Shown: piece by piece, positions 1 through 64,000 of the stretch | Numbering within the stretch: position 1 is the first letter of the stretch | Layout of the letters: every line of letters begins with the position of its first letter | Source: Streptomyces prunicolor NBRC 13075 | GTDB lineage: Bacteria; Actinomycetota; Actinomycetes; Streptomycetales; Streptomycetaceae | Direction: 5' to 3' | Length of the DNA: 64,000 bases | Assembly (NCBI RefSeq): GCF_000367365.1 | Contig: NZ_BARF01000060.1 | Location: forward strand, 1 to 64,000 | Program-made: the position numbers and the translations under genes | The notes under the pieces: model-generated | The model's database searches: none | Seen by the model: only the letters and a program-made list of their open reading frames with translations | What the model was told of the DNA's origin: nothing

Positions 1-14
1 CTAGGTTCGGAAGC

Positions 15-653
15 ATGCGACACATCAAACTCGGCACGACCGGGCTGGAAGTCTCCGCCATCGCCCTCGGCTCGGCTGCATGAGCTTCGGCGAGCCGGAC
101 CGGGGCGGCGCGCCCTGGTCGCTGGATGCGGATGCGCTCCGGCCCGAACGGCGCCGGGCTGTCCCGCAAGGCGATCTTCGCCGAGCTCGACGCCTCCCTG
201 AAGCGACTGGGGACCGACTGCATCGACCTGTACCAGGTCCACCGCTGGGACTACGACACCCCGATCGAGGAAACCCTGGAGGCGCTGCACGACGCGGTCA
301 GGTCCGGGAAGGTCCGCTACATCGGAGCCTCTTCCATGCACGCCTGGCAGTTCGCCAAGGCCCTGTACCTGGCTGACCTGAACGGCTGGACCCGGCATCG
401 GCGTGATCCCGTGGAGCCCGCTGGCGCGGGGCAGGCTGACCCGGGCCCGGGCAAGCGGGGTCTGTCCCCGGCCCAGGTCGCCCTGGCCTGGGTCATGCGC
501 AACCCGGTGGTGACCTCACCCATCGTCGGGGTCACCAAGCCGGCCCAGCTGGCCGACGCGGTCGCCGCGGTGGACGTCGAACTCGACGAGGACGAGGCCG
601 CCTACCTGGAGGATTCCTTCTACAAGCGGCAGCCTGTGGCGGGCTCCCGGTAG
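15..653 (+). pseudogene. aldo/keto reductase, decayed
   Basis: The pieces read as an NADPH-dependent aldo/keto reductase. The ATG at 15 opens MRHIKLGTTGLEVSAIALG and hits a stop at 81-83. The neighbouring frame continues it ([11 protein letters not shown]). A third segment from about 126 carries [12 protein letters not shown], the strand motif DLYQVHRWD, and the end [12 protein letters not shown]. Compared with the family (about 320 residues), roughly 60 residues are missing near 120. More are missing near 395, where [15 protein letters not shown] lies in a different frame. Another gap falls before the C-terminal block. At least two frameshifts and about three deletions make it non-functional. 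Family assignment is firm; exact deletion sizes are inferred. Confidence 0.8.
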
Positions 654-659
654 TCCGGG

Positions 660-851
660 CTACCGGCACGACTCCCCTGCGGGCAGGGAGGATTGGAAGG
701 CTCTCCAGGTGGTGGGGTGGAGGCGGAGGGAGGGGCCGTTGGGGTTCTTGGAGTCACGTACGGCGACGGTGGTGGGGATGTTGGTGGCTATCTCGACGCA
801 CTCGGCCTTGTCGTTGCTGTAGCTGGACTTGCGGTACTCGAACGTGGGCAT
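660..851 (-). CDS. DUF397 domain protein
   Basis: A 63-residue protein that is almost entirely a DUF397 domain: the Y/W-R-K-SSYS start, then ECVEIA, then VAVRDSKNPNGP, then a C-terminal W-x-F stretch. These small proteins are common in Streptomyces next to XRE-DUF5753 regulators. Some pairs behave as regulator/partner modules, with suggested roles in development and antibiotic control. The ATG lies 3 bases after the stop of the XRE gene, so the two are almost certainly one transcript and translationally coupled. Exact biochemical role is unknown. Confidence 0.88.
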   Translation of the reverse strand: MPTFEYRKSSYSNDKAECVEIATNIPTTVAVRDSKNPNGPSLRLHPTTWRAFQSSLPAGESCR

Positions 852-854
852 GGT

Positions 855-1745
855 TCACAGTCTCTTGCGCAGCTCGTGGAGGAACGAAATGGATTCCCGT
901 TCGCTGAGGGAGCGTTCAGTGATCGTCTCGAACAACTCGGCGTAGGCGGCTGCGAATTCTCCGCCCTCCACCCAGCGTTCGACGAACGGTGCCTCCACGT
1001 AGACGACATCCATGGCGCCGGGCTCGGCGAACGACATGATGTTGAACGATCCGTTGAGGCCCGGGTGCGTACCGGCGTCGAACGGGAAGACCCGGAGGCT
1101 GATGTTCGACTGGTCGGCCACCTTGATCAGCCCGTCGAGTTGGCTGACGGCTGTGGCCTCGCCGCCGGGAAAGTTGCGGAGGGTCGCCTCGTAGATCACC
1201 GTCTCCAGCGACAGTGGAGAGGCGTCGGACAGGCGGCCTTGTCGGGCGAGCCGTGCCGCGATGAACTTTTCGTCGGCCTGGGAACCTCTGATGGTCTCCG
1301 TGGCCGCCGGTTCAGTCCTCAACGCCCTTACGTACTCGGGCGTTTGGAGGAGTCCGGGGATGAACGCGGGTTGCCATGCCTTGATGGCCGTCGCGGCGCT
1401 CTCCAGTGCGACGTACTCCTGCATGACACCCGGGATGTCGAAGTCGTCCCACCAGCCTTTGGCCTTCCGGCGCTCCCGGTCGACCCTCGCCAGTTCGAGG
1501 AGGCCACCGATCTTTCCGAGATCACGGACGCCGTACAGCTCGCACAAGGCCCGGATGTCCGGATCGCGCACGGGAACCCAGCCGCCCTCCAGCTTGGCGA
1601 CCTTGGCCGTCGAAGCGGAGAGCGCCTTCGCGGCCTGCGGCTGAGTGAGGCCGGCCGTCGTGCGGAGCTGGAGGAGTTCGGCTCCGAGCCTGCGCCCCAG
1701 AACGCTGGTCGTGCTGTTGCCCTGACGGGCCTGACTCGCTGTCAC
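855..1745 (-). CDS. XRE-family regulator with DUF5753 (Scr1-type)
   Basis: A DNA-binding regulator of about 296 residues. An N-terminal helix-turn-helix (LRTTAGLTQPQAAKALS, then the recognition helix with KVAKLEGG) is followed by a DUF5753 domain. That domain shows IPGLLQTPEYVRALR and the end region with IMSFAEPGAMDVVYVE, both typical of the family. I start it at the GTG at 1745, which has GGAG 9 bases upstream; an upstream TTG would add 20 poorly conserved residues. It is followed by a DUF397 gene 3 bases away and is divergent from a HATPase gene. That three-gene neighbourhood is a recurrent Streptomyces signalling module. Target genes cannot be read from sequence. Confidence 0.88.
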   Translation of the reverse strand: MTASQARQGNSTTSVLGRRLGAELLQLRTTAGLTQPQAAKALSASTAKVAKLEGGWVPVRDPDIRALCELYGVRDLGKIGGLLELARVDRERRKAKGWWDDFDIPGVMQEYVALESAATAIKAWQPAFIPGLLQTPEYVRALRTEPAATETIRGSQADEKFIAARLARQGRLSDASPLSLETVIYEATLRNFPGGEATAVSQLDGLIKVADQSNISLRVFPFDAGTHPGLNGSFNIMSFAEPGAMDVVYVEAPFVERWVEGGEFAAAYAELFETITERSLSERESISFLHELRKRL

Positions 1746-1939
1746 CCGGCTGCTCCTTCGGTGCTGTGCGCGGTCAGTTTGCTCGGTGGGGGACCGGGCT
1801 GGCAAACACGATTGGTGGATATCTTCCGGGAAGAGCTTGAAAGCCTTGACGCCGCGCCGCTACCTTCGGTGGCGAACCGATCGCAGAGTGGCGCCAGTTG
1901 ATTCGCGGCGCGACTCGCCCACGCCCGGAGGTGAGCGAC

Positions 1940-2314
1940 ATGGTCGCCCCTGAAGTCCCCCTCCATCACGACCGCCTCGACTACACCCCGCTCCCCAAGA
2001 GCGTCACCCTCGCCCGTCGCCGAGCCCACCGCCTCCTCACCGAGTGGGGTCACCCCGAACTCGCCCCCGACACCGCCCTGTTGGTCTCCGAGTTGGGCGG
2101 CAACGCCGTACTGCACGGATGTCTGCGTGACCGGCTCTTCCGAGTCGAACTCACCCTCACGGAACGCGCCGTACGCATCGCGGTGTCCGACCCGAAGGGT
2201 GAGTTACGGCCGAACCTCCGTGAGGTCACCGAGGGCGACATGTTCGGGCGGGGACTGCTGATCGTCGGTCAGATCGCGGACCGGTTGGGGCGTGCGCGAG
2301 CTCACCGTGGGTAA
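1940..2314 (+). CDS. anti-sigma-type ATP-binding protein, frameshifted C-terminus
   Basis: A HATPase_c_2 protein related to RsbW/SpoIIAB. The N-box reads SELGGNAVLHG and the G1 box DPKGELRPN...GRGLLIV. Such small kinases bind ATP and regulate sigma or anti-sigma partners. The start at 1940 is supported by GGAGGTG at 1927-1933. The end is abnormal: it runs to DRLGRARAHRG and stops at 2314. Removing one T from the TT at 2285-2286 restores DRWGVRELTVGKSVWCELD, the usual family ending, with a stop at 2397-2399. Residue 89 is encoded by TTA (2204-2206), so translation would depend on the bldA tRNA. It may still fold, since the ATP site is intact. Confidence 0.8.
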   Translation: MVAPEVPLHHDRLDYTPLPKSVTLARRRAHRLLTEWGHPELAPDTALLVSELGGNAVLHGCLRDRLFRVELTLTERAVRIAVSDPKGELRPNLREVTEGDMFGRGLLIVGQIADRLGRARAHRG

Positions 2315-2351
2315 GTCGGTGTGGTGCGAGTTGGACGTCGTACGGCAGCAC

Positions 2352-2852
2352 TCACAAGGCCCGCTCCATGCAGACCAGTTGATCCCGCTCGTCCCATGAC
2401 TCGGTGACGGCGAAGCCGAACCGTTCGTACAGGGCGATGGCTCCGGTCCGCCACTTCCACACCGACAGCCGCACGGTGTCCGCGCCACTCTCCGCCGCGT
2501 GCGCAATCGCCGCATCCAGCAGGCCCGAGGCAACTCCCCGACCCCGGAACGCGGGGTCCGTCCAGAGCCTCTTGATCTCCAACTGCCCGTCGGCGGGGGC
2601 GGTCACCACCAGACACCCCACCGCGGCGCTCCCGCTGCGAGCCACCAGCACGACATCGTCGGCGAATGCGGTCCGCGGGTCCGAGATCTCCGCCCGGTAC
2701 CGATCCGGCAGCGCGTCCGCATCGGCAATGGGCTGCCCCTTCTCGGCCTCCGTTCGCAGGTGGTACGCCGTCAGCAGCGCGCCCAGCCCGTCCTCGGCGG
2801 AGAGGGTCCGGCCTGGCCGGCGGACGATGGAAACCTCACGTTGATCAGCCAT
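2352..2852 (-). CDS. GNAT family N-acetyltransferase
   Basis: A 166-residue acetyl-CoA dependent acetyltransferase. The GNAT core is complete. LEIKRLWTDPAFRGRGVASGLL is the beta4 strand plus the acetyl-CoA pyrophosphate loop (R-G-R-G-V-A), and ALYERFGF is the C-terminal acceptor-side motif. The substrate is not predictable. The ATG at 2852 gives a family-typical length; the reading frame is open further upstream but that part is not conserved in character. It converges with the frameshifted ATPase gene, whose restored frame would overlap its 3' end by about 48 bases. Confidence 0.85.
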   Translation of the reverse strand: MADQREVSIVRRPGRTLSAEDGLGALLTAYHLRTEAEKGQPIADADALPDRYRAEISDPRTAFADDVVLVARSGSAAVGCLVVTAPADGQLEIKRLWTDPAFRGRGVASGLLDAAIAHAAESGADTVRLSVWKWRTGAIALYERFGFAVTESWDERDQLVCMERAL

Positions 2853-2939
2853 GACGTCAAGTATCCAGAGAATCCAGGAACGGCAAGACCCACCCCAGGC
2901 TCGTCCAGGACCCGCCCGATCTCCAACCACCTGCACCGG

Positions 2940-3584
2940 GTTCCGCTTCCGCTTGTCCGGCACGGTCTGGCGGAGATCTACGCCACGCAGGGCCGGAGCG
3001 AGGAGTTGCGGACACTCGCCGGGTCCGAGAACGAGGGCCTGGCGCTCCTGCTGGCCGACACGCTGGCCGGGCAGGACGATCTCGAAGCCAAGGTCGCGGT
3101 GATGAAGGTGCGCCTTCAGGTCGATGAGGAGGACGCCCGCGACGAGTTGATCGAGCTGCTGCGCGCGCAGGACCGCATCGATCAGGCCATCACTTTCCTC
3201 CAGCGGTACACGCACGAATACGTCGAATGGAACCTGCTGGTCCGTCTGCTTCTCCTCCAAGGCCGTGTCAAGGACGTCCAGTTGATGGCCTACGAGGAAA
3301 GTGGCCCCCGTCGCGACGCGCGCTCCATGGTGGCGTACCACTTCGCCGAGCAGGGACGGATCGACGAGCTGCGGAGACTCGTCACGCCTGGCAGCTCTAC
3401 GGGTCTCGCTCTCCTGCTGGCCCGCGCACTGGTCGCTCGGGGGCGCGTCGACGAGGCGGTCCGGGCCCTCGACCGGGCCGTTGAAGACACGGATGCGAGG
3501 TACCCGGCTGCCATCGAACGGCTCACCAAGGCCGAGGCCGACCTGCTGGCCGAGTACGACCGGCCAGATCAGAACAGGAACTGA
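2940..3584 (+). pseudogene. TPR-like helical repeat protein, 5' end missing
   Basis: About 215 codons encode helical repeats with a recurring LATIYATQGR / LAxxLLxxGRxDEA pattern (for example GLAEIYATQGRSEELR, RLLLLQGRVKDV, LVARGRVDEAVR). That is the look of tetratricopeptide or related repeat proteins. No ATG, GTG or TTG with a ribosome site lies where the repeat region begins. The sequence upstream (2853-2935) is the 5' region of the divergent GNAT gene. I therefore read it as the C-terminal remnant of a longer repeat protein. A non-canonical start cannot be excluded. No function is assigned. Confidence 0.5.
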
Positions 3585-3587
3585 TCG

Positions 3588-5231
3588 TCACCCCACGCCG
3601 ACCGCGCTCCACGCCGCGCCCACCGCGCCGTACTCCGAACTCCCCGCCCCGTAAAGGTCCTTGGTCGCGTTGAGGGTCGCCGTCCGGGCCCCCGCGTAGT
3701 TCGTCGAGGACGTCATGTAGACCGTCAACGCCCGGTACCAGATGGCCCCGAGCTTGTCCCGGCCGATTCCGCTCACCGAAGAGCTGTTGCACGTGGGCGA
3801 GTTGTAGCTCACGCCGTTGATGGTCTTCGCGCCGCTGCCCTCCGCGAGGAGATACGCGAAGTGGTTGGCGACGCCCGACGAGTAGTGGACGTCGAGGTTG
3901 CCGACCGACGAGCTCCAACAGTCCGCCGAATTACCGTCCTTGGACGGCTGGTCCATGAACCGCAGCGCCGCCTTGCCGAAGCCCGACCGCACGATCTTCT
4001 CGCCGATCAAGTAGTCCCCGGGATCGGAGGAGTTGTTGGCGTACCACTCCACCAGCGTGCCCATGATGTCCGAGGTCGCCTCATTCAGCCCGCCGGACTC
4101 GCCCGAGTACGTCAGCGCCGCCGTCTTGGACGTCACGCCGTGCGTCATCTCGTGCCCGGCGACATCCAGCGCCACCAGCGGACCGAGCTGCGTCCCGTCA
4201 CCGTCGCCGTACGTCATGCAGAAGCAACTGTCGTCCCAGAAAGCGTTGTTGTAGCTGTTGCCGTAGTGGACGCGGTTGTACGACCCCTTGCCGTCGCCCG
4301 CGATGCCGTTGCGGCCATGGACGTTCTTGTAGTAGTCCCAGGTCTCGTTCGTGCCGTACTGCGCGTCCACCGCCGCCGATGAACGGTCCGAACTCACCCC
4401 CGTTCCCCAGTGGTTGTCGGTGTCCGTGAACACCGTGGACGGGGCGCGGCTGATGCAGATGCCGAGGATGCACAGGTCGGTCTTGTTCGCCGCGTCACCG
4501 GTGTAAGTCCCGCCGCGCGTCGCGTCCTTGAGCTGATACGTCGATCCCGACAGCGTCGTCTCCAACGGCACGGTCCCGCTGTACAGCGACTTCCCGTCGC
4601 CGGTCGCCGTCTCCACGCTGTCCCAGGCGTCGATCTGGGTGCCGCTGCGGGCGTCGGTCAGCACCGTGCGGGCGACCGGGTTGCCGAGCGAGTCCTTGGC
4701 GACCACGTTCGTCCGCCAGGCGAGCTTCGGGGTGCCGTGCAGGGCGTCAACTATCAGCTGGGGCTTGGCGGTCACCCCCTTCAGCACTTCACCGAGATTC
4801 GCCGCCCGCAACGCGTTCACCGCCAGGTCCGCCGCCTTCGGAGCGGCCACCTTCGGCGTCACGGACGACAGGGATATGGCGCTCCGGGTCGCGCGGTCGG
4901 CGCTCCGGTAACTGCCGTTCGGGGCCAGATGGACCACGAAGTCGCCGCCCAGGACGGGGAGTTGGCGGTACGTACGGTCGTAGCGGACGTGCTGGGTGCC
5001 ATCCGCGTCGACGATCACGTCACGAACCGACGTGTCCTCCGCGGCCGTCAGGCCCAAGCCCGCCGCATGGGCCACCAACGCCGACGCGGCGTTCGCGATC
5101 GCGGTGGTCCGGGACGGCCGGTCGGCCGCGTGGGCGGTGGGGGCGAGGGTGGCGGCCAACAGGGTCGCGGCGCCGGCCGCGACACCGGCCGTGGCGAGAC
5201 GGGAACCTCGAATGTGCCGTGTCCGACTCAT
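3588..5231 (-). CDS. secreted M4 (thermolysin-type) neutral metalloprotease
   Basis: A 547-residue preproenzyme. A signal peptide (basic MSRTRHIRGSR, then a hydrophobic core, cleavage after AHA around residue 35) leads into an FTP/PepSY-type propeptide of about 200 residues. The mature catalytic domain follows. Zinc motif HEMTH lies near residue 359 and the third ligand in GGLNEATSD near 382, both intact. Expected product: an extracellular zinc endopeptidase needing calcium. Start at 5231 is supported by GAGGAG 7 bases upstream. It is a lone gene; a 14-bp palindrome sits 70 bases upstream and may be an operator. No LysR regulator is adjacent, unlike the small neutral protease snpA. Confidence 0.93.
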   Translation of the reverse strand: MSRTRHIRGSRLATAGVAAGAATLLAATLAPTAHAADRPSRTTAIANAASALVAHAAGLGLTAAEDTSVRDVIVDADGTQHVRYDRTYRQLPVLGGDFVVHLAPNGSYRSADRATRSAISLSSVTPKVAAPKAADLAVNALRAANLGEVLKGVTAKPQLIVDALHGTPKLAWRTNVVAKDSLGNPVARTVLTDARSGTQIDAWDSVETATGDGKSLYSGTVPLETTLSGSTYQLKDATRGGTYTGDAANKTDLCILGICISRAPSTVFTDTDNHWGTGVSSDRSSAAVDAQYGTNETWDYYKNVHGRNGIAGDGKGSYNRVHYGNSYNNAFWDDSCFCMTYGDGDGTQLGPLVALDVAGHEMTHGVTSKTAALTYSGESGGLNEATSDIMGTLVEWYANNSSDPGDYLIGEKIVRSGFGKAALRFMDQPSKDGNSADCWSSSVGNLDVHYSSGVANHFAYLLAEGSGAKTINGVSYNSPTCNSSSVSGIGRDKLGAIWYRALTVYMTSSTNYAGARTATLNATKDLYGAGSSEYGAVGAAWSAVGVG

Positions 5232-5299
5232 GGCTCTCCTCAAGAACGCAAGTGGGGGGCGTGGGGGCTGCGTTGATGTTGAATGAGATTTAAAGGGGC

Positions 5300-5313
5300 C
5301 ATGACATGTCATG
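5300..5313. promoter_or_regulatory. perfect palindrome upstream of the metalloprotease
   Basis: CATGACATGTCATG is a perfect 14-bp palindrome in an otherwise AT-richer stretch (TTTAAAGG just before it). It lies 69 bases upstream of the metalloprotease start and 72 bases upstream of the divergent GGCT-type gene. The position suits an operator for one or both divergent genes. The binding protein is unknown. Confidence 0.45.
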
Positions 5314-5385
5314 TCCATAGCGCGTGCAAAGACTTCAGGGATCAGAGACTTCCGGGATCAAAGCCTTCCGGGATCAAGGAGAGCG

Positions 5386-5832
5386 ATGACGACCCCCTCG
5401 ACGCCCCTCCCCTTCTTCGTCTACGGCACGCTCCGCCCCGGCGAGCCCAACCACGACCGCTTCCTGCGCGGCCGTACGGAGTCGGAGGAGCCGGGACGCC
5501 TCCACGGCGCCGCCCTCTACGACGGCCCCGGCTACCCGTACGCCGTCGAGGCCCCCGGCGCGGTGATCGTCGGCGAACTCGTCACCACGCGCCCCGAGGC
5601 CTACCCCCAACTCCTCATCGCCCTCGACCGACTTGAGGACTACGCCCCCGGCGACCCGGCCAACCTCTACGAACGCGTCGAACTCCGGGTCACCCGCGAT
5701 GCCGATGCCGATGCCGACACCGACGGCACGTCCGTACGCGCCTGGGTGTACCTCGCCGCCCCCACCGTCACCGCCCGCCTCCGCACCCACGGCAAGCTGA
5801 TCGAGGGCGGCGACTGGATCAACCGCCGCTGA
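5386..5832 (+). CDS. gamma-glutamylcyclotransferase family protein
   Basis: A 148-residue single-domain protein of the GGCT/AIG2-like fold. FFVYGTLRPGEPNH is the signature substrate-binding YGTLR motif near the N-terminus, and ALDRLEDYAPGD carries the conserved acidic residue region. Family members release 5-oxoproline from gamma-glutamyl peptides or act on gamma-glutamylamines; the exact substrate is not evident. AAGGAG at 5377-5382 fixes the ATG at 5386. An acidic stretch DADADADTDG is a small in-frame microsatellite. The leader (about 5338-5379) contains three GGGATCA repeats. Confidence 0.85.
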   Translation: MTTPSTPLPFFVYGTLRPGEPNHDRFLRGRTESEEPGRLHGAALYDGPGYPYAVEAPGAVIVGELVTTRPEAYPQLLIALDRLEDYAPGDPANLYERVELRVTRDADADADTDGTSVRAWVYLAAPTVTARLRTHGKLIEGGDWINRR

Positions 5833-5866
5833 ACCACCCCTGAAGGGGCCTCAGTTGCCGCGGGCC

Positions 5867-6565
5867 TCAGTTGCCGGAGGCCAACGCCCGCGTGATGCCC
5901 TTCTCCTTCGGCCCGAGGAAGTGCGGATCGGGGTGGAACATCAGGTCCAGCGCCGCCTTGCCCGCCGCGAAGACCTCGCGGGTGCCGCCGTAGTACCAGG
6001 TCGCGTCGTGCGTGTCGTCGACACCGACGCCGTACGAGTCGACCCCCGCCGCGTCGCACAGCGCGACCGCCCGCCGGATGTGGAAGTTCTGGCTGATCAG
6101 TACGGCCTTGTCGACGCCGAAGATCTTCTTGGCGCGGACACAGGAGTCCCAGGTGTCGAAACCGGCGTAATCGGTCACCACGCGCGCGCGTGGCACCCCG
6201 TGCTTCGCCAGGTAGACACGCATCGCGTCCGGCTCGTCGTAGTCCTTGCGGCTGTTGTCGCCGGTCACCAGGACGACCTTCACCCGGCCCTCCCGGTACA
6301 GCGCCGCCGCCGCGTCCAGCCGGTGCGCGAGATACGGCGACGGCTCGCCGTCCCACAGCCCCGCACCGAAGACCACGGCCACATCGGTGCGTGGCGCGTC
6401 CTGAAGGGTCCGCAACCGGTCGGCCGTGGACACCCACAGCCAGGTCGCGGGAAGCAGCGCGAGGACACAACCGGCGGCCACCACCTGGACGAACTGCCGC
6501 CACCCGGCACGCGTGCGTGGCAGCCGCGGCCGACGAAGTCTCAGGCGGCGCATCAGACGTATCAA
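5867..6565 (-). CDS. SanA/YdcF (DUF218) envelope protein
   Basis: A 232-residue protein. A basic N-terminus and one membrane segment (about residues 25-46) are followed by a DUF218 domain: DVAVVFGAGLWDGEPSPYLAHRLDAA, then LVTGDNSRKDYDEPDAM, then LISQNFHIRRAVALC. The E. coli relative SanA affects envelope permeability to vancomycin at high temperature. ElyC/YdcF relatives act on envelope or nucleotide substrates; function here is inferred only as envelope-linked. A GGAGGGG ahead of TTG at 6565 supports that start; an ATG 12 bases later is possible. The stop codon falls in a 16-bp tandem duplication (GGGCCTCAGTTGCCG twice, 5847-5877). Confidence 0.85.
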   Translation of the reverse strand: MIRLMRRLRLRRPRLPRTRAGWRQFVQVVAAGCVLALLPATWLWVSTADRLRTLQDAPRTDVAVVFGAGLWDGEPSPYLAHRLDAAAALYREGRVKVVLVTGDNSRKDYDEPDAMRVYLAKHGVPRARVVTDYAGFDTWDSCVRAKKIFGVDKAVLISQNFHIRRAVALCDAAGVDSYGVGVDDTHDATWYYGGTREVFAAGKAALDLMFHPDPHFLGPKEKGITRALASGN

Positions 6566-6774
6566 CGGGGGCCCCTCCGCGTTCGGTTTCGACAGTCACA
6601 GACGCGCCGTAACGCCCTCCGGTTCGCCGCCCGCAGTGTGACCGGCTTCACTGTGAACCCGGAAACGGCAGGTCACATCGCCTCACACACCCCGGCACCC
6701 CACCGTGAACCCCCCGAAAAGACCCGTGATTCCAGTGCAACGGGGTGGCAACCTCCCCCTGCCACCATCACTTC

Positions 6775-7644
6775 ATGACGGCGTTGATCCCACCTCGCGA
6801 GGAACCCACCTTCGGCAGTACGCCCGCCCTCGTCCTGGTGGCCCACGGCAGCCGCGACCCGCGCGCCCTGAGCACCGTACGAGCCCTCATGGCCCGCGTC
6901 CGCGAACTCCGCCCGGGTCTCCCCGTCCACCTGGGCCACATCGAACTCAACGAGCCCCGCCTCCAGGACACCCTCACCGAACTGGGCCCCGCGGAAGCCG
7001 TCCTGGTCCCCCTCCTCCTGTCCCGCGGCTACCACGTCAAGCAGGACATCCCCGAGCTGGCCGCGAAGGCGAAGACCCCGGCACGCACGCGCGTGGCACC
7101 CCCTTTGGGCCCGCACCCCCTCCTAGTAGAGACCCTCTACGACCGCTTGGTGGAGGCGGGTTGGCGCACGCGGATGGACGACAGGACTCGCAGGGCGAGC
7201 GCCGTGGTCCTGGCCGCAGCGGGCTCCCGAGACCCGGACTCAAGGCTCGACACCACCCGCACAGCCAACCTCCTGGCCGCCCGCCTGGGCGTCCCCGTGA
7301 TCCCGGCCTACGCCTCCGCAGCGACCCCCACGGTCCCCGAGGCGATCCGCGCCCTCAGGGCCCGAGGCCACCACAGGGTGGCAGTGGCATCCTGCTTCAC
7401 AGCCCCGGGTCGCTTCGCAACCCAGTGCGCGGAACAGGCCCCCTGGATCGCATCGGCCCCCCTGGGAGCCCACCCCGCGATGACGAGGCTGATCCTCCAC
7501 CGCTACGACCAGACCCTGGCAACCAACGGCGCGGTCATCTCCCTAAGGGGCGCGGGGCTGTATCGATGTGCGGCTCCGCCGCGTGAGCGCGACCAGTACA
7601 ACGCACCCGCACTCGCCCCCAAACCGCACCCGGCAAACGCATAG
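6775..7644 (+). CDS. sirohydrochlorin chelatase (CbiX/SirB type)
   Basis: A 289-residue two-domain chelatase-like protein for metal insertion into sirohydrochlorin (siroheme or cobalamin branch). The first domain has LVLVAHGSRDPR with the metal-binding His24 and GHIELNEP. The second repeats the fold but reads AAAGSRDPD, so the His is replaced. Natural family members end near VISLR. Here translation continues for about 35 residues (RGAGLYRCAAPPRERDQ...) encoded by an intergenic Streptomyces repeat, so the original stop seems lost or overwritten. Start ATG at 6775 fits the family; no strong ribosome site is visible. A dGTPase gene follows 48 bases later. Confidence 0.88.
   Translation: MTALIPPREEPTFGSTPALVLVAHGSRDPRALSTVRALMARVRELRPGLPVHLGHIELNEPRLQDTLTELGPAEAVLVPLLLSRGYHVKQDIPELAAKAKTPARTRVAPPLGPHPLLVETLYDRLVEAGWRTRMDDRTRRASAVVLAAAGSRDPDSRLDTTRTANLLAARLGVPVIPAYASAATPTVPEAIRALRARGHHRVAVASCFTAPGRFATQCAEQAPWIASAPLGAHPAMTRLILHRYDQTLATNGAVISLRGAGLYRCAAPPRERDQYNAPALAPKPHPANA
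7545..7608 (+). repeat. dispersed Streptomyces intergenic repeat inside the chelatase end
   Basis: The stretch AGGGGCGCGGGGCTGTATCG followed by TGCGGCTCCGCCGCGTG and GCGCGACCAG has the composition of a repeat I recognise from between-gene regions of many Streptomyces genomes. It contains a short GC hairpin (CGGC-TCC-GCCG). Here it is translated as the chelatase C-terminus. It shares the core AGGGGCGCGGGG with the inverted repeat at 13777-13903. Confidence 0.6.
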
Positions 7645-7692
7645 GCGCCCCGCAACTCCCGAATTGTCACTACCGCCGCTTACTGTCGAAGC

Positions 7693-9048
7693 ATGGAAGG
7701 CACCGCAGGCACACGCACAGCAGCACCCCACCCCTACGACCCGACGTCAGTCGACCGCTGGGCAACAGAGCCCGACAAACGCCCCGGCCGCACCGCCTTC
7801 CAACGCGACCGCGCCCGCATTCTCCACTCCGCCGCCCTACGCCGCCTCGCAGGCAAAACCCAGGTGGTCACCCCAGGAACCCGCAGTCAGGCCTGGGACG
7901 CCAGCCCCCGCACCCGCCTCACCCACTCCTTGGAGTGCGCCCAGGTGGGCCGAGAGCTGGGCGCAGCCCTGGGTTGCGATCCGGACCTGGTCGAAGCGGC
8001 TTGCCTCTCCCACGACCTGGGCCATCCCCCCTTCGGCCACAACGGCGAACAGGCACTGAACGAATTCGCGGACGACTGCGGCGGTTTCGAGGGCAACGCC
8101 CAGTCCCTCAGACTCCTCACCCGCATCGAACCGAAGCGCTTCGTAAGAAGAGACACGACAGGCGACGGAAGCGCGACGACCGGCGACATGGTGAGCGTGG
8201 GCCTCAACCTCACCCGTGCCACCCTCGACGCCGCCACCAAGTACCCCTGGCCGCGCGGAGCGCACCCCATTGACCCCAAGTCCCCGAAGTTCGGTGTCTA
8301 CGACGACGACCGGCCCGTCTTCGACTGGGTCCGCAAGGGCGCCCCCGGCACCCGCACCTGCTTCGAGGCCCAGGTCATGGATTGGTCGGACGACGTGGCG
8401 TACTCCGTGCACGACGTCGAGGACGGCCTGCACGCGGGCCACATCGACCCCAACTGCCTGCACGCCGAACCGGAACGCCAGGAGATCTTCAAGGTGGCCA
8501 TCGGCCGCTACGTCCCCGCGGACACGGCCCCCGAGGAACTCGCCGAGGCGCTGGACCGGCTCCAGAACGAGCCGTGGTGGCCGCACGGTTACGACGGTTC
8601 GGCGGTGGCGCAGGCCCGCCTCAAGGACGCCACCAGCCAACTCATCGGCCGCTTCTGCCTGGCCGCCGAGTCCGCCACGCGCGCGGCGTACGGCACCGGC
8701 CGCCTCACCCGCTACGACGCCGAACTCGTCGTACCGCACGAGGCACGGCTGGAATGCGCGGTCCTCAAGGCGGTCGCCGACCGATACGTGATGCAGCGCG
8801 CGGAGCAGGAGCGCATCCGCGCCGACGAGCGCATCGTGGTCGCCGAGCTCGCCGAGGTGCTCACGACCCGCGCGCCCGACGGGCTGGAGCCGCAGTTCCG
8901 CGCGCAGTTCGACGAGGCGCCCGACGACCGCGCCCGCAAGCGGGTGATCGTCGATCAGATCGCGTCACTCACCGACGCGTCGGCGCGGTCTCTTCACGCG
9001 CATCTCACGTCGCTGGGGCACAGTGACGCGAAACAAGCCCGAATGTGA
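7693..9048 (+). CDS. dgt: deoxyguanosine triphosphate triphosphohydrolase
   Basis: A 451-residue HD-domain enzyme that removes the triphosphate from dGTP (or other dNTPs), which helps set nucleotide pools. The metal site is complete: [17 protein letters not shown] gives the first His, and [16 protein letters not shown] gives the HD pair and the downstream His. [18 protein letters not shown] supplies the last Asp. The start region [29 protein letters not shown] is typical of the family. Its location ahead of an FAD oxidoreductase and dnaG is the conserved Streptomyces order. Confidence 0.94.
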
Positions 9049-9141
9049 CCCTCCGTGGCCTGATCGGGCCACACCCCCTTCCCGCATCACACTGCGTGCG
9101 GGAGGCTCGCCTATGGCGGCACCATCACGAGGAGGCATCAA

Positions 9142-10407
9142 GTGGTCGACGCGGATCAGACGTTCGTCATCATCGGAGGAGGCCTGGCCGGCGCGAAGGC
9201 GGCCGAGACGCTCCGAGCGGAGGGCTTCACCGGCCGCGTGATACTGATCTGCGACGAACGCGACCACCCGTACGAGCGCCCGCCGCTGTCCAAGGGCTAC
9301 CTCCTCGGTAAAGAGGAGCGCGACAGCGTCTTCGTCCACGAACCCGCCTGGTACGCACAGAACGACATCGAGCTGCACCTCGGCCAGACCGTCGACGCCA
9401 TCGACCGTACGGCGAAGACGGTGCGCTTCGGAGACGACGGCACCCTGGTCCGCTACGACAAGTTGCTCATCGCCACCGGCTCCGAGCCCCGCCGCCTCGA
9501 CATCCCGGGCACGGACCTCGCGGGCGTCCACCACCTGCGCCGCCTCTCGCACGCCGAGCGCCTCAAGAACGTCCTGGCGTCCCTGGGCCGGGACAACGGC
9601 CATCTGGTGATCGCCGGCGGCGGCTGGATCGGCCTGGAGGTCGCCGCGGCGGCCCGCGAGTACGGCGCCGAGGTCACCGTCGTAGAACCGTCCCAGACGC
9701 CGCTGCACGGCGTCCTCGGCCCCGAACTGGGCCAGCTCTTCGCCGACCTGCACGCCGAGCACGGGGTGCGTTTCCACTTCGGCGCCCGGCTCACCGAGAT
9801 CGTCGGCCAGGACGGCATGGTGCTGGCCGCCCGTACGGACGACGGCGAGGAGCACCCGGCGCACGACGTCCTCGCGGCGATCGGCGCGGCCCCGCGCACC
9901 GCGCTCGCCGAGGCGGCGGGCCTGGAGCTGGCCGACCGCGCGCACGGCGGCGGCATCGCGGTCGACGAACGGCTGCGCACCTCCGACCCCGACATCTACG
10001 CGGCCGGTGACGTGGCCGCCTTCCACCACGCCCTCTTCGACATCCGCCTCCGGGTGGAGCACTGGGCGAACGCCCTGAACGGCGGCCCGGCGGCGGCCCG
10101 CGCGATGCTCGGCAAGGACGTCACCTACGACCGCGTGCCCTATTTCTTCTCCGACCAGTACGACTTGGGTATGGAGTACTCCGGCTGGGCGCCCCCGGGC
10201 TCCTACGACGAAGTGGTGATCCGGGGAGACGCGGGCAAGCGGGAGTTCATCGCCTTCTGGCTGAAGGAGGGACGCGTGCTGGCCGGGATGAATGTGAATG
10301 TGTGGGACGTCACAGAGCCCATCCAGCAGCTCATCCGCTCCCGCGCGCGCGTGGACACCCACGCCCTCGCGGACCCACACGTTCCACTGGACAGCCTGGG
10401 CGTCTAG
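9142..10407 (+). CDS. FAD-dependent NAD(P)H oxidoreductase (ferredoxin reductase type)
   Basis: A 421-residue flavoprotein of the rubredoxin/putidaredoxin reductase group. FAD is bound by the N-terminal FVIIGGGLAGAKAAETL Rossmann motif, NAD(P)H by VIAGGGWIGLEVAAAA about 150 residues in. The second FAD motif is DIYAAGDVA. A C-terminal reductase domain follows (from RVEHW). It passes electrons from NAD(P)H to a small ferredoxin or similar carrier; the partner is not in the window. GAGGAGG at 9129-9135 fixes the GTG at 9142. It sits between dgt and dnaG and may be monocistronic. Confidence 0.92.
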   Translation: MVDADQTFVIIGGGLAGAKAAETLRAEGFTGRVILICDERDHPYERPPLSKGYLLGKEERDSVFVHEPAWYAQNDIELHLGQTVDAIDRTAKTVRFGDDGTLVRYDKLLIATGSEPRRLDIPGTDLAGVHHLRRLSHAERLKNVLASLGRDNGHLVIAGGGWIGLEVAAAAREYGAEVTVVEPSQTPLHGVLGPELGQLFADLHAEHGVRFHFGARLTEIVGQDGMVLAARTDDGEEHPAHDVLAAIGAAPRTALAEAAGLELADRAHGGGIAVDERLRTSDPDIYAAGDVAAFHHALFDIRLRVEHWANALNGGPAAARAMLGKDVTYDRVPYFFSDQYDLGMEYSGWAPPGSYDEVVIRGDAGKREFIAFWLKEGRVLAGMNVNVWDVTEPIQQLIRSRARVDTHALADPHVPLDSLGV

Positions 10408-10442
10408 CGGTCCTCGTCGTCACTGGTGTCAGTCCGGCCCCG

Positions 10443-10455
10443 TAGAATTCACGCG
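10443..10455 (+). promoter_or_regulatory. probable leaderless promoter of dnaG
   Basis: TAGAAT (10443-10448) matches the Streptomyces -10 consensus TANNNT. It ends 6 bases before the GTG of dnaG, so a transcript starting at the usual distance would begin at or next to the start codon. No ribosome site precedes the GTG, which fits a leaderless mRNA. The -35 region is not clear. Inferred from spacing alone. Confidence 0.4.
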
Positions 10456-12362
10456 TGGCAGGACGGATCAACGACGAGGACGTGAAGGCGGTTCGGGACG
10501 CGGTCCCGATCGACGCCGTGGTGTCCGAGTACCTCCAGCTGCGGAACGCGGGCGGCGGCAACCTCAAGGGTCTCTGCCCGTTCCACGACGAGAAGTCGCC
10601 GTCCTTCCAGGTCAGCCCCAGCAAGGGTCTCTTCCACTGCTTCGGCTGCCAGGAGGGCGGCGACACCATCACGTTCGTGATGAAGGTCGACCACCTCACG
10701 TTCTCCGAGTCGGTCGAGCGTCTGGCCGCCCAGGCCGGCATCACGCTGCGGTACGAGGAGGGCGGGTACAACCCCGCCAACCAGCGCGGCGAGCGCATCC
10801 GCCTGGTGGAGGCCCACAAGGTCGCCGCCGACTTCTACGTGGAGCAGCTCGCCGTCAGCCCCGAGGCGGACACCGGCCGCAAGTTCCTCGCCGAGCGCGG
10901 CTTCGACCAGTCCGCCGCCGAGCACTTCTCCGTCGGCTACAGCCCGCAGGGCTGGGACCACCTCACCAAATACCTCCGCGGCAAGGGCTTCACCGACAAG
11001 GAGATCCTCCTCTCCGGCCTCGCCCAGGAGGGCCGCCGCGGCCCCATCGACCGCTTCCGCGGCCGCCTCATGTGGCCGATCCGCGACATCGGCGGCGAGG
11101 TCGTCGGCTTCGGCGCGAGGAAGCTCTACGAGTCGGACAACGGCCCGAAGTACCTCAACACGCCCGACACCGCGATCTACAAGAAGTCGCAGGTCCTCTA
11201 CGGCATCGACCTCGCGAAGAAGGACATCGCCAAGTCCTCCCGCGCGGTCGTCGTCGAGGGCTACACCGACGTCATGGCCTGCCATCTGGCAGGAGTGACG
11301 ACGGCCATCGCAACCTGCGGTACGGCCTTCGGCACCGACCACATCAAGATCCTCCGCAGGCTCCTGATGGACAACGGCTCGGCCCGCGTGATCTTCACCT
11401 TCGACGGCGACGCCGCCGGCCAGAAGGCGGCCCTGCGCGCCTTCGAGGACGACCAGAAGTTCGCCGCCGAGACATACATCGCCATCGCGCCCGACAACAT
11501 GGACCCCTGCGAACTCCGCCTCGCCAAGGGTGACGAAGCGGTCGCCGACCTGGTCCAACCCCGCACCCCGCTCTTCGAGTTCGCGCTCCGCCAGATCGTC
11601 GTCCGCTACGACCTCGACACCCCCGCGGGCCGAGCCTCCGCCCTGGACGAGGCGGCCCCGATCGTCGCCCACATCAAGAACAGCGGCGCCCAGCACGAGG
11701 TCGCCGTCCAGCTCGCCGGCATGCTCGGCATCCTGGACACCCAGTTCGTGGTCAAGCGCGTTGCCCAGCTGGCCCGTTGGGCCCGTGACCGAGGAGGCAA
11801 GGGCCCGGCGCCGACCCGAGGCGGACAACAGCAGCAGCCGTACGACACCACCCCCCGCACCCCCACCGGCGGCCCCGCCCTCACCCTGCGCAACCCGGTC
11901 TTCGCCACCGAGCGCGAACTCCTCAAACTCGCCCTCCAGCGCCCCGACTTGGTCTCCCCGGCCTTCGACGCGTACGGCGTCGACGAGTTCACCGCCGCGC
12001 CCTACGCGGCCGTACGCGAGGCGATCATCGAGGCGGGCGGCGCCGAGTACGGCCTTCAGGACGCGCAGGACTATCTGGTCCGGGTCCGCGAGGCGGCACC
12101 GGACGACGCGGTCCGCGCGATGGTCACCGAGCTGGCCGTCGAGGCGATCATGCGCCGCACGGTCGACGAGAACTACGCCGGCGAGCAGCTGGTCACGGTC
12201 CGCCGAAGAGCCGTGGTACGCCGCATCGGCGACATCCAGGGCGCGCTCACCCGCCTCGGCAGCCACGGAGACTCGGCCGAACTGGCCGCCGTACAGAACG
12301 AGTTGTGGGTACTTCAGCAGTACGACCAGGCACTCCAGGTGCACGGCGCCTCAGCGCTCTGA
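10455..12362 (+). CDS. dnaG: DNA primase
   Basis: A 635-residue primase that makes RNA primers at the replication fork with DnaB helicase. The zinc-binding domain has Cys41, His44, Cys62 and Cys65 (CPFH, CFGC). The TOPRIM core shows VVVEGYTDVMA near residue 267 and FTFDGDAAG near 314. A proline/glutamine-rich linker (about 440-480) leads into the C-terminal helicase-binding bundle. Length is normal for actinobacteria. The GTG at 10455 lacks a ribosome site (see the proposed leaderless promoter). The sigma factor gene hrdA follows, in the usual primase-sigma arrangement. Confidence 0.97.
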   Translation: MAGRINDEDVKAVRDAVPIDAVVSEYLQLRNAGGGNLKGLCPFHDEKSPSFQVSPSKGLFHCFGCQEGGDTITFVMKVDHLTFSESVERLAAQAGITLRYEEGGYNPANQRGERIRLVEAHKVAADFYVEQLAVSPEADTGRKFLAERGFDQSAAEHFSVGYSPQGWDHLTKYLRGKGFTDKEILLSGLAQEGRRGPIDRFRGRLMWPIRDIGGEVVGFGARKLYESDNGPKYLNTPDTAIYKKSQVLYGIDLAKKDIAKSSRAVVVEGYTDVMACHLAGVTTAIATCGTAFGTDHIKILRRLLMDNGSARVIFTFDGDAAGQKAALRAFEDDQKFAAETYIAIAPDNMDPCELRLAKGDEAVADLVQPRTPLFEFALRQIVVRYDLDTPAGRASALDEAAPIVAHIKNSGAQHEVAVQLAGMLGILDTQFVVKRVAQLARWARDRGGKGPAPTRGGQQQQPYDTTPRTPTGGPALTLRNPVFATERELLKLALQRPDLVSPAFDAYGVDEFTAAPYAAVREAIIEAGGAEYGLQDAQDYLVRVREAAPDDAVRAMVTELAVEAIMRRTVDENYAGEQLVTVRRRAVVRRIGDIQGALTRLGSHGDSAELAAVQNELWVLQQYDQALQVHGASAL

Positions 12363-12605
12363 GCACGTAGTCACGGAACGGACTCAAAAAGTCACCGCAC
12401 GCCCCTCGTGGCGGCGATGTGTCGTACTCCACACTGGGTTCCGGTGCCTGAGTCCTCGGAGCGCGGCCGATCCGTCCCCAGCGGGTCCTTCACCCCCGCG
12501 GTTCCGCTCATCGAGTACGGGACGGATTGCGGCGAGGCCGCCCACTCCGCCCCTGAAGTACCGCTGCCGTACCCTCTGGCAGCGATCATCCTGGAGGTCG
12601 CCCCC

Positions 12606-13754
12606 GTGCAGACCCAGACCCTCGACCAGACCGAGACCAGCACGACGGACGGCGCGGAACCGGAAGCGGAGACCGATGTCCTCGCGACCGTCCCTCCGCA
12701 GAACCGTGCCGCGCACCACCCCGAAACCGTGGAGGCGGAGAGCCCGCCCGAGCTCGAAGAACCGACGGCCGAAGCGGTGGAGACCGCCGAGGCCCCCGAG
12801 CCCGAGGCACGGCCCCGCGGCCGGGTCGCCGCCGACAACGGCGCGCCCTCCTCGGACCTGTTCCGCCAGTACCTGCGCGAGATCGGCCGCATCCCGCTGC
12901 TCACCGCGGCCGAGGAGGTCGACCTCGCCCGCCGCGTCGAGGCCGGCCTGTTCGCCGAGGAGAAGCTCGGCGGCGCGTCCGACCTGGACAGCCAACTCGC
13001 TCTCGACCTGGACAAGTTGGTCGTCATGGGCCGGATGGCCAAGCGCCGCCTGATCGAGGCGAACCTGCGGCTCGTCGTGTCCGTCGCCAAGCGGTACGTC
13101 GGGCGCGGGCTGACCATGCTCGACCTCGTCCAGGAGGGAAACCTCGGCCTGATCAGGGCAGTTGAGAAATTCGACTACGCTCGCGGCTACAAGTTCTCGA
13201 CGTACGCGACCTGGTGGATCCGCCAGGCCATGTCCCGCGCCCTCGCCGACCAGGCCCGCACGATTCGCGTCCCGGTGCATGTCGTCGAACTCATCAACCG
13301 GGTCGTCCGGGTCCAGCGCAGAATGCTCCAGGAGCGCGGCTACGAGCCGACGCCGGAGGAGGTCGCCGACCACCTGGACCTCGCGCCCGAGCGCGTCAGC
13401 GAGGTGCTCCGCCTTGCCCAGGAGCCGGTTTCGCTGCACGCGCCGGTGGGGGAGGAGGACGACGTTGCCCTCGGTGACCTGATCGAGGACGGCGATGCCA
13501 CCAGCCCTGTGGAGTCGGCCGCGTTCATCCTCCTCAGGCAGCACCTGGAGGCGGTCCTGTCGACGCTGGGGGAGCGGGAGCGGAAGGTCGTACAGCTCAG
13601 GTATGGGCTTGCGGACGGGCGTCCACGCACGCTGGAGGAGATCGGCCGGATCTTCGGGGTGACCCGGGAGCGGATACGGCAGATCGAGTCGAAGACGCTC
13701 AACAAGCTGCGGGATCACGCTTTTGCGGATCAGCTGAGGGGCTATCTGGACTGA
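12606..13754 (+). CDS. hrdA: RNA polymerase sigma-70 group factor, HrdA-like
   Basis: A 382-residue sigma factor. An acidic, low-complexity N-terminus (about 80 residues) precedes region 1.2 ([15 protein letters not shown]). Regions 2.1-2.4 follow with [29 protein letters not shown] and [10 protein letters not shown], then region 3. Region 4 reads [18 protein letters not shown] for -35 recognition. The short N-terminus and the position next to dnaG fit HrdA, a non-essential paralogue of the principal factor HrdB; HrdD is less likely. GGAGG at 12593-12597 supports the GTG at 12606; the frame is open further upstream without a good start. The HrdA assignment rests on context and memory of the family. 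Confidence 0.85.
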
Positions 13755-13776
13755 TGCCGTCTGCGGGCCCGGTGGG

Positions 13777-13903
13777 GGCTGGTCGCGCAGTTCCCCGCGC
13801 CCCTGAAGACTCGGGCGCGCCCAGTTCTTTAGGGGATCCCCGCGCCCCTGAAAAGACCTCAGCCGAGGGGCTTTTAGGGGCGCGGGGAACTGCGCGACCA
13901 GCC
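13777..13903. repeat. 28-bp perfect inverted repeat after hrdA
   Basis: Arms at 13777-13804 and 13876-13903 are exact reverse complements over 28 bases (left arm starts GGCTGGTCGCGCAG, right arm ends CTGCGCGACCAGCC). The 71 bases between hold further partial copies (CCCCGCGCCCCTGAA, AGGGGCTTTT). This is a widespread Streptomyces intergenic element, able to form a long hairpin. It lies between converging hrdA and ABC-transporter genes, so it could also act as a two-way terminator. Confidence 0.85.
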
Positions 13904-13956
13904 ACGACGGGCCGTCACACACACGACGACCCCCCGTGGCACTCTCTATGGATCTT

Positions 13957-15885
13957 TTAGTCGACCTCGGCCACAGCCTGCGCGAACTGTGCCTTGTACA
14001 GCCGCGCATACGCCCCGTCCGCCGCCAACAGCTGCGCGTGCCCGCCCTGTTCGACGATCGCCCCGTTCTCCATGACCAGGATCGTGTCCGCGTCCCGGAT
14101 CGTGGAGAGGCGGTGTGCGATCACGAACGACGTACGGCCATGGGCGAGTTTGGCCATCGCCTTCTGGATCAACACCTCCGTACGGGTGTCGACCGAAGAC
14201 GTCGCCTCGTCGAGGACCAGGATCGTCGGGTCGGACAGGAATGCCCGCGCGATGGTGATGAGCTGCTTCTCACCGGCGCTGACCCCCGTACCCTCGTCGT
14301 CGATCACCGTGTCGTAGCCGTCGGGCAGCGTACGGACGAACCGGTCGGCGTGCGCCGCCCGCGCCGCCTCCTCGATCTCACCCCGGGTGACCTCGCGAGA
14401 GGCCCCGTACGCGATGTTGTCCGCGATGGAGCCGCCGAACAGCCAGGTGTCCTGGAGCACCATGCCGATCCCGGACCGGAGTTCGTCCCGGGACATGCGC
14501 GCGATGTCGACACCGTCGAGGGTGATACGGCCGCCGGAGACCTCGTAGAACCGCATGAGGAGGTTGACGAGGGTGGTCTTGCCGGCGCCGGTCGGGCCGA
14601 CGATCGCGACCGTGTGGCCCGGTGACACCGTCAGCGAGAGGTCCTCGATGAGCGGCTTGTCGGGGTCGTAGCGGAAGGAGACGTGCTCCAGGGAGACCAG
14701 GCCGCGGAGTTCCTCCGGGCGTTCGCTCGGCATCGGATCGGGCTGCTGCTCCTCGGCGTCGAGGAGTTCGAAGATCCGTTCCGCCGAGGCGACGCCGGAC
14801 TGCACCAGGTTCGCCATCGACGCGACCTGAGTCAGCGGCATCGAGAACTGGCGCGAGTACTGGACGAACGCCTGCACGTCACCGATCGAGAGCGAGCCGG
14901 ACGCGACCCGTAGGCCGCCGACCACGGCCACCAGCACGTAGTTGAGGTTCGACACGAACATCATCAGCGGCTGCATGACCCCGCTGTTGAACTGCGCCTT
15001 GAAGCCCGCCTCGTAGAGCGCGTTGTTCTGCTCCGCGAACAGCTCCGCGGACTCGTCCTGGCGGCCGAACACCTTCACCAGGGTGTGGCCGGTGTACATC
15101 TCCTCGACGTGCGCGTTGAGCTTGCCGGTCGAGCGCCACTGCTGCACGAAGTGCGGCTGCGAGCGCTTGCCGATGCGGGTGGCGACGAGGAACGACAGCG
15201 GCACGGTCACCAGCGCGACCAGGGCCAGCAGCCAGGACACCCAGAACATCATCGCGAGGACGCCGATGATCGTGAGCAGCGAGTTGATGAGCTGGCCCAT
15301 CGACTGCTGGAGGGTCTGGCCGATGTTGTCGATGTCGTTGGTCGCGCGGGAGAGGACCTCACCGCGCTGGCGCTTGTCGAAGTACGACAGCGGGAGGCGC
15401 GACATCTTCGTCTGCACGCTCTCGCGCAGCCGGAACATGGTGCGGTTGACCGCCCGGTTGACCATCCGGGTCGCCACCGCCATCAGCAGCCCGGCCACCA
15501 GGAACGTGCCCAGCGCGAGCAGCAGCACATGACCCACCGAGGTGAAGTCGATGCCCTTGCCCGGGGTGAAGTCCGTGCTCTTGAGCATGTCCGCGACCGA
15601 ACCCTGGCCGCGGTCGCGCATCGCCTGGAGGGCCTGCGCCTTGGTCGTCCCGGCCGGCATCTGCCGCCCGATGATGCCCGCGAAGACCAGGTCGGTGGCG
15701 TTGCCGAGGATCTTCGGCCCCACCACGTTCAGCCCGACGCTGATCACCACGCACACCAGCAGGATGCCGATGGTCAGCCGCTCCGGCCTGAACTGGCCGA
15801 TCAGCCGCTTGCCGGACACCTTGAATTCCATCGAACGGGCGTCGGGGCCCGTCCCGGCCATCATCCGCCCCATGGGCCCGGCCAT
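13957..15885 (-). CDS. ABC exporter half-transporter (consensus-site NBD)
   Basis: A 642-residue type IV ABC exporter subunit: six membrane helices (about residues 35-350), then an ATPase domain with Walker A GPTGAGKTT and Walker B LVLDEATSSVD with the catalytic Glu. The signature loop reads VSAGEKQ instead of LSGGQ. The upstream partner (15885-17684) has a normal signature but an altered catalytic residue. Together they form an asymmetric heterodimer with one normal and one degenerate ATP site. The ATG overlaps the partner's stop (TGATG), so translation is coupled. Substrate unknown; drug or lipid export is the usual role. Confidence 0.93.
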   Translation of the reverse strand: MAGPMGRMMAGTGPDARSMEFKVSGKRLIGQFRPERLTIGILLVCVVISVGLNVVGPKILGNATDLVFAGIIGRQMPAGTTKAQALQAMRDRGQGSVADMLKSTDFTPGKGIDFTSVGHVLLLALGTFLVAGLLMAVATRMVNRAVNRTMFRLRESVQTKMSRLPLSYFDKRQRGEVLSRATNDIDNIGQTLQQSMGQLINSLLTIIGVLAMMFWVSWLLALVALVTVPLSFLVATRIGKRSQPHFVQQWRSTGKLNAHVEEMYTGHTLVKVFGRQDESAELFAEQNNALYEAGFKAQFNSGVMQPLMMFVSNLNYVLVAVVGGLRVASGSLSIGDVQAFVQYSRQFSMPLTQVASMANLVQSGVASAERIFELLDAEEQQPDPMPSERPEELRGLVSLEHVSFRYDPDKPLIEDLSLTVSPGHTVAIVGPTGAGKTTLVNLLMRFYEVSGGRITLDGVDIARMSRDELRSGIGMVLQDTWLFGGSIADNIAYGASREVTRGEIEEAARAAHADRFVRTLPDGYDTVIDDEGTGVSAGEKQLITIARAFLSDPTILVLDEATSSVDTRTEVLIQKAMAKLAHGRTSFVIAHRLSTIRDADTILVMENGAIVEQGGHAQLLAADGAYARLYKAQFAQAVAEVD

Positions 15886-17684
15886 CAGGCGGCCTCCGCT
15901 TCCGTCAGCTGGGAGAGCACGATCTCCCGATACGTCTCATTGCCCGCCATCAGTTCGTGATGGCGCCCCGTCCCCACGACCCGTCCCTCGTCGAGTACGA
16001 CGATCCGGTCCGCGTCCCTGATCGTCGCCACCCGCTGCGCCACGATCACCACGGTCGCCTCGGCGGTCTCCCGCGAGAGCGCCGCCCGCAGCGCCGCGTC
16101 GGTCGCGTAGTCGAGGGCGGAGAAGGAGTCGTCGAAGAGGTAGATCTCCGGCCGCTGTACGAGTGTCCGCGCGATCGCGAGCCGCTGCCGCTGACCGCCG
16201 GACACGTTCGTGCCGCCCTGCGAGATGGGGGAGTCGAGCCCGTTCTCCAGCCCCTCGACGAAGCCCTTGGCCTGCGCCACCTCCAGCGCGTGCCACAACT
16301 CCTCGTCCGTCGCGTCGGGATTGCCGTAGCGAAGATTGGTCGCCACCGTGCCCGCGAAGAGGTACGGCTTCTGCGGGACCAGGCCGACCGTCTTGGCGAG
16401 CAGGACCGGGTCGATGGTCGACACGTCGACTCCGTCGACGAGGACCTCGCCGTCGGTCGCGTCAACCAGGCGCGGGACCAGACTCAGAAGGGTGGACTTT
16501 CCACTGCCGGTCGAGCCGATCACGGCCGTCGTCTCGCCCGGGCGGGCCACCAGGTCGATGGACTTCAGTACGGGTTCCTCGGCACCCGGGTAACAGAAGC
16601 CGACCCCGCGGACCTCCAGATGCCCGTGCCGGCGCAGCTCGGTGACGGGCGCGAGCGGCGGCACGACACTGGACTCCGTGTCGAGGACCTCCTCGATGCG
16701 CTCGGCACAGACCTCCGCGCGCGGCACCATCATGAACATGAAGGTGGCCATCATCACGGACATCACGATCTGCATCAGATAGGCGAGGAACGCGGTCAGA
16801 TCGCCGATCTGCATCCCGCCACTGGCGATCCGGTGCGCGCCGAACCACACGACCGCGATCGACGACAGGTTCACGGTCGTCATGACCACGGGGAACATGA
16901 GCGCGAGCAGGTTGCCGGTCTTCAACTGCATCTCGGTGAGATCGCTGTTGGCCTTGCGGAACCGGTCCTTCTCGTACTCGTCCCGGACGAAGGCGCGGAT
17001 CACGCGGTTGCCGGTGATCTGCTCGCGCAGCACCCGGTTCACCGCGTCGAGGCGCACCTGCATCGACCGGAACAGCGGCCGCAGCCGTCGCACGATGATC
17101 GTCACGCAGATGGTCAGCGTCGGCACCACCGCGATCAGCACCCCGGACAGCGGCACGTCCAGGCCGAGCGCCAGGATGATCCCGCCGACGCACATGATCG
17201 GCGCCGACACGAGCAGCGTGAACGTCATCAGGGTCAGCATCTGGACCTGCTGGACGTCATTGGTCGTCCGGGTGATCAGCGAGGGCGCGCCGAACTGGCC
17301 GACCTCGCGGGCCGAGAACGACTGCACCCGGTCGAAGATGGCAGCCCGGATGTCCCGGCCGACGGCGGAGGCGGTGCGCGCGCCGTAGTAGACGGCGCCC
17401 GTGTTGCACACGACCTGGACCAGCGAGATCCCGATCATCAGGGCGCCGAACGACAGGATGTAACCGGTGTCCCCCTTCACCACACCGTTGTCGATGATGT
17501 GCGCGTTCAGGGTGGGCAGGTAGAGGGTGGCGCAGGTCTGCAGGAACTGCAGCAGCACCAGCAGAGTGATGGGTTTCCTGTAGGGCCTGAGATAGGTCCG
17601 CAGAAGTCGTATGAGCACGCTGGGTCTCTCGGAGTCGGCGGGTGGAGGGCGGGCGGTGTGCCCCTCGCCCCCATCGTCGGACAC
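15885..17684 (-). CDS. ABC exporter half-transporter (degenerate-site NBD)
   Basis: A 599-residue partner of the preceding exporter subunit. The transmembrane domain begins at LLRTYLRPYRKPITLL. In the ATPase, Walker A is GSTGSGKST and the signature VSGGQRQRL is canonical. Walker B, YLFDDSFSALD, carries Asp where the catalytic Glu should be. That Asp pairs across the dimer with the altered signature of the other subunit to form the degenerate site, as in TM287/288-type exporters. The GTG at 17684 is used here; a GTG at about 17617 (VLIRLLRTYL) with GAGAG upstream is an alternative that would drop 22 unconserved residues. Confidence 0.9.
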   Translation of the reverse strand: MSDDGGEGHTARPPPADSERPSVLIRLLRTYLRPYRKPITLLVLLQFLQTCATLYLPTLNAHIIDNGVVKGDTGYILSFGALMIGISLVQVVCNTGAVYYGARTASAVGRDIRAAIFDRVQSFSAREVGQFGAPSLITRTTNDVQQVQMLTLMTFTLLVSAPIMCVGGIILALGLDVPLSGVLIAVVPTLTICVTIIVRRLRPLFRSMQVRLDAVNRVLREQITGNRVIRAFVRDEYEKDRFRKANSDLTEMQLKTGNLLALMFPVVMTTVNLSSIAVVWFGAHRIASGGMQIGDLTAFLAYLMQIVMSVMMATFMFMMVPRAEVCAERIEEVLDTESSVVPPLAPVTELRRHGHLEVRGVGFCYPGAEEPVLKSIDLVARPGETTAVIGSTGSGKSTLLSLVPRLVDATDGEVLVDGVDVSTIDPVLLAKTVGLVPQKPYLFAGTVATNLRYGNPDATDEELWHALEVAQAKGFVEGLENGLDSPISQGGTNVSGGQRQRLAIARTLVQRPEIYLFDDSFSALDYATDAALRAALSRETAEATVVIVAQRVATIRDADRIVVLDEGRVVGTGRHHELMAGNETYREIVLSQLTEAEAA

Positions 17685-17781
17685 TCCACCCGCGTTACCT
17701 CAACCGATTAAGCCAACAGCAGTGCCCTACGGCCCCTTATGCACCCTTAAGTGCCTTATTGGCGCCGTCGACTGTGCGTCC

Positions 17782-19239
17782 CTACGAGCGGAACGCGCCC
17801 GGATGGGTCTGTTCCCGTACGGACACGTACTGCTGCCGCACGGCCTGCCCTACGGCCAACTCGTCGCCGGGCTCGAAGACCTGGGCGACCGGTCCCTGCC
17901 AGGGCGGCGGGTTGCGCGGGTCGAGGGTGCCCTGGGAGACCCCGAGCGCCCAGGCGGCCTGCCGGGCGGCGCCGAGCGCGGCGTAGTCGGCGGGCTGCGG
18001 TACGACGATCTGGGTCCCGAAGAGCGCGGGCGCCGCGGCCTGCACGGCGGGCAGCTCGGCGGCCGACCCGAGCAGGAAGAGCCGCCGTACGGCCACACCC
18101 CGCCCGCGCAGCACGTCCAGCGCGTCGGCGAGCCCGCACAGCATGCCCTCGAACGCGGCCCGCGCCAGATGCTCCGCCTTCATCGACTCCCGTCGCAGCC
18201 CGGCCAACGTCCCGGCGGTGTGCGGCAGATTGGGTGTCCGCTCACCCTCCAGATACGGCAGGAACACCAGCCCGTGCGCCCCGGGCGTCGACTTCATCGC
18301 CAGCTCGGACAGGCTCTCCAGGTCGGACAGCCCGAGCAGTTCGGCGGCGCCCCGCAGGGTCCGTACGGCGTTCAGCGTGGTGACGACCGGCAGATGCATC
18401 CCGGTCGCGTCGGCCAGCGAGGTGATCATCCCGCTCTGGTCGACGAGCGCCTCGTGGTGCACGGCCATCACGGACCCGGAAGCGCCGAGCGACACGACCG
18501 CGTCCCCGAACCCGATGCCGAGCCCGAAGGCGGCGGCCATGGTCTCGCCGGTGCCGGCGGAGATCAGCAGCCCCTCCGGGGTCGTACCGGCCGCGTCGGA
18601 GGGACCGATCACCTCGGGGAGCATGGCCTGGTGGCCGAGGGCGAGTTCGACGAGATCGGGCCGGTAACCACCACTGGCGGCGGACCAATAGCCCGTCCCT
18701 GAAGCCCCACCCCGGTCGGTCGTCCTCCGCACGGGCCGCCCGAGAAGCTGCCACACGAGCCAGTCATGGGCTTGTAGCAGCGCGGTCGTCCGCCGGGCGT
18801 TGTCGGGCTCGGTCCGGTTCAGCCAGCGGAGCTTGGTGACGGGCTGCGCGGCCTGCGGTACGGAACCCACCGCCTGCGCCCACGCCTCGCGCCCGCCGAG
18901 CGCGTCGATCAGATCGGCCGCCGCGACCTGCGCCCGCTTGTCACCGCCGACCATCGCGGGCCGCACGGTGTTGCCCTGCGAGTCCAGCGGCACCAGCGCG
19001 TTCTGCTGCGCGGAGACGCCGATGGCCTGCACGCCTTCGAGCAGCCCCCCGCCGGCCGCCTCGCCGAGCGACAACAGCCAGGCCTGTGGATCGACATCGG
19101 AGGGCCGCCCGCCGCCCTCGGTCTCGGTTTCGACCGGATGCGGCGCATATCCCTGCCTGAGCACGGACCCCGTGTCCGTGTCACAGACGACGATACGAGT
19201 GAAATCGGGCGAACTGTCCAACCCGGCGACTATCCCCAT
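17782..19239 (-). CDS. FGGY-family carbohydrate kinase (xylulokinase-like)
   Basis: A 485-residue sugar kinase with the two-domain actin-like ATPase fold. The phosphate-1 loop is GIVAGLDSSPDFTRIVV. VGVSAQQNALVPLD is the sugar-contact stretch. ISAGTGETMAAAFG and SLGASGSVMAVHHEALVD give the phosphate-2 region, and LLGSAAELPAVQAAAP is near the adenosine loop. Family members phosphorylate xylulose or related polyols; the sugar is not determined. It lies 98 bases from the ABC exporter gene in the same direction, and no pentose transporter is adjacent. Confidence 0.88.
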   Translation of the reverse strand: MGIVAGLDSSPDFTRIVVCDTDTGSVLRQGYAPHPVETETEGGGRPSDVDPQAWLLSLGEAAGGGLLEGVQAIGVSAQQNALVPLDSQGNTVRPAMVGGDKRAQVAAADLIDALGGREAWAQAVGSVPQAAQPVTKLRWLNRTEPDNARRTTALLQAHDWLVWQLLGRPVRRTTDRGGASGTGYWSAASGGYRPDLVELALGHQAMLPEVIGPSDAAGTTPEGLLISAGTGETMAAAFGLGIGFGDAVVSLGASGSVMAVHHEALVDQSGMITSLADATGMHLPVVTTLNAVRTLRGAAELLGLSDLESLSELAMKSTPGAHGLVFLPYLEGERTPNLPHTAGTLAGLRRESMKAEHLARAAFEGMLCGLADALDVLRGRGVAVRRLFLLGSAAELPAVQAAAPALFGTQIVVPQPADYAALGAARQAAWALGVSQGTLDPRNPPPWQGPVAQVFEPGDELAVGQAVRQQYVSVREQTHPGAFRS

Positions 19240-19290
19240 GGCGGAAATTCTGCCGTACGACGGGAGGTGACGGCGCCGGGTCGGGACTCC

Positions 19291-19596
19291 CTAGGTGTTG
19301 CTGGTGCCCCAGTCGTCCTCGCCCGTACCGTTCGCGTTGCGCTCACGCAGAGAACGTACGCGCTGGGCGACCGAGTCGGGGACCCGGTCGCCGACCTTGT
19401 CACTGACCGCGTGGTACGCCTTGCCCGCGTACTGGCGCCCCTGCTGTGCCGCCGTCTCGGCGGTGTTGCGGACGGCGGGGTTCTGCGCGACCTGACGCGC
19501 CGACTTCTTCAGCTGCTCGTAGCGCTCGCGTCCGGCCCGCGTGCCGAGCACGTAACCCAGAGCCAGTCCGACGACGAACGTGAGCTTGTAGCGCAT
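19291..19596 (-). CDS. small single-pass membrane protein, YtxH-like
   Basis: A 101-residue protein: RYKLTFVVGLALGYVLGTRAG forms one N-terminal membrane segment ending in a GxxxG/RAGR turn. A charged amphipathic tail (YEQLKKSARQVAQNP...) follows. This is the common actinobacterial YtxH-like layout; function is unknown. The ATG at 19596 has GGAAGG 8 bases upstream. An ATG three codons earlier sits directly on that site and is unlikely. Confidence 0.75.
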   Translation of the reverse strand: MRYKLTFVVGLALGYVLGTRAGRERYEQLKKSARQVAQNPAVRNTAETAAQQGRQYAGKAYHAVSDKVGDRVPDSVAQRVRSLRERNANGTGEDDWGTSNT

Positions 19597-19774
19597 GACG
19601 GCCATCCTTCCCTTGCGTAGGTTCCCCTGCGTGGGCTCCGGGGCTCCGGCGCGGCATCGGTGCCGGGGGAACCGATTGGCGGAGCACCCCCCTGCTTGCG
19701 CTAATGTATGTGTCGCAGCGAGCGCACGCCCCCTGGCGAATACCCAGGGAGGTAGGTTCGATGCAACGAGGCAT

Positions 19775-19847
19775 TCCCCTGTAGCTCAATTGGCAGAGCA
19801 GCCGGCTGTTAACCGGCAGGTTACTGGTTCGAGTCCAGTCGGGGGAG
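19775..19847 (+). tRNA. tRNA-Asn (GTT)
   Basis: A full cloverleaf. The acceptor TCCCCTG pairs with CGGGGGA. The D arm is GCTCAATTGGCAGAGC, the anticodon stem GCCGG/CCGGC with loop CTGTTAA (anticodon GTT at 19808-19810), and the T arm ACTGG-TTCGAGT-CCAGT. CCA is not encoded. Confidence 0.97.
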
Positions 19848-19853
19848 CTTCGA

Positions 19854-19926
19854 TCTTCCGTAGCTCAATTGGCAGAGCAGCCGGCTGTTAACCGGCAGGT
19901 TACTGGTTCGAGTCCAGTCGGGAGAG
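19854..19926 (+). tRNA. tRNA-Asn (GTT), second copy
   Basis: Identical to the first tRNA-Asn through the body, with a compensated acceptor stem (TCTTCCG with CGGGAGA). Anticodon GTT at 19887-19889. Only 6 bases separate it from the first copy, so both are processed from one transcript. Confidence 0.97.
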
Positions 19927-19948
19927 CGCAGTGAGGAAGCAGTGATGA

Positions 19949-19970
19949 GGACCCCGTTGGGGTCCTTTTT
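19949..19970 (+). terminator. intrinsic terminator after tandem tRNA-Asn
   Basis: GGACCCC-GTT-GGGGTCC forms a 7-bp GC-rich hairpin with a 3-base loop, directly followed by TTTTT. This is one of the few textbook Rho-independent terminators in the window. Confidence 0.88.
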
Positions 19971-20104
19971 CATGTCCCCCGGAACCGCTCGTGACGTGCC
20001 GCAGTCCTCATGGTCGTGCGAAGTCGACCATCCGAAGCAGGAGATCGTATGAGCGGCTATGCTGCGGCAGACGGCGCGTACAAATGTGCGCGACGCGCCG
20101 TAAT

Positions 20105-20178
20105 GGGGCGGTAGCTCAGCCGGTTAGAGCAGCGGACTCATAATCCGTCGGCCGTGGGTTCGAGTCCCACCCGCCCCA
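20105..20178 (+). tRNA. tRNA with CAT anticodon (elongator Met or Ile2)
   Basis: The acceptor GGGGCGG pairs with CCGCCCC. The anticodon loop is CTCATAA with CAT at 20139-20141. T arm GTGGG-TTCGAGT-CCCAC. Whether it is elongator methionine or the lysidine-modified isoleucine tRNA cannot be decided by eye. Its 3' 45 bases, plus flanking CCT, recur at 47092-47139: it is the integration site of the island. Confidence 0.93.
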
Positions 20179-20181
20179 CCT
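20134..20181 (+). repeat. attL: 48-bp direct repeat (tRNA 3' part)
   Basis: Begins GGACTCATAATCCG and ends CCCGCCCCACCT. It is identical to 47092-47139. The base before it differs (C here, A in the other copy), as does the base after it (G here, T there), so these are the exact repeat limits. Confidence 0.9.
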
Positions 20182-21161
20182 GTGCAGGCTTCTGACCTGC
20201 GGAAACGTTCATTTTGTCCTGTCGGATCGTCAACTTTGCCTGAACGGGCTGAATCCGCTGCTCGCGAGTTCGGCCTCGTTGCCGGTGTCGGTAGTGTGAA
20301 TGCTCCTGACCTGCACGAATGTTCCAGTTTGCAGTGGTTGACCTTGCGGTACATGGCTCCTGTGGCTGGTTGGGCATTGGATTCTGGACGCTGGCTGGAC
20401 GCGGGGAAACCGGAAGCATTCGCTCCGGTGCCGAGTCATCCACTCTGCCCGGCGGGTAGCGGAGTGGGCGTGGTGTGGTGGCAACTGGGCTCGCCTGGAT
20501 CCTGCCGTTGCCGACGTGGCCCGGTCGGCGTGGGGGAGAAACGGCCCGTACTGAAAACGGCCCCAGATCGCACCACCGAGTCGTCCCCCCCCGTGTCTCA
20601 CGGTTTCGGCGGGGCATGTAAGCCAAGGGGTGCCGACGTACCCCGTTCGGCTGCTCGGACTACGGACTGCCGGTAGCTGAGTTTGTTCCGACGCCCGTTC
20701 ACCGCCTACGGGAGGCGTGTTCCAGGTACGACTTTGCTTGGCGAGGGAGTGTCTCAGGTGGCGATGAAAAAGGGTGGCCCACCGGGTGTTGCGGGCGGCC
20801 TGGCTGAAGATGCCGTTCTGAAGGAGAGCGCCACGATGTGGTCCTCCCCGCGGCCGTGTCCTGCCATAAGTAGCTGTTGTCGTTCCGATCTTGAGGGGCA
20901 TGCGTCGAACGGGAGTCTCGATCGGGTGGTTGGTGCAGGCTGCGGGCATGAAGACAGGGCCTCTCGGTAGCTCGGGGTTGCGAAGCCAACCGAGATTCGG
21001 GAGACCCTGTTGCCGCAGTTGTACGTGCTCACGCCGGTGGTGCTCAACCCGGCTGCACCGACATGTGATTGTGTCGCTACTCAGCAGGTCTTGGGGCTCA
21101 TGTGGTGCGCCGCCGTGGGTGCTCCTGCCTGTCGGGTTGGAAGCACCCACGGCGGGAGGGA
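20182..21161. other. island left end, no gene recognised; integrase-arm-like repeats
   Basis: About 980 bases without a convincing gene; several open frames exist on both strands but none shows a recognisable domain or a good ribosome site. It holds two imperfect copies of CTGACCTGC-NNGAANGTTC-N-TTTTG (20192-20216 and 20306-20331). The core ACCTGCGGAAACGT of the first recurs right of attR at 47166-47179. Such repeats near an att core could be integrase arm or excisionase sites. Confidence 0.5.
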
Positions 21162-24100
21162 TCAGGGGATTTGCTGGTAGAGGGCGGTGACCTGGTTGGG
21201 GGTGAGGGTGTAGTTCCAGGCCTGGACGGTGCTGATCAGGCCGGGGAAGAAGTCGTTGTTGGTGCCGTTGTGGAGACTGCGGCCGATGGTGAAGGCGTTG
21301 GCGGCGTTCCAGGAGGTGACACCTGTGGCGGTGGCGGCGAGGCTGCCGTTGAGGTAGAGCTGGGCGGTTTTCGTGGTGGCGTCGTAGGTGCCGACCAGGT
21401 GGGTCCAGGTGTTGGCGGTGGCCGCCGTTGTTGAGTCGGCGACTGTGAGGGCAGGGTCGGCGGTGTCGGTGTTCGCGAAGGCGAGGGCCCAGCGTGGGCT
21501 GCCGGGGTCCGCGTAGTCGTACTGGAGGTAGAAGGGGCTGTTCTGGGTGCCGTCCTGGGCGGCGACGGTGGCGTTCCTGGTGGGCAGTGAGGAGAGTTTC
21601 ACCCACGCGGAAACGGAGTAGCTGCCGGCCGTGTTGAGCGCCGGCCCGCTGCCGGCGGCGTAGCCGGTGGTGCCGTCGAAGGAGAGGGTTTCGCCGCGGG
21701 TGGTGTCGTTGGTCCAGGTGGTGGTGCCGTTGAGGGTGAGGGTGTTGCTGCCGACGCCGGTGGTGTCGTTGACGGTGTAGGGGGTGTCGGTGGGGGCGGT
21801 GTCGTTGGCGATGGTGAATCCGTCGCCGTCGTCGAGGGCCCAGGTGTCGTGGGGGGAGAGGATGGCGAGGCCCTCGGCGGCGTACCCGGCGTTGGTGAGG
21901 TTGACATGGTCGCCGGCGTCGGCGGCGGTGGCGAGTTTGTCCTCGCCGTTGCCGGTGTCGGGTACGGCGAGGGCGGTGTTGAAGTCGGCGTAGTAGACCG
22001 GCGGGGTGGACCAGGGGCTGCCGAGGTCCATGTCGTCGAGCCAGTCGTTGACGTCGGTGCGGTTGGCGTCGACCGTGCTGGTGCAGGGGTCGTTGGCGGT
22101 GGCGCCGTCGCCGGTGAAGCCGTCGCAGGGGGTGAGGGAGGTCAGCGTGGTGGAGATGCCCCAGCCTTGGAGTTGTTGGACGAGGGCGGTGTAGCCGTTG
22201 GCTTCCAACTCGTCCGGGGTGCTGCCGCCGAGGAGGTCTTCGAGGCCTTCGTAGACCACGACGTTGCTGATGCCGGGCTGGTCGAGGATGTCGCGGTCGA
22301 TGCGGGAGAGGGCTGAGGGGCCGCCGAGGATCTTGGAGTTGTAGAGCTGCGGGTTGTCGGTCATGAGGTCGTTGGATTCGATGCCCTCGGCGATGGTGCC
22401 GTAGGGGGTGGGGGTGGTGGGTTCGGCGCCTTCCAGAGTGTCGGAGACGCGGTTTCCGCTGGTGATGGGGGTGGTGTTGGGCTGGAAGGCGTCGATGAGT
22501 CCGTCACCGAGCACCGCTTCGGTCGGGATGTGGCCGGTGGTGACGTCGACGTTGGTGACGAGGTCGGTGAAATAGCCCTGCAGGGTTCCGGTGGTGCCGG
22601 CGAAGGGCGTGCCGGTGGTGTCCGTGGTCTTGTCCCCGGCGCCGCTGACGGTGACGTACTGGTAGGCGTTGTTGGCGAAGGAGTGCTGGACCAGGTACGG
22701 CACGGAGTTGGTCAGCTGATAGGAGACGAGGAGGTAGTGGTTGGCGGTGACGGGGAAGGTGAGCGGGTCGCTGTAGACGGAACCGCCCTCTGGGATGGCC
22801 ACCGCCTGGCTGCCGCCGAAGGTGAGGGTGGTGGGGGTGGCGGCGGGCACGGCGGAGATGACACCGGACCCGGAGGCCTGGGCGATGGTGGCGTGGCCGA
22901 TGGACAGCAGGCTGGAGCCGATGGCGTTGTCGAGCTTGATGCGGACGGTGTTGCCGGAGATCGAGGCGGGCAGGGCGATACGGAAGGTCTGGTTGGAGAA
23001 GTTGGCGCCCTGGAAGTTGTACTGGCCCTCGTTGGGGTTGGCCCAGGCGCCGGTCCAGCTCTGGCCGGCCGGTGCGGCGGCTGTGGCGCCTTTGGCCTCG
23101 GGTGTGCCTGTGGTGGTGTTGCGGGTGGCCATGCCGAAGATGTGCAGGGACTGGGTGTGGTAGCCGATGTGGTTGCCCACGTCGGGCAGCGTCACCGAGG
23201 CGATGGTCTTGGCCGGGTCGATGGGTACGGAGAAGGCGTAGAGCCGGTGCGGGGTGGTGGTCTGCCCGGAGGTGTTGTTGCGATGGGGCAGGACCACGGC
23301 GGCGATGGAGTCGGCGCTGACGGTCCAGCCGGGAACGGTCAGGTCGTATGTCGCGGTGGTGCCGTCGGTGTAGGTGACGGTGCCGGTGGCCGCGCAGGCT
23401 CCCGTCGGGTCGGTGCCCGAGAAGCAGTACGAGCCGCTCACCGGGGTGTCGGCCGGGACGTAGGGCGCGGTGTCGTCGTTGGCGATGGCTCCGGGGGTGG
23501 ACAGCCCCGACCAGGTGGAGGTGGCCAGGAACTCCAGCGCGTTTCCGGAGCCGTTGTAGGTGATGGTCTGGTTGGCGGCCAGGACGTTGTCCTTCTGTCC
23601 GGCTCCGTAGGCGGGCAAGGTGAAGGTCGCTCCGTCGACCGTGACTTTGCCGGCGCTGGCCCAGCCTGCGGTGGCGAGGTCGGTGGCGGAGTAGCTGTCG
23701 CCGCTGCCGTCCAGGTCGGCCTGGGCGGGGGTGGCGTCGGCGCTGATGCCGGTGTTGTTGAAACACGCGGACAGGCTCGTGCAGGTGGTGTTCGGGTCCC
23801 CGGCGGCCAGGAACGGGTAGCCGGTGGTGCCGGAGTCGTCGCCCGCGGCGTCCACGGCATACACCCAAAGGGTGTGCGGACCGGGGGAGTAGGGAGTGAT
23901 GGTCACCGCGGCGGCGTTGCTCGTGGCGGTGACGATCTGGGAAGCGGGCGGGTTGCTGGTGGCGGGCGGTACGTCGACGGAGTAGACGAACTTCGTCGCG
24001 CTGGCCCCGCCGCTGGTGGACACGTTGAAGGTGCCGGCGGTGCCGGCCGCGGCGCCTGTGACCCCGTCGTTGTCGGTGTTGGGGTAGAGGTTGTTCTTCG

Positions 24101-26129
24101 AGGTGACGGTGGGGGCGCTCGGCGCGGTGGGTTCGGCCACGAAGTGGCAGGTCGGGGACTGGGTGTAGGCGGTGGAGTCCTCACCGTCGGTGACCTTGAC
24201 CTGCCAGTCCACGATCTGGCCGCTGGTCAGCGAGCTGATAAAGCTCGCCGGCAGGCTGTAGGCGGCGTTGGAGCCGCTGGCCAGGTTGTCGCCGCTGAGC
24301 CCGGTGTGCAGGGTGGTGGAGCCGTTGATCCAGTACTGGAAGGTCGCCTGCAACTTGTCACTGTCGGCGTCGGAGACCTTCGCCCTCAGCACGGGCGGGG
24401 TGCTGGCGATGGTCTTGCCCATGTACGGGTAGTCGGGGCCGGTGGTGTCGCAGGCCGCGTCGTCCGCGCCGGCTACCGCTGCCATCGTCGCTTTGGAGGG
24501 GGCAGAGGGAGGGCGGTTGTAGAAGATCTCCAGGCTGGGGTTGTGCGAGAAGCGGGAGAAACCGCCGTCGTCGTGGCCGGCCTCGGCGGAGTCCTCGCTG
24601 AGTGTGGCGGTGAAGGTGGCCGAGTGACCGGCGGCGTTGTGCTTGATGGGGGTGAGCACGTTCAGACCGTGGGTCACCGAACCATTCGAGGGGCAGTATG
24701 TCGGGTTGTAGGCGCGAGCGAAGGCGACGGAGGTGGAGTAGCTGTTGTAGCCGGGCCGGTTGTTCCAGTCGGTGCCCGATCCGATGCCTCCGGACCAGTG
24801 CAGATTGACGGTGTAGGAGCTGGAACAGGACGCGGAGTAGATCTCCGTGGCGTTCACGGTCGCGGTGTTGATGTGCGCGCCGAAAAGGGTGGAGGACAGC
24901 TTCCACTGGTAGATCGCATGTTCCTTGCCGGTGTAACAGGCGCCCTCCTGCCAGCCGTTGTAGCCGACCCCCAGGTATCCGTTGTCGGCGAGCGAGCCAG
25001 TCTGGTTGTAAAAGGACTTGCTGGGACAACCCTGTTTGACCTCGTCGAAGGCCGGGGCGGCGGGATCGTACGGGTGCCAGTTGAACGTGGGGTCGATGTA
25101 GACCGGGAATACCGTGGAGCGGGCCGTCAGCATCCGCGAGTCCGGAACGAGGGACAGCTGTGAGGCGGACACCTTCGTACCCACCGGTGCCTCACGCGCG
25201 GCCAACCCGGGGTGCGCGGCGTCCGAGGAGTCCGCGGCGACCTTGGCCGTGCTCGCCGTATGCGCCTTCTTGGCTGCCGAAGTTGGCAGCACGGTGTTGG
25301 AGTCCCACATCATCGGGCTGGCCGCGTCCATGAGGTCCCGGCCACGGATGTCACGCAGTGCGAGATCGTCCGAGTTGCCCCGGGCCAGGCGGCCGCCGGT
25401 CACCTGGGTACCCAGACGGAGGGTGGCCAGCGCCGGGTTCCGCGCGGCGGCAGGGGACTTGACAACCAGCGTGTCGGTGAAGCCGCCGGCGGCGGTGGCC
25501 GAGACCACCAGGTCCACCGAGGGCAGCACGGACCGGTAGGTCGCGGATCCACCCTTGACGACGGGGGCGGGCAGCGTCCCTGGCCAGGAGACGGCCATGC
25601 TCACGCCGCCGTAATGGGTGGTGACCAACGGGGCGTGACCACCACCGGAGAAGGACACCGTGCCGTACGCGGTTGCGGCCGGGGACCAGGTGCCGTCGCT
25701 GTTGTGGTGCAGTGTCATGTCGACAGCGACCCAGCTTCCGTGCTGCTTTACGCGCACGGGCTCGGGGTTGGCCGACAGTTGGAATCCGCCGCCGGGACTG
25801 GCGGTCACCTGCTGGACGGGGGTTGTCAACGAGCTGATCGTGACGGCTTTCCCGGTCTTCTGTGCTGTCGCCGCAGCGGTCTCCATCGCCTCAAGCTGGG
25901 GGGCCGACGGACCATAGCCGTTCGACAGCTGAGGCAGATCCGATTGCTCGGACGTGTCGTCGGCGACTGGGGCGGAGGCGCCAGAGGAGTAGAGGGCCGC
26001 GCCCCCAGGAGTGTCGGCATAGGCGGGGGGCAGGCTCGCTGTGGCGGCGAGCAGGGCAAGCGTGGCGGTGACGGCGGCTCTGCTCCGGCCGGTGGTTCTG
26101 CGTGCGCCGGGTATGCGGTGCCTTCGCAT
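21162..26129 (-). CDS. giant secreted protein with SGNH-like (inactive) and C-terminal LamG domains
   Basis: A 1655-residue exported protein. The signal peptide has RR-containing basic start, hydrophobic core and cleavage after YA near residue 38. Residues about 80-350 form the N-terminal region common to Streptomyces RHS/LamG surface proteins. Ig-like and discoidin-like segments follow. Residues about 1010-1430 match the two-part layout of SGNH esterases (jelly-roll plus hydrolase, with GPSALSRIDRDILDQPG). The catalytic positions are changed: GDG for GDS, GLED for GIND, DHVN for DHLH. Residues 1470-1655 are a LamG/concanavalin-like fold. It is divergent from the RHS gene. AGAGGTGGA ahead of ATG 26129 sets the start. 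Confidence 0.82.
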   Translation of the reverse strand: MRRHRIPGARRTTGRSRAAVTATLALLAATASLPPAYADTPGGAALYSSGASAPVADDTSEQSDLPQLSNGYGPSAPQLEAMETAAATAQKTGKAVTISSLTTPVQQVTASPGGGFQLSANPEPVRVKQHGSWVAVDMTLHHNSDGTWSPAATAYGTVSFSGGGHAPLVTTHYGGVSMAVSWPGTLPAPVVKGGSATYRSVLPSVDLVVSATAAGGFTDTLVVKSPAAARNPALATLRLGTQVTGGRLARGNSDDLALRDIRGRDLMDAASPMMWDSNTVLPTSAAKKAHTASTAKVAADSSDAAHPGLAAREAPVGTKVSASQLSLVPDSRMLTARSTVFPVYIDPTFNWHPYDPAAPAFDEVKQGCPSKSFYNQTGSLADNGYLGVGYNGWQEGACYTGKEHAIYQWKLSSTLFGAHINTATVNATEIYSASCSSSYTVNLHWSGGIGSGTDWNNRPGYNSYSTSVAFARAYNPTYCPSNGSVTHGLNVLTPIKHNAAGHSATFTATLSEDSAEAGHDDGGFSRFSHNPSLEIFYNRPPSAPSKATMAAVAGADDAACDTTGPDYPYMGKTIASTPPVLRAKVSDADSDKLQATFQYWINGSTTLHTGLSGDNLASGSNAAYSLPASFISSLTSGQIVDWQVKVTDGEDSTAYTQSPTCHFVAEPTAPSAPTVTSKNNLYPNTDNDGVTGAAAGTAGTFNVSTSGGASATKFVYSVDVPPATSNPPASQIVTATSNAAAVTITPYSPGPHTLWVYAVDAAGDDSGTTGYPFLAAGDPNTTCTSLSACFNNTGISADATPAQADLDGSGDSYSATDLATAGWASAGKVTVDGATFTLPAYGAGQKDNVLAANQTITYNGSGNALEFLATSTWSGLSTPGAIANDDTAPYVPADTPVSGSYCFSGTDPTGACAATGTVTYTDGTTATYDLTVPGWTVSADSIAAVVLPHRNNTSGQTTTPHRLYAFSVPIDPAKTIASVTLPDVGNHIGYHTQSLHIFGMATRNTTTGTPEAKGATAAAPAGQSWTGAWANPNEGQYNFQGANFSNQTFRIALPASISGNTVRIKLDNAIGSSLLSIGHATIAQASGSGVISAVPAATPTTLTFGGSQAVAIPEGGSVYSDPLTFPVTANHYLLVSYQLTNSVPYLVQHSFANNAYQYVTVSGAGDKTTDTTGTPFAGTTGTLQGYFTDLVTNVDVTTGHIPTEAVLGDGLIDAFQPNTTPITSGNRVSDTLEGAEPTTPTPYGTIAEGIESNDLMTDNPQLYNSKILGGPSALSRIDRDILDQPGISNVVVYEGLEDLLGGSTPDELEANGYTALVQQLQGWGISTTLTSLTPCDGFTGDGATANDPCTSTVDANRTDVNDWLDDMDLGSPWSTPPVYYADFNTALAVPDTGNGEDKLATAADAGDHVNLTNAGYAAEGLAILSPHDTWALDDGDGFTIANDTAPTDTPYTVNDTTGVGSNTLTLNGTTTWTNDTTRGETLSFDGTTGYAAGSGPALNTAGSYSVSAWVKLSSLPTRNATVAAQDGTQNSPFYLQYDYADPGSPRWALAFANTDTADPALTVADSTTAATANTWTHLVGTYDATTKTAQLYLNGSLAATATGVTSWNAANAFTIGRSLHNGTNNDFFPGLISTVQAWNYTLTPNQVTALYQQIP

Positions 26130-27083
26130 GGGGACATCCACCTCTGTCTGAGACCTGAAGATCCAGTAGTTCACGACGCTAGGAGTACGCCGCTGTCCGT
26201 GACCAGAGGGGCACGGTGGGTGGAGGCGATCATTCCGCCCGATTGACGGGGAAACGTTGTCATGTAGGTGACGTAAAGGTCTGGTCATGCCTGCATCGGA
26301 GGGTTCATCGAGCGTCAAGGGGTGGGTAGCGTCCGCTCGGATCGAGTGATCGTTATGGACGCAGAGGGGCGGGGCGCTGTGGTTTCTGGTAGACACCGGG
26401 GCGGCAAGGCTGCCCCGAACGGGCCGGGCCGCAAGTGCCTGGCCGAGCCGGATTGCACTGCCCGCTCCCACTGTGGCTCTCGCCGCGATGGTCTTATGCG
26501 CCGAACTCTTACTGGCAACGCCGGACGCTGTGGCCGTTCAGCACCAGGCGCCAACCCCTGCCTATGACGAGCCGGTACCGGTCTCCGCTGTCGCCTCGCA
26601 CTGCCACCAGCCCAAGCCCATGCCGGCCTACCGGCCCACGCACGTCTCACGGCCCTCCGGTGCGGCGAAGGTCGCCCTGAGGGGAATTGGGGCGACGACG
26701 AAGCAGGCATCCGGTACCGCGATGCGCGCCGGATCGGCCAGGCGAAGACCTCAGCGAAGCGCAACGTCGCGTGAGGTATGTCATCGGATTCCTGTCTCCA
26801 GGTCTCGGTCCAAGGGCTGGCCCGGCGGCGAATACAAGTGGCCGTCCGGGACCCCGCAAAGATCAATTCGGCACGCTGACGCCCTATGTGACCAGCCATC
26901 CGAAAGTAGCGACATGCCCATGTCGTAAATCTGACGCGAGATTCCCGAGCGGCAATTCCTGGACGGTTGTCCTGGGTGCGTTCCGTTGCGACTTCAAGAT
27001 CGACTTCATCGACTTCCATCGGCATCCGAAGGAGCAAGTTCTTGCCAAGGACGATAGGTTCACGCGCCCGGACGGGCGGCCGA
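26130..27083. other. divergent intergenic region between LamG and RHS genes
   Basis: About 950 bases should hold the two divergent promoters; no clear consensus box was picked out. It contains a degenerate copy of an RHS gene 5' end (26473-26695). The remaining stretch (26700-27080) has no recognisable gene. Confidence 0.5.
26473..26695 (+). pseudogene. remnant of an RHS-type gene N-terminus
   Basis: The frame from GTG 26473 reads as a signal-peptide-like hydrophobic stretch (LAAMVLCAELLLATPDAVA) followed by EPVPVSAVASH and, later, SRPSGAAKV. The same order (KPVPVTAVRSH, then KWPSGTAVF) opens the intact RHS protein 600 bases downstream. The similarity then fades and no RHS repeats follow. 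It contains TTA codons, unlike the intact gene. Likely the stump of a former RHS gene or a partial duplication. Confidence 0.45.
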
Positions 27084-30000
27084 GTGAGACCCGTGGGCCC
27101 CCTGATACGCGGGCTGACCGCCATGACGGCGGCGATCTCCGTGATCGTGGGCCTCACCGGTACGGCCGAAGCGGTCTCGAACCACCGGCAACCCGGCCTA
27201 ACCCAGGTCAAGCCGGTCCCGGTGACCGCCGTACGCTCCCACTACGGCCCGGTCCGGCACCTGGCCAACTCGCCCTCACCGAAGGTGAAGTGGCCCAGCG
27301 GTACCGCTGTCTTCGCTGCCACCGCGATGACCGCTGCGGCCCCGACAGCAACGGGCGGCACTGCCGCGAACACGCATGCGGCATCCGGCGCCCGGCTCCG
27401 GGCGGGCAGCCTCCCGGTCTGGCTGGCACCCTCCGCCGGCCTCTCCCTCGGCCACGCCGCGGTGCGTATCCTGCCGCAGCGGACCGGGCAGTCGGCCGGT
27501 GTCGACGGAGTGCTGCTCAAGTTGTCCGGGCTGCCGAGCGGCAGCCACGGAAAAGTGAAAGTCGGCCTGGACTACCGGGACTTCTCCGCCGCGTTCGGCG
27601 CCGACTGGGGCTCGCGGCTGCGGCTCGTGAAGCTGCCCGACTGTGCCCTGACCACGCCGCGACTCGCCTCCTGCCGCACGCAGACCCCCGTTGCCTCGGC
27701 CAACAGCGCCACGGCGCATACCCTTTCGGCCCCGCTCACCCTCGCCAAGAACAGCGTGGTCCTGGCGGCCACCGCCGCGCCGAGCGGAGGTGGTGGTGAC
27801 TTCGCCGCCACCTCGCTGAAGCCCTCCGGCTCCTGGCAGGCCGGCGGCAGCACCGACGCGTTCACCTGGTCCTACCCGATCACCGGGCCCAGCGTTCCCG
27901 GCGGGCTGACTCCCAATCTCTCACTGGGCTACGACTCCCAGAGCGTGGACGGCCTGACCTCGTCCACCAACAACCAGGCCTCGGTCGTCGGCGACGGCTT
28001 CTCGCTGCCGAGCAACTACATCGAGCGTTCCTACGGCTCCTGCCACGACAATCCCACCGGCGCCACAAAGACTTGGGACAACTGCTGGTCGTCCGACAAC
28101 CAGCTCACCCTCTCGCTCAACGGCACCACCACCACCCTGATCAAGGACGACACCACAGGGACCTTTCGGGCCCAGGGCGACTCCGACGAGCGCGTCGAGC
28201 GGCTGACCGGCGCGACCAACGGCGCCCAGAGCGGCGAATACTTCCGGGTGACCACGTCGGACGGCACCCAGTACACGTTCGGCCTGAACAGGCTGCCGGG
28301 GTGGGCGTCAGGGAACGCGACCACCAACTCGGTGCTGACCGAGCCCGTCTACAGCACCGACTCGACCCAGCCCTGCTACAACGCCACCTGGGCCAACTCC
28401 TGGTGCCAGCAGGGCTACCGCTGGATGCTCGACTACGTCAAGGACACCCACGGCGACGTGATGTCCTCCTTCTACACGCCGACCACTGCCTACTACGCGC
28501 GCAACCTCGGCAAGACCGCCGACACCCCCTACGTGCGCGACGCGGTGCTCGCGAAGATCCAGTACGGCCAGCGCGACGGCTCGGTGTACTCCACCAGCCC
28601 CGCCGCTCAGGTCACCTTCGCCTACAACGGCCGCTGCAACACCTCCGCCACCGGGTGTGCCACCTCCACGCTGACCAGTTCCACCGCGTCCCATTGGCCG
28701 GACGTACCGTTCGACCTGAACTGCGCCAGCGGCGCCACCTGCTCGGCCAACTCCCCGACGTTCTGGAGTGAGAACGAGCTGACGGGCGTTCAGACCCAGG
28801 CGTTGGTCGGCTCCACCGAGACGAACGTCGACTCCTGGGCGTTCACCTACTCCTTCCCCGCCACCGGGGACGCGACCACGCCCTCGCTGTGGCTGAATTC
28901 GGTCACCCGCGCCGGCCAGGACACCTCCGCCGGCGGTTCCACGTCGGCGCTCGCCATGCCGAAGGTGACCTTCTCCGGCGCGCCGTTGTCGAACCGGGTG
29001 GACGTGACCGACGGCTACCCGCCGATCACCCGTTACCGGCTCAACACCATCACCACCGAGTCCGGCGGCATCATCAGCGTCGGCTACTCAACCGCCGCCT
29101 GCGCGAGCGGCACCCCGAGCGACGCCGGCCAGAACACCTCTCTGTGCTACCCCGGTTACTGGACTCCCACCGGGCAGACCAGCCCGATGCTGGACTGGTT
29201 CAACAAGTACGTCGTCACCGCGGTCACCCAGCAGGACCCGACCGGCGGCGGCGTCAACGACACCATCACCACCCGCTACCTCCCCGTGGGCACCCCCGCC
29301 TGGCACTACGACGACAATCCGCTGACCCCCACGGCCCAGCGCACCTGGGACCAGTGGCGAGGCTACGGTGGCATGAAGGTCACCACGGGCACCGCGCCCG
29401 ACCCGGTCACCGAGACCGACTACACCTACTTCCGCGGCATGGACGGGGACACCCTGTCCGGTGGCAAGACCCGCTCGGCGGCCGTCACCGACTCCCGCGG
29501 CGATCCGCCGGTGACCGACTCGGCCCAGTACGCCGGTCTGACCTACGAGACGATCCTCTACAACGGGCTGAACAGCGGAAAGGTCGTCAACGACACGATC
29601 GCCGCACCCTGGAGCAGCAGCGCTACCGCCGTCCACGCGCTGTCCGGCGGGCTGCCGGCGCAGAAGGCGTTCCTGACCGGCCAGAACGCGGTCAATGTCT
29701 TCACGCCGCTGGCGTCCGGGGCCACCCGGGAGACCGAGACCGACTACACCCGCGACTCCCACGGCCGCGTCACCAGGGTCGACGACAAGGGCGACGTATC
29801 CACCGCGACCGACGACCTGTGCACCACGGCGAGCTACGCGGACAACACCTCCACAGGGATCTTCGACCTGGTGGACGAGACGAAGACGGTGTCCGTCAAC
29901 TGCTCGGCCACCCCGACGCTTCCGGACGACGCCGTCAGCGACAAGCGGGTCTACTACGACGGCTCCGGCACTCTGGGCGCCGCACCCACGGTCGGTGACC

Positions 30001-33000
30001 CCACCTCGACCCAGCAGGCCACCTCGTACAAGGGGTCCACCCCGGTCTACTCGACCATGTCGTCGCTCACCACGGACGTCTACGGTCGGACGCTGACCAG
30101 CACCGACGCCGACCAGCGGACCGCCACGACCGTCTACACCCCGACCACCGGCGCCGCACCCACCGCCATCGTCTCCACGGACCCGCTGCAACAGACGCTC
30201 AGTCAGACCTACGACCCGCTTCGCGGGTTGATGCTGACGCAGACCACCGCGGCCGGCTACGTCACCAAGGCGCAGTACGACGCGCTGGGGCGGATCACCG
30301 CCGTGTTCCGGCCCGGCATCACCGACGCCACGACCAAGTACAGCTACACGCTCGCCGCCGACAAGCCGAGTTCCGTCATCACGCAGACCCTGAATGACGA
30401 CGGCAGCTACCGCAGCAGCGAACTGCTGATGGACGCGCTGCTTCGGCCTCGCGAGACGCAGATCACCACCGTCGACGGCGGCCGGGACGTCACCGACACC
30501 GTCTACGACACCAACGGCTGGGTGGTCAAGTCCACAGCCCCTTACTACACCACTGGCGCCCCCAGCTCCACGCTGGTGCAGGCGCAGGACGGTGACATCC
30601 CCTCAGAAAGTGGCTTCACCTACGACGGTGCCGGACGCAAGACCGTGGCCACCGCCTATGCGCTGGGCACCGCCACCTGGAACACCACCACCGTCTTCGG
30701 CGGCAACTTCACCACCACCGTGCCCCCGAAGGGCGGCGTGGCCGAAACCACGATCACCGACGCCCGGGGACGCCAGACCGACCTGTACCAGTACCACGCC
30801 GGCGCCGCGGCCGACCCGGTCCACGCCGCCGCCTCGGACTACTCCGACACGCACTACACGTACTACCCGGACGGCCACCAGGCCGGCCAGACCGACCCGG
30901 CAGGCAACACCTGGACCTGGACCTACAACCTCCTCGGCGACCAGGTCGCGGCGACCGACCCCGACTCCGGTGCCTCCTCGGCGACCTATGACAACGCGGG
31001 CCAACTGCTCACCACGACCGACGCCCGGGGCGACCAGGCCCAGTACGACTACGACAAGGACGGCCGCAGGACCGCGGCCTACGACATCACCGGCAACGCC
31101 ACCGCGTCCACCGCCAACCAGATCGCCGCCTGGACGTACGACACGCTGAAGAAGGGGTACCTCACCTCTTCCACCTCCTACCAGCTGGGCACCACCAGGG
31201 CCTCGGTCACCAACACGGTGCTCGCCTACACCGGCATGGGCGAGGTCGCTGCCTCGAAGACCACGCTGGCCAACCTGCCGAGCAACCTGGCACCGCTGGC
31301 GCCGTCCGCCGGCTACACGGAGGCCTACACGTACAAGATCACCGGTACGCTGTCGGGCCGGCAGGACCCGGCGGGCGGCGGACTGCCCGCTGAATCCGTC
31401 AACTACGGCTACGACCAGTACGGTCAGGTCACCAGCGTCGGCAGCACCGGCACCGCCGCCTGGACGTACGTCTCCGCCATCGGCTACGACGAGTACGGCG
31501 ACCCGCTCCAGTACTCCATGGGCCCGACCACCAGCTGGGTCGATCTGACCCTGAAGTACGACCCGCAGACCGGCCAGCCCACCGACGCCAAGACCACCGA
31601 TTCCACCAGCGCCACGGTTGTCGACGACACCAGCTACACCTGGGGGAACTCGGGCGTCTCCAAGGGCGCAGGACTGCTCACCTCGACCACCGACAGCCAG
31701 AACGGCGGCTCGGTCACGGACACCCAGTGCTACGGCTACGACTGGGCAGCCCGCCTGACCTCGGCTTGGACCGCCACCGACAACTGCGCCGCCACACCCG
31801 ACACCGGCAGCAGCGCCACCGTCGGCGGCACCAACCCCTACTGGCAGACGTGGAGCTACGCCGCCGACGGCCAGCGCCAGACACAGACCGACCACGACAC
31901 CTCCGGCAACAGCGCCGACGACACCACCACGACCTACCACTACCCGGACCCGGGCTCCGCGACCGACCAGCCGCACACGCTCGGCAGCACCACCGCCACC
32001 GGCCCGGCGACCGCCGCGAACACGGCGTCATACCACTACGACGCATCCGGCAACACCACCTCGATCCAGGGCGGCGCACTGGGCGACCAGACCCTGACCT
32101 GGAACCACCAGAACCGGCTGGACACCGACACCACGTCGGCCGGCGCCACCAGCTACCTCTACGGCCTCGACGGCGGCCTGGTGCTGCGCACCGACCCGAC
32201 CCAGGCCACGCTCTACCTGGGCGACGAGGAGCTGGTGGAGAACACCGCCACCAAGGCGGTGACCGGCACCCGCTACTACTCCGTCAACGGCACCACCGTG
32301 GCCGCCCGCTCCAGCAGCGGGAACGTCCAGTACCTGATCCCCAACCGGCAGGGTACCGACTACCTGTCCGTCGACTACCAGACCCAGGCGGTGACACGGC
32401 GCCAGTACCTGCCGTTCGGCGGGACCCGCGGCGCGGCCCCGGCCTCCTGGCTCGGCGACAAGGGGTATGTGGGCGGCACCACCGACACCGCCACCAGCCT
32501 GGTGAACCTCGGTCTGCGCGAGTACGACACGCAGACCGGCCGCTTCGTCAGCCGAGACCCGCAACTGGAGGCCACCGACCCCTCGCAGCTGACGGGCTAC
32601 GACTACGCCGCCAACAATCCGGTGACCGGCAGCGACCCGACCGGACAGAGCTGGTTCAGCTCCCTCTCCAACGCGGTCTCCAGCTTCGCCGACACTGCCC
32701 AGCAGGTCATCGACCGGACCAACGGTCCCATGGCCGCACTCGGCGTCGGGCAGCTGCTGCTCGGCGGAGCTGCGGACGGCCTGGGCGGCGCGCTCATGGC
32801 GTCCGGCATCGGGGCGCTCGGACCGGGCGAGGCCCTGATCTGGGCGGGCTCCGCACTCGCCGTCACTGGCTCCGCCACGGTGGCCACCGCTGTCGCAGCG
32901 CCGAATATCGCGTTTGCCGTCCGGAACGGTGATGGCGGCGGGGGCGGCGACGACGGGGGTGGGTCCGACGGCTCGTCCGCCGAGGATTCGAGCCGGGACG

Positions 33001-33557
33001 CGGATGCGCAGTCCTTGGTCGGTGAGCACAAGAATCAAGGGCGGACCTCGCAGCTCACCCTGGACAACGCCTACCGCTCGCTGGACGGCGCCCCGGAGGG
33101 GACCCGGTCCCAGCTTCTGCCCGAAGAACATGAATACAAGAACATGCCGGGTTATAAGAACCCTGACCTCGAGTACCTCGACCAGCAGGGCAACGTCGTC
33201 GGCTATGGCGAGGTCAAGACGGTTGGGGATGCCGATCAGGGAGTCTTCAACAAGCAGCTCGCCAAGGCCGTCCAGCAGCTGCGCGTTCGCGAGGACGTGG
33301 AGGGGGAGATGGACGTCAACGAGATCTTCGTTCAGGTCCCCGACCTGGTCGATGCTCGGGAGGTCAAAGGGTGGGTCCGCGCCTATCAAAAAGGCCGCCT
33401 GCATCATGGGAGCGACCTCGAAAAGATCCGCGGATACCATGTGCGGGTCTACACCGAAAGCGGTAGCAAATTGGCTGACTTCGACCTCGGGATCGACGCC
33501 GACGAAGGCCACGTCGTGGACCACACCTACTATTCGCCGAACGGGTACTCCTACTGA
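27084..33557 (+). CDS. RHS/YD-repeat polymorphic toxin with PD-(D/E)xK-like nuclease tip
   Basis: About 2157 residues. A signal peptide (core MTAAISVIVGLTGTAEA) leads to an N-terminal region, then a long shell of YD repeats (YDxxGRxTxxxD pattern, about residues 900-1750). The RHS core ends with LREYDTQTGRFVSRDP and NPVTGSDPTG near 1850, where the toxin tip is normally released. After a hydrophobic segment and a Gly/Asp-rich linker (about 1950-1970) comes the tip. There DLEYLDQQGN and GYGEVKTV give an Asp...Glu-x-Lys arrangement typical of restriction-fold nucleases; this is my inference. Start uncertain between GTG 27084 and GTG 27093. A family of cognate-looking immunity genes follows. Confidence 0.9.
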   Translation: MRPVGPLIRGLTAMTAAISVIVGLTGTAEAVSNHRQPGLTQVKPVPVTAVRSHYGPVRHLANSPSPKVKWPSGTAVFAATAMTAAAPTATGGTAANTHAASGARLRAGSLPVWLAPSAGLSLGHAAVRILPQRTGQSAGVDGVLLKLSGLPSGSHGKVKVGLDYRDFSAAFGADWGSRLRLVKLPDCALTTPRLASCRTQTPVASANSATAHTLSAPLTLAKNSVVLAATAAPSGGGGDFAATSLKPSGSWQAGGSTDAFTWSYPITGPSVPGGLTPNLSLGYDSQSVDGLTSSTNNQASVVGDGFSLPSNYIERSYGSCHDNPTGATKTWDNCWSSDNQLTLSLNGTTTTLIKDDTTGTFRAQGDSDERVERLTGATNGAQSGEYFRVTTSDGTQYTFGLNRLPGWASGNATTNSVLTEPVYSTDSTQPCYNATWANSWCQQGYRWMLDYVKDTHGDVMSSFYTPTTAYYARNLGKTADTPYVRDAVLAKIQYGQRDGSVYSTSPAAQVTFAYNGRCNTSATGCATSTLTSSTASHWPDVPFDLNCASGATCSANSPTFWSENELTGVQTQALVGSTETNVDSWAFTYSFPATGDATTPSLWLNSVTRAGQDTSAGGSTSALAMPKVTFSGAPLSNRVDVTDGYPPITRYRLNTITTESGGIISVGYSTAACASGTPSDAGQNTSLCYPGYWTPTGQTSPMLDWFNKYVVTAVTQQDPTGGGVNDTITTRYLPVGTPAWHYDDNPLTPTAQRTWDQWRGYGGMKVTTGTAPDPVTETDYTYFRGMDGDTLSGGKTRSAAVTDSRGDPPVTDSAQYAGLTYETILYNGLNSGKVVNDTIAAPWSSSATAVHALSGGLPAQKAFLTGQNAVNVFTPLASGATRETETDYTRDSHGRVTRVDDKGDVSTATDDLCTTASYADNTSTGIFDLVDETKTVSVNCSATPTLPDDAVSDKRVYYDGSGTLGAAPTVGDPTSTQQATSYKGSTPVYSTMSSLTTDVYGRTLTSTDADQRTATTVYTPTTGAAPTAIVSTDPLQQTLSQTYDPLRGLMLTQTTAAGYVTKAQYDALGRITAVFRPGITDATTKYSYTLAADKPSSVITQTLNDDGSYRSSELLMDALLRPRETQITTVDGGRDVTDTVYDTNGWVVKSTAPYYTTGAPSSTLVQAQDGDIPSESGFTYDGAGRKTVATAYALGTATWNTTTVFGGNFTTTVPPKGGVAETTITDARGRQTDLYQYHAGAAADPVHAAASDYSDTHYTYYPDGHQAGQTDPAGNTWTWTYNLLGDQVAATDPDSGASSATYDNAGQLLTTTDARGDQAQYDYDKDGRRTAAYDITGNATASTANQIAAWTYDTLKKGYLTSSTSYQLGTTRASVTNTVLAYTGMGEVAASKTTLANLPSNLAPLAPSAGYTEAYTYKITGTLSGRQDPAGGGLPAESVNYGYDQYGQVTSVGSTGTAAWTYVSAIGYDEYGDPLQYSMGPTTSWVDLTLKYDPQTGQPTDAKTTDSTSATVVDDTSYTWGNSGVSKGAGLLTSTTDSQNGGSVTDTQCYGYDWAARLTSAWTATDNCAATPDTGSSATVGGTNPYWQTWSYAADGQRQTQTDHDTSGNSADDTTTTYHYPDPGSATDQPHTLGSTTATGPATAANTASYHYDASGNTTSIQGGALGDQTLTWNHQNRLDTDTTSAGATSYLYGLDGGLVLRTDPTQATLYLGDEELVENTATKAVTGTRYYSVNGTTVAARSSSGNVQYLIPNRQGTDYLSVDYQTQAVTRRQYLPFGGTRGAAPASWLGDKGYVGGTTDTATSLVNLGLREYDTQTGRFVSRDPQLEATDPSQLTGYDYAANNPVTGSDPTGQSWFSSLSNAVSSFADTAQQVIDRTNGPMAALGVGQLLLGGAADGLGGALMASGIGALGPGEALIWAGSALAVTGSATVATAVAAPNIAFAVRNGDGGGGGDDGGGSDGSSAEDSSRDADAQSLVGEHKNQGRTSQLTLDNAYRSLDGAPEGTRSQLLPEEHEYKNMPGYKNPDLEYLDQQGNVVGYGEVKTVGDADQGVFNKQLAKAVQQLRVREDVEGEMDVNEIFVQVPDLVDAREVKGWVRAYQKGRLHHGSDLEKIRGYHVRVYTESGSKLADFDLGIDADEGHVVDHTYYSPNGYSY

Positions 33558-33660
33558 TCCGCCTGTTGCGGCTGTCTGACACCAGGCTGTAGCCCGGAGC
33601 AGGAGCGGATGCGTACCGTCAGGACGCGTCCGCCCCTGCCTGTTCGAAAGGCGCGTTTCC

Positions 33661-34335
33661 TTGTCCTCGACGCTTTACCGCGTGCGTGAACCGTTTCCAG
33701 ACGCTTTGAGCGCGCTGTCGCGGGCGCGCGCGATCATGCGCGACCTGACCGACTGGACGGCCGAGCCCTGGCCTCAGCTGGACAAGGTCACCACGGTCGA
33801 GCAATTCACCTACGCACTTCGCACTTTCGACACCGCCCGGTTCACCGCGGACCGGGTACCTCACGTCTTCCCTTTCATGGACGAGTTGCGGCGCCGGGGA
33901 GTCGTCACGTTCGACGCCCGGCAGATGAAGTCCTGGTTCAGCGGCGACGTGCGGCTGGGCCCGGACCTGGCGGATCTTTGGCCCCTTCCCGAGAGCGTGG
34001 ACCTCTCCCTGGCTGCGACTCCGCCCTTCGGCGCGCCCGGGGGTGAACCTGAGGACACCTGCACCGAGGAGGAACTGGACCGGATGGTCTCGGTGCTTGG
34101 CCCGCTGACCATGAGCGTCATCTGGGACTGCGCCTGGCGTGGTCTCCCGGAGGCCAAGGGCTGCGGCGTGCTGCTCTGCCTGAACAGCGTCTGGCTGCGG
34201 CAGCACGACGAGCCGTCCCCCGGCGAGTTCGGCGTCTGGATCTCCCTCGGCCCCCGCGTCGCCTGGACGCCTGAGGGCCAAACCTGGGTCCGCGACTCCG
34301 GACTCCCGCTGGGTCAACCCGAGGAAGGCTGGTGA
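33661..34335 (+). CDS. putative immunity protein to the RHS toxin
   Basis: A 224-residue cytoplasmic protein with no signal peptide, directly after the toxin gene, where RHS immunity genes sit. I do not recognise its family. Visible features: STLYRVREPF start, EELDRMVSVLGPL, and a conserved end PSPGEFGVWISLG...VAWTPEG. The start is TTG at 33661, preceded by GAAAGG; the same TTG context is kept in two further copies, which supports it. The second copy (34650-35327) is similar along its whole length. Presumed to neutralise the tip nuclease by binding it. Confidence 0.72.
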   Translation: MSSTLYRVREPFPDALSALSRARAIMRDLTDWTAEPWPQLDKVTTVEQFTYALRTFDTARFTADRVPHVFPFMDELRRRGVVTFDARQMKSWFSGDVRLGPDLADLWPLPESVDLSLAATPPFGAPGGEPEDTCTEEELDRMVSVLGPLTMSVIWDCAWRGLPEAKGCGVLLCLNSVWLRQHDEPSPGEFGVWISLGPRVAWTPEGQTWVRDSGLPLGQPEEGW

Positions 34336-34544
34336 CCCGGACGCCACGCGCCCCCTTACACGCCAGTGCAGGCAAGGCGTGCGAGCCACTTGCGCGGGGT
34401 GGCGTCAAGTCGATCCGAGGGTTCCGTCTGCGGGTCTTCAGCGAAAGCGGCAACAGTCTGGGGACCTTCGACTTGGGCGCCAATGCTGACGAAGGCCGTG
34501 TCGAGGGACGTACCTACTATTCGTCGAACGGGTACCTCTACTGA
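34332..34544 (+). pseudogene. orphan toxin tail (RHS tip remnant), unit 2
   Basis: Reads IRGFRLRVFSESGNSLGTFDL...DEGRVEGRTYYSSNGYLY. It aligns with the last 40 residues of the intact toxin (IRGYHVRVYTESGSKLADFDL...HTYYSPNGYSY). Only the tail is left, so it has no nuclease site. The open frame starts at a GTG overlapping the previous immunity stop by GTGA, so a 70-residue peptide could in principle be made. It is best read as a displaced tip fragment that a silent cassette left behind. Confidence 0.7.
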
Positions 34545-34649
34545 TCCGCCTGCTGCCGCTGTCCGACATCAGGCTGAAGTCCGGGACAGGGGCGGATGCG
34601 TACCCGTGAGGGCACGTCCGCCCCTGGCCCTGTTCGAAAGGCACGTTCC

Positions 34650-35327
34650 TTGTCCTCGACGCTCTACCGAGTGCGTGAATCCTTTCTCGACGCCCCGAGC
34701 GCGCTGGGCCGCGCGCGAGCGATCTCGCGCGATCTCGCCGACTGGACCTCTTGCCCGACGCCCCGCATGGAGCCGGTCACCACAGCCGAGCAATACGCCT
34801 ACGTCCTCTCTGCCTTCGACACCGCCCGCATCTACGGGAACCGGAGAGAACCCGGCGTCGGCCTCTCTCTGGAGGAACTGCGGCGTCGCACCGTCGTCAC
34901 GTTCGACAACGACGAGCCGAACTCCTGGTTCGCCGGGTACGTGAGACTCTGCCCCGACCTGACCGACCTCTGGCCGCTGCCCGCGGGGCTGACCCTCACT
35001 CTGGACTCGACCTCGCCCTTCGGTGATCCTTACAGCGAGCCCGACCCCGACTGCACCGAGGACGAACTGGATCACATGGTTTCCGTTCTCGGACCGTTGG
35101 CTCTGAACGCAAGCTGGGACTGCGGCTGGCGCGGTCTCGCCGAGTCCAAGGACTGCGGCGTGCAACTCTGCGCCAACAGCGTCTGGACGCGCCAGATCGC
35201 CGAACCGTCCCCCGGCGAGTTCGGCGTCTGGATCTCCCTCGGCAACCGCATCGCCTGGACGACCGAAGGCGAGAGCTGGCGCCGCGACTGCGGACTTTCG
35301 CTGGGCGAACCCCAGCAAGGCTGGTGA
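34650..35327 (+). CDS. putative immunity protein, second copy
   Basis: A 225-residue paralogue of the first immunity protein: same STLYRVRES start, EEQYAYVLSAFDTARIY, SWFAGYVRL, EDELDHMVSVLGPL and PSPGEFGVWISLG. The TTG at 34650 follows GAAAGGCACGTTCC. Many substitutions but no frameshifts, so it is under selection or recent. It would protect against a different tip variant, or act as a spare. Family unrecognised. Confidence 0.7.
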   Translation: MSSTLYRVRESFLDAPSALGRARAISRDLADWTSCPTPRMEPVTTAEQYAYVLSAFDTARIYGNRREPGVGLSLEELRRRTVVTFDNDEPNSWFAGYVRLCPDLTDLWPLPAGLTLTLDSTSPFGDPYSEPDPDCTEDELDHMVSVLGPLALNASWDCGWRGLAESKDCGVQLCANSVWTRQIAEPSPGEFGVWISLGNRIAWTTEGESWRRDCGLSLGEPQQGW

Positions 35328-35499
35328 CTTGGACGCCCGGAGCTTTACGCCCCGGTGGAGGCGAGGCGTGGGGGGTGACGCCGGGGTGGGGCGGAACACG
35401 TGGGCGAAGCAATGGAGGTCGGGCAGGCTGCCCGGCAGTCTTCCCCGGCGACCGGCAGGCAGGTGCCGGTCAGCAGCCAGCCAGCCTCGCTGGACTCAG

Positions 35500-35624
35500 G
35501 GGTCCCCTCTGCGGGTCTACACGAAAGCGCCGACAGCCTGGGCGACCTCGACCTCGGCAGCAACGCCGACCAAGGTCACGTCGAGGTACATACCTGCTGT
35601 CTGCTGAACAGTTGCTCCTGCTGA
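35500..35624 (+). pseudogene. orphan toxin tail, unit 3
   Basis: Reads GLHESADSLGDLDLGSNADQGHVEVHTCCLLNSCSC, matching the toxin end (VYTESGSKLADFDL...HTYYSPNGYSY). All four tail tyrosines are cysteines here, each by an A-to-G change, and a frame slip lies near 35518. It is a decayed fragment. Confidence 0.6.
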
Positions 35625-35727
35625 ACCGCTGGCTACCGCTGTCTGACTTCAGGCTGTAATCCGGGATGGGGCGGATGCGTACTGTGAGGACGAGTCCGCC
35701 CCTGGTCCCGTCCGAAAGGCACGTTCC

Positions 35728-35852
35728 TTGCCCTCGACGCTCTACCGAGTACGCGAACCCTTTCTCGACGCAGTGAGCGCGCTGTCGCAGGCACGGGCGA
35801 TCATGCGTGACCTGACCGACTGGACGGCCGAGCCCTGGCCTCAGCTGGACAA
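35728..35852 (+). pseudogene. third immunity gene, truncated
   Basis: From TTG 35728 it follows the first immunity gene closely (STLYRVREPFLDAVSALSQARAIMRDLTDWTAEPWPQLDN). The match ends abruptly at 35852, after CAGCTGGACAA. Beyond that the DNA is unrelated and less GC-rich, so the gene was cut by a rearrangement. Confidence 0.8.
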
Positions 35853-35948
35853 TCGTCCCAAGTAGTTACCAATCAAGCTGGGATTGGAGTGGTCCACTAC
35901 GGCGTATCTCTGTACAGCGAGCTTTCTGTGCAAGCCTTCCAGGCTCAT
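35841..35948 (-). pseudogene. start of an unknown gene, cut at the same junction
   Basis: The ATG at 35948 has AAGGAG 10 bases upstream and opens MSLEGLHRKLAVQRYAVVD, HSNPSLIGNYLGRL. It then enters the truncated immunity gene and stops after two residues. It lies 61 bases downstream of the ImmA/IrrE gene in the same direction, so it was probably the third gene of that operon before truncation. Family unknown. Confidence 0.5.
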
Positions 35949-36009
35949 ATGGTGCTGTCTCTCCTTCTTATGAAGGGTTACGCGGTTGAGGCTGTAAAAC
36001 CTGTTCAGT

Positions 36010-37170
36010 TCAGGCTCGACGTAGTGTGACGACGTTGCTGGGGAGCGAGGACTGTGCTGTCTTGGCATGCTCCTGGACTACTGCCGGGGCTTCCCTCAGG
36101 CCAGAGGTGATCTGTTCCATCAGGTCGGGGGCCCAGCCGCCGGTGAGGGTGGTGAAGAGGTCTGGGGTAGGCCGTTGCTCCAGGCCGCGTTCAGCCATTA
36201 CGGCGAGCAGACGTGGCCGCTCGGGTTCCAGATCGGCCCATCCGGGTTCCTGGATCCTCCAGGTGACTCCCGTGTGGGGATCGCGGCGTGCGGAGAGCTG
36301 CTTGAAGAGGCCCGTGGCGCGGTGTTCCTCAACGAGACCGAGGTGCTTGCCGTGCGTGATGATCGCCGCGAGTGACATCTTCCAACGCTGCTTCAGCGGC
36401 ATCAGGGACGTGAGTGTGACGGCACCGGGCCACTCCTCGCGGAGCATGTCAGCGGGAAACAGGAACTCGTTGGCGAAGCGGTTGGCGGCATCTTCGTCTA
36501 CCTCGCCTGTGGTTCCACGATGCAGGATCAGGTGGCCGGCCTCGTGGGCGATCGACCAACGCGTGCGCTCCCACGAGTTCACCGGCCGCGCGACGATCAG
36601 AGGTTGTTCGTGAAAGTCCCCACCCCATACGGAGAAGGCGTCGTGTCTGGCGTCTGGCATGTCGACGTCGGCGACGGCAACGGGTACGCCGGCGCGTTCC
36701 AGCGTGTGGATGACATGGGGGATCGGCTCGGATTCGGGAAGGTCGAGTGCCTGACGGGTCTGCCGGGCAGCTTCTTCGGGACTGATGTCCTGGCGTAGCG
36801 CCATCGGCAGACGGAGAGGGGGCTGCGTGGCGTGTTCGCCGAGGGCGGTCACGAGCTCAACGATCATCTCGGCCAAGGTGGTGAGGGCGTCGATCTGCGC
36901 CACCTTGATCGACTTCTTGCTGCGGAACAGCAGCGAACCGCGGTGAATGGGTAGCCCCGGAGGCTGGGAGAAGAACTCGGCGGGAAACCTCAAGCGGGTC
37001 GCGAGAGTTCTGAGCTTGAGACGCGGCATGTCCGTGGACGTCGAGCGTTCGAGCGCGGTCCACGCCGAGGGGGACATGTCCAGCATCTGCGCGAGAGGCT
37101 TGATGGGGCTTTGGCGGATCGTCCGTGCCTGACGGACGCGATATCCGTAGACGGCGATCGTGTCAGCCAC
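36010..37170 (-). CDS. XRE regulator fused to ImmA/IrrE metallopeptidase
   Basis: A 386-residue protein: N-terminal helix-turn-helix (residues about 10-60, LAQMLDMSPSAWTALERS), then an ImmA/IrrE zinc peptidase (about 140-300). The site is WSIAHEAGHLILHR with HExxH and a downstream Glu/Asn block (DEDAANRFANEFLFP). ImmA of ICEBs1 cleaves its repressor, and IrrE/DdrO controls DNA-damage genes. XRE-ImmA fusions often form toxin-antitoxin-like or stress switches. GTG start at 37170. The gene upstream (37204-37857) ends 33 bases away and is likely co-transcribed. Confidence 0.9.
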   Translation of the reverse strand: MADTIAVYGYRVRQARTIRQSPIKPLAQMLDMSPSAWTALERSTSTDMPRLKLRTLATRLRFPAEFFSQPPGLPIHRGSLLFRSKKSIKVAQIDALTTLAEMIVELVTALGEHATQPPLRLPMALRQDISPEEAARQTRQALDLPESEPIPHVIHTLERAGVPVAVADVDMPDARHDAFSVWGGDFHEQPLIVARPVNSWERTRWSIAHEAGHLILHRGTTGEVDEDAANRFANEFLFPADMLREEWPGAVTLTSLMPLKQRWKMSLAAIITHGKHLGLVEEHRATGLFKQLSARRDPHTGVTWRIQEPGWADLEPERPRLLAVMAERGLEQRPTPDLFTTLTGGWAPDLMEQITSGLREAPAVVQEHAKTAQSSLPSNVVTLRRA

Positions 37171-37203
37171 AGCAGCCCATCTCCATTGTCTATCTGTGAG
37201 GGG

Positions 37204-37857
37204 CTACGCCTGAGTTGGTGTATCCCCTGTTCCGTCGGCTTCCCGAGGGTGGCGCCGGTCGACCAGGTCGTCGAAGTCGTCGTTCACCGCGCTGGCGACG
37301 GTCGCAACGTTAGCGTGCTTCAGAGTGGCGAGAAGAGGCACCTCCGTCGACGCGCAGACAGTCATCGGAGAGCGGTTGAGCTCCTCGAGGTCGTCCACGA
37401 TGACGGCCCTGAAGTCGGCCATGAGATCACTCGGGTCGATGTGCCATACAAGAACGGGGGTCAGGCCGACGTCCAGACCGTCGCCGTCGGCGTCGAAGAT
37501 CGGGGGTTGATGGACGTCAGGAGGGCGGTACGCCGCTGCGTTGAGCACGGGCGGCTCCTTGGCCTTGCGGACGCGTATTTCGTGGCCGGTGCGCTTCTCA
37601 CGGAGACACACTGAGCGGTTCGGCTTCTCCACGAGGGTGAACTTGCCCGACCCGAACACCGGGTTGTCGGCGGCGAGCAGGACGCGGTCCCGCATCTCCA
37701 TGGCCACCACCGCCCCCTGCACCTTCTTGGGGACCGGGCGCTTCTTCCGCTCGACCTCCATGGCGACAGCGAGGCTCTGTTCGCAGTACTCACGCATCCG
37801 CGCCAGATCCACCGCATTGCGCTCCACGAACGCATCGAGCCACGACTGTGGGTTCAT
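37204..37857 (-). CDS. unknown protein paired with XRE-ImmA
   Basis: A 217-residue protein I do not recognise. It begins MNPQSWLDAFVERNAVDLARM and is rich in charged residues, with a beta-rich middle (NRSVCLREKRTGHEIRVRK). An acidic end segment reads NDDFDDLVDRRHP. No signal peptide or membrane segment. Being first in a two- or three-gene operon with an ImmA-type peptidase, it could be the toxin or the peptidase target. The ATG at 37857 has only a weak ribosome site; the frame is open upstream to 38046. Confidence 0.6.
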   Translation of the reverse strand: MNPQSWLDAFVERNAVDLARMREYCEQSLAVAMEVERKKRPVPKKVQGAVVAMEMRDRVLLAADNPVFGSGKFTLVEKPNRSVCLREKRTGHEIRVRKAKEPPVLNAAAYRPPDVHQPPIFDADGDGLDVGLTPVLVWHIDPSDLMADFRAVIVDDLEELNRSPMTVCASTEVPLLATLKHANVATVASAVNDDFDDLVDRRHPREADGTGDTPTQA

Positions 37858-38268
37858 GCCTGAAATTTTCGCGGTGAACCCACATGGTGTCAACTCGTTT
37901 TCGAAAGAGTCGAGTTGGCGCAGGGGGTGGCTGCCGTAGTCCGACATGAGTTTCCGCAGGCCAGACAGGAGCGGTGCTCGCCAGGTCCTCCCTGAAGAAT
38001 CTTGTGATACCCAACTGTGCCCCGTCGTCCGAAAGTGACCGGGCATGGGGAGCCGACTACACGCCGTGATTCGAGGTCAGGCAGGCCGTCGTCGGCCCAG
38101 CGGGAGTGGTGACCGCGGCGGGAAGGGTCTGTCGGATGGGCGGGTGGCGACTCCTGGCGGACGGTCAGGAGTCGCCACCCGGTCGCACTCCGGTGTGCCC
38201 AAGATTTCCGTAGGCTGCATTGCTGGCAAGCAAAGCGATGAGCTGGTGAACCGCCGCCCGGTTCCTGT

Positions 38269-39894
38269 TCAGAGGGGCTCGACTCCGAGTACTTTCTGCA
38301 ACAACCACTGTTGCGCGTCGCTGAGTTCGTCCCAGTCACGCTGCTGTTGCATCAGCCAGGTGTCCAGTTCCTCGCTCTCACTACCCGGAGTCCTTGGGGT
38401 GGCGAGAGAGTAAGACTGCACCCCCGTCAGATCGCTGCCGATACGGCGTTGCGCCTGAGCGCGGCGGAAACACCGCTGCCACTGTACAGAGGACCACTTC
38501 GGGCTCCAGTCCGGTGCGATCTCCTGCGGTTGCTCGTTCGTGTAGCTGACGGAGAACGGGTGGAAGTCCGCCCAGGACAGGGGTGCGCCACTGCCCTTGC
38601 CCGTTTCCCAGAAGTCCTGGAGACGTTTGATGATGAAGGTACCCGCATGTGTCGAACCCAGGGTTCGTGTGAAAGAGGCGGCCAGAGTGGTGAGCAGCTC
38701 CGCTGCCCGCTGAGGCTTGCCGGCTGCCCCGACGCATTGGGCCTGATAACCGCGGGCTTCCAGGGAGTCAGGGTGTTCTCTTCCCAACACCCGATCGAAA
38801 TCAGGGATCAGAGCCGTGTACAGCTCCACTGCCCGGTCCGGATTGCCGGACGCGGCTATGTCAAGGGCCTGACGCTTTCGCGCGGTGAGCACCGTAACGT
38901 CGTCTGCGCCAGCTGCGCTTATGAGGCTCGGGATCAAGCATTCATACAGCCATGCTGCTTCGGCCGCGTGCCCTGCCTCTCCGAGCCAGTAGGCGTGCTG
39001 GTGGCGGATGGCGAACGTCTCGGCCCCTTCGCCGTGCATGAGAGTCATGTCCTGGACCAGGCCGGCGTACAGAGTCGCGGCCTTCAGCGGCTTTTTACCG
39101 GTCTGGCCGACGTGCTGGGCATGATTGCTCCGACCGATCAGGACGTTCTTTCCACCCCATCCCTGGATTGGGAACCACGTGCGGATGTCCTCGGCTATCT
39201 GAAGAGCCATCGCCCCGTCGTCAGGCTCGGACTGCAGGATCCACTCGATGTCATGTCGCGGCAGCATGTCTGCAGGCACGCCTCGGACACCGGCCAGCAA
39301 CTGAGCGAGGTTCTCAGTGCGAGTGGTCCAGGCCACATTTCGGAGCCACTTGTCGGGACTGTTGTAGCGGGCAGAAAGCACGCCTATCACCCGGTCATCG
39401 TGGACACGGCGGACCGGCGCTCCACTCATGCCGGGAAGAGCAGCTCCGCTCTCGACTCGGCCCAGGCTGACCGTGCCGTCACGGAGAACGTTGCCTGCGC
39501 ACGTGCCGTACGCGTCAAGGAACCGGTACTCATGCCTGTCGTCGACCTTCGGTGTCCCGGTAATCACGATGGGAGTGCCGGGCGATTGCGTGTCGGTGGG
39601 AAGCCATCCGGACACTGTGGCGGGCAGTTCCCTGTGGGAACGGATCACGGCCAGGTCGTGGTCCATGTCAAATGTCTCCACGACCCCGTCAAAGGCGTCA
39701 CCCCCCACGAGCGGTTCAATGCATATCTGTGCCCCGGCCACCCCCGCCTTCAGATGGTTGAGGACATGCCACGCGGTTACAAGCCAACCGGGTGCGACTT
39801 GGAAACACGTCCCGAAGGGCACTCCGTGGAGATCTAAGATCCGCCCGAGGTATCCCGGTACCGGCGCCGGACCGGTTACCTCCGCCCTTCTCAT
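38269..39894 (-). CDS. trypsin-like serine protease with C-terminal TPR repeats
   Basis: A 541-residue cytoplasmic protein. The N-terminal trypsin-like domain has a complete triad: His43 (LVTAWHVL), Asp80 (DHDLAVI), Ser157 (GMSGAPV). Helical TPR-type repeats follow (about residues 270-430: ATLYAGLVQDM, AWLYECLIPSL, AVELYTALIPDF, with HPDSLEARGY). There is no signal peptide. Trypsin-TPR proteins beside Trypco1 proteins were described computationally as predicted conflict systems, in which repeats sense invasion and the protease activates an effector. The ATG at 39894 overlaps the stop of the Trypco1 gene by ATGA, so the two are coupled. Confidence 0.88.
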   Translation of the reverse strand: MRRAEVTGPAPVPGYLGRILDLHGVPFGTCFQVAPGWLVTAWHVLNHLKAGVAGAQICIEPLVGGDAFDGVVETFDMDHDLAVIRSHRELPATVSGWLPTDTQSPGTPIVITGTPKVDDRHEYRFLDAYGTCAGNVLRDGTVSLGRVESGAALPGMSGAPVRRVHDDRVIGVLSARYNSPDKWLRNVAWTTRTENLAQLLAGVRGVPADMLPRHDIEWILQSEPDDGAMALQIAEDIRTWFPIQGWGGKNVLIGRSNHAQHVGQTGKKPLKAATLYAGLVQDMTLMHGEGAETFAIRHQHAYWLGEAGHAAEAAWLYECLIPSLISAAGADDVTVLTARKRQALDIAASGNPDRAVELYTALIPDFDRVLGREHPDSLEARGYQAQCVGAAGKPQRAAELLTTLAASFTRTLGSTHAGTFIIKRLQDFWETGKGSGAPLSWADFHPFSVSYTNEQPQEIAPDWSPKWSSVQWQRCFRRAQAQRRIGSDLTGVQSYSLATPRTPGSESEELDTWLMQQQRDWDELSDAQQWLLQKVLGVEPL

Positions 39895-40271
39895 GCAGCT
39901 GCCGATGCAGTCGGCTCCGAGCATGCACCCTGACTGCTGGACGGAGTGGGAGTGCGGTTGTACGTGAGCTTCACCCGCAGGGTGGCCTCACTGGTCGACC
40001 CCGCCACGATGAGACTTCCTTCTGCGCTGAACCGCAGTCCAAATTCCACCTCCAGTGCATCCGGCCGGGCTGCGCGTCGACCGGTTTCTTCGATCATCCT
40101 CGCTGTGGACGTTGCTACCTCCACGATGGCCGTCTGCGCTCGGTTGAAGGCATCCTGCACCCTCTGCGTCGCATCACCGATCCGCGAGAGCTCCTCTGTG
40201 CCACTGACTTGAGCTGTTTCCACCAACAACTCCGCCTCACCAACCCGAACAGCGATCGTTCTAGCTGTCAT
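39891..40271 (-). CDS. Trypco1 (trypsin-co-occurring domain 1) protein
   Basis: A 126-residue protein: short beta strands (TIAVRVGEAELLVE), a long helix (GDATQRVQDAFNRAQ...), then the hallmark PDALEVEFGLRF, SLIVAGSTSEATLRVKLTY. This is the Trypco1 layout, known to occur next to trypsin-like proteases in bacterial conflict operons; its role is unknown. Its start at 40271 lies within 11 bases of the run-on end of an IS4 transposase, so the original promoter may have been displaced and the operon may now be read from the IS. Confidence 0.85.
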   Translation of the reverse strand: MTARTIAVRVGEAELLVETAQVSGTEELSRIGDATQRVQDAFNRAQTAIVEVATSTARMIEETGRRAARPDALEVEFGLRFSAEGSLIVAGSTSEATLRVKLTYNRTPTPSSSQGACSEPTASAAA

Positions 40272-41837
40272 ACGAAACTCCAATCCCAGTGCTGACCTCG
40301 CTAGTGACTTCGCGGGGTGGAGCACGGTTGCCATTCCAGGACGGCGCTCGGTTGCATGTGAGGGCGCCTGTTGATCCGTGCACCACCTGCCCTCGCGACA
40401 TGGCTCGATCCGCCCTCGATGTGATGGGCAGGGAGAACGGGATGCCGCAGTCGCTGAAGCCGTCGCTTGCGCGCGTCTCGACGCGATTCATTGCACCGGC
40501 TGGCCTAGCTACCTTCCATCGCTTCATCCTTGGAAAGGTGCCACTCAAAACGTGTTTGACCTTGCGGGTGCTGACCCGTTGCCGCCGGCGCGGGAGCAGG
40601 CCGGCCAGAATCCGGATACCGACCGTGCCGAGGAGAGCGTCCCGGTCGGTGTCCGGGGTGATGATGCCGTTGGCTTGGATCACCTGGTTGCGGGCGGTGT
40701 GTAGCGCGATGCTGAAACTGCAGCGGTCCGGGTCGGTGCCGGGGAGGGACTCGGCGGCGTCGACCATCACGGTGCGTAGAGCCTGGTAGAGCGTGAGCAG
40801 GGACCACATCTCCTGCTCGATGCCTGCCAGGTCGCCCGAGCGCAGATTGCGCCCGTTCATGATCGTGTGGCGGAGTGCGTAGTACCCGGATTCGTGTTCC
40901 CACCGCTGGTGATAGAGACCCACCAGCGCGGTGGCGGGGTAACAGCGGGCGTCGGTCAGGGTCGTGACCAGTCGGTAGGACCCGGTGAAGGACGTGCCGT
41001 CCGCGCAGGCCACGGCAATCTGGACGTCGATGATCCGCACTTTCACGGTGCCGATCACCGACAGATAGGACCCGTCAGCGAGGAGGGTGAGGACCGGTGT
41101 GCGTCGGTTGCTGCGGAGCCGGCCCAACACCTGAGCGCCGGTGTTGGTGACCTGCGCGAGGAAGGCATTGCTGTCGAATCCTTTGTCCCACAGCACCAGC
41201 ATGTCCGGCCGCAGCAGATGTAGCAGCCGGCCCGCGTAGCTTGTCTCGCCCTCGGCGGTGGGACCGAACACCGCGCCGACCACAGCCCGGGTGCCGGTCT
41301 CGACCAAAGTCATCAACTCCAGTGTCGGATAGCCATGATGCGAAGTCCTGCCCAGCCAGGCCCGGTTCCGCCCGGAGTCGGGGACCCTAAGCGAACTGCA
41401 GCCGTCGAACGACACCGTCCGGTACGAACCGAAACGCACTCCGGGCGTCGTCGGCCGAGCCAGCAACCCGGCCAGCACCTCGAACAACGCCCGCACCGGC
41501 GTGCTGCCGATCCGCCGGCGCAGGTCACGCAACGCCTTCGCCGACGGACAGACCACCGGCATCCCGGACAGACCCGCGGTCAGCTTGTCCCAGGCGAGGC
41601 GATAGCCGACCTCGGGGAACAGGCACATCGCCAGCAAGAAGTAGACCCCGGCCCGCGACGGGAGATCACGCAACCGCTGCTGCACCGTCCCCGTCTCCGC
41701 AGGGACCGCGTCCACCAGCTCAAAGGGCACGACGGCGGTCAGTTCCCCAGATGCCCGAGAGCGAACCGGCCCGCGGCCACGGTGACCGTTCGGGTGATGG
41801 CCGTCAGCGCAGACGGCAGGACACAATGACGGGGCAA
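40261..41837 (-). pseudogene. IS4-family transposase, frameshifted
   Basis: The N-terminal IS4 domain and DDE core are visible (SFDGCSSLRVPDSG, then DMLVLWDKGFDSNAF, then YHQRWEHESGYYALR near the last Glu). From TTG 41837, with GAAGGAG upstream, the first 29 residues (LTAITRTVTVAAGRFALGHLG) lie in a different frame from the rest. One base is missing in a C run at 41745-41748. The other end also runs on through unrelated sequence to 40261, into the Trypco1 start. So the element is inactive as it stands unless a programmed shift occurs. Clear terminal repeats were not found. Confidence 0.8.
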
Positions 41838-42026
41838 CGGAGCTCCTTCGGGACAAGCTGTCTTGGTCGACTGCCTGTACCAACGAGCTCCGTTGCTCTG
41901 TGTCGGGAATCCTTCAACTCACTTGCGTGACCTGCGAAAACGCTAACTACCCGGCCTTGGGCTTTTGCCCCTATTTATGGACATCTCTTGAAGATCGGTC
42001 GCGGGGTCCGAGGAGGAAGTGTCCAG

Positions 42027-42280
42027 GTGGGTGCCGCCCGGTATCCGAAGGAGTTCAAGGGGAACGCGGTCGCGCTGGTGTTGTTCAGCGGCCGGTCGGT
42101 GGGCTCGGTCACCAAGGAGCTCGGGGGAAACATCGAATCGCTGCGGCAATGGGTCCGCAGGGCCCGGCCCGCGACCATCGGCGGGGACGGTGACGCGGTG
42201 ACACCGGTCGAGCGGGAGGGGCTGAAGCGGCTGCCGAGGCATGAGCTGGAGAAGGAAATCCTGCGGAATGGCGCACATGT
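42027..42280 (+). pseudogene. IS3-family OrfA remnant
   Basis: From GTG 42027 (GAGGAGGAA upstream) the frame reads ARYPKEFKGNAVALVLFSGRSVGSVTKEL...NIESLRQWVRRA. That is the helix-turn-helix of an IS3 OrfA transposase. The leucine-zipper end (ELEKEILRNG) is cut short and no OrfB follows. It is a fragment left between the IS4 element and the caspase operon. Confidence 0.75.
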
Positions 42281-42391
42281 TCGCATTTCCGAAATTCCGC
42301 TTATCGGTTCCAAACTGGCCGGCTCTTTTCGGTCAATACTGTGCCAACCTGACGGTCTATATGTGGACAAGGGCGGCGAGGGGGACGACCA

Positions 42392-43276
42392 ATGTTCGCG
42401 GCAGACACCAATCCGCTGCCGGGCTGGCGCGGGGGCGACGGGAACGCCGCCTATCTCGACAAGACCTTGAAGTTCGGGGAGATCGAGACACAGCTCAACG
42501 AGAGTACGCATTTCGGATTCCTGGTGGGGCTGGTGCTCCAGGGGCTTCTGACCGCATTCCTGTTTTACATGGTGTGCTCGGTGATCGGCCTGTTCCTGCT
42601 AGTCGTCGCGGGCATCGTGGGTCTGCTCTGGTTCGTGGTGTCTGGTTTCCTGTCGGTAGCGCTCTTCTGGGTCGTCCTGCTCTTCGCCCGGGTACCTGAA
42701 CCGATCGCCGAGTGGCGGGTATTGCTCGCCGAGCGGTACGGCCGCCGGGAGAGCGTCTATCACGGCATCCGGCAGGTGCTGCACACCCGCGGCTACCCTG
42801 TGCGGGTGGAGGAGCAGGAAGGACGGATGATCCTCAGGGAGAACACCTACTCCGTCTACATCTCCGTCTTCGCCTACGGCAGCAGCCTGTACCTCGGCTG
42901 GATGATGTGGCGTTCGCGCCGGGGGTACCAGTTCATCGGGCAGTACCTCCGCGACATGATGCAGGGCATCCAGGGCCGTAACCAGGTCGAGTGGCAGATG
43001 CTGCGCAGTGAACGCGCCCGCGCCCTGCGCGAGGCCGCCCACATCGCGTGCCGGGAGGGACTGGCCGTGGCACTCTCCGACACCACCCCGCTCGTCCCGC
43101 CCGCCCAGCTCACCGGGCCACAGCCTTCGTACGGCAGTGGCATCCCCGGTCCGGTGCAGGGAGGCTACGGCGTGCCGGGCACCGGGATGCCCGCCGCCGT
43201 ACCGCAGATGCCGGCCACCCCGCCCCAGATGCCGTACGGCGGTGGCACTCAGGGCGGACCGGGCTGGCAGGGGTGA
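42392..43276 (+). CDS. membrane protein, first gene of the EACC1-caspase operon
   Basis: A 294-residue protein I do not recognise. Residues about 42-66 and 68-98 are two long hydrophobic segments (FGFLVGLVLQGLLTAFLFY, then a Leu/Val/Trp-rich stretch), and a third weaker one lies near 155-172. A cytoplasmic-type helical region (GRNQVEWQMLRSERARALREAA) and a Pro/Gly/Gln-rich tail (about 230-294) complete it. The tail resembles disordered interaction tails. The ATG at 42392 follows GAGGGGG. Its stop overlaps the next gene's GTG by GTGA. It may anchor the system at the membrane. Confidence 0.78.
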   Translation: MFAADTNPLPGWRGGDGNAAYLDKTLKFGEIETQLNESTHFGFLVGLVLQGLLTAFLFYMVCSVIGLFLLVVAGIVGLLWFVVSGFLSVALFWVVLLFARVPEPIAEWRVLLAERYGRRESVYHGIRQVLHTRGYPVRVEEQEGRMILRENTYSVYISVFAYGSSLYLGWMMWRSRRGYQFIGQYLRDMMQGIQGRNQVEWQMLRSERARALREAAHIACREGLAVALSDTTPLVPPAQLTGPQPSYGSGIPGPVQGGYGVPGTGMPAAVPQMPATPPQMPYGGGTQGGPGWQG

Positions 43277-44499
43277 CCATGGCCCCGGACGGCTTCCTCG
43301 ACCTGGCCGGACCGGAGGTGGCCTGGTGCGTCACCGGGGTCCGGCTGGAACCGGACCCCACCCTCGCCCGGGGCTCCGGGGCTCTGGGCCTGCCCGCCGA
43401 GGAACACCGCCGCCGCGCCGTCCAGTTGGAGCGGGCCTGGCTCACCGAGGCCTGGGCCCCGGACGGCCGCTGCTGGGAACTGCGGTACGGCCCCAGCGGG
43501 CGCGGCGACGGCCGGCTCGGGTGCGTGCTGCTGGCGCGTGCGGCCGGGCCCACGTCCCAGGCGGCCCGCGCCGGGGCGCACCTGCTGCGCGAGCAACTCG
43601 GCAGACTGCCCGGCTCGGTCCGGCTCGTCCCGCTGGACGCCGGGCAGCTCATGGACGCCCTGCGGCCTTGGGAACCGGCCGGGATGGTGGAGATCCGGCC
43701 CCGGGTGCACTGGAGCGCAATCCCGCGCAAGGACGCGGCCTTCCCGTACGGCCTGTACGTGGACGCGCTCACGGCCGAGCCGGTCGCCTGGGAACCGCTG
43801 TGGACCGAACTCACCCGGATCGACGGCCGGTTCAGCCTCGGCGTACGGCTCGAACCGCTGATGTGGCGGCAGCAGGACACGGCGATGGTGGAACGGCTCC
43901 TCGTCGAGTACACGGCGCTGGGACGGCCCGGCCGGTTCAACCCGGCCACAGGGTGGCAGGAGGCGGCCGTGCCCTTCGCGGAGGAGGCCGCGGTCCGCTA
44001 CGCGCGGCTTCGGCAGGTGGTGGACACCGGCCCCGCATACCGGCTGCGGACCGCCCTGGCCTGCGCGGATCCGGCCGCGCTGGCGTCCGTCGCGCAGGCC
44101 GCACAGGTGCTGGCCGCCGCGGTCGGCGGGGCGGGCGGGGCCGGGGCGGCCGTCGTCCGGCCGGTCCGGGATCCGGGCGAACACCAGGCCGCCTGGCGGG
44201 CGTTCGCCCATCTGCACGACGAGTGGCTGCCCCAGGTGCGGCAGCAGGAGTTCCCGTACGGCCTGGGCGACTTCGAGCGGATGCTGGTCGACCGGGTCAT
44301 GGTCACCGAGGCGTCGGCCGCGTTCCGGCTGCCCGCCGAGACAGGTGGTCATCTGCCCCTGTTCTCCGTCTTCGCCGCCGGCCCGCGGGGCGGCACTCCG
44401 ACTCGCCCCGCAGGGCCGCCCCCGTCCTCCGCCGGGCTGCCGCTGCCGCCGCCCGGATTCGGCGGGCCGCCCGAGCCTCGGCAAGGAAGGACCCCGTGA
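43273..44499 (+). CDS. unknown 408-residue protein of the EACC1-caspase operon
   Basis: An unrecognised soluble protein: mixed alpha/beta, with WELRYGPSGRGDGRLGCVLLARAAG, DAAFPYGLYVDAL and RRQQ-type helices, and a Pro-rich C-terminal tail (about 375-408). The way repeated strands alternate with helices in residues 50-220 is loosely like the N-terminal barrel regions of HerA/VirB4-type proteins. No Walker motif exists, so I do not assign that. GTG at 43273 is set by the GTGA overlap with the preceding gene; its own stop overlaps the EACC1 start the same way. Likely a core or adaptor part of the system. Confidence 0.75.
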   Translation: MTMAPDGFLDLAGPEVAWCVTGVRLEPDPTLARGSGALGLPAEEHRRRAVQLERAWLTEAWAPDGRCWELRYGPSGRGDGRLGCVLLARAAGPTSQAARAGAHLLREQLGRLPGSVRLVPLDAGQLMDALRPWEPAGMVEIRPRVHWSAIPRKDAAFPYGLYVDALTAEPVAWEPLWTELTRIDGRFSLGVRLEPLMWRQQDTAMVERLLVEYTALGRPGRFNPATGWQEAAVPFAEEAAVRYARLRQVVDTGPAYRLRTALACADPAALASVAQAAQVLAAAVGGAGGAGAAVVRPVRDPGEHQAAWRAFAHLHDEWLPQVRQQEFPYGLGDFERMLVDRVMVTEASAAFRLPAETGGHLPLFSVFAAGPRGGTPTRPAGPPPSSAGLPLPPPGFGGPPEPRQGRTP

Positions 44500-44975
44500 T
44501 CCACCTCGCCCTCACCTTCGACGAAACCCCGGAAGCGGCGAGCGAGCTGCACCGGTCGCTCGCCGCGTGGTTGCGCAGGGACGAACGGCTGCGCCGGTCC
44601 ACCCGGCTGGTTGAGGAACCCCCACCGCCCGGTGCGCTCGGCGGTCTCGCCACCGCGGTCGAACTGGTCACCGCCGCGGGGCCGGTGCTCAGCGCGGCCG
44701 TCGGAGCCTTCGGCTACTGGCTGGGCCAGCGGATGACCGGCCACCCCATCAGCTTTGCGGTCACCCTCGCGGACGGCACCTCGCGGTCCTTCACGGCCGA
44801 CCGGCGCGATCGGGAGCTGGTGCTCGTGGAGTTGGAGCGGTTTGTGAGGCGCGAGCAGGCGGGGCAGGCCGAAGCCGGGACCGGACCGACACCGGATCCG
44901 GATTCCGGTGTCGGTCCGGGTGCTGAGCCCGGTCCCGGCTCCGCCCCCGGCCCTGCGTCCCCCACCATCTCGTGA
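44496..44975 (+). CDS. EACC1 (effector-associated constant component 1) protein
   Basis: A 159-residue protein. An N-terminal alpha/beta part (LTFDETPEAASELHRSLAAWL) is followed by a Gly/Ala-rich hydrophobic helix (ELVTAAGPVLSAAVGAFGYWLG), a short beta unit (ISFAVTLADGTSRSF) and a charged helix. The Pro/Gly tail is disordered. This pattern is that of EACC1, a predicted constant partner of variable effectors (caspases, trypsins, TIRs) in bacterial conflict operons. GTG at 44496 overlaps the preceding stop and has AAGGAAGG upstream. The next gene, a caspase-like protease, overlaps its end by GTGA. Confidence 0.85.
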   Translation: MIHLALTFDETPEAASELHRSLAAWLRRDERLRRSTRLVEEPPPPGALGGLATAVELVTAAGPVLSAAVGAFGYWLGQRMTGHPISFAVTLADGTSRSFTADRRDRELVLVELERFVRREQAGQAEAGTGPTPDPDSGVGPGAEPGPGSAPGPASPTIS

Positions 44976-46126
44976 CCCCGCCCCCCGCCTTCCGGCCCGC
45001 CTCCGAGAACGCGCTCGCCGTGCTCGTCGGTACCGCCACCCACGTCCACCCGAGCGAGCTGCCCGCCGTGCCGCAGGCCGCCCGGAGCGTGCTGGCGCTG
45101 CATGACGCGCTTGCTGCCCCGCGGGGGAGCTTCGGGTACCCCGCGGGGCTCCGTACGGTCGTCGACCCGCGTGACGCCGACAAGGTCGTCGATGCCTTGG
45201 TCCGGCCCCGGGACGACGCTCCTCCGGACCGGCGGGAGCCGGATCTCCTGCTCTTCTACTACGCCGGACACGGCTTCGCCGACGCCGATGAGCGGCAGCT
45301 GCGCCTCGCGCTGCCCGCGACCCTCTCCACCCGGCGCGGCGACGGCCCCTCGCTGCCCATCCGTGAGGTCTTCGCGGCGATGACCGCGAGCGGTGCCCGG
45401 CAGTGCGTCGCTGTGCTCGACTGCTGTTTCGCCGGGCTGGCCCTGCACGCACCGGAAGCCGCCCGGATGCATCTGCTGACCGCCGCGGGCGAGGGCTACC
45501 AGGCGGGCTTCCTCGACGGCCGCCCCGACCTCCCGACCGCGTTCACCGGCAGTCTGCTGGACCTCCTGCACGCCGGCGTTCCCGATGAAGGCCGCCACCT
45601 GCGCCTGGGCACCCTCTACCGACGGCTCGCCGTCATCCTGCCCGCGTCCGACCCGACCCGTCCCGACCCTACCCAGCGGATCGTTGACGACAGCGCAGAC
45701 CTCGCCCTCGCCGTGAACCCCGCGCACGGCACCGCCCACACCCGCACCGGCTTGTGCTGCCGCCGTGACTTCGCCCTGCTGGCTCGGAAGGCGGGCCGCC
45801 GCGCCGCTGACTTCGACGACCGGAGCCGGGCCGCGAGACACCTGACCCAGGCCGTCCATGAAGTATGGGCACTGACCGCCGACGCGACGGCAGCCCTGGG
45901 CAGGACCGACCCCGACACCCTCTACTACCGGGAGCTTCTGGGCGTCCTGCTCGGCGAGTCCGGCGACTCGGAGTCCGCGCGGGCGGTACTCACGGAACTC
46001 GCCACCGACCTTGAGGCCGAACCCGACCACGTGGAGCGCCTCGAGTCGGTACGAGCGCGCCTGGCCCGTCGGATCACTGAGGAGCCTTCTAATCCAGGGG
46101 GACGAGACCGTCTCTCGGTGGAATGA
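44972..46126 (+). CDS. caspase-like (C14) protease effector
   Basis: A 384-residue protein. Residues about 10-250 are a caspase/metacaspase fold: FYYAGHG with the catalytic His100, and VLDCCFAGL with Asp150 and the likely nucleophile Cys152. AVLVGTATHVHP forms the first strand and PSLPIREVF the S1-side loop region. Residues about 280-370 are helical, TPR-like (AVHEVWALTADATAAL, YYRELLGVLLGESGD). Family relatives cut cytosolic proteins or gasdermins after activation, giving abortive infection; no gasdermin gene is seen here. Last gene of the GTGA-coupled four-gene operon. Confidence 0.9.
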   Translation: MTPPPAFRPASENALAVLVGTATHVHPSELPAVPQAARSVLALHDALAAPRGSFGYPAGLRTVVDPRDADKVVDALVRPRDDAPPDRREPDLLLFYYAGHGFADADERQLRLALPATLSTRRGDGPSLPIREVFAAMTASGARQCVAVLDCCFAGLALHAPEAARMHLLTAAGEGYQAGFLDGRPDLPTAFTGSLLDLLHAGVPDEGRHLRLGTLYRRLAVILPASDPTRPDPTQRIVDDSADLALAVNPAHGTAHTRTGLCCRRDFALLARKAGRRAADFDDRSRAARHLTQAVHEVWALTADATAALGRTDPDTLYYRELLGVLLGESGDSESARAVLTELATDLEAEPDHVERLESVRARLARRITEEPSNPGGRDRLSVE

Positions 46127-46256
46127 GAATCGGCGCACAGCATGCTCTCAACTCACCGCCCAGGCAGGCATCTTGAGTGTCGTTGAACACCCCAGGCCAC
46201 AGCTGAACACGCCGGAACAGCCTTCCATGAGGAACCGGCGCGGAAGATCGATTGGT

Positions 46257-46400
46257 TGTGCGTAGCCGCCCAGACGCCGGAAAGGTAAGCAGGGACAAGG
46301 CGCCCATTACCTTCCTTGTAGAGCCCGGTTCGGGCAACTGGTCCGACTGGTACCGCGTCGCTGTGCCTCAGGCGAGCAGGCATGCGTGGAGCATCTGAAG
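46257..46400 (+). pseudogene. C-terminal remnant of a HigB/Gp49-like toxin
   Basis: The frame ending at 46400 reads ITFLVEPGSGNWSDWYRVAVPQA, which resembles the last part of phage-Gp49/RelE-type toxins (...DKAGRWSDWYRDAIP). Upstream there is no continuous frame with the rest of the toxin, so only the end survives. It sits 25 bases before an XRE antitoxin-like gene, the order expected for higBA. Confidence 0.45.
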
Positions 46401-46425
46401 CGAATCGATGGAGAAGACGGGCGCG

Positions 46426-46764
46426 ATGACTGATCACCTCAAGGACCCGCAGGTCGTCTCCTGGGGAGACCTGGCCGAGGATTTCGCTTTCACCGATACC
46501 GAAAAGGACCAGATCCAGAAGGGGGCGCAGGCGATGGTCCTGGCCTCCCGTGTGCACCGCCTCGCCGAGTTGCGGAAGCGGCAGCACACCACACAGGTCC
46601 AGGTCGCCGAAGCCGTGGGCGTCACCCAGCCTCGCGTCTCGCGCATCGAGAAGGGGCAACTGGAGCGCAGCGAGGTCGAGACCCTCGCCGCCTACGTCAA
46701 GGCGCTCGGCGGCAAGCTGAAGATCGTCGCTGACTTCGGCGATGAGAGCTACGCCCTCGGCTGA
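46426..46764 (+). CDS. XRE-family HigA-like antitoxin
   Basis: A 112-residue protein: N-terminal DPQVVSWGDLAEDFAFTD, then a helix-turn-helix (LAELRKRQHTTQVQVAEAVGVTQPRVSRIEKGQ), then a short end (TLAAYVKALGGKLKIVADFG). This is the standard HigA/antitoxin layout. GGAGAAG 9 bases upstream sets ATG 46426. The toxin before it is a fragment, so this antitoxin is probably an orphan. It could still repress its own promoter or act against a related toxin. Confidence 0.82.
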   Translation: MTDHLKDPQVVSWGDLAEDFAFTDTEKDQIQKGAQAMVLASRVHRLAELRKRQHTTQVQVAEAVGVTQPRVSRIEKGQLERSEVETLAAYVKALGGKLKIVADFGDESYALG

Positions 46765-47091
46765 CCCGATCGACAGACTGAGGTCCAGGATCATGCGCAG
46801 CCCGGCAGACGAACTCGTCAGGGACGATGCTCCACCTGGGACGAGGGGGAGCATCGTCTCGTCGGTAAGGAAATCCGCCGCGCATGGTTTCGAGACCCTC
46901 TCCCCAACTGGGGAGAGGGTCTTTGAACCAGGTGCGCGTGTCCATCGGGGGACGCGTTCTGGACGATGGTTGGACACAAGGATCGGGAAAGACCGACAAG
47001 GGTTGAGAAGGAGCGAGGCGCCAACCCTCACCTGACCTGGTAAAACAGCCAAGATTGGCATTGATCGACAAGGGTCGCCAAGATCCTCAAA
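46765..47091. terminator. two strong hairpins at the island right end
   Basis: The first is GACGATGCTCC/GGAGCATCGTC (46823-46833 with 46848-46858). The second, 46894-46921, pairs GACCCTCTCCCC with GGGGAGAGGGTC around an AACT loop and is followed by TTT. The second is a probable terminator for the antitoxin transcript. No gene is seen from 46925 to the att repeat. Confidence 0.75.
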
Positions 47092-47139
47092 GGACTCATA
47101 ATCCGTCGGCCGTGGGTTCGAGTCCCACCCGCCCCACCT
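47092..47139 (+). repeat. attR: 48-bp copy of the tRNA 3' part
   Basis: Identical to 20134-20181. The 5' half of the tRNA is absent here, so this copy is not a functional tRNA gene. It marks the right edge of the island. Confidence 0.9.
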
Positions 47140-47287
47140 TCGCCTCTCCCAGGAGAACCGTTTCTACCTGCGGAAACGTCGGAACGGGTGCCGTCACTCG
47201 AAGGTGGTGACACCCGTTCAGCTATTCGGACCAAGATTCAGTGGACGTGTAGTGGACGCGGGGACGATCCGGTGGACAGGGACTGCC

Positions 47288-47719
47288 TCAGGCCGCCTTA
47301 CGGCGCCTCTTCGCAGCCCCACGAGCCGTCCTGGACCGGGTGGTTGGTAGACCTGTCGGCAGCTCCCAGCCGTCAGGTCCGGGATCCTCGGCGCGGCCGA
47401 CGGTGAAGCGCGTGAGCGAGAAGTCCGGCCGCTGCTCCTCGGGGTGGCGGTCGTTGAAGTTCTCGACCCGGACCAGCTCCAGGTCGTTCGCGGCGCAGTG
47501 CTCGCGTATCCATCGCACGGCCGCGTTGGCGGCGTCCTTCTGGCCCCGGCCGACGAGCGTGACCATGCCCAGGAGCTCAGCGTCCGGCCGGGGCTGTGCG
47601 CCGACGGCCCACGTGTTGTCGGGCTGTCGTGCGCCGTGGGCGAAGAGGACGGCGAGGTCGTCCTGCCAGATGGTGCCGGGGAGCTCCAGCGTGGTGTGTA
47701 CGGAGGAACTGGGTGCCAA
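47288..47719 (-). CDS. hypothetical protein
   Basis: A 143-residue protein I do not recognise, with TTLELPGTIWQDDLAVLFAHG, TLVGRGQKDAANAAVRWI and a basic tail (ARGAAKRRRKAA). The frame begins only at a TTG (47719) without a ribosome site, and its 5' end abuts another gene fragment on the other strand. It may therefore be truncated. It lies just outside the att repeat, after three GTGGAC repeats (47240-47280), in a strip of decayed genes. Confidence 0.45.
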   Translation of the reverse strand: MAPSSSVHTTLELPGTIWQDDLAVLFAHGARQPDNTWAVGAQPRPDAELLGMVTLVGRGQKDAANAAVRWIREHCAANDLELVRVENFNDRHPEEQRPDFSLTRFTVGRAEDPGPDGWELPTGLPTTRSRTARGAAKRRRKAA

Positions 47720-47990
47720 GAAGCCCGAGGACCTGGCCGTCGTCCTCGGCGACGACCTCGACCGCTACGTGCGCGCCGTCGGCAAGATCCACAGCCAGGT
47801 GCTGCAGGTGTGGAACCTGCTGAGCAAGGCCCAGGGCATCCAGCGCGCCATGCGGACCGACTTCAACAAGGCGGCCGTTGAGGTCCAGCAAGAGGCCGCA
47901 GAGCAGAAGACGACCAGAGGGTTGAGGGAGCCGGATGCCGGTTCCCTCAGCTCCTTCAACAGTCAACGCCCGGACCATTCCGGGCGTTGA
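47691..47990 (+). pseudogene. gene fragment, unknown family
   Basis: Coding-like codons give EELGAKKPEDLAVVLGDDLD, then RYVRAVGKIHSQVLQVWNLL and KAQGIQRAMRTDFNKAAVEV, a charged helical segment. There is no start with a ribosome site, and the 5' end meets the opposite-strand gene. A 12-bp hairpin (GTCAACGCCCGG/CCGGGCGTTGAC, 47962-47991) covers its stop and may be its terminator. Family unknown. Confidence 0.4.
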
Positions 47991-48117
47991 CGCATGATGT
48001 GCAACCCACGGGACGCAGCTTGCTTACCCTCTTCACGAACCGGTTCCAGGCGTTCCGGCATCCACAGGGGGTGTCGGTGCGCATCACCCTGGGCGGGGTC
48101 CGCTTCAAGCTCCCTTA

Positions 48118-48152
48118 CTCCCTCCCTCCCTCCCTCCCTCCCTCACTCACTC
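48118..48152. repeat. CTCC microsatellite
   Basis: Five or more CTCC units followed by two CTCA units form a pure C/T strand. Such tracts arise by slippage. Nothing suggests a regulatory role. Confidence 0.8.
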
Positions 48153-48195
48153 GGTGCGGGAGGGCGTGCCGCGTCGGGACTGCCTTTCCCAGCCT

Positions 48196-48384
48196 GAGCC
48201 TGAATTTACGGCGGCATGCCGGGCCGACCTCGACCAGCTCGGGCCCGAGCGGATCGCCGCGCGACTTCGGCGGATTGCGGAGGCCGAGGGGGATCACCGT
48301 CTCGTTCTGCTGTGCTTCGAGGACCTGGCGAAGCCGGGACTGTGGTGCCATCGACGGGTGTTCGAGCCACCGGGGACGAGGTGA
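48196..48384 (+). pseudogene. DUF488 family protein remnant
   Basis: The frame reads ACRADLDQLGPERIAARLRR, then AEGDHRLVLLCFEDLAKPGLWCHRRVF. That is the C-terminal half of a DUF488 protein, which has conserved CFE and CHR cysteines. The N-terminal part is missing and the last residues are cut. It is a fragment. Confidence 0.65.
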
Positions 48385-48387
48385 GGG

Positions 48388-48523
48388 AGCTGTCTCCGAT
48401 GGGGGCGATCACTACCAGCAGGGCATCAAGAAGCACCTCAGCGGCTGCCGCGTGAACTACACGCAAGGCAGCACCAAGTACACCCAGAAGGTGCACTGCG
48501 AATACGTGCTCGACATGAAGTAG
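48388..48523 (+). pseudogene. C-terminal gene fragment, unknown
   Basis: The frame ends HYQQGIKKHLSGCRVNYTQG, then STKYTQKVHCEYVLDMK and a TAG at 48521. It has two cysteines and the look of a secreted-protein end. No start, no family recognised. Confidence 0.35.
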
Positions 48524-48582
48524 CCACCGACACAACCAACAGGCCGGCAACCGCAGCAGGAGAGAGTCGTCAACGGTATGCC

Positions 48583-48830
48583 TCGGGTCCACGCGGTGAA
48601 CCGGCGATGCGCCGTCGCCCGCGAGACACACCGAACGTCTCCGGCAGATGCCGCCAGGCGCACCCGCTGGTCAGCACATGCACGACTGCCGTGAACGCAG
48701 CCCGCTCGTCACACGGAGCGGTCCCGCTGCCCTGCGGACGGGAGTTGAGCGACGGCAACAACGGAGCGACCAGCTTCCATAGACCATCAAGAACCAGCCG
48801 CTGCGACAGATCGACACCCACAAGCGGCAA
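48583..48830 (-). pseudogene. IS5-family transposase N-terminal remnant
   Basis: From 48830 the frame reads LWKLVAPLLPSLNSRPQGSG, then ERAAFTAVVHVLTSGCAWRHLPETFGVSRG. That is the N-terminal DUF4096 domain of IS5 transposases. The continuation ATAHRRFTAWTR appears one frame over, so a base was lost near 48630. The DDE domain is absent. Confidence 0.75.
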
Positions 48831-48960
48831 TGATGCCCCGGCTGTGACTGAGCGCTTCTTTCGCCAGGTATCGCGCTGAGCACCTGTCCTGGCGTCCCGC
48901 CGGCTCGTTGGTGTCAGAAAATCCCGAACTCATCATTCACACTCCGGGCAGGATGCCTCC

Positions 48961-50478
48961 GTGCATCACATCCTGTGCGGGCTCGCCGCCAATCCAGCCC
49001 TGTCGTCCGAGCTGGTCGACCGGCTGATAACCATCGCGGACGACGACATCGCCACGGACCTCGCCTGTCGCGCGGACCTCAGCCGCGCACAGGCGGTCGC
49101 GTTGGCCGAGCGCGTCGGCGGGAGCGCGGTGCGGCTCGCGTACGCGGGGCGGCTGACCGCCGCCGATGTCGATCCCGCTGTCTGGCCGGATGCCGCCCTC
49201 GCCCTGCTCGACCACGGTGTCGGCCGCCCGGAGTGGGCGCGTCTCCTCGCGGCGGACCCGGTCCGTGAGCGCCGGGAGAAGCTGGCAGCCTGCCCCGGCC
49301 TCCCGTCCGATGTGGTGGACACGCTCGCGGTGGACCCGGACGTACGTGTCGTCGCCGAACTCGCGTTGTGGACCACCCCCGACGTGGCCGCGAGGCTCGC
49401 CGTCCATCCGCACGCCGAGGTACGCCGCATGGTGGCGGGCAACGAGGCGACGCCCCCCGCCGTACTGGCGGCGTTGGTGACCGCAGAAGGGCTGCCTGCG
49501 GCGCGACGCTGCCTGGTCTGTGACCGCGAGGAGATTCCCTTCGTTCACGATCGGCACTGCCCACGGCTCGACTGCGATCTACCGCCGGGCGCCTCCTGCG
49601 ACGGCTCCCACGAGTCCACCGTCCATGCCATGCGGGAGGCGGCACTGCGTAACCCTGCCACCCCCGTCGAAGCCGTCGTCGGCTTCGTGGACCATCCGTC
49701 GATGCTGTTGCGCTGGGCGCTCGCCGCCCGCCAGGACCTGCCCCGGCAGGCGTGTGCACGGCTCGCCTCGGACCCCGCTCCCGGTGTCCGCGCCGACCTT
49801 GCCGAGAATCCCGCGATCGACGATGCCCTGATCCGTGCGCTGGCCGGTGACCGTGACCCCGACGTGCGCCGCGGGCTTGCCCACCATCCCCGCGTGCCGC
49901 TCGACGTGCTCACCCACCTGGCCCGAACTGCCAAGATCGGCAACACCCTGCTGCCCCGTATCGCCGCCTCTTCCCCCGCCGAGGTCGAAGAACTGGCCAA
50001 GTCACCGGACCCGGCTGCCCGCATGCTCGTGGCCCAACTACGCAATCTGCCAAGCGGGATACGCGACCGGCTGGCCGACGACCCCGACGCGAAGGTGGTC
50101 AAGGCCCTCGCTCCGCACCCCGGTCTCACCGAAGCGCAGTTGCGCGCCATGGTCGACCGACACGGCGTCCGTGTCCTGGCCAAGGTGGCGACCAACCCGG
50201 ACGCGCCCCCGGCACTGCTGGAGGAACTGGTCCGGCACGAACCAACGGTGCAGAAGGTGTTCCGTGCGGTTGCCCGACATCGCGGGGCAACGGCCTCGGC
50301 GCTGCTCGTCTGCCTCGCGGACAGACAGGCGAGACCCGTGGCCGCCGGCCATCCGGCGCTCCCGCCACCGGTCGTCGTAGAGCTGCTCGCCGACGCGGAC
50401 CGGCAAGTAGCGGAAGCCGCCGCAGCCAACCCGTCCCTGCCGCCTGCCGTGCTGTCCGATCTGGTGTGCCTGCGGTGA
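48961..50478 (+). CDS. leucine-rich-repeat-variant (LRV) protein with Cys/His cluster
   Basis: A 505-residue solenoid protein made of about 20 LRV-type units (LASDPAPGVRADLAENPAID, LAHHPRVPLDVLTHLAR, LATNPDAPPALLEELVRHE pattern, about 23 residues each). In the middle (about residues 180-225) sits a Cys/His-rich insert: CLVC, HDRHC, LDC, ASCDGSH. Azotobacter LRV carries a 4Fe-4S cluster on Cys residues, so a metal or Fe-S site is plausible. Usual role: protein-protein or nucleic-acid scaffolding, unknown here. GTG 48961 starts just after a GCAGG-like weak site. No signal peptide. Confidence 0.75.
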   Translation: MHHILCGLAANPALSSELVDRLITIADDDIATDLACRADLSRAQAVALAERVGGSAVRLAYAGRLTAADVDPAVWPDAALALLDHGVGRPEWARLLAADPVRERREKLAACPGLPSDVVDTLAVDPDVRVVAELALWTTPDVAARLAVHPHAEVRRMVAGNEATPPAVLAALVTAEGLPAARRCLVCDREEIPFVHDRHCPRLDCDLPPGASCDGSHESTVHAMREAALRNPATPVEAVVGFVDHPSMLLRWALAARQDLPRQACARLASDPAPGVRADLAENPAIDDALIRALAGDRDPDVRRGLAHHPRVPLDVLTHLARTAKIGNTLLPRIAASSPAEVEELAKSPDPAARMLVAQLRNLPSGIRDRLADDPDAKVVKALAPHPGLTEAQLRAMVDRHGVRVLAKVATNPDAPPALLEELVRHEPTVQKVFRAVARHRGATASALLVCLADRQARPVAAGHPALPPPVVVELLADADRQVAEAAAANPSLPPAVLSDLVCLR

Positions 50479-50576
50479 GCGCCCCGCCCGCCGGGTCGAC
50501 CGCTCACTGCAGGCGCACCAGATCCTGATCGTCCGGGGCTTGCGGGCGGCTCGTCGGCGCCGCCAGGATCGGCTGC

Positions 50577-51266
50577 ATGATCAAGGGTGTGATGTTCGAC
50601 TTCTCCGGGACCCTCTTCCGGATCGAATCGGCCGCGCAGTGGTTGCGCGCGGTGGCGACGAAGGCCGGTCTGGACGTGCCCGAGGGTGAACTCGACGCGT
50701 GCGTCAGCCGGTTGGAAGAGTTCGGGGCCCAGCCCGGAGGGGTTCCTCCGCGCAAGGTGCCGCCCCATCTGGAGGCGCTGTGGCGGGAGCGTGATCTGAC
50801 CGCCGAACGACACCGGGCCGCCTTCACAGCCCTTGCCCGGGAAGCGAAACCGCCGGCGGCCGACCTGGCCGACGCCCTGTATGAACGTTCCCAGGTGCCC
50901 GGGGCATGGCTGCCTTATCCCGACACCGAGGAGACCCTCCGCGCCCTGCGCGGGCGAGGCATCCCGGTCGCTGTCGTCAGCAACATCGGCTGGGACATGC
51001 GCCCCGTCTTCCGCGACCACGGTGTCGATGACCTCGTGGACGCCTACTTCCTCTCCTTCGAGCGCGGGGTGAAGAAGCCCGATCCCCGGATCTTCCAGAT
51101 GGCGTGCGACCAGCTCGGAGTGGCGCCCGGCGACGCACTCATGGTGGGCGACGAGCCTGTCGCGGACGTCGGAGCCGCCACGCTGGGATGCCGGGTCCAC
51201 CTGGTCGATCCCCTGCCCGTTGACCAGCGTCCCGGCGCGCTGGCCGAGGTGCTCCAGCTCCTCTGA
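50577..51266 (+). CDS. HAD-superfamily hydrolase
   Basis: A 229-residue HAD protein with the four motifs. I: VMFDFSGTLF; II: VVSNIGWD; III: the Lys in GVKKPDPRIF; IV: LMVGDEPVADVGAA. The nucleophile Asp8 is present. The second motif-I residue is Ser (DFS) rather than Asp, a variant more like haloacid dehalogenase or unusual phosphatases than standard phosphatases. A helical cap lies between I and II. Substrate unknown. It stands alone between the LRV gene and the surface protein. Confidence 0.85.
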   Translation: MIKGVMFDFSGTLFRIESAAQWLRAVATKAGLDVPEGELDACVSRLEEFGAQPGGVPPRKVPPHLEALWRERDLTAERHRAAFTALAREAKPPAADLADALYERSQVPGAWLPYPDTEETLRALRGRGIPVAVVSNIGWDMRPVFRDHGVDDLVDAYFLSFERGVKKPDPRIFQMACDQLGVAPGDALMVGDEPVADVGAATLGCRVHLVDPLPVDQRPGALAEVLQLL

Positions 51267-51372
51267 CATGGCCCGACCGGGGCGACCTTCGGCCCGATGA
51301 TGAGGGCCCGGCGACCGAACGCCGTCCAGCCCTCGGGCACAACCCTCCGGTGTTCTGGCGTGTCCACGTAGT

Positions 51373-52971
51373 GTGCTGACGATACGTAGAACATGGCGAA
51401 GAGCGGCGGCTGCCGCTTTCGTGGCCGCCGTCATGGCGGTCGCGACCCCGGCCGCGCACGCCGCCGGAACGACGCTCGTCCTGGACGCCCAGGAGAACTA
51501 CTACCTCCCTACTGAGGGCGAGGGCCCGAACCTGAACCTCGGCATCACCGCCTCGGGCGGGGACGCCCATGACGTCTCGGTCGCGGTCGACGCGTCGTCC
51601 CTCGCGGGGAAGGCGACGATGGAGGTCACGGGGGACTGCGTGAGCACCGGCACCCTGAAGGTGAGGTGCGACGTGGGCCCGTTGTCGGGCAAGGAGTCGA
51701 TCGACCCGTTCTTCCTGAAGCCCACCGCGGCCGCCAAGGCGGGCGACACCGGTGCCATCACCTACACCGCCACCGCCTCCGACGCGGCCACCGTGACGGG
51801 GAAGACGGACGTCCTGGTCGGCGGGCCCAAGCTCGTCGCCCGGCCCTACCCGGCGCTGAAGGGCATCGCGCCCGGCGCCGTCTTCGAGCGCATCCCGGCC
51901 TTCGCCGACACCGGCGCAGCCCCCGCCGACAAGGGCGTCATGCTGTGGGCGCAGGACTCGGACGGCGTCTCTCTGGCCCGTGACCACTCCAACTGCCACT
52001 ACTCGGACCAGTCCGACATCGGCGCCTGGTGCCGGTTCGACACCCCGGTCGCGCCCGGCGCGGCCTACGAGACGGACGCGCCGCTGCGCTACACCGCCTC
52101 CAAGGACACGATGTACGGCTACAACACCTACCTCGCGTGGCCGGTCGGCGGCAGCGCGCCCGACTCCTTCGACCCGTCCGACTTCCCCGACACCGGCACC
52201 GGCGCGCCGCTCGGCCTGAAGTCCGTCGCCTCCGGCTCCGGATTCACCGGCTCCGGGTACGGCACCTTCGCCACCACCCAGCACGCCGACTACCAGGCGC
52301 TCGGTGACACGGTCGAGGGCAAGGTCGGCGAGACGGTGAGCATCACCGTGGGCGTGCGGAACAACGGTCCGGGCCGGATGGACTTCCGGTGGGGGGATGC
52401 CGACAACTCCGGCACGTTCGTGGTGACCCCGCCCGCCGGCACCACGATCACCGGCGCCCCCGGCCCCGGCGAGCAGGGCGACCCCGGGCCGCTGTGGAGC
52501 TGCACACCGGGCAAGGCCGGCGCGAAGAGCTACACCTGCGACATCGCCAGCACGGACTTCGGGCCGGGCGACTCCGTGACCCAGGAGTTCACGGTGCGGA
52601 TCGACAAGGTCGTCCCCGACGCGCGGGGCAGCGTCCGGGCGGTGGAGAACCCCGAGTACCCCAATCGTGACGACGACGCGGCGAACGACACCGCTGCGGT
52701 CACGGTGAAGGCCACCGGCTCGGCGACGTCCAGCCCGTCGCCCAGTGCATCCGCATCGGCGTCCGCGTCCCCGTCGGCCACGGCCACCGCGAGCCCGTCC
52801 GGCTCCGGGGCGGGAACCAGCGGCGGGACGACGACCGGCGGCGGGCTCGCCGCCACGGGCGCGGACGGAGTCCTGCTGCGGGCGGGCATCGCCGTCCTGC
52901 TGGTGGCGGGCGGCGCGCTGGTGTTCCTGGCGGCGCGGAGGTCACGGCTGCAGGGCGTCAGCGGTCGATGA
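51373..52971 (+). CDS. LAATG-anchored secreted surface protein
   Basis: A 532-residue exported protein: a signal peptide ends at AHA near residue 30, then beta-rich, DUF11/Ig-like units (VGVRNNGPGRMDF, FTVRIDKVVPDA), then a Ser/Ala/Thr-Pro wall-spanning stretch. The C-terminus has the sorting signal LAATGAD, a hydrophobic segment and the basic tail RRSRLQG. Streptomyces LAxTG proteins are linked to peptidoglycan by class E sortases. GTG 51373 is the most upstream fitting start; the frame is closed before it. Function beyond surface display is unknown. Confidence 0.85.
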   Translation: MLTIRRTWRRAAAAAFVAAVMAVATPAAHAAGTTLVLDAQENYYLPTEGEGPNLNLGITASGGDAHDVSVAVDASSLAGKATMEVTGDCVSTGTLKVRCDVGPLSGKESIDPFFLKPTAAAKAGDTGAITYTATASDAATVTGKTDVLVGGPKLVARPYPALKGIAPGAVFERIPAFADTGAAPADKGVMLWAQDSDGVSLARDHSNCHYSDQSDIGAWCRFDTPVAPGAAYETDAPLRYTASKDTMYGYNTYLAWPVGGSAPDSFDPSDFPDTGTGAPLGLKSVASGSGFTGSGYGTFATTQHADYQALGDTVEGKVGETVSITVGVRNNGPGRMDFRWGDADNSGTFVVTPPAGTTITGAPGPGEQGDPGPLWSCTPGKAGAKSYTCDIASTDFGPGDSVTQEFTVRIDKVVPDARGSVRAVENPEYPNRDDDAANDTAAVTVKATGSATSSPSPSASASASASPSATATASPSGSGAGTSGGTTTGGGLAATGADGVLLRAGIAVLLVAGGALVFLAARRSRLQGVSGR

Positions 52972-53011
52972 GGCATTCCGTCACCTCGCGAACCGCATTT
53001 CGTCAGTAGCC

Positions 53012-53100
53012 CGACCAACCCCGCGGGTGCGGGGAGCAGTTGCCGGAGCGGGACTTGCCAACCATGTTGACGGGACCAACCCCGCGCCCGCGAGGAGTTG
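53012..53100. CRISPR. minimal CRISPR remnant (two repeats, one spacer)
   Basis: GACCAACCCCGCG followed by GGTGCGGGGAGCAG (53013-53039) resembles type I-E repeats of actinobacteria. Sixty-one bases later, at 53074-53100, the copy keeps GACCAACCCCGCG and then decays (CCCGCGAGGAGTTG). A 61-base period equals a repeat of 28-29 plus a spacer of 32-33. The single spacer begins near 53042. No cas gene is in the window. It is probably an eroded array end. Confidence 0.55.
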
Positions 53101-53161
53101 GGCGAGCCACTGAATTCCACTCGTGCCCGCACGGTGCTGGAGAACCGTGCCGTCGCTGAGG

Positions 53162-53980
53162 TCACCTCTCCGCCGAGTGGATCACGGCGACAGGACAGTC
53201 CGCGCGGTGCAGGGCCACCATGCCGACCGGGGTCGGCAGCGCACCTGTCCGGCGGCCCCGGCCTCGCGTACCGACGACGATCAGCTGGGCCCGGGTGCTC
53301 GCCTCGACGAGCGCCCGGCTGAGCCCGCCTCGGGCGCGGGCACGGTGTGTGGTGACGTCCGGGTGCTTACCGCTCTGCACGGACAGGGCTTCGGCGAAGG
53401 CGTCGTGCGACCGGCCGTGCCACGCGGTCGTCCTCTCCAGCACGACCAGGTCCGTGTCACGCGCCGCCGCCTCGGCGTAGGCGAACTCCACCGCCTCCCG
53501 GACCTCCTGTGCGTGGCCGCCGACCAGCACGACGGGACCGGCCGGGTCCGGCCTGCCGCGTACCACCAGCATCGGCGTACGTCCGTGGGCCGCCAACTGC
53601 CCGGCGACCGAGCCACGTCGCAGCGACCCGGCCCCGCCCGGCGGACGGCCGCCGACCACGAGGAGGGACGCCTCTCGGGATGCGGACTCCAGCACCGCCA
53701 CGGGGGAACCCATCAAGACCTCGTGCGTCACGCGGAGTTGGGGCGCGGCACCGACGGCCCATCGCTCGGCCTCGGTCAACGCGCCCTTCACCACACGGCA
53801 CGCCCCCGCTCCACTCCGGTCCCAGGGCGGAACACCGGGCGACACCTGGGCTGTCGGCCACTCATAGGCGTACGCCAACCGGAGTTCCACCCCGCTGCGA
53901 TCGGCCTCGTGCGCCGCGGCCTCCACCGAGGCCATGCCTGACTGCGAGCCATTGACTCCCACTACGACCGGGCCGCTCAT
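53162..53980 (-). CDS. universal stress protein (two USP domains)
   Basis: A 272-residue protein with two USP folds. Domain 1 opens VVVGVNGSQSGMASVEAA and ends in VVGGRPPGG with GS...RTPMLVVRG. Domain 2 ends LIVVGTRGRGRRTG, then HRADCPVAVIH. The G-2x-G-9x-G(S/T) ATP-binding pattern is partly kept in both. GGGAGGACC before ATG 53980 fixes the start. It belongs to the stress gene cluster at the end of the window. Confidence 0.9.
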   Translation of the reverse strand: MSGPVVVGVNGSQSGMASVEAAAHEADRSGVELRLAYAYEWPTAQVSPGVPPWDRSGAGACRVVKGALTEAERWAVGAAPQLRVTHEVLMGSPVAVLESASREASLLVVGGRPPGGAGSLRRGSVAGQLAAHGRTPMLVVRGRPDPAGPVVLVGGHAQEVREAVEFAYAEAAARDTDLVVLERTTAWHGRSHDAFAEALSVQSGKHPDVTTHRARARGGLSRALVEASTRAQLIVVGTRGRGRRTGALPTPVGMVALHRADCPVAVIHSAER

Positions 53981-54326
53981 GACGGTCCTCCCTTCACCAC
54001 ACGTCGTCTCGGAACCTCGGGCGCCTCGCGCGGCGTTCGCCGGCGGGCGACCGGGTGCTGCCGGATCCGTGACCTCGCGGTGTCGGCCCGGCAGCACCCG
54101 GCTTGCTCCCCGGGACTCAGACTTTCCCCGGCGCCGCGCACCCGACAGGGCCGGACGGGTACCCGAAGCGTGCCGTCCGGCCCTGACTCGGCTCCCTGCC
54201 ACGGCAGGAGACGGAGGGGCAGCGGACGGAGGAGTGGTAAGGAGCGGCAGCGGACGGAGGAGCAGCAAGGAGGGGTGGAGGGCGGAGGGTCAGGAACGGG
54301 ACGACTGGGGTGCGAGGGGCGTCCGG
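53981..54326. other. intergenic region with 28-bp tandem repeat
   Basis: This is the promoter side of the stress-protein gene, and it lies downstream of the sensor kinase. It contains a purine-rich imperfect tandem repeat of 28 bases (54219-54246 and 54247-54274; core GCAGCGGACGGAGGAG). An ACCCGACAGGGCCGGACGGG stretch (near 54140-54160) contains GGCCCTGTC on the reverse strand. No gene seen. Confidence 0.55.
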
Positions 54327-56078
54327 TCACTCCGTCGGTACCGGCACCCGCCACACCACCGTGCTGCCGCCGCCGTCGGGACTGCCCAACTCCAGCTCCC
54401 CGCCCAGCTGTTCGGCCCGCTCCGCGATGTTCCGCAGCCCGCTGCGGCGGCCGTCCGCCGGAATGCCGCAGCCGTTGTCGGTGACCGTCAGACGGACCTG
54501 GTGGGAGTCGGCGGTGAGGGAGATGTCGGCACGGCCGGCGTGAGCGTGCCGGGCGATGTTGGTGAGGGCCTCGGAGAGTACGGCCACCAGGTGGTCGGCG
54601 GTCTCGCGCGGCACCCGGGTCTCCACCAGTCCCTCCATCCGCACGCTCGGCGCGAAGCCCAGCACCGGAGCCGCCTCGCCCACGGCGCGCATCACCCGTG
54701 CCCGCAGGCCGTCCCCGCCGGTGCCTCCCCGTGAGCGCAGTCCGAAGATCGTCGACCTGATGATCTTGATGGTCTCGTCGAGGTCGTCCACCGCGCGGAC
54801 GACACGTTCGGCCGCTTCGGGGTGGTCGATGAACCGGCTCGTGCTCTGGAGGGTCATGCCGGTGGCGAAGAGCCGTTGGATGGCGAGGTCGTGCAGGTCG
54901 CGGGCGATACGGTCGCGGTCTTGGAGCACCGCGATCTCCTGTGCGTCCAGGCGGCGTTCGGCCAGTTCCATCGCGATGGCCGCCTGCGCGGCGAAGGCCT
55001 GCAGGGTCTCGGTCTCCGTCGCCGTGAACGGCTGCCGCCCGGTTTCACGCGCCAGGAGGACGACGCCGCGCACGCCCGCCTCGCCGGTGCCGATGGGTAC
55101 GGCCACGGCGGGGCCGAGTCCTCCGAAGCGGGGTGGTTCCAGGGTGATGCGTCCGTCGTGGCCGACGTCCGGGCTGGTGACCGGAGTGGCGCCGGAGAAT
55201 GCCAGGCCCATCAGGCTGCGGTCCATGGGGAGTACGAGTCCTTTGTGGGCCTCGGCGTCCATACCGACGGCGATCTCCACGGCCAGCGACCCGGTGTCCT
55301 CCATCGGCAGGGCGACCGCCGCGAGGGCGGAGCCCGTGATCTCGCCGGCCCGCTCGGCGATCAGGGCGAGGACCTTGGTGCGGGAGTCGCCGGACATCAG
55401 GCTGTGGGTGATCTCCGCGTTCGCCCGCAGCCAGCGTTCCCGCAGCCGGGACTCCTCGTACAGGCGGGCGTTGTCGATCGCGACGCCGGCCGCCACGGCC
55501 AGGGTGGACAGGACCGACTCGTCCTCGTCGTCGAAGTGCGCTCCGGCCCGCTTCTCGGTCAGGTACAGGTTGCCGAAGATCTGGTCGCGTACCCGGATGG
55601 GGACCCCGAGGAAGGTGTTCATCGGCGGGTGGTTGGGCGGGAAGCCGTACGAGGCCTGGTGTTCGGAGAGCTTCACGAGGCGCAGCGGCTCGGGGTGGCG
55701 GATCAGCTCGCCGAGGATGCCGTGGCCCTCCGGATACGGGCCGATGCGGGCGATCTGCTCCTCGGTGACCCCGACCGTGTGGAAGGCGGACAGCCGCGTG
55801 CCGTCGGGGCCGATCACGCCGAGCGCCCCGTACTCGGCGTCCACGAGCACCGCGGCGGCCTCGACGATGCTGTGCAGGACCTGCTCCAGGTCCAGTTCCC
55901 GGCCGACGGAGAGCACCGCCTCCAGCAGGCTGTGCACCCGGTCGCGGGTGCCGCGGGCCGCGTCCAGCCGCGCCTGGAGCTCCTCCAGCAACTCGTCCAG
56001 CTTCAGCTGCGGCAGCCGTACGCGGGCCTCACGGGCCTCTTCGGGGCTTCCCACCTGTGTCTCCTCGGGCCTGGGCAC
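54327..56078 (-). CDS. GAF-domain sensor histidine kinase (DevS/DosS type)
   Basis: A 583-residue NarL-family sensor. Two GAF domains (about 55-205 and 225-370) are followed by a HisKA_3 dimer helix with the phosphoacceptor His in ARDLHDLAIQRLF. The catalytic domain shows EALTNIARHAHA (N box), DNGCGI (G1) and GLRNIAERAEQLGG (G2). The layout equals DevS/DosS of mycobacteria and OsdK of Streptomyces, which sense redox or oxygen via haem in GAF. Haem binding cannot be shown here. No response regulator is adjacent. GTG 56078 is used; another GTG lies 8 codons inside. Confidence 0.88.
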   Translation of the reverse strand: MPRPEETQVGSPEEAREARVRLPQLKLDELLEELQARLDAARGTRDRVHSLLEAVLSVGRELDLEQVLHSIVEAAAVLVDAEYGALGVIGPDGTRLSAFHTVGVTEEQIARIGPYPEGHGILGELIRHPEPLRLVKLSEHQASYGFPPNHPPMNTFLGVPIRVRDQIFGNLYLTEKRAGAHFDDEDESVLSTLAVAAGVAIDNARLYEESRLRERWLRANAEITHSLMSGDSRTKVLALIAERAGEITGSALAAVALPMEDTGSLAVEIAVGMDAEAHKGLVLPMDRSLMGLAFSGATPVTSPDVGHDGRITLEPPRFGGLGPAVAVPIGTGEAGVRGVVLLARETGRQPFTATETETLQAFAAQAAIAMELAERRLDAQEIAVLQDRDRIARDLHDLAIQRLFATGMTLQSTSRFIDHPEAAERVVRAVDDLDETIKIIRSTIFGLRSRGGTGGDGLRARVMRAVGEAAPVLGFAPSVRMEGLVETRVPRETADHLVAVLSEALTNIARHAHAGRADISLTADSHQVRLTVTDNGCGIPADGRRSGLRNIAERAEQLGGELELGSPDGGGSTVVWRVPVPTE

Positions 56079-56144
56079 CGGCGGCTCCGGACACAGGTCA
56101 CGCTACCGGCGCGCAACGCGCGGCGGTATGGAATCGGCTTCCGA

Positions 56145-56290
56145 TCAGCCCATGGGGACGAGGACCACGGGGCAGTGCGAGTGGTGCAGGAGGGTGTGCG
56201 CGACCGGGCTCAGGTGGCCGCTGTGCCGCCCGCGCGATCGAGGCGACCCGACGACCACCGCGGAGGCCTCCCGGGTGGCCTCTCGGGATG
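56145..56290 (-). pseudogene. universal stress protein C-terminal remnant
   Basis: Reverse-strand frame ATREASAVVVGSPRSRGRHSG, then HLSPVAHTLLHHSHCPVVLVP and stop. That is the last third of a USP (compare the end HGVLHHSTCPVAVVPEH of a neighbour). The rest is missing and the GAPDH stop lies 2 bases away. It is evidence of past gene loss in the stress cluster. Confidence 0.75.
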
Positions 56291-56292
56291 TG

Positions 56293-57306
56293 TCAGTCGT
56301 CGGCGACCAGTGCCGTCAGGTCGAGGAGGCGGTTGGTGTAGCCCCACTCGTTGTCGTACCAGCCGAAGACCTTGACCAGGGTGCCGCTCGCCTGGGTGAG
56401 GGCGGGGTCGAAGACGCAGGACGCGGGGTCGCCGATGACGTCGCGGGAGACGATCGGGGCCTTCGTCACGCGGATGATGCCGTTGAGCGGGCCGTCCGCC
56501 GCCTCGGCGAAGGCCGCGTTGACCTCCTCGGCCGTCGTCTCGCGGTTCAGGACGACGGCGAGGTCGGTGAGCGAGCCGTCCTCCACGGGCACGCGCACGG
56601 CGATGCCGTCCAGGGCGCCGGCCAGCTCCGGCAGCACCAGGCCCACGGCGCGCGCGGCACCCGTGCTGGTGGGGATGATGCTCAGGGCGGCCGAGCGGGC
56701 CCGGCGCAGGTCCTTGTGCGGGGCGTCGAGGAGGGACTGGTCGTTGGTGTAGCCGTGGATGGTGGTCATCATGCCGCGCTCGATGCCGAAGGTCTCGTGC
56801 AGCACCTTCACCATCGGGGCCACGCAGTTGGTGGTGCAGGACGCGGCCGAGACGATCCGGTCGCGGTGCCGGTCGTACGTCGTGTCGTTGACGCCCATCA
56901 CGATGGTGGCGTCCGCGTTCCTGCCCGGGGCGGACAGCAGCACGGTGTGGGCGCCCGCCTTCAGGTGCAGGGCGGCGGAGTCGCGGTCGCGGAAGCGGCC
57001 GGTGGACTCGATGACGATGTCGGCGCCGTAGTCGGACCAGTGCAGGGCGGCCGGATCGCGTTCGGCGCTGATGGCGATGCGCCGGCCGTCGACGGTGATC
57101 GAGCTGTCGTCGTGGCTCACCTCGCGTCCGATGCGCCCGAACGTCGAGTCGTACTCCAGGAGATGGGCCAGGGTGGCGGGCGAGGTGATGTCGTTGATCG
57201 CGACCACCTCGACGTCCTGGGTGCCCGCCTCGGCGCGGTCGAGTGCCGCGCGCAGATAGGTGCGGCCGATCCGGCCGAAGCCGTTGATGCCGACACGTAC
57301 GGTCAT
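56293..57306 (-). CDS. gap: glyceraldehyde-3-phosphate dehydrogenase
   Basis: A 337-residue NAD-dependent GAPDH of glycolysis. The NAD fold GINGFGRIGRTYLRAAL is followed by the active-site block SAASCTTNC with the catalytic Cys, and HGYTNDQSLLDAPH. The C-terminal WYDNEWGYTNRLLDL is standard. AAAGGAG 10 bases before ATG 57306 supports the start. It is a second-type GAPDH gene in a cluster with phosphoketolase, so it likely serves a stress or fermentative route, not the main glycolytic one (inference). Confidence 0.95.
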   Translation of the reverse strand: MTVRVGINGFGRIGRTYLRAALDRAEAGTQDVEVVAINDITSPATLAHLLEYDSTFGRIGREVSHDDSSITVDGRRIAISAERDPAALHWSDYGADIVIESTGRFRDRDSAALHLKAGAHTVLLSAPGRNADATIVMGVNDTTYDRHRDRIVSAASCTTNCVAPMVKVLHETFGIERGMMTTIHGYTNDQSLLDAPHKDLRRARSAALSIIPTSTGAARAVGLVLPELAGALDGIAVRVPVEDGSLTDLAVVLNRETTAEEVNAAFAEAADGPLNGIIRVTKAPIVSRDVIGDPASCVFDPALTQASGTLVKVFGWYDNEWGYTNRLLDLTALVADD

Positions 57307-57353
57307 GACGGTGAACTCCTTTGCGGAGCAGGGGATTTACGGGGTCGGGGAGG

Positions 57354-59762
57354 TCAGGCGTTCCAGGTCCAGTCGGCGACCTCGGGGAGGTCGGTGCCGT
57401 GTTCGCGGATCCAGGCGTGGTGGCGGGTGCGGGCGTCGGCCATCTGCTGGCGTACGGCTGCGGCGCGGACGGCGAGGTGGGGGACGCGGTCGATGACGTC
57501 CATGACCAGGCGGTAGCGGTCGAGGTCGTTGCGGACGACCATGTCGAACGGGGTGGTCGTGGTGCCGGACTCCTTGTAGCCGCGCACGTGCAGGTTGGCG
57601 TGGCCGGTGCGGCGGTAGGCGAGGCGGTGGATGAGCCACGGGTAGCCGTGGTAGGCGAAGATGACCGGCCTGTCGGTGGTGAACAGGCCGTCGTACTCGA
57701 AGTCGCCCATGCCGTGCGGGTGTTCGTCGCGCGGCATGAGCCGCGTCATGTCGACGACGTTGACGACGCGGACGGCGAGGTCGGGCAGGTGGCGGCGCAG
57801 CAGCTGGGCGGCGGCCAGGACCTCCAGGGTGGGGACGTCACCGGCGCAGGCGAGGACGACATCGGGTTCGCCGCCGTTCTCGGTGCCCGCCCACTCCCAG
57901 ATCCCGGCGCCGCGCGCGCAGTGGGAGCGGGCCTGGTCCAGGGAGAGCCAGTCGAAGCAGGGCTGCTTGCCGGCGACGACCACGTTGACGTAGTCGCGGC
58001 TGCGCAGGACGTGATCGGCCACCGAGAGAAGGGTGTTGGCGTCCGGCGGGAGGTAGACCCGGACGACTTCGGGGCTCTTGTTGAGGACGTGGTCGACGAA
58101 GCCGGGGTCCTGGTGCGAGAAGCCGTTGTGGTCCTGGCGCCAAACATGCGACGTCAGAAGGTAGTTGAGGGAGGCGATCGGCGCCCGCCACGCCAACTCC
58201 CGCGACGTCTTCAGCCACTTGATGTGCTGATTGACCATCGAGTCGACGATGTGCACGAAGGCCTCGTAGCAGGAGAACAGTCCGTGCCGGCCGGTCAGCA
58301 GATAGCCCTCCAGCCAGCCCTGGCAGGTGTGTTCGGAGAGGATCTCCATCACCCGGCCGTGCCGGTCCAGGTGTTCGTCGACCGGCAGGAACCCCGCCTG
58401 CCAGGCCTTGCCACTGGCGTTGAAGACGGCCTGGAGGCGGTTGGAAGCGGTCTCGTCCGGGCCCACGAGGCGGAAGTCGCGGCTCGCCGCGGTGTCGTGC
58501 ATGACCTGTTCGAGGAGGTCGCCGAGGACGCGGGTCGGCTCGTGCAGGGTGCTGCCCGGCTTCTCGACGGGGACGGCGAAACGGTCCAGGGACGGGATCG
58601 GCAGATCGCGGACGAGGAGACCGCCGTTGGCGTACGGGCTGGAGCCGAGGCGCTTGGTGCCCTCGGGGACGCAGGCGAGGACGTCCGCGACGGGTCGGCC
58701 GTCCGGGCCGAACAGCTGCTCCGGGTGGTACGAGCGCAGCCACGCCTCCAACTGCCGTAGATGCTCCGGGTTTTCGCGTACCTCGGACAGCGGGACCTGG
58801 TGGGCGCGCCAGGTGCCCTCGACCGGGACGCCGTCGACCTCGGCGGGACCGGTCCAGCCCTTGGGCGTACGCAGCACGATCATCGGCCAGTGCACCCGCT
58901 CGCTCACGCCGTCCGCACGGGCGGACTGCTGCATCACGGCGATGCGGTCCAGCGCGTCGTCGAACGCGGCGGCCATGGCGCGGTGCACCTTGAGCGGGTC
59001 GTCGCCGGTGACGTGGATCGGGTCGTGGCCGTAGCCGCGCAGCAGCTCGTCGAGTTCGGACTCGGGGAGGCGGGACAGGACCGTCGGGTTGGCGATCTTG
59101 TAGCCGTTGAGGTGCAGGATCGGCAGGACCGCGCCGTCGTGGACCGGGTCGAGGAACTTGTTGGAGTGCCAGGCGGCGGCCAGCGGGCCGGTCTCCGCCT
59201 CGCCGTCGCCGATCACGCACGCGACCAGCAGGTCCGGGTGGTCGAAGGCGGCGCCGTAGGCGTGCGCGAGGGAGTAGCCGAGCTCGCCGCCCTCGTGGAT
59301 CGAGCCGGGGGTCTCCGGCGCCACATGGCTCGGCACGCCGCCGGGGAAGGAGAACTGCTTGAACAGCCGCTCCATGCCGGCCCCGTCGCGCGAGACGTCC
59401 GGGTAGGTGTCGCTGTAGCTGCCCTCCAGCCAGGAGTTGGCGAGCACGGACGGGCCGCCGTGGCCGGGTCCCCACACGCACAGCGCGTCCAGGCCGCGCG
59501 CCTTGATCACCCGGTTGAGGTGGGTGTACACGAGGTTGAGACCGGGCGAGGTACCCCAGTGGCCCAGCAGCCGCGGCTTGATGTGCTCCGGCTTCAGGGG
59601 CTCGGTGAGCCGCGCGTTCGCCATCAGGTAGATCTGGCCCGCGGCAAGGTAGTTGGCGGCCCGCCAATGGGCGTCCAGGGTGCGCAGTTCGTCGTCGGAG
59701 AGTTCGGAGAGTTCGGAGAGTTCGGACAGGGCGGTCGCGTCCAGGTTTTCGGCCTTGTTCAT
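57354..59762 (-). CDS. xfp: xylulose-5-phosphate/fructose-6-phosphate phosphoketolase
   Basis: An 802-residue thiamine-diphosphate enzyme that cleaves xylulose-5-P (or fructose-6-P) with phosphate to acetyl-phosphate plus a triose or tetrose phosphate. The N-terminal XFP domain has [18 protein letters not shown] and the ThDP motif GDGEAETGP, and the middle has ICE-type loops typical of the family. Full length for the family. The N-terminal [13 protein letters not shown] is a 9-bp microsatellite (59700-59728). With GAPDH and alcohol dehydrogenase next to it, a heterolactic-like pathway under low oxygen is suggested. Confidence 0.95.
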
Positions 59763-59851
59763 CGGGGGCTCCGGAAGTCATCGGCGTGGTTCAACGGGGG
59801 CGTCGGAGGCGGAACTACTGCGTCAGCAGGCGGAGTTGAGGACGATCGTGC

Positions 59852-60736
59852 TCACGCGTGCTCGGGCACGACGGCCACCGGGCAGGTGGAGTGGTGCAGC
59901 ACTCCGTGGGCCACGCGGCCCAGTTGGAGGCCGTAGTGCCCGGGGCGGCGCCTGGCTCCGACGATCAGGAGGTCGGCGTCGCGCGAGGCGTCCACGAGCA
60001 CGGCCCGGGTGGGGCCCTCGACCGTACGGCGGCGTGACTCGACGTCGGCGGGGGCGTCCCGAAGCGCCGCGTCCAGCGCCTCGACCGCCTGCTGCTCGTG
60101 CAGCCGGGCCGGTTCGCCGGACATCAGGGGATGGTCGGTGGTCTCGTGCGCGGGCCAGCGCCAGGCCCGTACGACGTCCACCGCCGCTCCGCGTCGCCGC
60201 GCCTCCTCGAAGGCGAAGCGCACCGCCGCCGAGCCCGCCGGCTTCGCTCCTACGCCGACGACGACGCGGCCGTGCGTTCCGGTCCGGGCCCGGTTGTCGT
60301 GGTCGCCGCGGACGACGATCATCGGGCACTGCGCGTGCCCGGCCACGATCAGGCTCACCGAGCCCAGCAGCGCCTCGGCGATACCGCTGCGGCCGCGGGT
60401 GCCCGTCACCAGCATCGAGGCGTCGCGGCTCTCCCGCACCAACGCGTACTCGGGTTCCTCCACCAACACCTCGACGCGCACGTCGAGTTCGGGTTGGCGG
60501 CGGCGTGCCCGGCGTGCGGCGTTGTCGACGATGTCCTCGGCCCTCACCTGCTCGTCGGGCTTGGCGAGGTCTTCGGAGAGCGAGGTGCCCTCGTACCGCT
60601 CCCACAGTGACGCGTACACCAGCCGCAGAGGGAGTCCGCGCACGGCGGCCTCGTCGGCCGCCCAGTCGACGGCCCGCAGACTCGGCTCGGAACCGTCCAC
60701 GCCCACGACCACGGGGAGTGTTGTCATCGTGGTCAC
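59852..60736 (-). CDS. universal stress protein (two domains)
   Basis: A 294-residue USP. PVVVGVDGSEPSLRAVDWAADEA opens domain 1, with MLVTGTRGRSGIAEALLGSVS for ATP contacts. Domain 2 opens VVVGVGAKPAGSAAVRFA and closes with LIVGARRRPGHYG and HGVLHHSTCPVAVV. Start is GTG at 60736, overlapping the preceding dehydrogenase stop (GTGA); ATG 60727 is an alternative. It is translated with the dehydrogenase, as one operon. Confidence 0.92.
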   Translation of the reverse strand: MTTMTTLPVVVGVDGSEPSLRAVDWAADEAAVRGLPLRLVYASLWERYEGTSLSEDLAKPDEQVRAEDIVDNAARRARRRQPELDVRVEVLVEEPEYALVRESRDASMLVTGTRGRSGIAEALLGSVSLIVAGHAQCPMIVVRGDHDNRARTGTHGRVVVGVGAKPAGSAAVRFAFEEARRRGAAVDVVRAWRWPAHETTDHPLMSGEPARLHEQQAVEALDAALRDAPADVESRRRTVEGPTRAVLVDASRDADLLIVGARRRPGHYGLQLGRVAHGVLHHSTCPVAVVPEHA

Positions 60737-61758
60737 CGCCCCGCACCGAGGAGGTCGAACACGATCCGGGCCTTGACCTCGCCGCGCAGCACCTCGTCGA
60801 TGGACTCGTTGACGGAGGCCAGCGGGCGGGTCTCGGAGATGACCTTGGTGTGTCCGGCGGCGTGCAGCTGGAACACCTCGGCGAGATCCTGCCGGGTGCC
60901 GACGATCGAGCCGATCACCGAGGTGCCGTTCAGCACGGTGTCGAAGATCGGGACCTGGATGCTGCCGTGCGCGGGCAGGGCGACCATGACGAGCTTCCCG
61001 CCGCGCCGCAGGCCGGAGTTGACGGCGGCGAACGCGCCCTCGTTCACGGCGAGCGCGATGGCTGCGTGCGCGCCGCCGTGCCGCTTGAGGACTTCTCCTA
61101 CGTCGTCCTTGCGGGCGTCGATGACGAGGTCGGCGCCGAGCGCGGTGGCGAGTTCGAGCTTCTCGTCGGTGACGTCGATCGCCGCGACCGTCGCCCCCGC
61201 GATCTTCGCGTACTGCACCGCCAGGTGGCCGAGCCCGCCGACACCGGAGATGGCGACGAGCTGCGCGGGCCGCACGCCGGCGACCTTGAGCGCCCTGTAC
61301 GTCGTGACGCCCGCGCAGGTCAGCGGGGCGGCGTCGATCGCGCTCACGCCGTCGGGCACCGGCTGGGCGAAGTCGGCCCAGGCCAGCATCTTCTCCGCGT
61401 ACCCGCCGTCACAGCCGTAGCCGGTGTTGATCTGCTGCTCGCACAGCGTCTCCCAGCCGGACAGGCAGTGCTCGCACCGCCCGCAGGCCTTGCCGAGCCA
61501 CGGCACCGCGACCCGCTGTCCGACGGCCAGATGGGTGACGCCGTCGCCGAGCTGCTCGACCAGGCCGACGCCCTCGTGGCCGGGGACGAAGGGCGGGCTG
61601 GGCTTGACCGGCCAGTCGCCGTGTGCGGCGTGGATGTCGGTGTGGCACAGCCCGGACGCCTCGACACGCACGCGGACCTGGCCGGGGCCGGGCTCGGGGT
61701 CGGGGCGGTCCTCCATGACCAGGGGTTCACCGAAGGCTCGTACGACTGCTGCCTTCAT
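60733..61758 (-). CDS. adhP: zinc-dependent alcohol dehydrogenase
   Basis: A 341-residue medium-chain dehydrogenase that interconverts alcohols and aldehydes with NAD(H). The catalytic zinc ligands are in SGLCHTDIH and PGHEGVG. The structural zinc Cys cluster is CGRCEHCLSGWETLC and the NAD fold ISGVGGLGHLAVQYAK. It is close to AdhP/AdhA of the ethanol-preferring type. In fermentation it would reduce acetaldehyde. It heads a two-gene operon with a universal stress protein. Confidence 0.94.
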   Translation of the reverse strand: MKAAVVRAFGEPLVMEDRPDPEPGPGQVRVRVEASGLCHTDIHAAHGDWPVKPSPPFVPGHEGVGLVEQLGDGVTHLAVGQRVAVPWLGKACGRCEHCLSGWETLCEQQINTGYGCDGGYAEKMLAWADFAQPVPDGVSAIDAAPLTCAGVTTYRALKVAGVRPAQLVAISGVGGLGHLAVQYAKIAGATVAAIDVTDEKLELATALGADLVIDARKDDVGEVLKRHGGAHAAIALAVNEGAFAAVNSGLRRGGKLVMVALPAHGSIQVPIFDTVLNGTSVIGSIVGTRQDLAEVFQLHAAGHTKVISETRPLASVNESIDEVLRGEVKARIVFDLLGAGR

Positions 61759-61789
61759 GACTGCTGCTCCTCAAGGGGATCGGTGTGGA

Positions 61790-62722
61790 TCAGTCGTGCG
61801 AGACGACGGCGACGGGGGCGGTGGAGTGATGCAGGACGCCGTGCGCGACCGGGCCGATGTGGGCGCCGAGCGCGCCGTGGCGGATCCGGCGGCCGATGAC
61901 GACCAGGGAGGCCTCGCGGGAGGCGTCCACCAGGTGGTCGGCGGCGCTGCCGACGCGGGACTCCAGGGCGACCTCGACGGCGGGGTGCTTCAGCCGCCAG
62001 GGGCGCAGCGCCTCGGTGAGAGCCGCGGCCTCCCAGCGGAACAGCTCGTCGTTCAGGCCCGCGTCCATCCCGAGGCCGTAGGCGTAGTACGGCGGCAGGC
62101 TCCAGCCGTGGACGACCCGCAGCGCGGTGTCGCGCCGGGCGGCCTCGGCGAACGCGAACTCGAGCACCGCGTCGGCGGGGGCGCCGGCGTCGATGCCGAG
62201 GACCACGGGCCGGGACGGCGTGGCGGACGACGGGTTCGTCCCGTTCTCGGCGGCGGCCTGTTCGCCGGCCCGGACCAGGACCACGGGCAGTTCGGCGTGT
62301 GCGACCACGGAGAGGCCGACGGAACCGACGAGGAATCCGCCGACACCGCTCAGTCCACGCGAGCCGAGGACCAGCAGTTCGGAGTCCTTCGCCGCGTCCA
62401 GGAGGGTGTCCGCGGGCGCGCCGGTCAGCTGCTCCACGGTCACGTCCACGCCGGGGTGGCGCCGCCGGATGCCGTCGGCCGCCTCGCGGGGAATCCTCCC
62501 CCAGCCTTCGGCCGGGGGGACCCCCATCTCGCTTCGCTCGGTCCAGTGCTGCTGTGTCTCGGCGCCGAGCAGCGGTGCCTGCGCCATGGGTGCCGGCACG
62601 GGCTCCCAGACCTGGACCAGCTTCAGCGGCAGGCCGCGCAGCTGTGCCTCGTGGGCGGCCCAATCGGCCGCCGCGCGGCTCTCGGCGGAGCCGTCGAGGC
62701 CGACGGTGACGGTGCGGGTCAT
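61790..62722 (-). CDS. universal stress protein with an inserted repeat
   Basis: A 310-residue two-domain USP. Domain 1 is RTVTVGLDGSAESRAAADWAA with LLVLGSRGLSGVGGFLVGSVG; domain 2 has VVLGIDAGAPADAVLEFA and the end HGVLHHSTAPVAVV. Between residues about 58 and 75 it carries ERSEMGVPPAEGWGRI, encoded by a dispersed hairpin repeat and absent from its paralogues. ATG 62722 is supported by AGGTGGA. It lies 31 bases before the dehydrogenase gene, so it may share its transcript. Confidence 0.9.
   Translation of the reverse strand: MTRTVTVGLDGSAESRAAADWAAHEAQLRGLPLKLVQVWEPVPAPMAQAPLLGAETQQHWTERSEMGVPPAEGWGRIPREAADGIRRRHPGVDVTVEQLTGAPADTLLDAAKDSELLVLGSRGLSGVGGFLVGSVGLSVVAHAELPVVLVRAGEQAAAENGTNPSSATPSRPVVLGIDAGAPADAVLEFAFAEAARRDTALRVVHGWSLPPYYAYGLGMDAGLNDELFRWEAAALTEALRPWRLKHPAVEVALESRVGSAADHLVDASREASLVVIGRRIRHGALGAHIGPVAHGVLHHSTAPVAVVSHD
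62496..62546 (-). repeat. dispersed Streptomyces hairpin repeat inserted in-frame
   Basis: CCCCCAGCCTTCGGCCGGGGGG and the following ACCCCCATCTCGCTTCGCTC carry the core of a common Streptomyces intergenic repeat (a CCCCCAGC-TTCG-GC-GGGGG hairpin plus CTTCGCTTCG tail). Here it sits inside the stress-protein gene, length divisible by three, and is translated. Confidence 0.6.
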
Positions 62723-62803
62723 GATGTCCACCTTCTGGATCGGGGTCCTGCTGCGAGCTTCGTCGTCGTACGAGGCACCGGGCAGGGGCCGCAGGTCCCT
62801 GCC

Positions 62804-62827
62804 GGGGACCGAACGGCCCTGTCCGGT
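62804..62827 (-). promoter_or_regulatory. shared stress-promoter motif, copy 1
   Basis: GGGGACCGAACGGCCCTGTCCG lies about 80-105 bases upstream of the stress-protein start. Fifteen bases of it (GAACGGCCCTGTCCG) recur at 63682-63696. The core GGNC-N4-GGCCC is partly dyadic, like DevR/DosR-type operator cores, but the exact consensus is not matched. Confidence 0.45.
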
Positions 62828-62899
62828 GTGCGGCACGGCCCTGTCCGGTGTGCGGCACGGCCCTGTCCGGTGTGCGGCACGGCCCTGTCCGGTTTCGGC
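62813..62899. repeat. 22-bp tandem repeat (four units) upstream of a stress gene
   Basis: Three exact units of ACGGCCCTGTCCGGTGTGCG plus GC, then a fourth shortened unit (62813-62899), between the DoxX and stress-protein genes. Each unit holds the motif GGCCCTGTCCGG. A following hairpin, CGGCGGGCCC/GGGCCCGCCG (62901-62926), probably terminates the DoxX transcript. Confidence 0.85.
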
Positions 62900-62938
62900 A
62901 CGGCGGGCCCACCGACGGGCCCGCCGCACCTCCCGCGG

Positions 62939-63568
62939 TCACCGCAGCCAGCGGCTGCGACGGATGAGCGGGAGCCTGGCCCAGACCTTGCCGAGGCCGA
63001 GGGTGTCGCCGGCGGCGACGGCGGCCAGGGCGATCAGGACGACGGCGTAGATGAGGTGGTAGTCCACGAACGGGTTCGGCGACATGCTCGGCGAGCCGTC
63101 CGAGAGGTGCCGGGCGGGCGGCCACTCGGCCAGCCACATGAACGCCATCATCATCGTGCCCGCGACGGCCGCGAAGCGCAGCGCGACGCCGGCGAGGAGC
63201 GCGACCCCGATCCCGGCCAGGCCGAGCATGAACAGCCAGTCGGCCGAGGTGGCACCGGCCCAGGAGTGGAACGTGGATTCCATCGGGCCGGCGGCCACGC
63301 CGCTCAGGAAGCCCTTGGTCGGCGAGCCGCCGTCGATCCAGCCCTTGCCGGAGGGGGTGGCGTAGCCGAGGCCGAAGGTCTTGTCGAGGAAGGCCCACAG
63401 GAAGACGAACCCGGTGAGCAGCCGCAGGGACGCGAAGGCGTAGGCCCGCACGGTGTACGTGTCGCTGTGTGCCGACACGGCGGACTCGGATGCGGAGGCG
63501 GTCCGGTTCCTGCGGATGGACGGCAGGTGGAAGCCCTGACTGTGGCGAGGGTGCTCGTGCACGGCCAT
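62939..63568 (-). CDS. DoxX-family membrane protein
   Basis: A 209-residue protein with four membrane helices after a cytoplasmic N-terminus: ASLRLLTGFVFLWAFLDKTF, then LFMLGLAGIGVALLAGVALR, AAVAGTMMMAFMWLAEW and YHLIYAVVLIALAAVAAGD. DoxX proteins bind quinones or partner redox enzymes (for example thiosulfate oxidation, or a superoxide dismutase complex). ATG 63568. Its exact redox partner is not in the window. It carries the shared motif about 110-130 bases upstream. Confidence 0.88.
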   Translation of the reverse strand: MAVHEHPRHSQGFHLPSIRRNRTASASESAVSAHSDTYTVRAYAFASLRLLTGFVFLWAFLDKTFGLGYATPSGKGWIDGGSPTKGFLSGVAAGPMESTFHSWAGATSADWLFMLGLAGIGVALLAGVALRFAAVAGTMMMAFMWLAEWPPARHLSDGSPSMSPNPFVDYHLIYAVVLIALAAVAAGDTLGLGKVWARLPLIRRSRWLR

Positions 63569-63675
63569 GGTGGTGATCCTTTCGGGGAGGAGTGGGGCTG
63601 TCTGTTCGGTGCCTGACGTCCCTGACTCTCGTCCTGTGGGGCGGCTGCCGCCGGATGCCGAAGGTCGGTGGCCAT

Positions 63676-63697
63676 GGGGCTGAACGGCCCTGTCCGC
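63676..63697 (-). promoter_or_regulatory. shared stress-promoter motif, copy 2
   Basis: GGGGCTGAACGGCCCTGTCC, then GC, lies upstream of the DoxX gene. It matches copy 1 (62804-62827) over 15 contiguous bases and is at a similar distance from the gene start (about 108-129 bases). Confidence 0.45.
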
Positions 63698-63763
63698 AGG
63701 GACCGTTGGGGTGCACGGCCGGCGCTTCGCAGCTGCCGAAGGGCAGTTCGCCGAGGTTGTCGC

Positions 63764-64000
63764 TCAGTAGGCCGACAGGCCGTGCGCCCGGAACTGGTCA
63801 CGGACGCGCTCTGTCGGTTCGGGAGCGGGAACGGGGTTGTCGCGCAACCGGAACGGAACCCCGAGTGCCGCGTACTTCGCCGCGCCCAGTCTGTGGAACG
63901 GCAGGACGTCCACGCGGTCGACCGTGCCGAGTCCCGCGACGAAGCCGGCCAGGGCGTCCACGGATTCCGCGTCGTCCGTCCAGCCCGGCACCAGGACGTA
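63764..64000 (-). CDS. pflA: pyruvate formate-lyase activating enzyme, C-terminal part
   Basis: The last 78 codons of a PflA-type radical-SAM glycyl-radical activase: YVLVPGWTDD, DVLPFHRLGAAKYAALG and the end RVRDQFRAHGLSAY are closely conserved. The SAM and Fe-S motif lies outside the window. It would activate pyruvate formate-lyase, giving formate plus acetyl-CoA under low oxygen. The gene begins beyond position 64000 and is partial here. Its presence supports an anaerobic/fermentative reading of the cluster. Confidence 0.88.
   Translation of the reverse strand, partial: YVLVPGWTDDAESVDALAGFVAGLGTVDRVDVLPFHRLGAAKYAALGVPFRLRDNPVPAPEPTERVRDQFRAHGLSAY

Follow-up and report, generated by a model that had tools for sequence, protein, structure and literature searches.

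Why should a probably secreted protein, encoded beside an RHS toxin gene, carry an esterase fold in which the catalytic positions are all replaced? The question is raised by a gene of Streptomyces prunicolor NBRC 13075 that lies in the window, the stretch of 64,000 nucleotides analysed here as a whole. A sequence-only reading had described the product as a large secreted LamG protein whose SGNH-esterase domain keeps its layout but has lost its catalytic residues, and had suggested a role in binding, to carbohydrate or to a receptor.

The gene product and its domains

The large LamG protein proposed in that reading is confirmed (Table 1). Its Laminin_G_3 match scores 93.5 bits against a cut-off of 27.6 and is the sole above-cut-off Pfam match in the 1655 residues. 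The appearance of the N-terminus indicates that the protein is probably secreted. No Pfam family was found for the N-terminal platform or for the CBM-like module, a label coined in this analysis; the latter also precedes the SGNH domain in many relatives that bear the catalytic triad.

Table 1. Features of the partner gene and of its divergent RHS neighbour, with positions in the window.
Feature	Position	Strand	Basis or remark
Open reading frame	21162-26471	-	1655 aa when read from the ATG at 26129
RHS partner protein, 1655 aa, probably secreted	21165..26129	-	
Putative Sec-type signal peptide, residues 1-39	26013..26129	-	by eye
N-terminal platform, residues 40-780	23790..26012	-	common to several kinds of RHS partner
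CBM-like module, residues 785-1004	23118..23777	-	label coined in this analysis
SGNH unit, N-terminal part, residues 1015-1200	22530..23087	-	taken as beta-sandwich
Dead SGNH core, residues 1201-1425	21855..22529	-	phmmer, profile, site alignment
Block I Ser site, Gly1210	22500-22502	-	profile alignment
Block III Asn site, Glu1297	22239-22241	-	profile alignment
Block V His site, Asn1410	21900-21902	-	profile alignment
LamG (Laminin_G_3), residues 1485-1647	21189..21677	-	Pfam, E 1.8e-26
RHS protein, divergent from the partner gene	26967..33557	+	RHS_repeat 2.4e-6, Rhs_assc_core 2.4e-14
Variable C-terminal tip after RHS core, presumed toxin domain	32649..33557	+	
Putative immunity gene 1	33595..34332	+	61% identical to putative immunity gene 2
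Putative immunity gene 2	34596..35324	+	related to gene 1

Catalytic sites of the SGNH domain

SGNH/GDSL models from Pfam and NCBIfam gave no match in the window protein, for which NCBIfam found no family, and the Pfam model Lipase_GDSL_2 matched weakly in 2 of 26 clade members (best E 2.9e-4). Comparison of the window protein with solved SGNH proteins by phmmer nevertheless found 9kqz and 9kr0 (E about 1.8e-13) and 7tog (4.6e-12), and a profile of 26 relatives aligned with 9kr0 (E 7.5e-39) and 7tog (1.3e-34) over nearly the complete domain. By sequence, the domain is thus related to the SGNH fold family, and its layout is kept, as had been claimed. The entry code 7TOG occurs once in the text of a study of acetyl xylan esterases (PMC9105624). 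An AlphaFold model of the SGNH domain, made from six sequences only (the window and L039-L043, the latter from Streptomyces, Actinacidiphila and Streptacidiphilus), has a pLDDT of 36.6, too low for the model to be used.

In the profile alignment GDG of the window protein faces GDS of 9kr0, GLED faces GVND, and an Asn takes the place of the block V His, so that alignment with the solved esterases supports the claim that Ser, Asn and His are all replaced. The block V Asp is retained as Asp1407, and the neighbouring His1408, in the motif D-H-V-N, matches an extra His that precedes the catalytic His in many active relatives (D-H-L-H). An intact triad at other positions was not seen.

The same state extends across the clade, sampled here as 28 members (the window, L041, L044-L051 and L057-L074); L039, L040, L042 and L043, on contigs equal in length to G075:C555, G071:C30, G074:C4 and G078:C33, were not recounted. 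Ser is absent from the block I site of all 28, where Gly (18), Asn (6), His (3) and Gln (1) are found. The Asn site holds Glu in 17, Gln in five, Thr in two and Met, Lys, His or Asn in one each, the single Asn being that of L049. No member has His at the block V site, which is Asn in 27 and Val in L049, a sequence poorly aligned in this block; the block V Asp and Asn are each present in 27 of 28. Long ORFs are found at 26 of the 28 loci, L051 and L062 being broken. Among these 26, LamG is matched by Pfam in 20 and absent from six, and FG-GAP is matched in three; that none of them lacks the SGNH unit follows from their having been found by it. In a tree of 54 rows this dead lineage (27 rows, with the broken L051 left out) forms one branch side with 100/100 support. 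A class-wide search of 394 genomes at 1e-60 gave, besides the gene itself, matches only in ORFs of 458-877 aa.

SGNH copies without a nearby RHS gene are different, all 38 copies at 37 loci keeping the triad. The first set comprises 26 SGNH relatives picked from homology search matches (L052-L056, L083 and L114-L133), with the best copy read at each locus, L125 and L127 each holding a second. The complete triad is found in 26/26, and none of the 26 stretches, mostly 20 kb long (L053, 12 kb), contains an RHS match at E 1e-4. The second set, 11 loci chosen for long ORFs (L217-L227), has no RHS matches and contains 12 copies, all with Asn and His; Ser occurs as GDS in ten and as GAS or GSS in two, one of the L218 copies and L227. 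The triad is also present in L006, a locus outside the 37.

A second lineage of dead SGNH domains occurs in five other RHS partners (L170, L176, L214, L215 and L216). Here the Ser site holds Gln, the block V His is absent by eye in 5/5, and four retain the Asn, L216 being the exception. All five adjoin an RHS gene, that of L216 lying at a contig end with its start only visible. In L170, L176 and L214 a LamG domain is inserted, as judged by eye, inside the SGNH domain, after the region of block II and before that of block III. A tree of 71 rows that includes this lineage places all 32 RHS-linked rows on one branch side with 73% support only, from a quick search in which two end branches are long. 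It is possible that both dead lineages stem from one capture of an esterase.

Constraint was compared between five regions in each of six pairs, using Nei-Gojobori omega values from our own script; the comparison is confined to regions, since dS may be distorted by codon bias. Omega is below 1 in every region of all six pairs. The N-terminal part of the SGNH unit has the lowest value in five pairs (0.11-0.28); in the sixth, window-L041, the platform is lowest (0.395) and both SGNH parts stand at 0.50. The SGNH core is never the lowest region and lies above the platform in two pairs (L063-L067 and window-L041). Both SGNH parts fall below LamG in 6/6 pairs, the fastest region being LamG in three and the CBM-like module in the other three. 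The dead SGNH domain is under purifying selection.

We conclude that loss of catalysis in the window SGNH domain is well supported by these comparisons, since the RHS-linked copies lack Ser and His in 28/28 clade members and in 5/5 of the second lineage, the RHS-free copies keep the triad, and the dead domain is nonetheless held under purifying selection. The sequence-only interpretation is supported in this part, that of a catalytically dead domain. The gene itself is hardly likely to be a decaying pseudogene or an artefact: two members of the clade are indeed broken, but the omega values throughout the six pairs and the long ORFs of the other 26 loci argue against decay.

Could the domain have acquired a new catalytic arrangement, built from Glu1297, Asn1410 and Asp1407? 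The near-invariant block V Asp and Asn, the prevalence of Glu at the Asn site and the purifying selection would all fit such a proposal, which we nevertheless consider quite improbable, for block I offers no conserved nucleophile (G, N, H or Q), seven different letters occur at the block III site, and the loss of residues took another form in the second lineage. The variable replacements in blocks I and III also argue against one conserved ligand contact at those sites.

The RHS gene and its partner family

The RHS toxin gene reported next to the partner gene is indeed there, and carries both RHS_repeat and Rhs_assc_core matches. Its start is uncertain (TTG at 26967, GTG at 27084 or 27093 and ATG at 27123 are among the candidates), and the start of the protein resembles a signal peptide by eye. 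The C-terminal tip gave no Pfam family; by eye its motif resembles that of a PD-(D/E)xK nuclease. Of 27 loci compared with the window RHS protein, 20 lose similarity to it at residue 1888-1921, four of them at the edge of the stretch; in the remaining seven, the end of the stretch or a truncation of the gene comes before that point. The five tips that could be read are similar in one of ten pairs (16 tips ran off the stretch). We consider that the RHS gene probably encodes a polymorphic toxin aimed at other bacteria.

The two related genes that follow the tip, for which no Pfam family was found, are probably immunity genes. With a third remnant and a remnant of an RHS tip at 34404-34541 they occupy 33595-35853, a region that looks like a stack of immunity genes with an orphan tip. 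Beyond it, near the RHS locus at 36010-39924, lie a gene with an M78/IrrE-like domain, weakly similar to an spr1629-type antitoxin, a trypsin-TPR gene that weakly matches an FxSxx system, and one gene that matches no NCBIfam or Pfam family.

An RHS gene is divergent and adjacent to the partner gene in 28/28 clade loci, the window included, and is a conserved partner, more than a neighbour. The S. prunicolor genome holds three further pairs, arranged in tandem (L075-L077). In a wider survey of 61 genomes, the platform gave 139 matches (E 1e-12), merged into 132 loci, and RHS gave 134 (E 1e-60), merged into 126. An RHS match occurs no more than 7 kb away at 110 of the 132 platform loci, and 108 of the 126 RHS loci have a platform match at this distance. 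Eighty of the 110 linked loci are divergent, 29 are tandem with the partner upstream and one is tandem with the partner downstream. The unlinked remainder, 18/126 RHS loci and 22/132 platform loci, may be overstated, as the number of candidates scored in each genome was capped, at 8 for RHS and at up to 17 for the platform, and certain loci sit at the end of a contig. Among the 22 platform loci that lack an RHS match, eleven occupy ORFs of more than 2000 aa; these are perhaps fusions, maybe to other stalks. When 20 RHS loci were read, 16 had a platform-bearing partner and four did not (L164-L166 and L171). The first three of these, all in one genome, are RHS genes of the window lineage; two complete pairs are also present there.

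What follows the platform varies. A Pfam scan of nine partners (L167, L170, L172-L176, L180 and L181) matched LamG in L167, L170 and L176, B_lectin in L172, LGFP in L181, and FG-GAP above cut-off in L172, L174, L180 and L181 and below it in L173 and L175; Lipase_GDSL_2 fell below cut-off in L170 and L176. The window protein is one member of a modular family in which an N-terminal platform is joined to varying C-terminal modules (LamG, FG-GAP, B-lectin, LGFP or dead SGNH). Weak TcdB_toxin_midN matches, seen in L180:5890-10176 (below cut-off) and in one of 26 clade members, suggest a possible link to TcB-like propellers. In the S. prunicolor genome an ORF of 3655 aa (L078:3249-14216) matches RHS repeats in 27 stretches and LamG in four. 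We considered it as a one-chain fusion of partner and RHS protein; it has no platform match and so does not prove fusion of this pair.

The lineage of the RHS core tracks the type of partner. On a FastTree tree of 51 cores (L041 and L062 were dropped as short and L216 for want of a match), partner type requires seven changes, the least possible being four; shuffled labels need 23.0 on average, and none of 200 shuffles is as low. Most of the LamG labels rest on tblastn, and the FG-GAP group takes in two below-cut-off cases, L173 and L175, as well as L177, from outside the Pfam scan. Loci without a partner do not cluster. Both the linkage and the agreement with the tree could reflect joint inheritance. 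Another proposal is that the dead SGNH domain is a mere structural spacer, or a surface on which the RHS protein docks. This would suit the match between core lineage and partner type, and also the absence of LamG from 6/26 clade members and presence of FG-GAP in 3/26, from which these modules appear dispensable. In many other RHS partners, however, SGNH is not matched and modules of lectin or propeller type stand in its place, and we regard a spacer or docking role as unlikely.

Proposed role and relation to known systems

The reading we favour, and think rather probable, is that the window protein serves as a non-catalytic partner that aims or anchors the RHS polymorphic toxin, its dead esterase being reused for binding. 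It would be secreted as the partner of the divergently encoded toxin, with its platform (about residues 40-780) holding it to the toxin or to the cell wall. Its C-terminal modules would attach to a surface glycan, most likely that of target bacteria and possibly that of the producer's own wall. The SGNH unit would go back to a carbohydrate esterase, itself secreted, that was captured along with its CBM-like module; once Ser and His had been lost, it would have been retained to bind sugar or protein, in this case next to LamG; by analogy with umbrella toxin lectins, it may read an acetylated or related glycan. We infer secretion, the ligand, contact between the partner and the RHS protein and the identity of the bound cell, and likewise binding to carbohydrate or a receptor, for which the carbohydrate esterase descent, the lectin-type modules of other partners and the RHS linkage argue.

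A more general form of this proposal is possible but tentative. It would see in Streptomycetaceae-type bacteria a widespread two-gene RHS weapon, aimed by a separate secreted partner with varying modules, in which carbohydrate esterases have been turned into readers of (acetylated) glycans that no longer cut, some with a built-in lectin-type domain like that of the viral haemagglutinin-esterases.

The SGNH and LamG modules might instead fix the RHS toxin on the wall of the producer and not aim it at targets, an idea that overlaps the favoured reading, which leaves room for anchoring. LGFP repeats have a cell-wall role, and are found in one partner, L181. A survey of polymorphic toxins (PMC3482391) assigns laminin-G at the N-termini of toxins to anchoring on the producer wall, and PMC12704120 reports that the WapA protein of S. 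suis is found in the cell-wall fraction, which it attributes to the N-terminal part of the protein. Differences in modules between partners, and the rapid change of LamG in three of six pairs, look more like adaptation to varied targets, and the umbrella toxins of Streptomyces are described as aiming by lectins (PMC13274773). Anchoring to the producer as the true role therefore seems to us rather unlikely.

If the favoured reading is correct, it would show how a carbohydrate esterase can become an adhesion module in an antibacterial weapon, perhaps more than once, and makes target finding by the secreted RHS toxins of these bacteria open to experiment. It points as well to a conserved family of RHS partners of which, in the titles and abstract openings among the matches listed, no description was found, either of the pair or of the family. 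The main text of a paper on bacterial teneurins (PMC13018210) contains neither LamG nor SGNH. Dead SGNH domains of this kind should not be annotated as esterases.

The nearest solved relatives of the SGNH unit are the carbohydrate esterases 9kr0 and 7tog, related in sequence over nearly the whole domain; close to it as well are the secreted CBM-SGNH proteins of the same bacterial family, many of which have the CBM-like module in front of SGNH as the window protein has. The window protein differs from these esterases in lacking Ser, Asn and His and in its fusion to the RHS-partner platform. OSK, likewise, is not known to have the SGNH triad. By its description as an RNA-binding SGNH family (PMC9487903), the OSK domain (PF17182) offers a non-esterase parallel, differing in its RNA ligand and germline role. 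Another parallel lies in the viral haemagglutinin-esterases, HE and HEF, whose SGNH domains hold a jelly-roll receptor-binding domain (PMC9487903, section 11), much as L170, L176 and L214 hold LamG; viral HE keeps the triad, unlike the dead SGNH partners, and the likeness is a parallel rather than a shown homology.

In the RHS polymorphic toxins treated in PMC3482391, an RHS core is followed by a variable tip, as in the window RHS gene, and adhesion domains, including laminin-G and bulb-lectin, are carried by the toxin proteins themselves; here they are encoded apart from the toxin, by a gene that is mostly divergent from it and has a conserved platform. The umbrella toxins of Streptomyces, with their UmbA, UmbB and UmbC parts, may be compared in design. 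As described in PMC13274773 and PMC11062931, they are secreted antibacterial complexes that combine diversified lectins with polymorphic toxin domains, and the lectins are aimed at species-specific surface glycoconjugates (PMC13274773); our comparison is one of published descriptions.
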